37,256 nt of DNA, from contig JAFZAL010000069.1 of NCBI GenBank assembly GCA_017557195.1, positions 1 through 37,256 on the forward strand, given 5' to 3'. Below, piece by piece: positions 1 through 37,256 of the stretch. The position numbers and the translations under genes were made by a program. The stretch comes from Thermoguttaceae bacterium (GTDB lineage Bacteria; Planctomycetota; Planctomycetia; Pirellulales; Thermoguttaceae). Positions within the stretch are counted from its first letter, which is position 1. Each line of letters opens with the position of its first letter. The notes below the pieces were generated by a model, which was not told the DNA's origin, searched no databases, and saw only the letters and a program-made list of their open reading frames with translations.

Positions 1-1
1 C

Positions 2-130
2 CAAACCCCGGACGACGAACGCGTCCAAAAAGAAATCGACCGCTTGACCCCCGATGGCGGGGGAGCCAATCCGCGCTGCCGCGCGAGACGTATTATAACC
101 GCTCCCGCTGGTCGCTTTGATTATTACTAA
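2..130 (+). CDS. Possible C-terminal tail of an upstream gene (partial)
   Basis: The frame starting at base 2 is open to a TAA at 128-130. Its first 16 codons read like a charged helix (QTPDDERVQKEIDRLT) with codon use like the neighbouring genes. The remaining codons run through a dispersed repeat that also occurs at 2514 and 14811, so the last roughly 26 residues would be repeat-encoded. A competing reading is frame 3, which stops at the TGA at 45-47, just where the repeat begins; that would match the habit in this window of repeats abutting stop codons. No family can be recognised from so short a piece. Confidence 0.3.
   Translation, partial: QTPDDERVQKEIDRLTPDGGGANPRCRARRIITAPAGRFDYY
48..119 (+). 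repeat. Dispersed 72-bp intergenic repeat, copy 1 of 3
   Basis: It contains a small hairpin (CCCCCG-ATGG-CGGGGG), then CCGCGCTGCCGCGCGAG, an AT-rich stretch, and the tail ACCGCTCCCGCTGGTCGCTTT. The same order of elements recurs at 2514-2584 and 14811-14881 with scattered substitutions. No open reading frame is shared between the copies, so this is a non-coding dispersed element. Confidence 0.7.
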
Positions 131-136
131 CACTAT

Positions 137-163
137 GTTTTTCTCCCCTTACTAAAGTTTTTT
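137..163 (+). repeat. 27-nt direct repeat, copy 1
   Basis: A 27-nt stretch starting GTTTTTCTCCCCTTAC is identical to 2446-2472. Both copies lie in spacers next to the heparinase-like gene, one upstream and one downstream. Confidence 0.7.
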
Positions 164-270
164 AAGCCGCAAAGTATGCAAAGAACGCAAAGAAATTTTT
201 AATACTTCGCGGACATCCTCCGCTGCTCCGCGGCTCCGCGTGAGGTTTTCCGGGGGCTTACGCACCCCGG
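156..270 (+). repeat. Dispersed ~110-bp repeat, copy 1 (inverted copy at 28686-28795)
   Basis: The order is: AGTTTTTT, AGCCGCAAAG, near-tandem CGCAAAGAA nonamers, an AT-rich stretch, ACTTCGCG, ACATCCTCCGC, CTCCGCGTGAG, and a C/G-rich hairpin. The reverse complement of 28686-28795 has the same elements in the same order. It fills most of the spacer before the heparinase-like gene. Confidence 0.6.
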
Positions 271-336
271 CTCGCTAAAATCCGTGTCCGGGCTGACCCG
301 CGCAAACGCTTGTACTAACTACCGAAAGACCATCAC

Positions 337-2361
337 ATGCAAAACCACACAATCAATTCGAATCGTCGACAGTTTCTTTCCGCTTCCGCCGCCGCGGCGG
401 GCAGTCTGATTTTGGGAGTCAACGTCTCACAGGCGGAAGACGCCCCGGGCGTGAGCGAGCATCTGGACGAAGTTCTGACGCTTGTCAACGTTCCCGTCGA
501 AGGCGCTACGCCTTTGGAAAAGCAGGAATCCCTGCTGGCGCATTTCCGAAACCGAAACGTCGTTTCCGTCTACGAGCTGAAAACGGATCGCAAGGCGGCA
601 GACGCGGCAGCGACGACCAAAGTGTCAACGCCGTCCGACCTGGCGGCAAGGTCCAGCGCGTCTACCAGAAAGACGGCTCAACAGGCGCTGGAACACGTCT
701 TTCCCGGTCAGCCTGCGTACGACCCGGTCTTTCGCGGCAAAGACGAAATCGACTGGGATACGAACCCGCACAAAGACATGGAGTGGATTTGGCAGTTCCA
801 CCGGTTTTACTGGCAAATGTCCCTCGCCGTTGAATACGCTCGGACGGGAGACGAAAAGTTCGCTCAGGAATGGGCGTTTGAAATGCGTTCCTGGATTGCT
901 CACATGCACAAACCGGAAAACGCTTTCAAACACCCCGGCTGGCGGTCGCTGGACACAGCCGCTCGAATGGCGGCGTGGTCAACAACGCTCGAGTTCTTCC
1001 TCAAGTCCCCGTCGCTCGACAGCCGGCTGATGGTCGATATTATTTATTCTATGGACGTTCACTGCAAGCGGATTAAAGCCTGCTGTCTTGCCGCCCAAAA
1101 TCGAGCGTCGCTTGGGAACTGGGATATTTACCACGTCGAGGGGCTTCTCTTTACCGCTGCCGCGCTGCCGGAACGAAAAGCCAGCGTCGAGGAGCTGGTA
1201 ATGGCAGCCAAACTCATGGCGTCGTTCCAGAGCAAAGTCCTTCTCTCCGACGGCGTGATTAACGAATACATCTCCAGCTATCACAAAGCATATCCGACCC
1301 AGTTCGCCCGACTGGTGCGAATCTGCCGTCGGCTTGACCTGCCAGTCGAGTTCCCGCCGGAATTCATGGACAATCTGGAAAAGTCCATAAACGCGGTCGT
1401 CGTCTGGAGTCATCCTGATGGAACGTCTCCCGTCTTTGGCGATGCCTGGCCGGGCGAGAAGGACTCAAACCGAAACTGGATTAAGCCGTTCCTGCCGCTG
1501 TTTGACCGCCCCGACTGGCGCTACTTTGCCAGCAAAGGGAAAGAGGGCGCGCCGCCTGACTCCCGATTTCAGGAACTGCCCGCCGCCGGGTACTATACGC
1601 TCCGCTCGGACTGGTCGACTTCCGCCCGGTTTATTGTTGTAAAGAACTCCAACACAACCCGGTTCGGACACAATCAGGCGGACAACCTGTCCTTTGAACT
1701 ATCCGCGTTCGGAGAACGGCTCATGTCCGACAGCGGCTGTTACAACTACAGCGGTGAGCCGACGTGGCGTCAGTTCTTCCGATCCCCGATGGTTCATCAA
1801 CTCGTGTCGCTGGACGACAAGTCGATTCTCTCCCGCGGTCAGAAACTCAGTCAGAAGTCTGTTCCCAACGCCGACGGCTCGCCGGGAATCGACTCCCTGA
1901 CGCTGGCAAACGAGCCGGTCGACGGGCTTCGTCACGAACGCACCTTTACCCTCGTCGACGGGCGGTTCTTTGTCCTGCTGGACGTCCTGTCCGGAACGGC
2001 GTCTGGAGAGCTGCGCCAGCATTTTCAGCTCATGCCCGGCGACTGGCGCTGGAATCCCGATGCGTTCACCGCAACGACGCTCCATGACGGTCACGCCAAT
2101 TTGATTCTCGCCGAGGCAAAACACCCGACAATTTTCTTTACAGAGGAAGAAGGCTGGATTTCCAACAGGTACATGGAGAAAGAACGCCGACCCGCGTTCG
2201 CGTTCGTCCAAAAGAAGGACGCCGACGCAGTCGTCTGCTACGCGACAGCGCTCATTCCCGTCGCCCCCGGCGAGAACCCGGCTGACGTCGAGACGTCAAT
2301 TTCGCTTGCCCCTAACCGCCAGATTGAAGTCAAAATCGGCAAAGAAACGTGGACGATATAA
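337..2361 (+). CDS. Heparinase II/III-family polysaccharide lyase, Tat-exported
   Basis: This 674-residue protein is probably a polysaccharide lyase acting on uronic-acid-containing glycans outside the cytoplasm. The N-terminus has a twin-arginine signal (NRRQFLSASAAAAG, hydrophobic run, then SQA-ED as a likely cleavage site). Residues ~140-350 match the alpha/alpha-toroid of the superfamily: WDTNPHKDMEWIWQFHRFYW, TGDEKFAQEW, a WRSLD segment, and NWDIYHVEGLL near residue 261. Residues ~400-674 form the beta-sandwich domain, with FGHNQADNLSFEL near 442, a Cys-Tyr-Asn-Tyr segment near 468 and FRSPMVHQ near 481. These correspond to the HGHAD...Y...H pattern of heparinase II/III-like proteins. 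The substrate (heparin, alginate, ulvan-like or another uronan) cannot be read from sequence. No clear Shine-Dalgarno precedes the ATG. It stands alone, with repeats on both sides. Confidence 0.85.
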   Translation: MQNHTINSNRRQFLSASAAAAGSLILGVNVSQAEDAPGVSEHLDEVLTLVNVPVEGATPLEKQESLLAHFRNRNVVSVYELKTDRKAADAAATTKVSTPSDLAARSSASTRKTAQQALEHVFPGQPAYDPVFRGKDEIDWDTNPHKDMEWIWQFHRFYWQMSLAVEYARTGDEKFAQEWAFEMRSWIAHMHKPENAFKHPGWRSLDTAARMAAWSTTLEFFLKSPSLDSRLMVDIIYSMDVHCKRIKACCLAAQNRASLGNWDIYHVEGLLFTAAALPERKASVEELVMAAKLMASFQSKVLLSDGVINEYISSYHKAYPTQFARLVRICRRLDLPVEFPPEFMDNLEKSINAVVVWSHPDGTSPVFGDAWPGEKDSNRNWIKPFLPLFDRPDWRYFASKGKEGAPPDSRFQELPAAGYYTLRSDWSTSARFIVVKNSNTTRFGHNQADNLSFELSAFGERLMSDSGCYNYSGEPTWRQFFRSPMVHQLVSLDDKSILSRGQKLSQKSVPNADGSPGIDSLTLANEPVDGLRHERTFTLVDGRFFVLLDVLSGTASGELRQHFQLMPGDWRWNPDAFTATTLHDGHANLILAEAKHPTIFFTEEEGWISNRYMEKERRPAFAFVQKKDADAVVCYATALIPVAPGENPADVETSISLAPNRQIEVKIGKETWTI

Positions 2362-2377
2362 AACTCATAGTTAATGA

Positions 2378-2435
2378 GCGGGTCAGTCAGCACACGGATT
2401 TTACGGATTAGACGGATTTTCGCCGATTGGTTAAT
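2378..2435 (+). repeat. 58-nt post-gene direct repeat, copy 1
   Basis: The core 2391-2435 is identical to 20310-20354 except for one base, and the similarity extends leftward (GCGGGTCA..TC). Both copies lie within about 20 nt of a stop codon: the heparinase-like gene here and the HtrA-like gene there. It has an internal motif ACGGATT repeated three times. Confidence 0.75.
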
Positions 2436-2445
2436 CTAATTCTAA

Positions 2446-2472
2446 GTTTTTCTCCCCTTACTAAAGTTTTTT
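2446..2472 (+). repeat. 27-nt direct repeat, copy 2
   Basis: It is identical to 137-163. In this copy the repeat continues into AAGGGGAG, which pairs with the CTCCCCTT inside the repeat to give an 8-bp hairpin stem. Confidence 0.65.
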
Positions 2473-2513
2473 GGAAAGGGGAGTTTGAGGGGAAGAACCT
2501 TTTTTTCAAAAAA

Positions 2514-2584
2514 GGGCGGCGAGGCGCCGCTCCCGATCCGCGCTACCGCGCGAGTCATATTATAACCGCTTCCGTTGGTCGCTT
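2514..2584 (+). repeat. Dispersed intergenic repeat, copy 2 of 3
   Basis: This is the second copy of the element at 48-119. Its left hairpin is replaced by a different G/C palindrome (GCGGCG-AGG-CGCCGC), while CCGCGCTACCGCGCGAG, ATATTATAACCGCTTCCG and TTGGTCGCTT are kept. The changed left part keeps the potential to fold. Confidence 0.65.
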
Positions 2585-2603
2585 ATACCATCATAGTATT
2601 AAA

Positions 2604-2679
2604 CTTGAAAAAACTTCCCTAAAAGGTCGTCAGCTTGCTGGCGACCGAAAGTTTTTTCAAGGCGGGCGAAGACGCCCGC
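2604..2679. other. Long two-tier hairpin followed by a G/C hairpin
   Basis: An outer perfect 13-bp inverted repeat (CTTGAAAAAACTT at 2604-2616 with AAGTTTTTTCAAG at 2649-2661) encloses an inner stem GGTCGTCAGC-TT-GCTGGCGACC (2625-2646, one wobble). A further perfect 7-bp stem, GCGGGCG-AAGA-CGCCCGC, follows at 2662-2679. The inner stem has a T run downstream on both strands, so it could work as a bidirectional terminator between the lyase gene and the tRNA gene. Confidence 0.55.
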
Positions 2680-2757
2680 GAACCGGGCTCAACCATGTGC
2701 AATTGCCGGAAAAATTTGCGTGCGTACCCAATTTTTGAAAAAATTCCTCCCCCCCTA

Positions 2758-2785
2758 TTGACGAAAAACGGAAACGTGGTACATT
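2758..2785 (+). promoter_or_regulatory. Probable sigma-70 promoter of tRNA-Gln
   Basis: TTGACG (2758-2763) and TACATT (2780-2785) are separated by 16 nt, and the predicted start lies about 35-40 nt before the mature tRNA. The -35 box matches the consensus in five of six positions and the -10 box in four of six. Confidence 0.5.
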
Positions 2786-2828
2786 TACTCTCGTTGATTG
2801 TTGAAAGCGCTTTCAACGTCAGCCGCAC

Positions 2829-2899
2829 TGGGGAATAGTGTAACGGCAGCACCGCAGATTCTGGTTCTGTTAGTCGGGGTTCAAATCCCTGTTCCCCAG
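2829..2899 (+). tRNA. tRNA-Gln (anticodon CTG)
   Basis: The acceptor stem TGGGGAA pairs fully with TTCCCCA, and the discriminator is G2899. The anticodon arm is GCAGA-TTCTGGT-TCTGT, giving anticodon CTG with T33 before it. The T arm is CGGGG-TTCAAAT-CCCTG. The T-A first pair and the CTG anticodon are typical of bacterial tRNA-Gln. CCA is not encoded (CTCC follows), so it must be added by tRNA nucleotidyltransferase. The gene stands alone with its own promoter and terminator. Confidence 0.95.
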
Positions 2900-2904
2900 C
2901 TCCA

Positions 2905-2936
2905 AGCCCTCGCAACTACTTGCGAGGCTTTTTTTA
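2905..2936 (+). terminator. Rho-independent terminator of tRNA-Gln
   Basis: The stem AGCCCTCGCAA-CTAC-TTGCGAGGCT (one bulged C) begins six nt after the tRNA end and is followed directly by a run of seven to eight T. Confidence 0.9.
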
Positions 2937-3121
2937 TTTCGAAATATCCCTTGTTTTTACGGCTCAAATCGATATTACTGTTTGCAACTGTTAAATATTG
3001 CGAATTGCATCTATGTAGTAAAATATGTTGTAAAATATGTTGTTTGCTCTTAAATCTGCTCTTCATCTTGAGAATTATCCGATAGTTGATTCTCTATTCA
3101 AGCTAAAGTTTATTCGGATAA
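2937..3121. other. AT-rich gap with no gene seen
   Basis: No ORF with plausible coding character, RNA gene or strong repeat is visible. A short direct repeat (AAAATATGTTGT twice, around 3019-3042) is the only structure noticed. Confidence 0.5.
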
Positions 3122-3160
3122 ATAAAAAAAGACCAGTCCAAACAAACGCTTGAACTGGTC
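3122..3160 (-). terminator. Rho-independent terminator of the nucleotidase gene
   Basis: Read on the minus strand, GACCAGTTCAAG pairs with TTTGGACTGGTC (hairpin over 3131-3160) and is followed by seven T (A run at 3124-3130 on the plus strand). It lies about 40 nt past the nucleotidase stop codon. Confidence 0.88.
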
Positions 3161-3197
3161 AACGAGAGTTTCTGATTCTTGAGATTCTTGATTAAAA

Positions 3198-4157
3198 TTA
3201 CGCGCCGACAGCGGCGATAGCGTCGAGGACGGCGGAATGAATTTTGCCGTTGGTCGCGCAGACGCCTCGGTTCTCCGCCAGCGTCCGTCCATGAGTGAAG
3301 TCCAGCGGTTTGCCGTCCAGGTCTGTAACTCTTCCGCCCGCCTCCTGAAGAACGACCACGCCCGCGCACTGATCCCAGATTTTCTCTTTGTAGTTGGGCA
3401 TTTTCGGAGAAATAAGCCGAAGCAGAATCTCCGCTCCGCCGGACGCTAAAACGCCGTATTTCACTTGAGAGTCTATACTTACGGGATCCGTCTTGATGTT
3501 GAGCTTTTCGACGATGTAGTCGATCTGCCCGACGTTGGTATGTCCCTTTTCGACCGACCGCAAAACGCGCGCCAGCGAGGCGTCGGAAACGTCCGAGACG
3601 TGAATCGGCGTCAAGTCCGTTCCGTGCAATGGAATGGAATACGCCCCTTCCCCCTGAGAGGCGAAATAGACGGTTCCTTCTTGCCAGCAGGGACAGCCCA
3701 ACGCGCCCAGAACCGGCTGTTTGTCAATCGTCAAGCCAAGAGCGATCGCGTACTGATTTCGGCGCAAAAACCCCTTCGTGCCGTCGACCGGGTCGAGAAC
3801 CCAATAGCGGTTTTCGTCGCCCTCGTCTCGACCGCGTTCTATCCACGAGGCGACAGACGACGGCGTTTCGGACGGTTCAAACCGCTGAACGAATCCCGTT
3901 ACCTGACCGAGCAATTTTTGACCATCTTCTCCGGCAAAAACATCGTTCGATTCCTCGCCAACCAGGGCGTCGTTGGGAAACTGTTCCGCCAAACGGCGAG
4001 AAATCAACGCCTGAATCGCCAAATCGCAGACCGTAACCGGGGACTTGTCGGCTTTTTCCACCGTAGTCGGGGTAACCATTTCCTTCTGAACCGCCAAAGC
4101 CAGCTCAGACGCCTCTTTGACAACGTCAATTACGAATTGTTTCATGTTATTTTCCAT
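3198..4157 (-). CDS. 3'(2'),5'-bisphosphate nucleotidase (inositol monophosphatase superfamily)
   Basis: The 319-residue product probably hydrolyses 3'-phosphoadenosine 5'-phosphate to AMP, removing the by-product of sulfate activation and sulfotransferase reactions, in the cytoplasm. Family motifs are intact: SPVTVCD (39-45), GEES (67-70), the metal site LDPVDGTKGF (121-130), and WDQCAGVVVLQEAGG with a downstream DLDGKPLDF segment near the C-terminus. The length and the insertion between GEES and DPVDGT resemble the HAL2-type subfamily rather than plain SuhB; inositol-1-phosphatase activity cannot be excluded. Residues are counted from the Met at 4157. An inner Met at 4145 has GGAAAATAAC before it and may be the true start. 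The gene is divergent from the giant LEPR-XLL gene (227-nt gap) and has its own terminator. Confidence 0.88.
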   Translation of the reverse strand: MENNMKQFVIDVVKEASELALAVQKEMVTPTTVEKADKSPVTVCDLAIQALISRRLAEQFPNDALVGEESNDVFAGEDGQKLLGQVTGFVQRFEPSETPSSVASWIERGRDEGDENRYWVLDPVDGTKGFLRRNQYAIALGLTIDKQPVLGALGCPCWQEGTVYFASQGEGAYSIPLHGTDLTPIHVSDVSDASLARVLRSVEKGHTNVGQIDYIVEKLNIKTDPVSIDSQVKYGVLASGGAEILLRLISPKMPNYKEKIWDQCAGVVVLQEAGGRVTDLDGKPLDFTHGRTLAENRGVCATNGKIHSAVLDAIAAVGA

Positions 4158-4270
4158 AATATTGGATAAATCGGCAATTTAGCTAAAAAACTTAAAAGAT
4201 TGAGACGCTCAGACGGCAGCGGGCGAAGTTGGGCTGCGTCAGGCGCTTTGTCAAATATTATACAGTATTT

Positions 4271-4297
4271 TTTAAAAACAGTCGATAAGATTATAAA
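4271..4297 (+). promoter_or_regulatory. Candidate promoter of the giant LEPR-XLL gene
   Basis: TTTAAA (4271-4276) and TATAAA (4292-4297) are 15 nt apart in the very AT-rich divergent spacer, leaving a leader of about 80 nt before the ATG at 4385. The spacing is short. The TTTAAA -35 resembles that of two PEP-CTERM genes here, but the call is weak. Confidence 0.3.
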
Positions 4298-4384
4298 TAT
4301 ATGGAACAAAAACAAGGCTTTTTAACTCAAAAAAGCAAAACATATTTATTTGAGTTATCGTTAAACGCTCAGCAATAGACCATT

Positions 4385-7300
4385 ATGCAAAAATCAAACT
4401 ATCGCAATCTTTGGGGATTAGAAGAACTTTTGGGAACGTCAAACAAGGAAACGGCGCGCAAGTCGGCTTCCCGTCTGGAACGTTCCATGTCTGTCGAGGC
4501 GTTGGAAAGCAGAGTTCTGCTGACCGTCGATTCAACGCTGATTGTAGACCCGGCAGTCGCCATGGAGGCGTCGTCTCAATCCATCGAAAGTACGTTCGAG
4601 CCGGTTTACAGTCCCTCGGGATCGGAAACACACGATTGGCCGCCAGACACTATTGATTCAGGAACGCGAACTTACACCTACGATTTCACGTTTGGAGGGA
4701 ATACCTCAACGACGCCGTACGAAATCAACCTCAAAGTCAAGTTCAATACGCCAGGAGCGATTGCGTCCAGCAATTTCACCGCCAAAGTCGTTGACGCCAG
4801 CAACAAAGTTATTGCAACCGGCATTATTGACGGAGACTTCATATACTTTAACAGCATGGTTCAATATGGAGGAACTCAGGCGACGCTGGTTATTACCCGA
4901 ACCGCCAACATTTCTGAAGCCCAGACCATTCGAATCTACAAAGACCAGTGTTCGCTGGGAAAGATAGCAGAAGTCTCTTCGCTAACCGGGACGTTCGACA
5001 AAGCCGCTGTAACAACAACCAACTCGTATTCGTTCTCCATGGCAAAGGGAACATACGGCAGCGTTCAGCTTTACGCGCCGGAAAGCCAAAACGTCGTTGT
5101 TGAGCTGTATCGCGGGTCGTCCAAAATTGCGGAAGCGACTTCCATGGGAGACGGCTACTATACGATTCCCTCTTTTTGCAATCCCAGCTCCAGTTCCGGA
5201 ACAATTACGTACTACGTCAGAGTAACAGGCGGATCGAACGTTCGAGCGGAATCTTATGAGCTGCAAGTCTCTCGCAACGGCGTTACAGAAACGGAAACCG
5301 ACAATTCGATTGCGTCTGCGCTGGATATTGTCAACTCCAACGGGAAAATCTACGGGACAATTTCCGGGACCGCCAGCGAATTCAGCCCTGCCGCCGTCAA
5401 TACAACGCTGACGGCAAATTCCGGATACGGTTCCGCCGCCGCTTACGATTCCAGTTCCTGCATGCTGATTGCGTCTACGCCCAAAGCGACCTCCCCTGCG
5501 GTGTACATGTACACACCCAACGCAACAGACGACGGGTGGACGAATATCGGCTCGTGGGCTAAACCGTCTCAATGCGCAACAGACGGGCAGTTTGGCGCCA
5601 GTCTTTCTATCAGCGAGAACTGGATTGCGTCCGGCGCTCCAACCGATTTGGTCAACGGAGTTCGCACCGGCGCAGCGTACGTCTACAACATGAAAACCAA
5701 AACGACGCAGCGAATTGTCGTTCAAGACGAATCGGACGGGGCGAAGTTCGGTTCCAATATTTTGGTTAAAGGGGAATGGCTCTTTGTCGCCGCCTCCGGC
5801 GCTCAGGGCGGCTCAACGACCTCCGGAGCGGTTTACGTTTATCGACTCAACAGTTCAAATTCGTGGGAATACGTTCAAAAACTGGTCAGCGAATCAACCG
5901 TCAACTTCGCTCAATTTGGGTATTCCATGGATTGCGACGGTCAAACGCTGGTTATCAGCGCGCCCTACGATTCCACAGACGGAACGTTACAGGCAGACGG
6001 CATCGCGTACCTGTATACGCTTCGCGGTTCGACCTGGACGCAAACGCAAACGCTGACGCTGGCTTCCATGGAAGAACTCCCCGGCAGCTCTGTCGTTTTA
6101 ACCAACGACATGCAGTTCGGTCTGAGCGTTTCTCTCGACAGCGGCAGACTGGCAATCGGATGCCCCGGATATAAAAACAGCAACGTCAAAGGCGTTGTCG
6201 GTCTGTACAAACAGGACGAAGCCGGGCAATGGAACTGGACGAACACGCTCTATCAAGCCAGCGGATTCGTCGGACAGTTTGGCTCGTCCGTAGATTTATC
6301 GGATACGCAGCTTGTCGTCGGCGCGCCGGGAATGGCGTGCTCTGTTTACGTCATGGAATATTCCAGCGGGAATTCTTCCTGGACTGTTACAGGAACAATC
6401 GATTCCGAAGGCGTTACAAATTTCGGCAGCCGCGTTTTGGCGGCGGGAAACCGAATCGTCGCCTGTTCTCCGGCAACCGGCGTTTCCGCCAGTCAGCTTA
6501 TCCAGTCCTATACAGGTCTGGGCGACGTCGATTATTACAAAGTCAAAATCACAAAACGTCTGGGCGAAGACGCTTCAATTACCTTATCGCCTTTGTACGG
6601 GCTGTCATTAAACAATCTGGACGTCTGCTTGATGGACGAAAACGGCAATTTCGTTTATTATGTGAACCAGGAAGGCAAGATCGTTAGCGCAATTACTTTT
6701 TCAAGCACGCCTGGCGGAACGTATTTAACCGGGTCCATCGAACTGCCGGAAGGGTGCGAAACCGGGACGTACTATTTACGAATTGGGGCTAAAGCCGGAA
6801 AGTCGGGCGCGTATTCGCTCTCCGTCAGCAATATTACCAAAGACGCGTTCAAAGCGCAGCTGGTTTCGCCGTCAGGAACGACGCCGATTTCCTCCATGCC
6901 CAGCGAGCTGATTTTCAAATTCAACGAAGTTATTGACTACTCGTCGCTGTCGACGGCAACGTTAAACGTCAACAACAAGAGCGTTGCGCTGTCGTCAAGC
7001 GCATGCACGCTCATCGACGGTCAAACCATTTCCGTCAAAACAAGTTCATTTTCCACCATGACAGGAACGCTGCAATGCGTCTTCTCCGGTTTGACGTCCC
7101 TGACCGGCTCCAGCGTTTCTTCAGACGCGCTCAGCTTTACCGTCGATACAACGCCGCCGAGCCTGACGAATGCGTCACACTTTACAGTAGACGGAACGCT
7201 CGTTTCCGGCTCTCAGTTTACAGGGTCTGCAGTCGCCATTCCACAGGGAAACGTTACTCAAATTACGCTTGTCTTTTCTTCCGACATCAACCTGCCTGAC

Positions 7301-10300
7301 AACGCAGCGGCTGTCAAACGCGGCGTTGCAATCGTCAATTCCGTTGGGACGTCGATTGACTTTGACCTGTCGCTCGATTTGGACGCTCATACAGTCGTTT
7401 TAACGATCAACCAGCAGCTCGGAGACGATACGTACACAATTCAGCTGTCAGACGATTTCGTCGACATGGCGGGCAACAAACTCTCTGCCGCCAGCGCGAA
7501 CTGGAACTTCTTCGTCAACTCCACCAGTTCCATTTCCATTCCAGCAGCAACGGCTTGCATGACAGACGGCTCTTTGATGTATCAGTCGAGCGTCAGCGGA
7601 GCGATTTCTCAAATCGGCGAAAAAGACGACTTCACCATCCGCATTGACAAAGGCAACATGTTCAGCGTTTACGTCGTCCCGCACAGCGGCTCGACGCTCA
7701 AACCATCTGTTACAATTAAAAACGGATCGTCAACCTCCGGCGAAGGAACGGCGTCTCGAAACGGCGGTCCAGCTTCCGTTGAAGGACTCATCGCCAGAAA
7801 CGCTTCAAATACAGAATACTCCATTACCATTTCCGGCGCCGATTCCAATGTAGGAGGATACACGATTTACGTTGTCCTCAACGGCATGCTGGATATTTCG
7901 CCCAGCATTATTAACCCCAAGGAACTGTCAAGCGGAACCACCTGGCGCTCCCCGACGTTCGCGTCTGACAACTCATCCCGCGCAATAAGCTACATTGCCA
8001 ACGTTGTCGGGAATTCCGTAGTTGCCAATACCAATTCTTACAACTTCTATAAAGTTCAGATCACAGGCGGGTCGTATCTTTCTCTGGCGCTCAATCCGGG
8101 AGCAAACTCTGACGCTCAGATTGGCGTTTATTCGAATCAAAACTGCGCCGCCAACGCGCAGATTGCCGCAGGAACCGTTACCGAAAGCGGTCTGATTGCT
8201 ATCGACCCGATTTACAACATTGGCGGCTCGACGGCAACGTATTATATTAAAGTCTCGAACGTTACCAGCGAATTCCAGCTGACGGCAATTCAAAACGGCG
8301 TTCTGGCAGACGCGGTTACGTCCGACAGTTTGTCACAGTCAAGCGTTTTCAAAAACAATTTGGGACAGACGTACGTCTACGGTCATTCGTCCTATTTGCC
8401 GGGAACGATTACCGACGACGATTTGCAGTCGTTTACCCAAACTAATCCAACCGTCAGCGTCAGCATAGACGGCGACTGGGCGGCTGTCGGCTCTCAGAAC
8501 TCCGGTTCTCAGTATGGAAACGTTCAGATTTACAAGCGAACGAATAACGTCTGGACGCTGTACACGACGCTTTCCGGGTCTGAAAACGCCGCGGCGGGAT
8601 TTGGTCAGGCTCTGTCGGTGAAAGGAAATCTCCTTGCCGTCGGCGCGCCGAACGCGACCTATAATCAGGTGTCCTGCGGCTCGGTTCTGCTTTTCTCGTT
8701 CAACAGCGAAGAAGGGACCTGGGAAAAAGTGAAATCGATTACGCCGGAAAATTACGCCTCCAAAGAAAGCGTGTTGTTCGGAACGGAAGTCTGCCTGTCA
8801 GACGGCTGGCTGGCCGTCGGCGCGACAGACGACATATATAACGGCAGCGTCTGCGGAAGCGTTTACATGTATCAGCTTACTGATAATTCCACGAATCCCG
8901 CCGTCTTCGCTCAGCGGCTTTTGGCGGGAAAAGACAACAACGTTCAAAATCACGACGCCTCTGTTTGCCAGGCGTTTGGAACGTCGATTGACATTGACGG
9001 CGATTGGATGATTGTTGGCGCGCCGCAGGATTTCATCTACAACACCGGCGCTGCGTTCCTCTATTATTACGACGGCGTTCACTGGACGCAGTCCAACGTC
9101 ATTTCGCCTGCCGAGCTGGAATACGCCGACGGCTTCGGCTCGCAAGTCGCCATCGACGGCGATACAATCGCGATTAGCGCTCCCAACAGAGAAAACTCTC
9201 AAGGGGCTGGAACCGTTTATCTGTATCAGATCAATGGATACGGACAATCGCTCAAAACGCTCAATTCGATTACGTCACAGAGTAACGGCGCGGTCAACTT
9301 CGGAACGTCTCTGGATTTTGCCGACAATCAGCTGCTCGTTTCAGGCTGGAAAGACGCTCAGCAGACAGAGTCCAAGGTTTGGGTTTATCTGCTCAATTCA
9401 GACGGGACAACAACGCAGTACGCGTCGACGTCTCCTTTCGGAGGTCAAACGCTCGTCAGCGCGTCTCCCGCTTCCGGAGCGATTTTCGCAAAAATCGGGG
9501 AGAACGAAGCGAGCATTCTCAACTCGCTGAGCGAAATCCAGTCGTACGGCATTACCCTTGACAAAGCCGGAACGCTCAGTACGGCAATTATTGTTCCGTC
9601 CAGTTCGGCAATCGGCGAATTCAACAACAATCTCAGCGCGTCCATGTCGTTCACAGACGCCAACGGAACGGCGTATTATTCAGACTCCGCCTTCCCTGTC
9701 GGCAGTTACGAAGCGGAAGTCAAAGCCGCCGCCAGCCGTTCGGGAGAATACATTTATTATTTGGGATACCCCCGAACAGCGGCTCCCTATCTCGACGGCG
9801 CGTTTGAACTGACAGGCTTCGCCAATACGTTCAACAACCGAATTAAAGCCGCCACAACGACAATTGACCTGTCGTTTAACGCTCAAGTCAAATTGGACAC
9901 GCTGCGCGCGGCGTTATCGGCTGGCGAGATTACCATCAACGGCAAGGCGGTTTCTTCTACAGGCTACACGATTCTGGACGGAAAGACCATCCGTCTGAAC
10001 GTTCCTTCCGGCGGAAGCGCGGTCGATGGAAAGTATGTCGTTAAAATCGCTCAAGGCGCATCGTTGACCGACACCGCTGGACGGGCGCTCGACACGTCAG
10101 AGGATGTAACTTTAACGCTTCTGATTGACTCCGTTCATCAGGGAGCGGAAGTCGAAAACGTCTCCACAAGTTCCGGTTCGAAAACCATTACTGTTACATT
10201 CAACGAGGCGCTGCTTTCCGCCCCGGCAATCGACGACGTTGCCTTGTCCGGCGCGAAATGCGGAACGGTCAACATCGAAAAGGCAACCTATATTGAATCC

Positions 10301-13300
10301 AGCAAAAAGCTGCTGCTTGTCGTTTCCAGCTTGCCGGACGACTATTACACGCTTGTTTTGAAGTCGTCCAGCGGCGCGTTTGCCGACCTGGCGGGCAACC
10401 CGCTCGACGGCTCTACCGCAGCGGGCGTTCAGGATTACACGCTCAATTTCTACGCAGACTGGTCGTCCGCTCAAGCCGTTGGATATACGTCAGACAACTA
10501 CTCTGCGACGTTTACCAAACAGTCCGTCCAGACCTCGCAAAGCGGGTATTTGTACGCAGGCGATTCGGACGCCTATATTATTCAAAACGTTCCCGCCGGG
10601 ACGCCTCTCAACGTTTACGTCGAAACAACCAACGGGCTTAAGCCGACGCTGTACGTCTATCAGGGTTCCAACGATTCCGGAGAACTGCTCGAAGCCGAGT
10701 ATTACGGTCAAACGACTTCCGGCGCCTGGCAGTACGGATTCGTTCAGAACGTTACATCCAATTTCTGCGTCGTCGTTAAAAATGAAACAGCCATCAGCGG
10801 TTCATACACGCTCACCGCGTCACTTAACGGTCAAAAAGAGACGGAGCCGATCGGAACAAACAACAACGCCAGCGCCAAGGCGGAACCGATTATTGGTCTG
10901 AATTTATCGAACGACACTGCCGTCGTTCGCGGGAATCTGGCGTCCAATTCAGACGTTGACTGGTACTCGTTTACGCTGCAAAAAGGCGAATGGATTAACC
11001 TGTACCTGACCAAAGACGACAACAACAGCGTTACAATGGGCTTATACTCCAACAACACTCTGATTATCTCAGGAACGCAAACGGACGACTTCAACAGTTC
11101 CATTCTCAACTTCGTTGAAACGGCGGAAAGCGGCGGTGCGTATACCATTCGCGTTTCCGGTCAAACAGGAGAATACGAACTTCTGGCAGCAGTCGGAACC
11201 GTATTCAATCAGGACAAGGACGGCGCGGCGGTTATCGCTCACAACAATTCCTGGATTGCAGGGTCTCTCGACAAATACAGCGGTTACGAAAACACGTTTA
11301 TTCTTTCCGATATTGTTTCGTCTGACGTTCTCGGACGCGGCGCATTTTTCGGGTCGTCGGTAGACGTCGACGGGAACTGGATGATTGTCGGCGGGCGTTA
11401 CGCCAATCAGGAGGGAATCAGCAGCGGTTACGCCGCTGTCTACGCCAAGGGCGCAACCGGATGGACCGAATTCCAGGAGCTTACGCCGGACGATTTAGCC
11501 TCCGGAGATCAATTCGGGTACGCTGTGTCAATCAAAGGAAACGTCGCCGTCGTCTGCTCTCCAATTAAAGACCTCGGCGGGCTTATTGGTCAGGCGTACA
11601 TTTTTGAATACAAAAACGGAGCCTGGCATCAGACGGCGAGCCTGTCACAGTTCGGCGCCAATCTGGTTTACGGTCTGGACTGCAAGGTTATCAGCGATTC
11701 CAAAGTCCTCATCGGGTCGTCAAATCAGGTTGGCTTCTACGTCAAAAACGCGAGCGGAAACTGGGTTTTGGAACAGAACTCGCCCATTACTCAAAACGAC
11801 GTCAACACGATAGACGATTACTCCATTCAGGGATTCGGTTCAAGCGTGAGCGTCAATACAAAGCAGGGAAGCAATTTGATGGTTATCGGCGCGCCGCAGA
11901 GCGTTTGTTACATTTCCGGATCCGGCTGGCGCAACAACGTCGGCATGGCGTTTGTATACGCGTACAACGCTCAAACCGCGTCCTGGGAACAGTCGCAAAC
12001 GCTCTCGCTGACAGACAATCCCAACGTTACCGAAGACAATCTGCTGGCAGTCGGCGACAACGCCGGGTTCGGAACGGAAGTTCTCGTCTACGGAGATTAC
12101 GTCATTGTCAGCGCGCCGCAAGCGTCGTACGACGGTTTGGACGCCAACGGCGTCGTCTATATTTACAAGTATACAAACGGCTCGCTGGAGTACAGCGATG
12201 CGCTCTGCGGCGAACAGGACGGCGAGATGTTCGGCTCCTCACTGGCGATGAACGATTCCTGTCTCGTCGTCGGGTCGATGTACTATTCGTTTGAAATCAA
12301 CAATACAACGCTCCTCCCGTACACAGGAAAAGCGACGGTGTTTGAACTCAACGCCTTTGGTCAATGGACGCCTCAGCAGGACGTCTTAGCCGGAGAAACC
12401 ATGATGGGCGCGTTTGTCGGGACGTCCCTTGCCTTGGACGCCGACACGCTGGCAGTTGGAGCCGTCGGACAGCGTCCGGAAAACGAACTCGATTCGCCCA
12501 GAAGCGGCGTCGTGTTCACCTATTCCACCGCTAACGCCGACGACGAATACGCCTGTTACATCGACGCAACAAAGGCAATTAACGTCATTATCAATAAAAC
12601 AGACTCGCCTGTTTCCGAGCTGTCAAGCGTCAAGCTATACTATCGCCGCGCCAACAGTACAAAAGAAACCGAGGCGTCTTTAACCGCGACGGCTACCGGC
12701 TGGAAAGCGACAATCAGTTCTTCGCTCGGAACGGGGGACTACGTTTTCAGACTCGTCAATACGGGTGAAACCGGAGGCGAATACTCCATGCGGCTGTCCA
12801 ACCAGGGCATCGATAACACCACCGCGTTGAAGGTTGTCAGCGCGTCTCCGGATTACGGAACGCTGCTGGATTACAAAACCCAGTCCGTCTCTGTTACGTT
12901 CTCTGACGCGCTGCGGCAGGACTTGATTAACCTGACGCAGCATCCGGTTACGGTTTTGTGCAGCGGCGCGGAAATAAACGTCAAGTCCATCTCGCTCAGC
13001 CAGGACAAAAAGACCGTAACCATCGAACTGCTGGACTCCTATCCGTACAAAAACGAAAACGTTCAGATTACATTCAAAAAGGAGAACTTTGTTACAACCA
13101 ACGGGCTGTCCATGACGACGGACTACGTCCTTGATTACACGATTCCGCTGGATGTAATCGCCGTTACATCGCAGGTCGCAATTAACGACGACCAGTTCCA
13201 AATCGCCGTTACATTCGAGGAAAACGTCGAGCTGTCCGGAAACGCTCATTGGAGAGACGCCGTCTCGTTCGAGATGTATTACGCGCCGCTGGACGAGTTC

Positions 13301-14659
13301 ATTCCCTGGGATCCGGCAGACCTGCATTTTGCCTATAACGACGATACGCATACGCTCACCGTTACAAGCTCAGACCCGCTGGCGATGGAAACCGAGTACC
13401 ATCTTAACCTGGACGGCAACATCGTCCTCAGCGTCGACGGGAAGCCGTTGGCAAACCTCGTTGACAACCAGTACGTCATTCCGTTTATCAAAACCGACGC
13501 GTCGATGTCAATTTCTGCAGTCGTCTCGACGGCGTCCTCCGCTTCCACCGGAACCGACGGACAAAGCGAGACGGTCGTCGCGGAAGAATGGATTCACGAA
13601 TGGCAAAACTTCTATCTTGAACTCTGGGCGGAAATGGACTCGTCTTCCGTTGGAGAAGTCAACCTGATTATTTCGTACGACTCCGACCTGTTCGCCCCGG
13701 TTACGCAGGACGGCGCGTTTGTTTATCAGACGGCTCCGGCGTTCTCCGGCGCCAACGGAACGTTCTCCATGAACCTGACCAACGGTCAGATTATCGTCTC
13801 CGCTCAAACCAACCTCGACGGCATGGGCGCGGACGGAAACAAAGTCCTGCTGGGTCGAATTCAGTTCTCGCCAGCGGAAAACGGGGCGGGCGTTGCCATC
13901 GACGCGTTCAAAACCGGCGAATGCGCCTCAACGGGAATTACGGTTTCGCCGTACAATCTTGGACGCGCAAAAGGCGGTTCCGCCGTCAATCAAAACGTTA
14001 CGCAAACCACGACGGAAGTCTGGCCCGTTATTTACGACGTGGACGACAGCAACGTCGTCGACGTCAACGACTTTATCGCTTTCGCCACTTACTTTGGGGG
14101 ACAGCCGAATAAAGCCAACGCTTCCTGGTACGAAGACTACGACTCAACCAACCTGATTGACGTCCAGGACTTTATTACCTTCGCGACCAACTACGGTAAC
14201 AGCCGGACGAAAGGTCAAAACGTTTCCTTCCCGGCGGACTTCATGACGAAGATGAAGCAGCGCATGGCAGCCGCCCCAGCGGCGTTACCCGCAAGCGCTG
14301 TTACGGAACAGGAAGCGCCTGTCCCGCAAGTCGTCGAAACGATTTCAGTCGAACCCGTCGCCGTTGAACTGATAAAAGTCGAATCTGTGCCAGCGCAGGA
14401 AGCATCAACGCCTGTTGTCGAACAGATAACGCCAATTGCCGCCTCGAACAGCGCAGCGATCAATGCGACAGTTACTATCGAACGCGTCGTTGCTGAAGAC
14501 CAGCCGCAGCCGTCCGTCAGTTCAGAACTCACGTCCGTTCAGGCGGCGGTTTTGAACGACGAGGATTCCCTCTTTGACTGGGACGACTCGCTGGCGGATC
14601 CGACTCCGGTTTCCAAAGACCCGGTAGACGCTGCGCTGGAAGAGTTCTTTAATTCGTAA
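4385..14659 (+). CDS. Giant LEPR-XLL protein with three FG-GAP propellers, cohesin-like module and dockerin
   Basis: This 3,424-residue surface or secreted protein has no recognisable enzyme domain. The N-terminus lacks a classical signal peptide but has VEALESRVLLT (residues 38-47), a variant of the planctomycete LEPR-XLL motif with Ser for Pro. Three beta-propellers of FG-GAP repeats (FGxSvxxdGxxxxvGAP) lie at about 346-700, 1354-1700 and 2320-2715, each with seven recognisable blades. Between them are pre-peptidase-C-like beta-sandwiches (for example DVDWYSFTLQKGEWINLYL) and pairs of SbsA-like Ig domains (VSPSGTTPISSMPSELIFKF). Residues ~3065-3200 resemble a cohesin domain. Residues ~3213-3270 are a type I dockerin with two Ca-binding loops (DVDDSNVVDVNDF, DYDSTNLIDVQDF). 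A Val/Glu/Pro/Ala-rich tail follows. Adhesion or matrix assembly is inferred. No Shine-Dalgarno is visible before the ATG. The stop codon lies in a heptamer repeat. Confidence 0.9.
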   Translation: MQKSNYRNLWGLEELLGTSNKETARKSASRLERSMSVEALESRVLLTVDSTLIVDPAVAMEASSQSIESTFEPVYSPSGSETHDWPPDTIDSGTRTYTYDFTFGGNTSTTPYEINLKVKFNTPGAIASSNFTAKVVDASNKVIATGIIDGDFIYFNSMVQYGGTQATLVITRTANISEAQTIRIYKDQCSLGKIAEVSSLTGTFDKAAVTTTNSYSFSMAKGTYGSVQLYAPESQNVVVELYRGSSKIAEATSMGDGYYTIPSFCNPSSSSGTITYYVRVTGGSNVRAESYELQVSRNGVTETETDNSIASALDIVNSNGKIYGTISGTASEFSPAAVNTTLTANSGYGSAAAYDSSSCMLIASTPKATSPAVYMYTPNATDDGWTNIGSWAKPSQCATDGQFGASLSISENWIASGAPTDLVNGVRTGAAYVYNMKTKTTQRIVVQDESDGAKFGSNILVKGEWLFVAASGAQGGSTTSGAVYVYRLNSSNSWEYVQKLVSESTVNFAQFGYSMDCDGQTLVISAPYDSTDGTLQADGIAYLYTLRGSTWTQTQTLTLASMEELPGSSVVLTNDMQFGLSVSLDSGRLAIGCPGYKNSNVKGVVGLYKQDEAGQWNWTNTLYQASGFVGQFGSSVDLSDTQLVVGAPGMACSVYVMEYSSGNSSWTVTGTIDSEGVTNFGSRVLAAGNRIVACSPATGVSASQLIQSYTGLGDVDYYKVKITKRLGEDASITLSPLYGLSLNNLDVCLMDENGNFVYYVNQEGKIVSAITFSSTPGGTYLTGSIELPEGCETGTYYLRIGAKAGKSGAYSLSVSNITKDAFKAQLVSPSGTTPISSMPSELIFKFNEVIDYSSLSTATLNVNNKSVALSSSACTLIDGQTISVKTSSFSTMTGTLQCVFSGLTSLTGSSVSSDALSFTVDTTPPSLTNASHFTVDGTLVSGSQFTGSAVAIPQGNVTQITLVFSSDINLPDNAAAVKRGVAIVNSVGTSIDFDLSLDLDAHTVVLTINQQLGDDTYTIQLSDDFVDMAGNKLSAASANWNFFVNSTSSISIPAATACMTDGSLMYQSSVSGAISQIGEKDDFTIRIDKGNMFSVYVVPHSGSTLKPSVTIKNGSSTSGEGTASRNGGPASVEGLIARNASNTEYSITISGADSNVGGYTIYVVLNGMLDISPSIINPKELSSGTTWRSPTFASDNSSRAISYIANVVGNSVVANTNSYNFYKVQITGGSYLSLALNPGANSDAQIGVYSNQNCAANAQIAAGTVTESGLIAIDPIYNIGGSTATYYIKVSNVTSEFQLTAIQNGVLADAVTSDSLSQSSVFKNNLGQTYVYGHSSYLPGTITDDDLQSFTQTNPTVSVSIDGDWAAVGSQNSGSQYGNVQIYKRTNNVWTLYTTLSGSENAAAGFGQALSVKGNLLAVGAPNATYNQVSCGSVLLFSFNSEEGTWEKVKSITPENYASKESVLFGTEVCLSDGWLAVGATDDIYNGSVCGSVYMYQLTDNSTNPAVFAQRLLAGKDNNVQNHDASVCQAFGTSIDIDGDWMIVGAPQDFIYNTGAAFLYYYDGVHWTQSNVISPAELEYADGFGSQVAIDGDTIAISAPNRENSQGAGTVYLYQINGYGQSLKTLNSITSQSNGAVNFGTSLDFADNQLLVSGWKDAQQTESKVWVYLLNSDGTTTQYASTSPFGGQTLVSASPASGAIFAKIGENEASILNSLSEIQSYGITLDKAGTLSTAIIVPSSSAIGEFNNNLSASMSFTDANGTAYYSDSAFPVGSYEAEVKAAASRSGEYIYYLGYPRTAAPYLDGAFELTGFANTFNNRIKAATTTIDLSFNAQVKLDTLRAALSAGEITINGKAVSSTGYTILDGKTIRLNVPSGGSAVDGKYVVKIAQGASLTDTAGRALDTSEDVTLTLLIDSVHQGAEVENVSTSSGSKTITVTFNEALLSAPAIDDVALSGAKCGTVNIEKATYIESSKKLLLVVSSLPDDYYTLVLKSSSGAFADLAGNPLDGSTAAGVQDYTLNFYADWSSAQAVGYTSDNYSATFTKQSVQTSQSGYLYAGDSDAYIIQNVPAGTPLNVYVETTNGLKPTLYVYQGSNDSGELLEAEYYGQTTSGAWQYGFVQNVTSNFCVVVKNETAISGSYTLTASLNGQKETEPIGTNNNASAKAEPIIGLNLSNDTAVVRGNLASNSDVDWYSFTLQKGEWINLYLTKDDNNSVTMGLYSNNTLIISGTQTDDFNSSILNFVETAESGGAYTIRVSGQTGEYELLAAVGTVFNQDKDGAAVIAHNNSWIAGSLDKYSGYENTFILSDIVSSDVLGRGAFFGSSVDVDGNWMIVGGRYANQEGISSGYAAVYAKGATGWTEFQELTPDDLASGDQFGYAVSIKGNVAVVCSPIKDLGGLIGQAYIFEYKNGAWHQTASLSQFGANLVYGLDCKVISDSKVLIGSSNQVGFYVKNASGNWVLEQNSPITQNDVNTIDDYSIQGFGSSVSVNTKQGSNLMVIGAPQSVCYISGSGWRNNVGMAFVYAYNAQTASWEQSQTLSLTDNPNVTEDNLLAVGDNAGFGTEVLVYGDYVIVSAPQASYDGLDANGVVYIYKYTNGSLEYSDALCGEQDGEMFGSSLAMNDSCLVVGSMYYSFEINNTTLLPYTGKATVFELNAFGQWTPQQDVLAGETMMGAFVGTSLALDADTLAVGAVGQRPENELDSPRSGVVFTYSTANADDEYACYIDATKAINVIINKTDSPVSELSSVKLYYRRANSTKETEASLTATATGWKATISSSLGTGDYVFRLVNTGETGGEYSMRLSNQGIDNTTALKVVSASPDYGTLLDYKTQSVSVTFSDALRQDLINLTQHPVTVLCSGAEINVKSISLSQDKKTVTIELLDSYPYKNENVQITFKKENFVTTNGLSMTTDYVLDYTIPLDVIAVTSQVAINDDQFQIAVTFEENVELSGNAHWRDAVSFEMYYAPLDEFIPWDPADLHFAYNDDTHTLTVTSSDPLAMETEYHLNLDGNIVLSVDGKPLANLVDNQYVIPFIKTDASMSISAVVSTASSASTGTDGQSETVVAEEWIHEWQNFYLELWAEMDSSSVGEVNLIISYDSDLFAPVTQDGAFVYQTAPAFSGANGTFSMNLTNGQIIVSAQTNLDGMGADGNKVLLGRIQFSPAENGAGVAIDAFKTGECASTGITVSPYNLGRAKGGSAVNQNVTQTTTEVWPVIYDVDDSNVVDVNDFIAFATYFGGQPNKANASWYEDYDSTNLIDVQDFITFATNYGNSRTKGQNVSFPADFMTKMKQRMAAAPAALPASAVTEQEAPVPQVVETISVEPVAVELIKVESVPAQEASTPVVEQITPIAASNSAAINATVTIERVVAEDQPQPSVSSELTSVQAAVLNDEDSLFDWDDSLADPTPVSKDPVDAALEEFFNS

Positions 14660-14686
14660 TGCGTAATGCGGAATGCGTAATTTCGC
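14651..14686 (+). repeat. Heptamer array (AATKCGT family) over the stop codon of the giant gene
   Basis: Five consecutive units (AATTCGT, AATGCGT, AATGCGG, AATGCGT, AATTTCG) start inside the last codons of the giant gene. The terminal Asn-Ser-stop (AAT TCG TAA) is itself made of repeat sequence. Confidence 0.8.
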
Positions 14687-15042
14687 AAGCGCAAATCTCG
14701 GGGGAGCGCTTGCGTCGGGGACTGCGGCGGCTTGACGCCGCCTTGTCCAATGCCCCGCAAAAAGACATTGACGTCAGCCAACCACCATTCTGGATCGCGG
14801 ACGTAAGTCCGCCCCCGTAGGCGGGGGAGCCAATCCGCGCTACCGCGCGAAAATCCCAAAACCGCTCCCGTTGGTCGCTTTGTCCTGTACAGTTATAACG
14901 CTACATCCGAAAATCTTATTGGATCGCGGACGTAAGTCCCCCGAAGAAAATTTTACCACAAAGAACACAAAGAACACAAAGAAACAATCAGCGATAATAC
15001 GATATTTCCAGGAACTAAGCGTCCCGGCTCGCGTGTCGCTTT
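14687..15042. other. Gene-free spacer with hairpins and repeats
   Basis: No convincing gene is present. Contents seen: a hairpin GGCGGC-TTGAC-GCCGCC (14726-14742) enclosed by GGAC/GTCC, possibly a terminator without a T run; the phrase TGGATCGCGGACGTAAGTCC twice (about 14790-14809 and 14920-14939); the third copy of a dispersed repeat (14811-14881); and near-tandem nonamers CAAAGAACA around 14955-14985 that resemble the CGCAAAGAA tract at 165-200. Confidence 0.6.
14811..14881 (+). repeat. Dispersed intergenic repeat, copy 3 of 3
   Basis: This third copy of the element at 48-119 has the hairpin CCCCCG-TAGG-CGGGGG, then AGCCAATCCGCGC, TACCGCGCGA, and ACCGCTCCCGTTGGTCGCTT. It is closest to copy 1 on the left and right; the central AT-rich part differs. 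Confidence 0.7.
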
Positions 15043-15079
15043 GCGTAATTACGAATTACGAATTACGAATTACGCATTA
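15043..15079 (+). repeat. Heptamer array (AATTACG) upstream of apt
   Basis: Four tandem AATTACG units flanked by GCGTAATTACG and GCATTA. It is the reverse-complement type of the AATKCGT family found at several stop codons, but here it lies about 100 nt upstream of apt. A TATAAT at 15113-15118 just after it may be the apt -10 box, though no good -35 box is seen. Confidence 0.75.
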
Positions 15080-15183
15080 TTCTCTCCCCCTTCCTTTCCA
15101 TAAAATCTTCGGTATAATTATATAATAAACGGCGACAGCGTTTCTGTCGAGTCTGAATAAACCTCTAACTAAACGGAGTCGTT

Positions 15184-15705
15184 ATGAACATTGCAGATCA
15201 CATTCGCATTATTCCGGATTTCCCGAAACCTGGCATTCTGTTCAGGGACATTACTTCTCTGCTGCTTGACCCCGCCGTTTTTGAAGAAACGTGCGATCAG
15301 ATGATTGAAAAGATCAAGCCCTGGAACCCGACGGTCATTGCAGCGGCGGAAGCGCGCGGATTTATTTTCGGGTCGGTAATCGCTCTGAAAATGAGATTGC
15401 CGTTCGTTCTGCTTCGCAAGCCGGGCAAGCTCCCGGGAAAGACGGTTTCCTATGAATACGAGCTGGAATACGGAACCAACGAACTCCACGTTCACGAATC
15501 GGACGTCCCTGCCGGTTCCCGCGTTGCGTTTATTGACGACCTGATCGCCATCGGCGGTACGGCGGAAGCGGCTTGCAAGCTCATTGAAAAAGCGGGCGGA
15601 ACGCCGGTCGGATGCGCCTTTGTTATCGAACTGGTTGACCTCGGCGGACGCGCCAAACTCGCCCCCGTCCCCGTCGAAACGCTGGTTGAACTTCACGAGA
15701 ATTGA
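15184..15705 (+). CDS. apt: Adenine phosphoribosyltransferase
   Basis: This 173-residue cytoplasmic purine-salvage enzyme converts adenine and PRPP to AMP and pyrophosphate. Diagnostic segments are IPDFPKPGILFRDIT (10-24), EARGFIFG (56-63), the flexible loop RKPGKLPGKTVSYEYELEYG (78-97), and the PRPP-binding motif VAFIDDLIAIGGTAEA (114-129). In that motif Ile replaces the more usual Thr of ATGGT, a mild change. The length is normal for the family. The ATG is supported by GGAG about five nt upstream (AACGGAGTCGTT). A heptamer array starts at the TGA stop, and a 31-nt inverted copy of the 3' end is found at 17190-17229. Confidence 0.95.
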   Translation: MNIADHIRIIPDFPKPGILFRDITSLLLDPAVFEETCDQMIEKIKPWNPTVIAAAEARGFIFGSVIALKMRLPFVLLRKPGKLPGKTVSYEYELEYGTNELHVHESDVPAGSRVAFIDDLIAIGGTAEAACKLIEKAGGTPVGCAFVIELVDLGGRAKLAPVPVETLVELHEN

Positions 15706-15734
15706 GGCAGTAGGCAATAGGCAGTAGGCAGTAG
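15705..15734 (+). repeat. Heptamer array (AGGCAGT family) at the apt stop codon
   Basis: Four units (AGGCAGT, AGGCAAT, AGGCAGT, AGGCAGT) begin at the last base of the apt TGA stop codon. It is followed by a T run at 15734-15741, but there is no stem for a terminator. Confidence 0.8.
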
Positions 15735-15771
15735 TTTTTTTGAAACTTGCTCCTATTGTCTATTCCCACCC

Positions 15772-15882
15772 CCCTACTCCCTATTCCCTACTCCCTACTC
15801 CCTATTCCCTACTCCCTACTCCCTATTCCCTACTCCCTACTCCCTATTCCCTATTCCCTATTCCCTATTCCCTACTCCCTAG
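15772..15882 (+). repeat. Heptanucleotide tandem array, 15 units plus partial (CCCTAYT)
   Basis: Fifteen perfect-length units of CCCTACT or CCCTATT end in a partial CCCTAG two nt before the menC-like ATG. The first nine units follow a strict ACT-ATT-ACT order, giving a 21-bp higher-order period. This strand is the reverse complement of the AGGGAAT/AGTAGGG arrays elsewhere. It fills the apt-menC gap and is open in all three forward frames, encoding Leu-Pro-Tyr-Ser-rich heptapeptides. Confidence 0.9.
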
Positions 15883-15884
15883 CC

Positions 15885-17072
15885 ATGCAACTGGACTCCA
15901 TCGAGCTGTATCAGATAACCGTTCCTCTTAAACGTCCGTACGGACCGCCGCAGTATCGACAGACGGCTCTGTCGAGCATTCTGGCGCGCGTCTGGATTGG
16001 CGACCAGTGCGGCTGGGGGGAAGTCAGCGTCCCGCTTGAACCGCGGCTGAGCGAGGAATGGGCGGAGAACGTCTTTTTCACCGCGCAAACGCTCTTGGCG
16101 CCGCTGTGGCTGGGAGAGGAGTTCTCGCTGCCGGCGGACATGACCGAGAAATGGTCGAAATTTCAGGGCGCCAATTCGGCGAAGTATCTGCTCGAATGCG
16201 CGTTGCTGGACGCCTGCTCTAAAATCGCTGGTAAGTCCGCGGCGCAGTATCTGTATCCGGACACGCCCGGCGGATTCGACGTCTCCGCTCCGAAAGCGTC
16301 TCAACTACCGCCGCTGGACGTCTATCTGTCCTTTGACCAAGAAGACGATTTCGACGCGTTCTATAACAGAGTCGCCAAAGCTGTAAAAGACGGGTTCAAT
16401 TTCTTCGAACTGAAAATTCGTCCCGGTTGGGACTTCTCCATGGTCAACGCGCTGTGGTCAGCGCTGGGTGAGAGCATGTTTTTCCTGTCGTTCGACGGGG
16501 CGTTGACGGAACAACATTCAGACATGCTCTATCGGTTCCGGGATTTCTGCCCGATTCTCTACAATCAGCCGTTTTCACAATACAATTTGTCGCTTTCCGC
16601 CCAAATGTGCGAAACGCTGAAAATTCCTTTTGGCATGACGGACGGTCTGTCCAACCCGGATATGCTTGGCCTTGCTGTTGAAGCCCGCGCCGCTGACCTG
16701 TACGGATTCAACCCGCAGCGAGTCGGCGGCTGGATTAAGACGAAATCGCAGATGGCGCAATGCAAACAGTTCAACGTCGGCGCCCGGGTTTGGAGCGAGC
16801 TGACAACGCCGTTGGGGCAGCGGCAGATGTACGCGTTGGCAAGCCAAAAGAACAACGCCATGTTCGGTTTCGGAGACGGTCAGCCGCCCCGGTTCCCCGT
16901 TCCGTGGTTCGACGCCAATGACTGGTTTGACGCCCTGCTCTTCCCCACAGACGAACTCGAAAAGACGGACGATGGATTGCAGCTTCGCCTTTCCGACGCC
17001 CCCGGCTGGGGTCTGGAACCCGACATGGACGTTCTCGACGACTTAACAGAGCAGTCGTTTGAAATCAGCTGA
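15885..17072 (+). CDS. MenC-like enolase-superfamily protein (o-succinylbenzoate synthase-like), active site altered
   Basis: The 395-residue product has the two-domain fold of o-succinylbenzoate synthase/N-acylamino acid racemase, which in menaquinone synthesis dehydrates SHCHC. Evidence: an N-terminal capping domain ([28 protein letters not shown]), [10 protein letters not shown] (174-183), and a barrel ending in NPQRVGG (276-282) and [12 protein letters not shown] (300-311). Metal-ligand positions read D204, N227 (normally Glu of EQP) and D253. The KxK pair reads K177-x-R179, and the second-face lysine of KPxRxGG is N276. So the fold is kept but several catalytic groups are not. It may be a changed or non-catalytic relative. 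I chose the ATG at 15885; an upstream extension to 15747 would be encoded only by the heptamer array. No Shine-Dalgarno precedes the chosen start. Confidence 0.72.
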
Positions 17073-17134
17073 TAATAGGGAATAGGGAATAGGGAATAGG
17101 GAATAGGGAATAGGGAATAGGCAGTAGGCAGTAG
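17073..17134 (+). repeat. Heptamer array (AATAGGG/AGGCAGT) at the menC-like stop codon
   Basis: Directly after the TGA stop there are about six AATAGGG units and two AGGCAGT units. It is in the opposite orientation to the CCCTAYT array at 15772-15882, so the menC-like gene sits between inverted heptamer arrays. Confidence 0.85.
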
Positions 17135-17154
17135 TGCGAAGCGGCAAAGCCGCC

Positions 17155-17191
17155 TCGCCATCTCGCCACTCGCCACTCGCAACTCGCAACT
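17155..17191 (+). repeat. Heptamer array (CTCGCMA family)
   Basis: Units read CTCGCCA, CTCGCCA, CTCGCAA, CTCGCAA after a CTCGCCAT variant. This is a third heptamer sequence family. On the minus strand it begins at the TAG stop of the apt remnant. Confidence 0.75.
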
Positions 17192-17229
17192 AATTCTCGT
17201 GAAGTTCAACTAGCGTTTCAACTGTAACA
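17190..17229 (-). pseudogene. Inverted remnant of the apt 3' end
   Basis: Read on the minus strand, this encodes VTVETLVELHEN followed by TAG. The last ten residues equal the true apt C-terminus (VETLVELHEN). Over 31 nt the two DNA sequences differ at two bases. The similarity stops on the upstream side, so only the tail is present. Heptamer repeats abut its stop codon, as they do at the intact apt stop. Confidence 0.7.
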
Positions 17230-17249
17230 ATTATTGAGGCGCTTGCGCC

Positions 17250-17282
17250 AATTACGAATTCCGCATTCCGCATTCCGAATTA
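17250..17282 (-). repeat. Heptamer array (AATKCGG) over the SDR stop codon
   Basis: On the minus strand the SDR stop TAA opens into AATTCGG, AATGCGG, AATGCGG, AATTCGT, AATTGG. It belongs to the same family as the arrays at the giant gene and the three PEP-CTERM genes. Confidence 0.8.
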
Positions 17283-18317
17283 CTTCAGCCATCCTCGGGC
17301 GCGATAGTCGGCAATGACTTCATCTAAATTACTCGACAAATCGCCGTCCGCGACAAACCCGAGTTCTTTTTTCGCCTTTTTGTCAGAACATATCCAGTTT
17401 CCGGCAAGCGCTTCAGCCGCCTTGTCACGATTGACAATCGAGGGGCGGCCGCGCATTCGACTGATAGCGTCTGAAACCGTGCAAATCGTCCAGAAAACCG
17501 GTCGGGCGAAATGCCAGGCGATCGTCCATTTCCTTCCCAGTTTTTTGCCTATGATTTCGCCCAACTCGCCGTATTCCGGATTTTCATCCCGGGCGACGTA
17601 ATAGATCCCGCTTTGGTAAGAATTCTCCGGATTGCCGGACTGAGCGCAGTCCGTCAGTCGAGTTCCCTTTTCCGCCGCCAAAACAAGCGTTTTGACAACG
17701 TCGTCGGAAAAGACCACGGTGTAACGTTTTCGCTCCCAGCCGGGGCAACAATGAAAACCTGAATTTTGTATCCCCTGGAACATCGCCAGACTGCATTTAT
17801 CGCCAGGACCAAGAACCATCGGAGGACGAATAACAGAAATCGGCAAATTGGGGCTGATTTTTCGCAGTTCCATTTCCGCCGCCAGTTTGCTTTGACCGTA
17901 AACAGAAACGGGATTTTCGGTCATCCATTCTTCCCGCAATGGCGCGTCTTTGCCCGGCATTGGACCGCCCGCCGCCAAAGAAGAAACAAATATAAATTTT
18001 GGCGCCGAATCCGAGTTCATACACGCCTGAGCCAGACGCTTGGTATTCTCGCAGTTGGTCTGGTACATTTCTTCTTTCTGCAAAGACATTATGCACCCGG
18101 CGCAATGATAGACAATATCAGACCCCTGTATTCCGCGTTTAAGAGAATCGCTGTCGCTGAAGTCTGTTTGTATCAATTCAACGTCCAAACCATTAAGCCG
18201 GTCCGTATTCGAACTCGCTCGAACCAAACAGCGAACGGTTTCCCCGTTTTCCAACAGTTTTTTAACGAGTTGCGAGCCTATAAAGCCAGTCGCTCCGGTT
18301 ACTGTACAAACAGACAT
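17280..18317 (-). CDS. NAD(P)-dependent epimerase/dehydratase family protein (extended SDR)
   Basis: The 345-residue protein is an extended short-chain dehydrogenase/reductase acting on a sugar nucleotide, sterol-like or other alcohol/ketone substrate that sequence alone does not fix. The nucleotide-binding motif GATGFIG is at 8-14, an acidic TDF segment at 51-53, VYHCAG at 69-74, SS at 112-113, and the catalytic YGQSK (Y140, K144). RPPMVLGPGD follows, as in 3-beta-HSD/HpnA-like subgroups. Residues ~255-290 include a short hydrophobic stretch (WHFARPVFWTICTV), which could associate with membrane. No Shine-Dalgarno is visible before the ATG. It is divergent from the HtrA-like gene and may have a promoter near 18339-18344 (TATAAT on the minus strand, no good -35 box). 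Confidence 0.85.
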   Translation of the reverse strand: MSVCTVTGATGFIGSQLVKKLLENGETVRCLVRASSNTDRLNGLDVELIQTDFSDSDSLKRGIQGSDIVYHCAGCIMSLQKEEMYQTNCENTKRLAQACMNSDSAPKFIFVSSLAAGGPMPGKDAPLREEWMTENPVSVYGQSKLAAEMELRKISPNLPISVIRPPMVLGPGDKCSLAMFQGIQNSGFHCCPGWERKRYTVVFSDDVVKTLVLAAEKGTRLTDCAQSGNPENSYQSGIYYVARDENPEYGELGEIIGKKLGRKWTIAWHFARPVFWTICTVSDAISRMRGRPSIVNRDKAAEALAGNWICSDKKAKKELGFVADGDLSSNLDEVIADYRARGWLK

Positions 18318-18465
18318 GTTTATAATGTATTGTTTGGAATTATAGTTGAAATCAGTGAGGAATTATCGCAAAGCGTCTAATATTACTACTCACTTCTAAC
18401 TCCTCTCGCGTATATATCGACTGAATAATATTATCATTTTAATTTCAAGAAAGCCTTCTGTATCA

Positions 18466-18493
18466 TTGACATAACCAGAACATTGAATATAAT
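18466..18493 (+). promoter_or_regulatory. Strong sigma-70 promoter of the HtrA-like gene
   Basis: Perfect TTGACA (18466-18471) and perfect TATAAT (18488-18493) are separated by 16 nt. The transcript would start near 18500, giving a leader of about 50 nt to the ATG at 18553. This also rules out the longer TTG-initiated reading frame that starts at 18493. Confidence 0.8.
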
Positions 18494-18552
18494 TGATAAT
18501 AAATAATATATGCCGAATAACTATCACATTCCCACTAACCCATATCGAAACC

Positions 18553-20277
18553 ATGAACGCATCATTAAAATACTTTATCCTGCTTTGGATTGGACTTACA
18601 GCCGCTGCACTGAGCGACGAACCCGTCGTTTCAGATATCGCGGCAAACGAAGCCGCCCGAATCGCGGTGATTGAAAAGATCGCCCCGTCTGCCGCGTCGA
18701 TATTCTCGTCCGACGGAAAAGGCGGCGGATCAGGCGTCATTTTCACCCCGGACGGGTTCTGTTTGACGAACTATCACGTCGTTCAGCCATGCGGTCCGTT
18801 CGCAAAAGTCGGGTTGAACGACGGGAAACTCTACGACGCCGTCGTGGTCGGAATCGACCCGGTGGGCGACGTCGCGCTGATTCAGCTTCTCGGGCGAAAC
18901 GATTTCCCCTGCTCTCCCCTGGGAGACAGCGACACGGTTCGTCAGGGCGACTGGGCGCTCGTCTTGGGCAACCCGTTCCTGCTGGCGGAAGACTTTCAGC
19001 CGACCGTCTCTTTCGGCTTGATCTCCGGCGTTCATCGATATCAGTACCCGGCGGATACGCTCTTGGAATACGCAGACTGCATCCAAACGGACGCCTCCGT
19101 CAACCCCGGCAACTCCGGTGGACCGCTGTTCAACCTCAAAGGCGAGGTAATCGGGATCAACGGCCGATGCTCGTTTGAAAAGCGAGGACGCGTCAACGTC
19201 GGCGTCGGATACGCCATTTCCATCAACCAGATCAAGCGGTTTATTCCTCAGCTTCGCGCCGGGCTTTGGTGCGACCATTCCACCCTGGGCGCGCTCGCCA
19301 AGTCCGATTCCAATGGCAGACCGGCAATTCAGGACATTCTCGAAAGCTCCGACGCCTACGTTCAGGGCTTGCGGGAAAACGACGTCCTGCTCAAGTTTGG
19401 CTCCCGACGCATTTATACGGTCAACGAGTTCAAAAACGCATTGGGAACGTACCCGAAATCCTGGCGCGTCCCGATTGAGTACCGGGAACCGGACAAGAGC
19501 GGAAAAGCCATGTCCGAGCCGAAAACAATCGTCGTTCGTCTCAGCGGCGTTCACAGCGAGTCGGAACTGATGGAAAAGGTTTCGCCCAAAAAGAAGTTCG
19601 ACCTTTCCAAACTCCCGCCCAACCTGCCGCCGGAACAGCGAAAGAAAATCGAAGAGCAGATTAAAAAGCAGGCGGAAGGTCCCGTCTTGCCAGACGCCGT
19701 AAAAGCGGTTTACGAAAAGCGGCCGGGATACGTCAATTACTACTATAACAAACTCGCCAAAGACAATACGCTCAAGGCGTGGAAAAAGCCGGAAGCGTCC
19801 AAACTGGCAGCGCTCAAAGGCGTTCTGGAAGACGGCGCGGCGTTTACCATGGCGTTCTCCGCCGACGGGCTGACCATAACCCTGCCGGAAACGACCATCA
19901 AAACGGCTTCCGCCGCAGACTGGTCAGTTCAGTCGACGCCGGCAAACGCCGGATTCCTCGCCCCGGCTCTGTTCGCCTGGTATAAAATGGCAACCGCTGA
20001 CGACGAGTTCCTCAAAGGTCTGACGTACTTCGGGCAGTTCCCTCTTACTGAAGACGGGAAAATGTATAACTGCCTCGTTTCCAGCTACGGCGGCGTAAAG
20101 ACAGAATTCTATTTTGACGCTCAAACCGGCGACTTGGCGCAGATTGAACTCTTCGAACCGAACGCGCCCTCCGTCCCCTGGACAGTAACGTTCAGCGAAT
20201 TCAAAGACAACATCCCGACCGTAATCAAAGTTACCAACTCCGGAGCAACCTACGGGCTGTTCAAAGTCGGGGAGTAG
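18553..20277 (+). CDS. HtrA/DegP-like trypsin-family serine protease with PDZ and a unique C-terminal domain
   Basis: This 574-residue protein is probably a periplasmic or envelope protease that degrades or handles misfolded exported proteins. Residues 1-21 form a signal peptide (MNASLKYFILLWIGLTAAAL-SDEP). The trypsin-like domain has His75 (LTNYHVVQ), Asp106 (GDVALI) and Ser188 (NPGNSGGPLF). A PDZ-like domain follows at ~265-340 (SDAYVQGLRENDVLLKFG). The last ~200 residues, after a Lys/Glu/Pro-rich linker, do not match a family I recognise and look like a compact mixed alpha/beta domain. The start at 18553 was chosen because it opens the signal peptide and lies downstream of the promoter. 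A 58-nt repeat also found after the heparinase-like gene follows the stop. Confidence 0.88.
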   Translation: MNASLKYFILLWIGLTAAALSDEPVVSDIAANEAARIAVIEKIAPSAASIFSSDGKGGGSGVIFTPDGFCLTNYHVVQPCGPFAKVGLNDGKLYDAVVVGIDPVGDVALIQLLGRNDFPCSPLGDSDTVRQGDWALVLGNPFLLAEDFQPTVSFGLISGVHRYQYPADTLLEYADCIQTDASVNPGNSGGPLFNLKGEVIGINGRCSFEKRGRVNVGVGYAISINQIKRFIPQLRAGLWCDHSTLGALAKSDSNGRPAIQDILESSDAYVQGLRENDVLLKFGSRRIYTVNEFKNALGTYPKSWRVPIEYREPDKSGKAMSEPKTIVVRLSGVHSESELMEKVSPKKKFDLSKLPPNLPPEQRKKIEEQIKKQAEGPVLPDAVKAVYEKRPGYVNYYYNKLAKDNTLKAWKKPEASKLAALKGVLEDGAAFTMAFSADGLTITLPETTIKTASAADWSVQSTPANAGFLAPALFAWYKMATADDEFLKGLTYFGQFPLTEDGKMYNCLVSSYGGVKTEFYFDAQTGDLAQIELFEPNAPSVPWTVTFSEFKDNIPTVIKVTNSGATYGLFKVGE

Positions 20278-20296
20278 CAGTTCTCGTTGGTTTTGT

Positions 20297-20354
20297 GCGG
20301 GTCAACTCGCACACGGATTTTACGGATTAAACGGATTTTCGCCGATTGGTTAAT
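20297..20354 (+). repeat. 58-nt post-gene direct repeat, copy 2
   Basis: This is the partner of 2378-2435, with one mismatch in the 45-nt core 20310-20354. It starts 20 nt after the HtrA-like stop codon. Confidence 0.75.
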
Positions 20355-20356
20355 GG

Positions 20357-20466
20357 AAGGCGGTAACGGAGTGAGCGAAGCGAACGTAGTTACGCTTTGT
20401 TCGAAGTGTGAAAAGCTTATTGCGTAAGCCGAAAACCTTCACGGATGGCGCCCGCCCTCGGGCGCC
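20357..20466 (+). repeat. Dispersed ~100-bp repeat, copy 1 (partner at 37030-37130)
   Basis: It begins AAGGCGGTAACGGAGTGAGC, continues GAAGCGAACG...TTTGTTCGAAGT, and ends in GGATGGCGCC. The same blocks recur in order at 37030. In this copy the end is a perfect 8-bp hairpin, GGCGCCCG-CCCT-CGGGCGCC (20447-20466). A second perfect hairpin TGACGGC-TTT-GCCGTCA follows at 20471-20487. Together they may stop transcripts converging from the HtrA-like gene and the PEP-CTERM gene. Confidence 0.7.
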
Positions 20467-20495
20467 GGATTGACGGCTTTGCCGTCAACAAAACA

Positions 20496-20525
20496 GCGAG
20501 AGTTCCGCTAACGCTTCCCTCTCGC
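20496..20525 (-). terminator. Terminator-like hairpin after PEP-CTERM gene 1
   Basis: GCGAGAG pairs with CTCTCGC across a 16-nt loop. On the minus strand it is followed by TGTTTTG, a weak T run. Nearly the same hairpin lies after PEP-CTERM gene 2 at 24061-24097, where the T run is perfect. Confidence 0.55.
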
Positions 20526-20548
20526 AATTAATTATTGTGCAACGCTTT

Positions 20549-20577
20549 GCGTAATTACGCATTACGAATTACGCATT
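20549..20577 (-). repeat. Heptamer array over the stop codon of PEP-CTERM gene 1
   Basis: On the minus strand the last codons AAT GCG TAA (Asn-Ala-stop) are one repeat unit, followed by AATTCGT, AATGCGT and AATTACGC. Confidence 0.8.
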
Positions 20578-23500
20578 CTTTTTCCGCCAGTACAGCAGTC
20601 CCAGCGCGCCGAGAATCAGCAGCGCCCAGGTCGACGGTTCCGGAACGGCGTTGGGGTCAAGGCGACCGGAAATCGTAATCGTTTTTGGAGAAGAATCTCC
20701 ATTATACGTTGCTTTCAAATCAGTAATGTAATAAGAACGCAGCAATTTATTAAAATCGTCAATATTAAATCCATCGCCAAAACTATCAGCGGTGATCATT
20801 ACCAATTCAAACTCGTCGCCGCCCTTGAGCTGACTCGTTTCGTCCAGACCAATCTCGACAATTGACCCTTGAGCAAAAGTTGCGGTTCCAGCAACCTGCA
20901 AGAGGTCGCCTGCGGTTTGTCCGTCTTGAGAACCAACTTCCAGAAACAGCTTAGCGCCTGTTTCGAGGATAAAATCGCCCGTCTCGTAAATCGTACCAAC
21001 CGAGTTGCCCGGCGAGAAAACGGCGCCGTCTTCAATATCCAAAGAGCCTTTGAAATACCCCTTGAAATCCAGCTCGCCAGAGCTGACAACAAAGGATTCA
21101 ACGACAAAACCATCTTGAGTATTGTTGAGAATCTTCAATACGCCGTTGCCGTTTTTGTAAATCTTTCCGTAACCAACGGCAGAATCAGGATCGTCGGGGT
21201 TAATTGCAACGCCGGTAACGGAATTGTTAAACGTTACATTACTGTCGTGATTGAGATTCAAAACGGCGTTTTGAGCAATCGCGACAGCTCCCGTTCCCAG
21301 CGAGCCAGAACCGCTCAGATTCACTTCGCCCTGAGAAATCGTCGTTCCGTCGGCATACTCGTTGGCGTACGTCAGTTCCAGCGTTCCAGCGCCGGCTTTT
21401 GTCAACGCGCCAACGCCGTGGATATTGCCGTCAAGAACGAGTTCAACGCCTTCGGCAAGGTCGAGCGTTCCGCCGTTTGTTTGCAGTTCGATTTTACGAC
21501 CGATCGATGAGACCGGTGAGCCATAGGATTCAGTAATCTGAACCGTACCGCCGTTCATGTGGAAACGAGTTGTTGTTCCATCGTTATAAGCCAATCCGCC
21601 CAAACTCGCTCGGTTTTCATTTTGATTATAGCCAAAATTATTGACTTTCAGCGTTCCACCGGCATTGACGTAAAAGTCCGATTTACTGAAGTATGCGCCG
21701 CTGTACAGTTTGCCTTCTGTCAAGTCAAGGACGCCGCCGTTAATTATAGTATTGCCCGAATACGCATTATTTGCGGTCAATTTCAAAGTTCCCTCGCCCG
21801 CTTTGACAAATCCGCCAGCGCCGGTAATTGCCGTATTGAACGTTTGGGTTTCGTTCTCAGGTATTTCCAATGTTACTGTACCTGCAATGTTCCCAACATT
21901 CAAAGACGAATTCCCAGTAATTACGACCTTGGAAGTTGCGCTGCCGTTGAGCGTATCCGTCGCAAGGGTAGAATTCGTAAGCGTTATCACGCTGTTATTA
22001 TCAACAAACGTCGCGTGAAGTTGAGAATTATTCAGCTTGAGATCCTTCCCGTAAGCGTTCACTCTAGCAAACTTTGATCCGTCGTTGACAACGTTGTTAA
22101 GCGTCAGGGTAACCAAACCGTTATTGTTGCCAATTTCGAGAGTTCCATAACCAGACAACGACGTTGCTGTTATATTCAAATCAAGATCTACCGAATTAAG
22201 TTTATAGTTTGAAGATGAGATATGGAGAGCTGCATCAGACGCTATAAAAAACTCTGTCGAACGAACGTTTTCAACAATTTGCAATTTTCCTTCCAGCACA
22301 GACGTTTTGCCTGTATATGACAATTCAGGATTTTTCGCTCTGGAAAGGCATACTAAACCGGTTCCGGTTTTAATTACGTTGAGTTTTCCTGATGGGTTAT
22401 CAACAATTGTAGATTCGTTAATTCTCATATCGTTTAACGACGATTGATCTCCCAAACCACAAATGTACAAATCGTATTCTCCATTAGCATTTCGATTGCC
22501 GGAAGTAATCGTTCCGCCGCCCTGAACCCAATGGTTGGCTGACCGGAGCGTCATCATACCGGAGGAAATAGTTAACGATTGGTTATTTCTATAGTCTGCC
22601 TGAGTGATTAGCGAATTAAGAGTGCGGATAACATGATCATCCTTACCGGCAGTAACAAGTAAATTTGCTTTTTCACCAATTGTAGTCGTTGTCTCAGTTG
22701 CCGTAATAACGCCGTCAACAATGCTGGCGTATGACACCGTTGTTCCGTCCACGTAATAAGCGCCCGGAATAACGTCTTTGTCAGTCATAGCTTCGGTAAA
22801 AGAAACGCTCGCGGCTGAATTGAATTTGACAACGCCCCGAGGGGCAACTTGAGCAAAATTAGGAACTGTTACCGCCGCTCCCACTTTTGAAAAATCCAAA
22901 ACCGTATTCGTTTTTCCCAACTGGCTGACCGTACCGGTAAACGCGAGATTGGTCGCAGCGCCAATCAGTCTAATATTGGGCAAATTGGTTGTCGCGCCGC
23001 CTAAATCGACCGTAAACGTGTCTGCCGTTCCAGTATAAAGAATTCTGTAACCGTAAGCGGAGTCGTTGAAACCCTCGTCGGTCGCGCCTGTCAGGTCGTT
23101 GTTCCAGGTCGCGTTCGCCAAAGTCAAAGAATTTTCAGAAGTGGTCGTCGATTGCGAATTGTATGTATTGACGATCTGCACCGCGCCAAAACTGCCGCGA
23201 TAATTGCCACTTTTGGGAGCCCCGTAAATCGAAATTTCAGGATCAGAAGAAGAAACTTTCAAATAGTTTACGCCTTCCTTCAAATCGCTAGCGGAAATAT
23301 TCCCCGTTACCGGCGTTCCCCAACTGCTGGTTCCAGTTACGGTTCCGTTACTGCCGCCGCAGTAATTAACATTGTTGATCGTTGCATAACGATGTGGGGA
23401 GCCAGAGGTTACGTCAGTAGCGGCATAATAGTAAATGTCGTAACTGAAATACGGAGCCGTCATACTAAAATAAGCATTATGAGAATTGACCGCTCCATCG

Positions 23501-23838
23501 TCCAGATAGCCATAGAACAAAATCGCGTTGTTGTCTCTTGACGGGAACGTACCGCCATTGTATGTAGTTGAACATTCCCACGTCCCAGAAACGCCAGTTG
23601 CTGCGCCGACATCGTTTTTCAAATTAATTGTTCCTGATGCGCCGCTTGCGTTATTCCAGTTTTTCCCGCTGACAGAAATAACGCCGAATACGGTGTCGTC
23701 GTTCGACGGCGTACCTTTATCCGCGCCGAAGTTGATAGAAATGGATTCTGCATAGACGGTTGAAATCAGTCCGCTCCACGCCAAAACTGCCGCAAGCAGA
23801 ACACTTGAAACTCTAACGAATGTCTTTGGATTAGTCAT
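20569..23838 (-). CDS. PEP-CTERM beta-helix protein with autotransporter-type strand repeats (paralog 1)
   Basis: This 1,089-residue exported protein has no recognised enzyme domain. The signal peptide is at the N-terminus (hydrophobic VLLAAVLAWSGLISTVYA). Residues ~30-215 form a conserved domain starting SISINFGAD that is nearly identical in the next gene. Further on are three autotransporter-associated strand repeats, such as VKAGEGTLKLTANNAYSGNT and LTKAGAGTLELTY, then VFSPGNSVGT, typical of such beta-helices. The C-terminus VPEPSTWALLILGALG plus a basic tail is a PEP-CTERM signal, expected to be cut by an exosortase not found here. The ATG at 23838 has GGAG five nt upstream; the GTG at 23844 overlaps that ribosome-binding site, so it was rejected. 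It converges with the HtrA-like gene. Confidence 0.9.
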   Translation of the reverse strand: MTNPKTFVRVSSVLLAAVLAWSGLISTVYAESISINFGADKGTPSNDDTVFGVISVSGKNWNNASGASGTINLKNDVGAATGVSGTWECSTTYNGGTFPSRDNNAILFYGYLDDGAVNSHNAYFSMTAPYFSYDIYYYAATDVTSGSPHRYATINNVNYCGGSNGTVTGTSSWGTPVTGNISASDLKEGVNYLKVSSSDPEISIYGAPKSGNYRGSFGAVQIVNTYNSQSTTTSENSLTLANATWNNDLTGATDEGFNDSAYGYRILYTGTADTFTVDLGGATTNLPNIRLIGAATNLAFTGTVSQLGKTNTVLDFSKVGAAVTVPNFAQVAPRGVVKFNSAASVSFTEAMTDKDVIPGAYYVDGTTVSYASIVDGVITATETTTTIGEKANLLVTAGKDDHVIRTLNSLITQADYRNNQSLTISSGMMTLRSANHWVQGGGTITSGNRNANGEYDLYICGLGDQSSLNDMRINESTIVDNPSGKLNVIKTGTGLVCLSRAKNPELSYTGKTSVLEGKLQIVENVRSTEFFIASDAALHISSSNYKLNSVDLDLNITATSLSGYGTLEIGNNNGLVTLTLNNVVNDGSKFARVNAYGKDLKLNNSQLHATFVDNNSVITLTNSTLATDTLNGSATSKVVITGNSSLNVGNIAGTVTLEIPENETQTFNTAITGAGGFVKAGEGTLKLTANNAYSGNTIINGGVLDLTEGKLYSGAYFSKSDFYVNAGGTLKVNNFGYNQNENRASLGGLAYNDGTTTRFHMNGGTVQITESYGSPVSSIGRKIELQTNGGTLDLAEGVELVLDGNIHGVGALTKAGAGTLELTYANEYADGTTISQGEVNLSGSGSLGTGAVAIAQNAVLNLNHDSNVTFNNSVTGVAINPDDPDSAVGYGKIYKNGNGVLKILNNTQDGFVVESFVVSSGELDFKGYFKGSLDIEDGAVFSPGNSVGTIYETGDFILETGAKLFLEVGSQDGQTAGDLLQVAGTATFAQGSIVEIGLDETSQLKGGDEFELVMITADSFGDGFNIDDFNKLLRSYYITDLKATYNGDSSPKTITISGRLDPNAVPEPSTWALLILGALGLLYWRKKNA

Positions 23839-23900
23839 TTTCACTCCAATATTTTGGTTCGGGAAACTCTCGTTTCGAAAAGAAGGTATATATTACCACT

Positions 23901-23948
23901 ATAGTATTTTCGATTATACTATTATAACACAAGTTCCGGATTTTTAAA
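23901..23948 (-). promoter_or_regulatory. Promoter with inverted repeat, PEP-CTERM gene 1
   Basis: On the minus strand TTTAAA (23943-23948) and TATAAT (23921-23926) are separated by 16 nt. A 7-bp inverted repeat ATAGTAT-n8-ATACTAT (23901-23922) overlaps the -10 box and the expected start site, so it could be an operator or a 5'-end hairpin. The region is conserved at 28557-28604. Confidence 0.6.
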
Positions 23949-23985
23949 GCAGTTTTGAGAGAAAAAGACGAAAAAAGAGGAAAAA

Positions 23986-24043
23986 AGGCAGTAGACAGTA
24001 GGCAAGAGACAGTAGGGAATAGGGAATAGGAAATAGGGAATAG
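23986..24043 (+). repeat. Heptamer array (AGGCAGT/AGGGAAT) upstream of PEP-CTERM gene 1
   Basis: About eight units (AGGCAGT, AGACAGT, AGGCAAG, AGACAGT, AGGGAAT, AGGGAAT, AGGAAAT, AGGGAAT). It marks the outer edge of the upstream region shared with PEP-CTERM gene 2. Confidence 0.8.
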
Positions 24044-24060
24044 TTTTTGTTTTTCTTTGT

Positions 24061-24097
24061 AAAAAAAGCGAGAGTTCGCTAACGCTTCCCTCTCGCT
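24061..24097 (-). terminator. Rho-independent terminator of PEP-CTERM gene 2
   Basis: On the minus strand AGCGAGAG pairs with CTCTCGCT and is followed by seven T (A run 24061-24067 on the plus strand). It lies about 50 nt past the stop codon of the gene ending at 24145. Confidence 0.8.
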
Positions 24098-24117
24098 GTT
24101 AATTTTGTTTTCCGCTT

Positions 24118-24153
24118 GCGTAATTACCAATTACGCATTACGAATTACGCATT
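24118..24153 (-). repeat. Heptamer array over the stop codon of PEP-CTERM gene 2
   Basis: The terminal Asn-Ala-stop is made of the repeat unit AATGCGT, followed on the minus strand by AATTCGT, AATGCGT and AATTGGT. Confidence 0.8.
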
Positions 24154-27100
24154 TCTTCTTTTCCGCCAGTACAGCAGCCCCGCGGCGCCGAGAATCAGCA
24201 GCGCCCACGTCGACGGTTCCGGAACGGCGTTGCCGTCAATAAACGCTCTGACCACATTGCCGTCTACGGACAGATTCCAATAATACGCGCTTTCCGGAGT
24301 CAAAAGACCGTTCCAAAACGCGTCCAAGTGATCGTCATCAAAGGCTTCCCCAGACGTTTGCGTGAAAAGCGTATACTGAGCGCCGGGGGCGGCGACTCCC
24401 ACAATATCAATAATCGCGCCGTCCTTAACGTCAAACGTTGTTGCAGAAATCGTGTCGATTCCAGACGCGTCCTGTTCAATCAACAGCAGCGCGCCGCTGT
24501 CCAGAATGAACGTACCGTCCTGAATCAGAGAACCGACCGAGTTGCCCGGCGAGAAAATCGCGCCGTCGCCAATTTCCAACGTTCCCTTGTAATATCCTTT
24601 GAAGTCCAGCTCGCCGACTTTGACCAAGAATGAATCCGCAGCAAAACCGCCTTGTGCAGCAAGAATCTTCAAAACGCCGCTGCCGTTTTTGTAAATCTTT
24701 CCAGAACCGGAAACGGAATTGTTAAATTGGATTTCGTCTTCGTGGTTGAAATTCAAAACCGAGTTTTCAGCCATTGCGACAGCGCCCGTTCCAAGCGTTC
24801 CAGAACCGCTCAAATTCACAACGCCCTGAGAAATCGTCGTTCCGCCTTCGTAGGTATTAGGATTAATCAGTTCCAGCGTTCCTGCGCCGATTTTCGTCAA
24901 CGCGCCAGCGCCGTTAATATTGCCAGCAAGGAGAAGCTCAACATTTTCAAGAATGTCTAACGTTCCGCCGTTTGCCTGCAATTCGACTTTACGATTAATA
25001 GGCGTTTCTGTTCCAGTATACGTATTCTGAATCTGAATAGCGCCGCCATTCAAATGGATATTGGTTGAACCGTTGCTCTGATAGGTCAAGCCGCCCAAAC
25101 TTGAAGAGCCGTCTTCAGCATAGCCAAAGTCATTGACCTTTAACGTTCCGCCGTCATTGACGTAAACGTTGGCGTTGCTGACGTAACCTCCTGTATAAAG
25201 CGCTCCGTTTGTTAAATCCAAAACGCCGCCGTTAACGGTAATATTCTTGTTAAACGGACTGATTCCTGTCAGAACCAGCTCGCCGGCGCCGGCTTTTGTT
25301 ATGTTCGCAGTTGTGCCAGAATTAGCAGTGTCACAGTAACCAATAACGGAGGAAATCGTCAATTTGGCTCCTTGAGCAACGTCAATCAATCCGGCAGAAT
25401 CGCCATCGGCAAAACTCGTACCGTTAAGAGAGCGAAGCCAAATGCCATACGCATTAATCTGGTTATTCGTTCCGCCGGTTACGTGAATGGCGTTATCAAA
25501 CAGATAATTATACTTGCCAGCGCCGCCAGCGCCAGGAGTCGAGCCTTCCCCAACCGCGGTAATGACGCCCTTATTCATATAAACAACGTTATTGACCGTA
25601 ATGTGAGCGTCGGCTTTATCGTTTTTGAACGTTCCGCCGTTTTGCAAAGTCAAACTTCCAATTGCGCCGTTTGTATAACCCAGGATATCATCATGTCCAG
25701 CAAGAACCGCTGTTGAGCCGTCAACGGTGATGGGGCTGCCCTTTGCGAAAGCGCCTGTTCCGCCGCTAACCGTCAGTTCAAGCGTTCCTTCCTTTACAAT
25801 CGCTCCATTAGTATACGTATTTTGGGCGGAAAGCGTAAGCGTTCCAGCCCCGAGCTTGGTAATGGTGCAAGAATAATCGGCGCTTCCCTGTGAAATAACG
25901 CCTGTTATTTTCAGCTGCGAATTCGCCTCGGTATTAATTTCTAATGTACCGTTAGTACGAAGATTTATTTTCGATGAAATCGTTGAAACAGTAGGATTTG
26001 CCGCCGTTGCGCCTTCAAGAGCGTAGGAAAAGATTTTGTCTTCTGTAGAATAGTTGTCTTTATTCAAAATGTCAAGCGTGCCGCCGCTGGTCGAAGAAAT
26101 CGTACCGCCGTACAAATTAAGCGTTGTATTTCTGAGCGATTCATTTTGAACGGCATTGTTCAACGTACCGTAAATGTTAAACACCTTCGCTTCAGAGTTA
26201 TAGCCAATCGAGTCGTGAGCGTTGCATTTCAGAGTTGCTCCCGCGGCTATGGTAACCGGACCTGAGAATCGTTTGGCGCTGGTAGTGTTGTTCAGTTGAA
26301 GCGTTCCTTCGTTGATCAGCGTTTCGCCGGTATAACTCATATTCGATGTAAAGACCATCGTTCCATCGCCGACTTTGGTAACTCCGCCGGCGCCGGTGAT
26401 AGACGGGGTAATAGTAACTGTTCGACTGTCAGGTACATCAAACGTCAGAGAACCAGCCGCTGTTTGAATCGCAGCAGCGTTCAAATTTGACGTTGTCGCG
26501 TCAAATTTGACTGTGGAATTGGCGGCGCTTATGAACGTGTCCGCCGTAAGGGTTGACTGATTATTGAGATTAATAACGCTTGAACTGTTTACAGTCGCAG
26601 CGTGAAGTTCCGAATTGTTAAGCGTGAGATACTTTCCTTCAGCGTTTATCGCTGTAAACTTGGAGCCGTCGTAGAGAACGTTGTTGAGCGTCAACGATCC
26701 AACCGTTGTACTGTTGCCAACGATGACCGTACCGTAACCGACCAATTCCGTTGCTGTAAAGTCAATGTCGCCATGATTATTATAACTACCATTTTTTATA
26801 TTCCGGCAGCTAAAATCCAGCGTCGCGCCATTGGCAACGTAAAATTGAGTTGAAGAATTCTTAATGCCAAAGAACAAAGTCCCTTCCAGTACAGACGTTT
26901 TACCTGAATATTCATTACTGAGGCTGGGATTATTTTGATAATTGGTAAGTCCAGCTTTACCAGAACCGGTTTTAATTAGGTTAAGCTTTCCGTTAGGATT
27001 ATCGACGACGCGAGAAGAGTCAATACGCATATCTTCAGCGCCCCCCAACGCACAGAGGTACAAATCGTATTCCCCATCCGCGTTTAGATTCCCGGAAGTG

Positions 27101-28494
27101 ATCGTACCGCCGCCCTGAACCCAGTGATTGGCTGTCTGGAGCGTCATCATGCCGGAAGAAATCGTTAAAGATTGATTATTAACGTAGTCTTGTTCTGATG
27201 TTATAGAATTGAGGATTCGGTTGACATTGTCGCTGCCAATTTTTGTACTGACAAGCAAATCCATTCCATCCGTCGGAGTCGCGAGATACGTTGGCTCAAC
27301 AGCGGCTATAACGTAGTTCACGGTTTCGTCTTCATTTACAATTTTTGCAACTTTAGCAAACTTCACGCTTGAACCATCAACAACATAAGCGCCAGGTATA
27401 ATGCTTTCGTTTTCCGACGCCGTTGCGGCTCCCGGAGCGAATTTAACCACACTGCGGGGAGCAACTTTCCCTAAAGCGACCGAATCAAATAAACTTGGTT
27501 GAGAGGTGTAATCCGTTACCGTATCAGGTACGCCTAAAGCGACTGTTCCATTACTATATTTAATGGTCCCCGTACCGGTTCCCAATACTCTGATTTTATC
27601 CATACTGATCGACTCATTGTTCAGGTTGATTGTAACATCCGCCGTACCATTGTAGATCAGGCGATATCCAATGGCAGAACTGTCAAAAGCCTGTTCCGTT
27701 TCGCTGGTCAAGTCGTTGGTCCATACCAAATCCGTCCAATTAAAATCTGACGTAACAACGGTTGACTGCGAGTTTGCCGTATTGACGATCTGCACCGCGC
27801 CAAAGCTGCCGCGAAGACTGCCATTTTTGGGAGCGCCGTAAATCGAAATTACAGGATCAGAAGAAGAAACTTTCAGATAGTTTACGCCTTCCTTCAAACC
27901 GTCAGCGGCAAGATTCCCCGTTACCGGCGTTCCCCAGTTGCTGGTTCCCAATACAGTTCCGGTACTGCCGCCGCAGTAATTGTAAGAGTTGATCGTTGCA
28001 TATTGATGCGGAGAGCCTGAGGTTACGTCAGTAGCGGCATAATAGTAAATGTCGTAACTGAAATACGGAGCCGTCATACTAAAATAAGCATTATGAGAAT
28101 TTACCGTTCCATCGTCCAGATAGCCATAGAACAAAATCGCGTTGTTGTCTCTTGACGGGAAGTTTTTGCCATTGTATGTAGTTGAACTTTCCCACGATCC
28201 AGAAACGCCAGTTGCAGCGCCGGTATTGCTAATCAAAGTCATTGATCCTGTTTTACCGCTTGCGTTATTCCAGTACTGCCCGTTGACGGGAAACGCGCCG
28301 AAGTAGTCATTCTCGCCGGTCGACGGTGTAGCATAGTTATCGCCACTTTTCCTGTCAGCGCCGAAGTTGACAGAAATGGAAACGGCGTCTGCATAGGCGG
28401 TTGAAGCCAGTCCGCCCCACGCCAAAACCGCAGCGCACAAAGCGCATGTTAAAGAACGCAAAATTGACAAAGTCTGCCGTTTGGATAAAGTCAT
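24145..28494 (-). CDS. PEP-CTERM beta-helix protein with autotransporter-type strand repeats (paralog 2)
   Basis: This 1,449-residue exported protein is a paralog of the preceding gene. The signal peptide ends around AAVLAWGGLASTAYA. The ~200-residue N-terminal domain (SISVNFGAD, then NNAILFYGYLDDG, AYFSMTAPYFSYDIYYYAA) and the following LTISSGMMTLQTANHWVQGG segment are almost unchanged from paralog 1. At least five strand repeats are visible (VTKVGDGTMVFTSNMSYTGE, ITKLGAGTLTLSAQNTY, ITKAGAGELVLTG, LTKIGAGTLEL and an earlier degenerate one). It has a middle stretch of roughly 350 residues that paralog 1 lacks. It ends with IFSPGNSVGS and the PEP-CTERM signal VPEPSTWALLILGAAG. GGAG six nt before the ATG supports the start. 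It has its own promoter and terminator; the function is unknown, perhaps a surface layer or adhesin. Confidence 0.9.
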   Translation of the reverse strand: MTLSKRQTLSILRSLTCALCAAVLAWGGLASTAYADAVSISVNFGADRKSGDNYATPSTGENDYFGAFPVNGQYWNNASGKTGSMTLISNTGAATGVSGSWESSTTYNGKNFPSRDNNAILFYGYLDDGTVNSHNAYFSMTAPYFSYDIYYYAATDVTSGSPHQYATINSYNYCGGSTGTVLGTSNWGTPVTGNLAADGLKEGVNYLKVSSSDPVISIYGAPKNGSLRGSFGAVQIVNTANSQSTVVTSDFNWTDLVWTNDLTSETEQAFDSSAIGYRLIYNGTADVTINLNNESISMDKIRVLGTGTGTIKYSNGTVALGVPDTVTDYTSQPSLFDSVALGKVAPRSVVKFAPGAATASENESIIPGAYVVDGSSVKFAKVAKIVNEDETVNYVIAAVEPTYLATPTDGMDLLVSTKIGSDNVNRILNSITSEQDYVNNQSLTISSGMMTLQTANHWVQGGGTITSGNLNADGEYDLYLCALGGAEDMRIDSSRVVDNPNGKLNLIKTGSGKAGLTNYQNNPSLSNEYSGKTSVLEGTLFFGIKNSSTQFYVANGATLDFSCRNIKNGSYNNHGDIDFTATELVGYGTVIVGNSTTVGSLTLNNVLYDGSKFTAINAEGKYLTLNNSELHAATVNSSSVINLNNQSTLTADTFISAANSTVKFDATTSNLNAAAIQTAAGSLTFDVPDSRTVTITPSITGAGGVTKVGDGTMVFTSNMSYTGETLINEGTLQLNNTTSAKRFSGPVTIAAGATLKCNAHDSIGYNSEAKVFNIYGTLNNAVQNESLRNTTLNLYGGTISSTSGGTLDILNKDNYSTEDKIFSYALEGATAANPTVSTISSKINLRTNGTLEINTEANSQLKITGVISQGSADYSCTITKLGAGTLTLSAQNTYTNGAIVKEGTLELTVSGGTGAFAKGSPITVDGSTAVLAGHDDILGYTNGAIGSLTLQNGGTFKNDKADAHITVNNVVYMNKGVITAVGEGSTPGAGGAGKYNYLFDNAIHVTGGTNNQINAYGIWLRSLNGTSFADGDSAGLIDVAQGAKLTISSVIGYCDTANSGTTANITKAGAGELVLTGISPFNKNITVNGGVLDLTNGALYTGGYVSNANVYVNDGGTLKVNDFGYAEDGSSSLGGLTYQSNGSTNIHLNGGAIQIQNTYTGTETPINRKVELQANGGTLDILENVELLLAGNINGAGALTKIGAGTLELINPNTYEGGTTISQGVVNLSGSGTLGTGAVAMAENSVLNFNHEDEIQFNNSVSGSGKIYKNGSGVLKILAAQGGFAADSFLVKVGELDFKGYYKGTLEIGDGAIFSPGNSVGSLIQDGTFILDSGALLLIEQDASGIDTISATTFDVKDGAIIDIVGVAAPGAQYTLFTQTSGEAFDDDHLDAFWNGLLTPESAYYWNLSVDGNVVRAFIDGNAVPEPSTWALLILGAAGLLYWRKRRNA

Positions 28495-28556
28495 TGTTTA
28501 CTCCAATATCTTGATTCGGGAAACTCTCGTTTCGAAACGAAGTATATATTACCACT

Positions 28557-28604
28557 ATAGTATTTTCGATAATACTATTATAACACAAGTTCCGGATTTT
28601 TAAA
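28557..28604 (-). promoter_or_regulatory. Promoter with inverted repeat, PEP-CTERM gene 2
   Basis: On the minus strand TTTAAA (28599-28604) and TATAAT (28577-28582) are 16 nt apart. A perfect 8-bp inverted repeat ATAGTATT-TTCGAT-AATACTAT (28557-28578) overlaps the -10 box. The 5' leader also holds a 14-bp palindrome TCGTTTCGAAACGA (28527-28540) and GAAAC-TCTC-GTTTC (28520-28533), the latter conserved in gene 1. Confidence 0.6.
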
Positions 28605-28641
28605 GCAATTTTGTGAGAAAAAGACGAAAAAAGAGGAAAAA

Positions 28642-28678
28642 AGGCAAGAGGCAAGAGGCAGTAGGCAATAGGCAATAG
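28642..28678 (+). repeat. Heptamer array (AGGCAAG/AGGCAAT) upstream of PEP-CTERM gene 2
   Basis: Five units (AGGCAAG, AGGCAAG, AGGCAGT, AGGCAAT, AGGCAAT). It lies at the same position relative to the promoter as the array at 23986-24043. Confidence 0.75.
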
Positions 28679-28685
28679 TTTTAAA

Positions 28686-28795
28686 AGCGGGCTAAACGCC
28701 CGGGGAAATCTCACGCGGAGATGCGGAGATGCGGAGGATGTTCGCGAAGTTTTAAAAACTATGCGTTCTTTGCGTTCTTTGCGGCTAAAAAAACT
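28686..28795 (-). repeat. Dispersed ~110-bp repeat, copy 2 (inverted relative to 156-270)
   Basis: In reverse complement it carries TAGCCGCAAAG, CGCAAAGAACGCA, ACTTCGCG, ACATCCTCCGC and CTCCGCGTGAG, in the same order as 156-270. Its edge overlaps the T run of the terminator of PEP-CTERM gene 3. Confidence 0.6.
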
Positions 28796-28826
28796 GCCCC
28801 GTCGACAAAGAGTTTGTCTGCGGGGC
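28787..28826 (-). terminator. Rho-independent terminator of PEP-CTERM gene 3
   Basis: On the minus strand GCCCCG...CGGGGC encloses GACAAA-CTC-TTTGTC and is followed by AG and seven T. It lies about 110 nt past the stop codon at 28938. Confidence 0.85.
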
Positions 28827-28910
28827 TTTGTTCCATTGGCAGGCGAGAACGCCTTCGGTCGACGAGGACGTCGACCCTCCGAAACGCAAAATGACATCTT
28901 GCAACGCTTT

Positions 28911-28947
28911 GCGTAATTACGCATTACGCATTACGAATTACGCATTT
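28911..28947 (-). repeat. Heptamer array over the stop codon of PEP-CTERM gene 3
   Basis: The terminal Asn-Ala-stop is again one repeat unit (AATGCGT), followed on the minus strand by AATTCGT, AATGCGT, AATGCGT and AATTACGC. Confidence 0.8.
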
Positions 28948-31900
28948 CTTCTTTTCCGCCAGTACAGCATTCCCAGCGCGCCGAGAACCAGCAGCGCCCA
29001 GGTTGACGGTTCCGGAAGGGCGTTATGGTCGCCGAGGGTAATCGACCCGTCCGCGTTGAGCCAGTAGAGGAAATCAATTCCTTCGTCGTTGACCAGCGTC
29101 AGATTAACATTGTCGAGTTTATACAATGCTTCTGGAGCGTCTATGAGCCAATCAAGCGTTACAACCTGACCGAGGAAGTCAGAGGCGTCGTCCAGATGAA
29201 CTACCAGGTTGAGCGGAACGTCAAACGACAAATTCCCGTCAAAGCCGCTGAAGTCCAACTTATCCAAGCCCGTTCCTCTGTCGGTTGTATAAGCGTCCAG
29301 ATAGAGAGTCGAGTCAATCGTGAACGTTCCCTCGCCCAGGACAGAAGTCGTAAAGGCTTCGGTATCGTCCGGAGTTCCGATGTTAATCGTCTTGCCAGCC
29401 GGGAATGTAACAGACGAATCCTCTGACATGTTGACGGAGGCGAATCCGAAGTGAGCGGTGTCGCCGTCAGGCGCCATTTGCAGGTGAGCGCTGTCCAGAA
29501 CGATGTGTTTCAAGGAACCGGTTTCCGGCTGAGTCATCTTCAGAGTTCCGCCGTCTTTAACCGTCAAAACGCTTTCGTCCGATTCAGCGTTCAACGTGGA
29601 TTTTGCCGTCAGCGTCGCGCCTTCCTGAATGCCAATAGTCGCGTCGTCGGTCAAAGTAATCGGCGTAGCGAAATCGGTGTTGCGGAGGAACTGCAGCGCC
29701 CCTGCTCCGTTCGAGCCGGAACCTTCAATTCCGAAGTACGACTGTTCGCGAATAATCGCCATGCCGGTATAGGACGAATCGAAAACGATCTGACCTTCGC
29801 CGGAAACGTACGTCTTGCCAGAAGGCGCGCCGCCGGTACCGCAGATGTCGTAGGCAATCCAAACCGTACCGCCGGTAACGTTCAACAGACCGCTGTCGGG
29901 AGTATTGGCGCGGCCGACAATAATGCGGTTGGCGTAGACGTCGCCGCCGGAAACGTTCATTTCGCCGGTTGAGGAGTTGTCTCGACCGACGGCAAGCGTT
30001 GCATTGTTGCTGAACGTACCGCCTGTTATGTTGAGGTAGCCCTTTGAATTGCCTTCGCGGCCGACAAAGAAGTCGCCGCCCGTCGTTGTAACAGAACCGC
30101 CGTTGACTTCAAAGTAACCAGTCGTGCCGTTCTTCTGACCGACTTCAACCTGACCGTTAATAACCGTCGAACCGCCGTTCTGGATGTATTTGCTGGTATA
30201 CGTTCCAGTAGTATCGCCGACAATCAGACGGTTCATCACAATTTCGCCGCCGTTAATTGTCGTTTCGCTGTTGTAGAGCATTGCATAACCATCCGGCATC
30301 TTGAAGTAACCGCCGTTCATGACAAACTTGTCTTCCGTTCGGAACCAGCCGCCGGCGGTCTTCGTTACCGTACCGCCGTTGATTTCCATGTATCCGTCCT
30401 GATTGACTCGCGGTTCAGCAATCGTCCAATTGAAGTTTCCGCCGTCAATAATCAAATTGCCGTGAACGTTGGATCCTGCATAGTTAACCGTTCCGCCGCT
30501 GACGGCGACTGTAGCCGAGTTGGGAACGTCGCCGTTGAACGTATTGTCTCCGCCGACGACAACCGTCTTGCCGGCAATGTTGTTCATTGTGTTGGTTCCG
30601 CTGACAACGAAGCCAGTCGAATTCTCGGCGTCGCCTTCCCAGTTGGCGGCGTCAGTCATGGAACCGTTAGCGCCTTCAAGCCAGACTTTAATGCCTTCCG
30701 GATCTGAGCCGTAGCTGGCGATAACCGCGTAATTACCATTGTTCATCGGGACAACCGATTTCACCCAGCCGGCGGGAACGTTGGTAATGTCATAGACGTT
30801 GTTCGCCGTTGATTGGTCTGCAAACAGACCGACAAGCATCTGATCGCCGTTAGCGTAAGAAAGCTTCTCGGACGCCAGCGCGTTAATCTGTCCGCCGTAG
30901 ACGTTAAAGGCGCCTTCTGTCGAAACAATCGAGCCGTACGGCTGCAGGTTAATCGTGCCGCTGTTAATCGTGGCAGTACCGGCGTTGGTCATAGCTCCCA
31001 AATTAACCGTACCGTCAGCAATGTTGACGTACGAGCCGGAAACCGCGTTAACGTTTCCAACAGTAAGCGTTGAATCGGCGCCGGAGAAATCGTAACCGGA
31101 ATCAGCGTGACGAATCGAGATGTTGGAATACGTCGCGTTTCCACCCGTCTGAACGACGCTGGCGCGTCCGGCGTCGTATGTTGCAGTGGCATTGCCAATA
31201 TAGAAGGCGTCCGCGCTGACTGACAGGTTTCCGCCGGAAATTTCCAGCAAAGAGCCGTCAGTCTTTTCGCTCCAGCCCAAGCCGGAAGACCCGCTGCGGG
31301 CGATAACCGTGGCGTTGTCTGAAATGGTAATGCGAACCTTGCCCGCCATTGCCATCCAGAATTCGCTGGCGCTGAAATAGCTGTCGCCGCCGAAGTTCAT
31401 TTCGAGGTTCCAATCCTTGCCGGAAACCAGACCCGGAACGTTAGCTTCGTCATTGGATCCGCCCCATGCGTTGCCGGAAATGTACGCCTTGGCGTTGTCC
31501 GTCATGTTGAACGATGCGTAAGCCGCGCCGGAATGGTTGTTGTCGTTATTGCCTTTGAAGGCATAGAAGTTATTCGCGCGAAGCGTCGAATCTCCCGACA
31601 TCGTAACGTTCGCCTGAACGTTGTCGCCGTTGTCGCAGTTGTACGCGAGGTTGAATTCGTCAACGTCCAGAACAGCGCTGTCGGTAACTTCCATAAACGT
31701 ATGACCGTGCTGGCTTGTACGGAAGTTGCCGGCTTTCAGGTAGCTGTCGCCAGAAAGCGAAATTTGGGCGACGCGGTTTCTCTGGTCTGTAATGTACAGA
31801 TAAGCGCCGTTGGCGTAGAACGACCCGCCGGAAATATCGACGTTGGCGTCTCCATGATAGGAGAAGAACATGCTCCCGCCGACAGTCGTCAAACCGCCGG

Positions 31901-34900
31901 ACTGATTGAAAGACGACAAGCCGGAATCGTTGCCCATATACATCACGCCGCCAATTTTAAGCGTCGCGTTGTCGCTGACGTTGGTAAAGTTTTCGGCGCT
32001 GTTGGAATTCCAGTTGCCAGAGACTGTAACATCGGAGTTTCCGCTGAAGCTCATCGTCGAGCCCTGGTTATTCATGTTAACAACGCTCAGCGTTCCGCCG
32101 GTCATTTCCAAAACAGAACCGTACGCGCCTGCGTTCCAGCCCAAACCGGAGTTGCCGGACGTGGACGTAACAGAAGCGTTGTCGGAAATCGTAATATGCG
32201 TCTTAACGGAAACGCCTGACCACCATTCGTTGGACGTGAACTGGCTGTTTCCGCTGTATTCCTGATAGAGAACAAAGTCTTCTCCGTCCAGCGGAACGAC
32301 AGACGAACCGGCGCCAATTCCGCCAAAGAAGTTGCCGTTGACGGTAACCTTGGCGTTGTCTGTTACAACGAACGCCGCTGTCGCCGCGCCTGAGGTGAAG
32401 TTAATCGGAACGAACTGACTGCCAATCGCCAGCGAGGCGTTCTCGCCAACATACAGCATGGCTTCCTGTCCGTTAGAACCTAACGTAACAGAGGGCGTTT
32501 GAACTGCCGTCGAACCCCATAAAATAACGTTGCCGGATAAAACGTCCAAACTTTCCGAAGCCGTAACAGAGCCATTTTTCGACGCGAAGAAGACTTCGCC
32601 GTCCTGGCTGACGGAAATTCGATTTGCTGTAACGGTGGAATTGTCGCCGTCAACAATCATGTAACCGTTTTTGAGTTCAATCGCCTGAGCGGAAATCGAA
32701 GCGTTGTTACCGTACGAATAGACAAGCGCGCCGTTTCTGACGGCAATGTTTTCCGCAGCCGACAGCGTTACGTTATCTCGTGACAGTTCCTGATAGGAGC
32801 CGTCGAAAATGACGTTGCCAGCCTGAATCGTCGTACCGGTATAGTCGCCGTCTCCGCCGTCTCCGGCAAAGACGACTCTGGATTTGGCGTCGCCGTAAAT
32901 GTTTCCATTATAATTCAGATTATTGACATTCAAATACGCTCCCTGAAGAGCGATGTTTTTCACCGAACTGACTTGGTCTGACGTCAGGTCAACCGTACCG
33001 CCTTTAACGGTCAAAACGTATTTGTCTGACTCCGAATTAATCGGGGCTTTCATGGTCAGGGTCTGTCCGCCCTGAATGCCGATTGTCGCGTTTCCGGTTA
33101 ACGTAATCGGGGACGTAGAGTCAGCGCTCTGAAGGAATCGCAGCGCGCCATTCCCGTCAGCGCCGGAACCTTCGATTCCGATGTACGTCTGCTCGCGAAT
33201 AATCGCCATGTCTGTATACGTGGAATCGAAGAGCATTTGCCCTGTTCCGGAAATGTATGTCTTGCCGGAAGCCGTGCCGCCAGAGCCGCACAGGTCTTGA
33301 GTGATTCTCACCGTACCGTCTGTAACGCGTAAAATGGCAGCGTCGCCTGCGTTAGCGCGGCCGACAATAATGCGGGCAACGGTAACGTCGCCGCCGTTGA
33401 CTTCCATCAAAGCGGTTGAATTGTCGGGCGTGGCAAGAATAATAGCGCCGTTGCACGCCAACACGCCGCCGTTAACGATAAACGAGCCTGTCGTACTCGG
33501 CTTTTGAGCCACGTCAACGTTGCCGGTAAACAAAGTGTTGCCGCCGTTCTGAACAAACGAGCCAGTGTACGCGCCTTCGTTGTCGCAAATCATCAAGCGA
33601 GAAATCGTAACCTGACCGCCGTTGACTTCCAGATCGCTGGAATATCTCATCGGCAGATAGCTTCCGCCGACGGTAAACGAACCGCTGTTGACGACAATTT
33701 TATTTTCATTCCAGAAGCTGTTAGGAGCGTTGAACGCGCCGCCGTTGATTTCCAGATATCCTTTGACGTTTCGGTTTCCGCCGGAAACGGTCAGCGTTCC
33801 GCCATTGACAAAAATCGAGCCTTCAATGGTTCCGTCCTGAGTGGACGTTCCGCCGCTGAAGACGAGCGTTGTATTGGCGGGAATCGTATTGGTAAATGCG
33901 TTCGTTCCGCCCATGACAACCATCTGGCTGTCGTAGGAGCTAAACGCATTGTCGCCGCTAAGAATAAAGCCGGTGTTGTTTCCGGTATCGCCAGCCCAGG
34001 AGCCGGAATTCCAGTACTTAACGCCCGTCGGCGCGGAACCGTATCCAGCTACGACGGCGTACTGTCCGTTGACGGTCAAAATAGCCGTCTGCCAGCCGGC
34101 GGGCGCGGTCGTCAAAGCGTTGGCGGCGTTGGCGGCGTCTTGCGAGCTGTACAAACCGGCAATCATCTGGTCGCCGTTGGAATACGTTATCTTATCAGAC
34201 GCCGACAGGTTAATCGCTCCGCCGTTGGCATTGAACGTTCCTTCCGTCGCCTTGATGTATCCGTACGGACGCAGATTAATCGAACCGCTGTTGAGATTGA
34301 ACGTCGATTCTGCGCCGATGTCGATTGTCGTTGCGTTGAACGTTGCCGAGTCGTTGACGTTGGTCAGGGACTTCGTGCCGTTGGCGGCGGTATACGTTCC
34401 TGTTGTAAATTTGCTGTTCCCGTTGAGGGTAACCTCAGCAGAGTTGTCTTTTCCTTCAACAATTCCAGTCCCGGCGCCCGCTCCAACGAGCGTGTCAGCA
34501 GCAACGGTAACGTTGGCGTTGTCGTTGAGAGTCATCGAACCGTAACCAGCGCCGGTATGCCCCTGCTCTGCGTTTCCGCCGAAGAACGTCAAACGTCCGG
34601 TTGTAACGCTGGCGGAATCGCCAATCGTAATGACGGTATTGACGTTGTCGCCGTTAGAATAGTTGAACGCAGCGCTGAAAATGTTGGTCAGAATCGACGA
34701 ATTGCCGGACATGGTCAGATTCGTCGTTCCGTGCTGGCTCAAGCGCAAGTCTTTCGCCTGCAAATAGCCGTCGCCGGACATCGTAATATTCGCCGTTCGA
34801 GTACTCTGGTCTGTTACATACAGCTGAGCGCTGTTGGAAATGTACTTACCGCCGGAAATATTGATATTTGCATCCGCATGATAGGAGAAATACGTCGTGC

Positions 34901-36809
34901 CGTTGGCAAAGAAGTATCCGCCCGTCTGAGTGAAGTTTGCCGGAAATTCTGAACTGTTGCCGATATTAGTCGTACCCGCAACCCTGATAACTGCGTCGTC
35001 TGAAAGCGTCATATACGAGGCGGATCTATCCATCGTAATACCGGAGTTGGTTTTGAATAAGGCGTTGCCGCCAACGTTCATAAAACTGCCAAAGTTGTTC
35101 CAGGCGTTGACAACCAACGTTCCGCCGGTCATGTTCAACAGAGACTGTTCCGAGCCAGCCGCCCAACCGATTCCGGAATTGCCGCCCCCGGAATAAACAT
35201 GAGCGTTGTCTTCAATTAAAATGTTGGCTTTTGCCGACATGGCTGCCCACCATTCATTAGCTACAGAGAACGTACTGTTGTCGCTGAACGTCATTTCCAG
35301 AGGATACGTTTTTCCTTCCAGCGGCAGCGGGATGTTTGTACTGTTGTTATTTCCGCCCCAGAAGTTTTCGGAGCCGGTAAAGACGGAATCGTCTTTCATG
35401 ACAATCGTTGCGTATGTGTGGCACTCTGTCGCGCCAACGCCGCTAAAGGGCGTAACTCTGCCATTGGCGATTACTTTGGAATTTCCAGACATAACCAAAT
35501 GCGTCTCAGACGTGTCGGGAGTGTCGCAATGATACGCCAGAGTGAAATTGTTGGCTTCCATGACGGAATTGTCCGTCATATTAATATTACTGACGCCGTG
35601 CTGACCCCAGTACATATTCGTCGCTTTGAGATAGGCGTCGCCGGACATGTTGACGTTGCCAATGCGTTCGTTTTGGTCTGAGCCGTAAATCGTTCCATTG
35701 ACGATAAATTGACCGCCGGAAAGATTGGCAGTCGAATCCGCATGCCAGGAGAAATACGTCGTGCCGTTGGCGTTTACCGTTCCGCCCGTCTGATTGAAGA
35801 CAGCGCCGGCGGAATCGTAGCCGATATAAGTTGTGCCGTCTACGGTCAGCGTCGCGTCTTGAGTAACGTTAACCGCGCCGGAACTCAAAATGCGAAGCTG
35901 TGTGCTGGTAACCTTGGATTCTCCCGTCAGCGTCATAGCGCCGCCGTCATAAACGATTGCCGTTTTTAACGCAGCTTCGGAAGTCTCTTTCGGGTTAAGA
36001 GCGGAGCCGGCGTTGTAAATGCTGGTATCGCCGTTAGCCGTCATCTTGGCTTGATCGTAGAGGTAAACTCTGGACGTGTTCTCATAGATTTTCCAGGATC
36101 CAGACGTTGACGCCGAGGAGGAATCGAACATATTCATTGTACCGCCTCTGATTTCAACGTTGACCATGGACAGCTTGCCGTTATCCGTCATTTCCAGAAG
36201 CGATCTGTGAGAGGTTCCGTTCCAGCCAATGCCGGAGTTGCCGCTTCGAGCTTCAACCGACGCGTTGTCAGCAATCAGAATGTACGATCTGGCGCTCATG
36301 GCAGTCCACCATTCGCCAACCGAGAAAGTACTGTCTCCCGTATAATACTGAGTCAACGGATAAAAATTCCCATGAGTTGGCGAGAACGTGGAAGCTGCGT
36401 TCGTACCGCCCCAGAAGTTGCCGGAAGCCGTAACGTTCGCGTTATCCGTTACTTCAAACGTGAACGACGCCAAGCCGCTGGTCATGTTTCCCAACGGGAT
36501 AAACGGACCGTTAATAGTCGTTTGTGACGACCCGCCGAAAGTAATGTCAACGTCCTGCCCCGCCGCGCCCGGCCGATAATTGGTATTGGAAACGGAAATC
36601 GTTCCCTCGTTAATATAGCCCCAATTGCCCAGCGTAACAGGCGCGCCGTTAGTCCAATAGCTCTCGTTGAGCAGATCGTCTACCGTTGCAGACCCGGCGT
36701 TCCAAACCGTATCCGCCAACGTTACGCTGCACGCGCCGACTAACAGCGTAACAATCGCTATCAGACTAACGCAACGACCCAGTTTAACCAAATTCCAATG
36801 ACTTTTCAT
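28938..36809 (-). CDS. Very large PEP-CTERM repeat protein with nested internal duplications
   Basis: This 2,623-residue exported protein consists almost wholly of short beta-strand repeats rich in Asn, Gly, Ser and Thr (for example VTMSGDSTLRANNF, FNQTGGTVNANGTTYF), as expected for a long beta-helix. The signal peptide is MKSHWNLVKLGRCVSLIAIV plus a hydrophobic run ending near SVTLADT. The C-terminus LPEPSTWALLVLGALG plus RKRRNA is a PEP-CTERM signal. Two halves correspond segment by segment: ITYSNGDQMIAGL vs LSYANGDQMLVGL, and DLCGSGGTASGKTYISG vs DICGTGGAPSGKTYVSG. Each half has two units with NEWW-like and GNSGxGW segments. The ATG at 36809 has GGAAG seven nt upstream and opens the signal peptide; the ATG at 36842 would add 11 residues. 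Unlike paralogs 1 and 2, it lacks the SISINFGAD domain. The function is unknown. Confidence 0.88.
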   Translation of the reverse strand: MKSHWNLVKLGRCVSLIAIVTLLVGACSVTLADTVWNAGSATVDDLLNESYWTNGAPVTLGNWGYINEGTISVSNTNYRPGAAGQDVDITFGGSSQTTINGPFIPLGNMTSGLASFTFEVTDNANVTASGNFWGGTNAASTFSPTHGNFYPLTQYYTGDSTFSVGEWWTAMSARSYILIADNASVEARSGNSGIGWNGTSHRSLLEMTDNGKLSMVNVEIRGGTMNMFDSSSASTSGSWKIYENTSRVYLYDQAKMTANGDTSIYNAGSALNPKETSEAALKTAIVYDGGAMTLTGESKVTSTQLRILSSGAVNVTQDATLTVDGTTYIGYDSAGAVFNQTGGTVNANGTTYFSWHADSTANLSGGQFIVNGTIYGSDQNERIGNVNMSGDAYLKATNMYWGQHGVSNINMTDNSVMEANNFTLAYHCDTPDTSETHLVMSGNSKVIANGRVTPFSGVGATECHTYATIVMKDDSVFTGSENFWGGNNNSTNIPLPLEGKTYPLEMTFSDNSTFSVANEWWAAMSAKANILIEDNAHVYSGGGNSGIGWAAGSEQSLLNMTGGTLVVNAWNNFGSFMNVGGNALFKTNSGITMDRSASYMTLSDDAVIRVAGTTNIGNSSEFPANFTQTGGYFFANGTTYFSYHADANINISGGKYISNSAQLYVTDQSTRTANITMSGDGYLQAKDLRLSQHGTTNLTMSGNSSILTNIFSAAFNYSNGDNVNTVITIGDSASVTTGRLTFFGGNAEQGHTGAGYGSMTLNDNANVTVAADTLVGAGAGTGIVEGKDNSAEVTLNGNSKFTTGTYTAANGTKSLTNVNDSATFNATTIDIGAESTFNLNSGSINLRPYGYIKATEGTFNANGGAINLSASDKITYSNGDQMIAGLYSSQDAANAANALTTAPAGWQTAILTVNGQYAVVAGYGSAPTGVKYWNSGSWAGDTGNNTGFILSGDNAFSSYDSQMVVMGGTNAFTNTIPANTTLVFSGGTSTQDGTIEGSIFVNGGTLTVSGGNRNVKGYLEINGGAFNAPNSFWNENKIVVNSGSFTVGGSYLPMRYSSDLEVNGGQVTISRLMICDNEGAYTGSFVQNGGNTLFTGNVDVAQKPSTTGSFIVNGGVLACNGAIILATPDNSTALMEVNGGDVTVARIIVGRANAGDAAILRVTDGTVRITQDLCGSGGTASGKTYISGTGQMLFDSTYTDMAIIREQTYIGIEGSGADGNGALRFLQSADSTSPITLTGNATIGIQGGQTLTMKAPINSESDKYVLTVKGGTVDLTSDQVSSVKNIALQGAYLNVNNLNYNGNIYGDAKSRVVFAGDGGDGDYTGTTIQAGNVIFDGSYQELSRDNVTLSAAENIAVRNGALVYSYGNNASISAQAIELKNGYMIVDGDNSTVTANRISVSQDGEVFFASKNGSVTASESLDVLSGNVILWGSTAVQTPSVTLGSNGQEAMLYVGENASLAIGSQFVPINFTSGAATAAFVVTDNAKVTVNGNFFGGIGAGSSVVPLDGEDFVLYQEYSGNSQFTSNEWWSGVSVKTHITISDNASVTSTSGNSGLGWNAGAYGSVLEMTGGTLSVVNMNNQGSTMSFSGNSDVTVSGNWNSNSAENFTNVSDNATLKIGGVMYMGNDSGLSSFNQSGGLTTVGGSMFFSYHGDANVDISGGSFYANGAYLYITDQRNRVAQISLSGDSYLKAGNFRTSQHGHTFMEVTDSAVLDVDEFNLAYNCDNGDNVQANVTMSGDSTLRANNFYAFKGNNDNNHSGAAYASFNMTDNAKAYISGNAWGGSNDEANVPGLVSGKDWNLEMNFGGDSYFSASEFWMAMAGKVRITISDNATVIARSGSSGLGWSEKTDGSLLEISGGNLSVSADAFYIGNATATYDAGRASVVQTGGNATYSNISIRHADSGYDFSGADSTLTVGNVNAVSGSYVNIADGTVNLGAMTNAGTATINSGTINLQPYGSIVSTEGAFNVYGGQINALASEKLSYANGDQMLVGLFADQSTANNVYDITNVPAGWVKSVVPMNNGNYAVIASYGSDPEGIKVWLEGANGSMTDAANWEGDAENSTGFVVSGTNTMNNIAGKTVVVGGDNTFNGDVPNSATVAVSGGTVNYAGSNVHGNLIIDGGNFNWTIAEPRVNQDGYMEINGGTVTKTAGGWFRTEDKFVMNGGYFKMPDGYAMLYNSETTINGGEIVMNRLIVGDTTGTYTSKYIQNGGSTVINGQVEVGQKNGTTGYFEVNGGSVTTTGGDFFVGREGNSKGYLNITGGTFSNNATLAVGRDNSSTGEMNVSGGDVYANRIIVGRANTPDSGLLNVTGGTVWIAYDICGTGGAPSGKTYVSGEGQIVFDSSYTGMAIIREQSYFGIEGSGSNGAGALQFLRNTDFATPITLTDDATIGIQEGATLTAKSTLNAESDESVLTVKDGGTLKMTQPETGSLKHIVLDSAHLQMAPDGDTAHFGFASVNMSEDSSVTFPAGKTINIGTPDDTEAFTTSVLGEGTFTIDSTLYLDAYTTDRGTGLDKLDFSGFDGNLSFDVPLNLVVHLDDASDFLGQVVTLDWLIDAPEALYKLDNVNLTLVNDEGIDFLYWLNADGSITLGDHNALPEPSTWALLVLGALGMLYWRKRRNA

Positions 36810-36907
36810 GTTATTGCTTCCGATCGACATGAGTACACTCATCAGGGTATAATTAATGATGTTTTTGTATATTGGTACATATTTGCAGTATTTTACTACT
36901 ATTGTAC

Positions 36908-36935
36908 ATTATACACGACATTTTGAACTTTTCAA
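36908..36935 (-). promoter_or_regulatory. Sigma-70 promoter of PEP-CTERM gene 3
   Basis: On the minus strand TTGAAA (36930-36935) and TATAAT (36908-36913) are 16 nt apart. The leader would be about 90 nt long. It lacks the ATAGTATT inverted repeat seen at the other two PEP-CTERM promoters. Confidence 0.65.
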
Positions 36936-37256
36936 GCATTTTCCCTAAAAAAATAAAAAAAGATAGATAAAATCCGGGAATAAAGCGTAATTAATTAGAT
37001 TTAAATGCAGAATTATCGTTAGAATAATGAAAGGCGGTAATGGAGTGAGCGAAGCGAACGGAATTACACTTTGTTCGAAGTACGCATACCAAATTGACGA
37101 AGCCAGAAACGCTCCCTGGATGGCGCCTGTCTCATAGGTATCAACTTAAGGAAAAAGCGTGTTAAAATAATTCTGTTGTATTGATTAGAAAAGATTTTGT
37201 TTTACCTATTTTACTTTTAGATTTTAGTTAAAGTTAGAACTCAAGATTACAAGAAA
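36936..37256. other. AT-rich window end with a dispersed repeat and no gene seen
   Basis: Apart from the repeat at 37030-37130, the sequence is AT-rich with no plausible ORF, RNA gene or terminator. Confidence 0.5.
37030..37130 (+). repeat. Dispersed ~100-bp repeat, copy 2
   Basis: It starts AAGGCGGTAATGGAGTGAGC, continues GAAGCGAACGGAATTACACT and TTTGTTCGAAGTA, then after a diverged stretch TGGATGGCGCC. It is colinear with 20357-20466, but the terminal G/C hairpin is lost. Confidence 0.65.

Follow-up and report, generated by a model that had tools for sequence, protein, structure and literature searches.

The window, which is the whole stretch of 37,256 nucleotides that was analysed, derives from a gut planctomycete of the Thermoguttaceae. 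At 4385–14659 on the forward strand, where all features of the protein described below also lie, it carries a single open frame encoding a giant protein of 3,424 amino acids. The protein is large, repetitive, acidic and cysteine-poor; no membrane segment was found in it, and no classical signal peptide is evident. The gene is single-copy in its own genome. The nearest named relative is the Thermoguttaceae genome RGIG3287 from goat reticulum. Against P0012 in L016, an ortholog at 86% identity from a Thermoguttaceae genome of goat-reticulum origin, dN/dS is 0.146 overall and 0.05–0.23 across every domain, so that the protein is constrained over its whole length. The frame is a conserved gene under purifying selection throughout. 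Propeller 1 is the least conserved of its three heads, with 77% identity to the ortholog. Synteny around the gene is kept only within the genus, and the neighbours therefore give no functional hint. Two Pfam matches in the protein were set aside, GLF because it falls under its cut-off and CopC because it overlaps the Ig-like domains.

The protein contains 21 blades of the FG-GAP_2 type, arranged as three groups of seven (Pfam PF14312; 234.6 bits against a cut-off of 23, E 7.6e-71, 11 stretches). The groups start at residues ~341, ~1351 and 2322, near nucleotides 5422, 8448 and 11345 and thus 3.0 and 2.9 kb apart, which is where an earlier note on this DNA had placed them. Seven blades are readable in each group, and the weak ones, namely the first blade in groups 1 and 2 and the seventh in group 2, are those already named there. 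The description of the blades as FG-GAP-type needs amendment: the repeat blades are present, but their type is FG-GAP_2 and not the calcium-binding FG-GAP (PF01839). Propeller 1 occupies residues 321–706 (5345–6502), propeller 2, whose blade 7 is short, residues 1335–1712 (8387–9520), and propeller 3 residues 2285–2716 (11237–12532). The blades are more eroded than those of relatives, with a best single-blade score of 51 bits against >80. In relatives with well-conserved blades (L044–L046, L048–L051 and L053) each propeller shows six full blades and a short seventh, often with a stretch of ~14 residues ahead; these features would fit, as expected, the usual 'velcro' closure of a propeller.

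AlphaFold models of residues 205–1306 and 2150–3285 were built from 6-row alignments (the units of the window and the L016 ortholog). Their mean pLDDT is modest (54 and 51), with higher values in most propeller stretches (about 60–90 and 50–80), and their inter-domain geometry is of low confidence. In VIA-align, the modelled propellers 1 and 3 superpose along their full length on the propeller of integrin alphaM (Z 31.1, 331 residues, 3.5 Å, and Z 30.4, 334 residues, 3.3 Å, respectively). Rank 50 of the structural match lists is still held by integrins (Z 29.0 for propeller 1 and 27.3 for propeller 3), so the identity of the closest integrin is not meaningful; glycosidase propellers occur among the lower-ranked matches of the model of residues 2150–3285. 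As modelled, propellers 1 and 3 are closed and seven-bladed, with the integrin-alpha-type fold. The profile of propeller 2 matches propeller 1 over 291 columns (E 2.1e-18) and propeller 3 over 296 columns (E 2.3e-11), blade for blade, and by this homology propeller 2 is probably also of the integrin-alpha type, with a short seventh blade. The earlier proposal of integrin-alpha-like seven-bladed propellers therefore stands, by models for the first and third and by profile homology for the second. Searches of the PDB gave no match with the single sequence of the giant protein (phmmer) or with the propeller 2 profile, and the unit profile retrieved integrin alpha chains alone (14 weak matches, E 0.02–0.7). 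DxDxDG-like calcium loops are absent from all three propellers, and the strict Cage motif (PMC3192720) matches once across them, in a single blade. For these two reasons the protein is not classed as an integrin-type FG-GAP protein despite the same fold; its propellers are integrin-like by fold and FG-GAP_2 by sequence family.

The propellers are embedded in a repeat of ~1,000 residues. A whole-protein BLASTP self-comparison gave the main diagonal alone, and cut segments were compared instead. Units 1 and 2 (residues 382–1301 and 1362–2268) align over 1,003 columns at 24% identity with an E of 1.3e-37, which supplies the off-diagonal signal foreseen at that spacing, and unit 3 matches unit 1 at E 1.8e-16 and unit 2 at E 2.4e-18. 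The three inter-unit alignments score 533, 244 and 257, whereas shuffled sequences reached at most 111, 107 and 87, respectively. Domain HMMs (PPCa, PPCb, PPCc, Ig1, Ig2 and propeller) built from relatives L044–L046 read the order along the protein as PPCb-propeller-Ig-Ig-PPCa-PPCb-propeller-PPCc-Ig-Ig-PPCa-PPCb-propeller-PPC-Ig. Since PPC-type domains also stand ahead of propeller 1, the unit is most naturally taken as PPC-PPC-propeller-PPC-Ig-Ig, present three times in phase. The recurrent order of propeller, PPC-like domain, two Ig-like domains and two PPC domains that had been noted from the letters is thus recovered by HMM, except that unit 3, which matches units 1 and 2 as far as its two Ig domains, ends in a beta-sandwich, a dockerin-like EF pair and an acidic tail.

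The stalk domains are assigned by evidence of varying strength. Two PPC-type beta-sandwiches, the first of them uncertain, precede propeller 1 at residues 91–307 (4655–5305; HMM PPCb 26 bits at 208–307, and a match of 197–300 to 1201–1306 at E 1.7e-4). The PPC-like sandwich after propeller 1 (residues 707–820, 6503–6844) is placed by its position in the unit; relatives such as L044 have a clear PPCc here, and the ortholog has a weak PPCb match only. It is followed by the two Big_5-type Ig-like domains of unit 1 (residues 821–1046, 6845–7522; Pfam Big_5 38.9 bits, cut-off 23.6). Over the whole protein, Big_5 (PF13205) reaches 64.3 bits against the same cut-off (E 2e-17, 5 stretches). Two PPC-type sandwiches link units 1 and 2 (residues 1047–1320, 7523–8344; PPCa 51 bits, PPCb 11 bits). 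In unit 2 a PPC-like sandwich and two Ig-like domains span residues 1713–2026 (9521–10462; PPCc 8, Ig1 23 and Ig2 44 bits), and two further PPC-type sandwiches link it to unit 3 (residues 2027–2280, 10463–11224; PPCa 12, PPCb 48 bits). The PPC-like sandwich and two Ig-like domains of unit 3 (residues 2717–3035, 12533–13489) show weak HMM matches and are colinear in the segment alignment. Pfam PPC (PF04151) has no detected match in the giant protein and passes its cut-off in relatives that have this architecture. The model of residues 2150–3285 matches by fold the PPC domains of ColG and of Bacillus anthracis collagenase; in Foldseek a domain of ~95 residues aligns with the ColG collagen-binding domain 1nqj over 93 columns (2.4 Å, 26% identity), and this domain would be the PPCb between units 2 and 3.

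Both ends of the protein resemble those of other giants. Near the N-terminus lies a LEPR-XLL-like motif, VEALESRVLL (residues 37–46, 4493–4522), which is sub-threshold for the LEPR-XLL domain (NF012209; 12.1 bits, cut-off 17); such a motif is found near the N-terminus of most complete relatives, and is clearer there. The C-terminus consists of a beta-sandwich (residues 3036–3210, 13490–14014) whose strands appear in the model at low confidence, a pair of dockerin-like EF-hand loops (residues 3211–3275, 14015–14209) and an acidic tail (residues 3276–3424, 14210–14656) similar to those that end the paralogs. The last 390 residues of the chain have counterparts in three further proteins encoded by the same genome (C35, C173 and C154), the conserved part being the beta-sandwich and the two EF-hand loops. 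The middles of these proteins are cyclophilin with fn3, a right-handed beta-helix with carboxypeptidase-regulatory repeats, and reprolysin with MBG repeats. EF-hand_6 occurs in all four members of the family, below cut-off in the giant protein, and the best PDB match of the family profile is the cellulosomal dockerin 2y3n_B (E 0.005). Dockerin type I (PF00404) has no match above the Pfam cut-off in the genome and is above cut-off in relative L044; cohesin (PF00963) has no Pfam match in the genome at E 1. By eye the C-terminal sandwich appeared cohesin-like, a reading that was dropped for want of any cohesin match. A putative export or attachment cassette is the best reading of the shared ends. 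The three giants with such ends and with a middle of cyclophilin, beta-helix or reprolysin-type metalloproteases are loci L072, L073 and L074 of the same genome.

Within the genus the gene is present in G002 and G003 at 84–86% identity, and G001 (86% complete) has no match to the giant protein. In G003 (L059, on C34) a frameshift, of the genome or of the assembly, divides the ortholog into two frames near its N-terminus. In a survey of the family, 24 of 119 genomes match the giant protein and 29 of 119 have FG-GAP_2. In a sample of the phylum FG-GAP_2 is common (129 of 392 genomes), and the linker is rare, with 4 of 392 at 1e-10, the window's own genome included. The same rod occurs in other Thermoguttaceae genera with two to four propellers: four in L044, three in L045 and L047, two in L050, and two or more in L046 (frame open at the contig end) and L051 (frame open). 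L048 and L049 have three propellers and a different linker. L055, L056 and L096 have three each, the middle one matched over about its first half only. In these three loci, all of genus g32, the propeller HMM covers roughly the first four blades of the middle propeller and most of propellers 1 and 3; the middle head of this genus may be eroding or diverging.

The history of the triplication was read from a propeller tree and from unit score matrices. The first propellers of the giant protein, of L047 and of L055 fall together (support 0.965); in the latter two loci, propellers 2 and 3 group by position (0.94 and 0.90). The diagonal is always best in the matrices within genus g32. In the giant protein, units 1 and 3 each find their highest score with the unit at the equivalent position in 4 of 4 comparisons and unit 2 in 2 of 4, the placement of unit 2 being uncertain because of long branches; matrices against L044 or L045 show no diagonal. 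Taken together, the tree and the matrices date the triplication, for units 1 and 3 at least, to before the divergence from a second genus, whose proteins have this rod with its parts in the same order. The earlier idea of an ancestral unit duplicated twice is kept as an internal duplication and refined, in that the event is not private to the giant protein. In the other genera, where amplification was separate, propeller copies cluster mostly within a protein or genus (48–65% identical).

In two relatives the position of the propeller is taken by an enzyme. In the second unit of L045 a calcineurin-like phosphoesterase (PF00149, 1355–1553) fills the slot between PPCb and PPCc, and in L057 a subtilase (PF00082, 1503–1762) lies between the same two domains, with a C25 peptidase farther upstream. 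PPC-PPC-X-PPC-Ig-Ig could, somewhat tentatively, be regarded as a reusable carrier cassette whose head X is swapped (propeller, subtilase or phosphoesterase) and which is multiplied as a whole; planctomycetes would then assemble multi-headed surface rods with integrin-like heads through domain exchange. The two head swaps support such a general carrier and do not prove it.

Based on these observations, the giant protein is somewhat more probably than otherwise a rod that this gut planctomycete exports for multivalent binding, with adhesion as its most likely role. Three integrin-alpha-type propellers would form the heads, spaced by a stalk of PPC and Ig-like beta-sandwiches; the N-terminal motif and the C-terminal cassette of sandwich, dockerin-like pair and tail would guide the chain out of the cell and attach it to the cell surface or a surface complex; and the heads would bind exposed protein or glycan ligands, several together providing avidity and reach. 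Extracellular location, binding, rod shape and docking through the dockerin-like end are all presumed in this scheme. It draws on the integrin-alpha fold of heads 1 and 3, the weak integrin-only profile matches, the repeated stalk-head order, the termini shared by giants with different middles, the lack of a membrane segment, purifying selection, the occurrence of the rod in other genera with two to four propellers, and the enzymes that relatives carry in place of the head. It was also counted in its favour that propellers of the VCBS/FG-GAP kind typically serve as recognition modules (PMC9218822). Counted against it are that the genome gave no cohesin match and that no classical signal peptide is evident, together with the sub-threshold dockerin-like part and N-terminal motif, the absent integrin calcium loops and the modest mean pLDDT of the models.

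The dockerin-like C-terminus common to several giants would also suit a scaffold of an extracellular, 'planctosome'-like multi-protein complex, in which the propellers hold partners and the end plugs into a surface assembly, with no direct binding of a substrate from outside. Planctomycete cohesin/dockerin complexes without a role in cellulose have been proposed (PMC6461901), and the huge proteins of this phylum are enriched in dockerin (PMC11573180). However, the genome has no cohesin match and the dockerin score is under its cut-off, and such a scaffold seems unlikely. Less probable still are catalytic propellers, for example polysaccharide-cleaving ones, on a rod serving as multi-enzyme carrier: the same slot holds a phosphoesterase or subtilase in relatives, some related propellers (RGL11) are catalytic (PMC9218822) and glycosidase propellers match model 3 at lower rank, but the structural matches that rank best and cover the whole propeller are to integrins, whose propellers are non-catalytic, and no catalytic signature was identified, short of a residue-by-residue comparison. 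Least likely is a purely structural protein of a matrix or cell-envelope layer, with no specific binding, since the size, repetitiveness, acidity and low cysteine content of the chain, and the frequency of giant surface proteins in the phylum (PMC5177795), are set against a single genomic copy and a patchy distribution (no match in G001, which is 86% complete, or in most of the family) that better fit an accessory adhesin than a core envelope part.

Read as a binding rod, the protein resembles the integrin alpha ectodomain in its complete seven-bladed propeller fold (Z 30–31) followed by beta-sandwich domains. It differs in being bacterial, in carrying three heads in series without DxDxDG loops and with the Cage motif in one blade, in lacking a transmembrane helix and beta subunit, and in a stalk of PPC and Big_5 domains. 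Bacterial integrin-type FG-GAP proteins, including those of planctomycetes, have seven-repeat propellers that are sometimes duplicated within a protein (PMC3192720). They keep seven conserved calcium motifs, which the FG-GAP_2 blades here lack, and the propellers of the giant protein belong to a super-repeat of ~1,000 residues whose stalk is fixed. Giant LEPR-XLL/dockerin surface proteins are known from planctomycetes (PMC5177795, PMC6461901, PMC11573180) and share its size, N-terminal motif, dockerin-like C-terminus and Ig/PPC content; the three integrin-like heads in a super-repeat, the cohesin not found and the sub-threshold motif and dockerin scores set it apart. FG-GAP, Planctomycetes and dockerin were not found together in the literature searched, and as far as that literature shows, no protein has been described that has three integrin-like heads in a super-repeat whose head is replaceable. 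Here a single bacterial chain bears several integrin-alpha-like heads one after another, lacking the calcium sites held characteristic of integrin propellers, and an enzyme can take the place of the head in the repeat unit. Should the heads bind ligands, these little-known gut planctomycetes would possess a modular system of attachment, and comparison of position-conserved with recently amplified propellers would open a way to study head diversification.

The DNA around the gene shows further features. Seven-base tandem repeats with differing units occur at many gene boundaries (14650–14681, 15047–15079, 15705–15734, 15760–15881, 17074–17128, 17154–17191, 24013–24043, 24123–24153, 28642–28678 and 28916–28946). 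One overlaps the stop codon of the giant gene, another, of 15.7 copies, precedes a menC-like gene, and similar repeats are present in L059, L016 and L078. On the reverse strand, 20569–23844 and 24145–28494 encode adjoining PEP-CTERM, autotransporter-repeat paralogs with 49% identity over about 920 columns, and 28938–36842 encodes a PEP-CTERM protein of 2,634 amino acids whose halves are about 36% identical, another internally duplicated giant.
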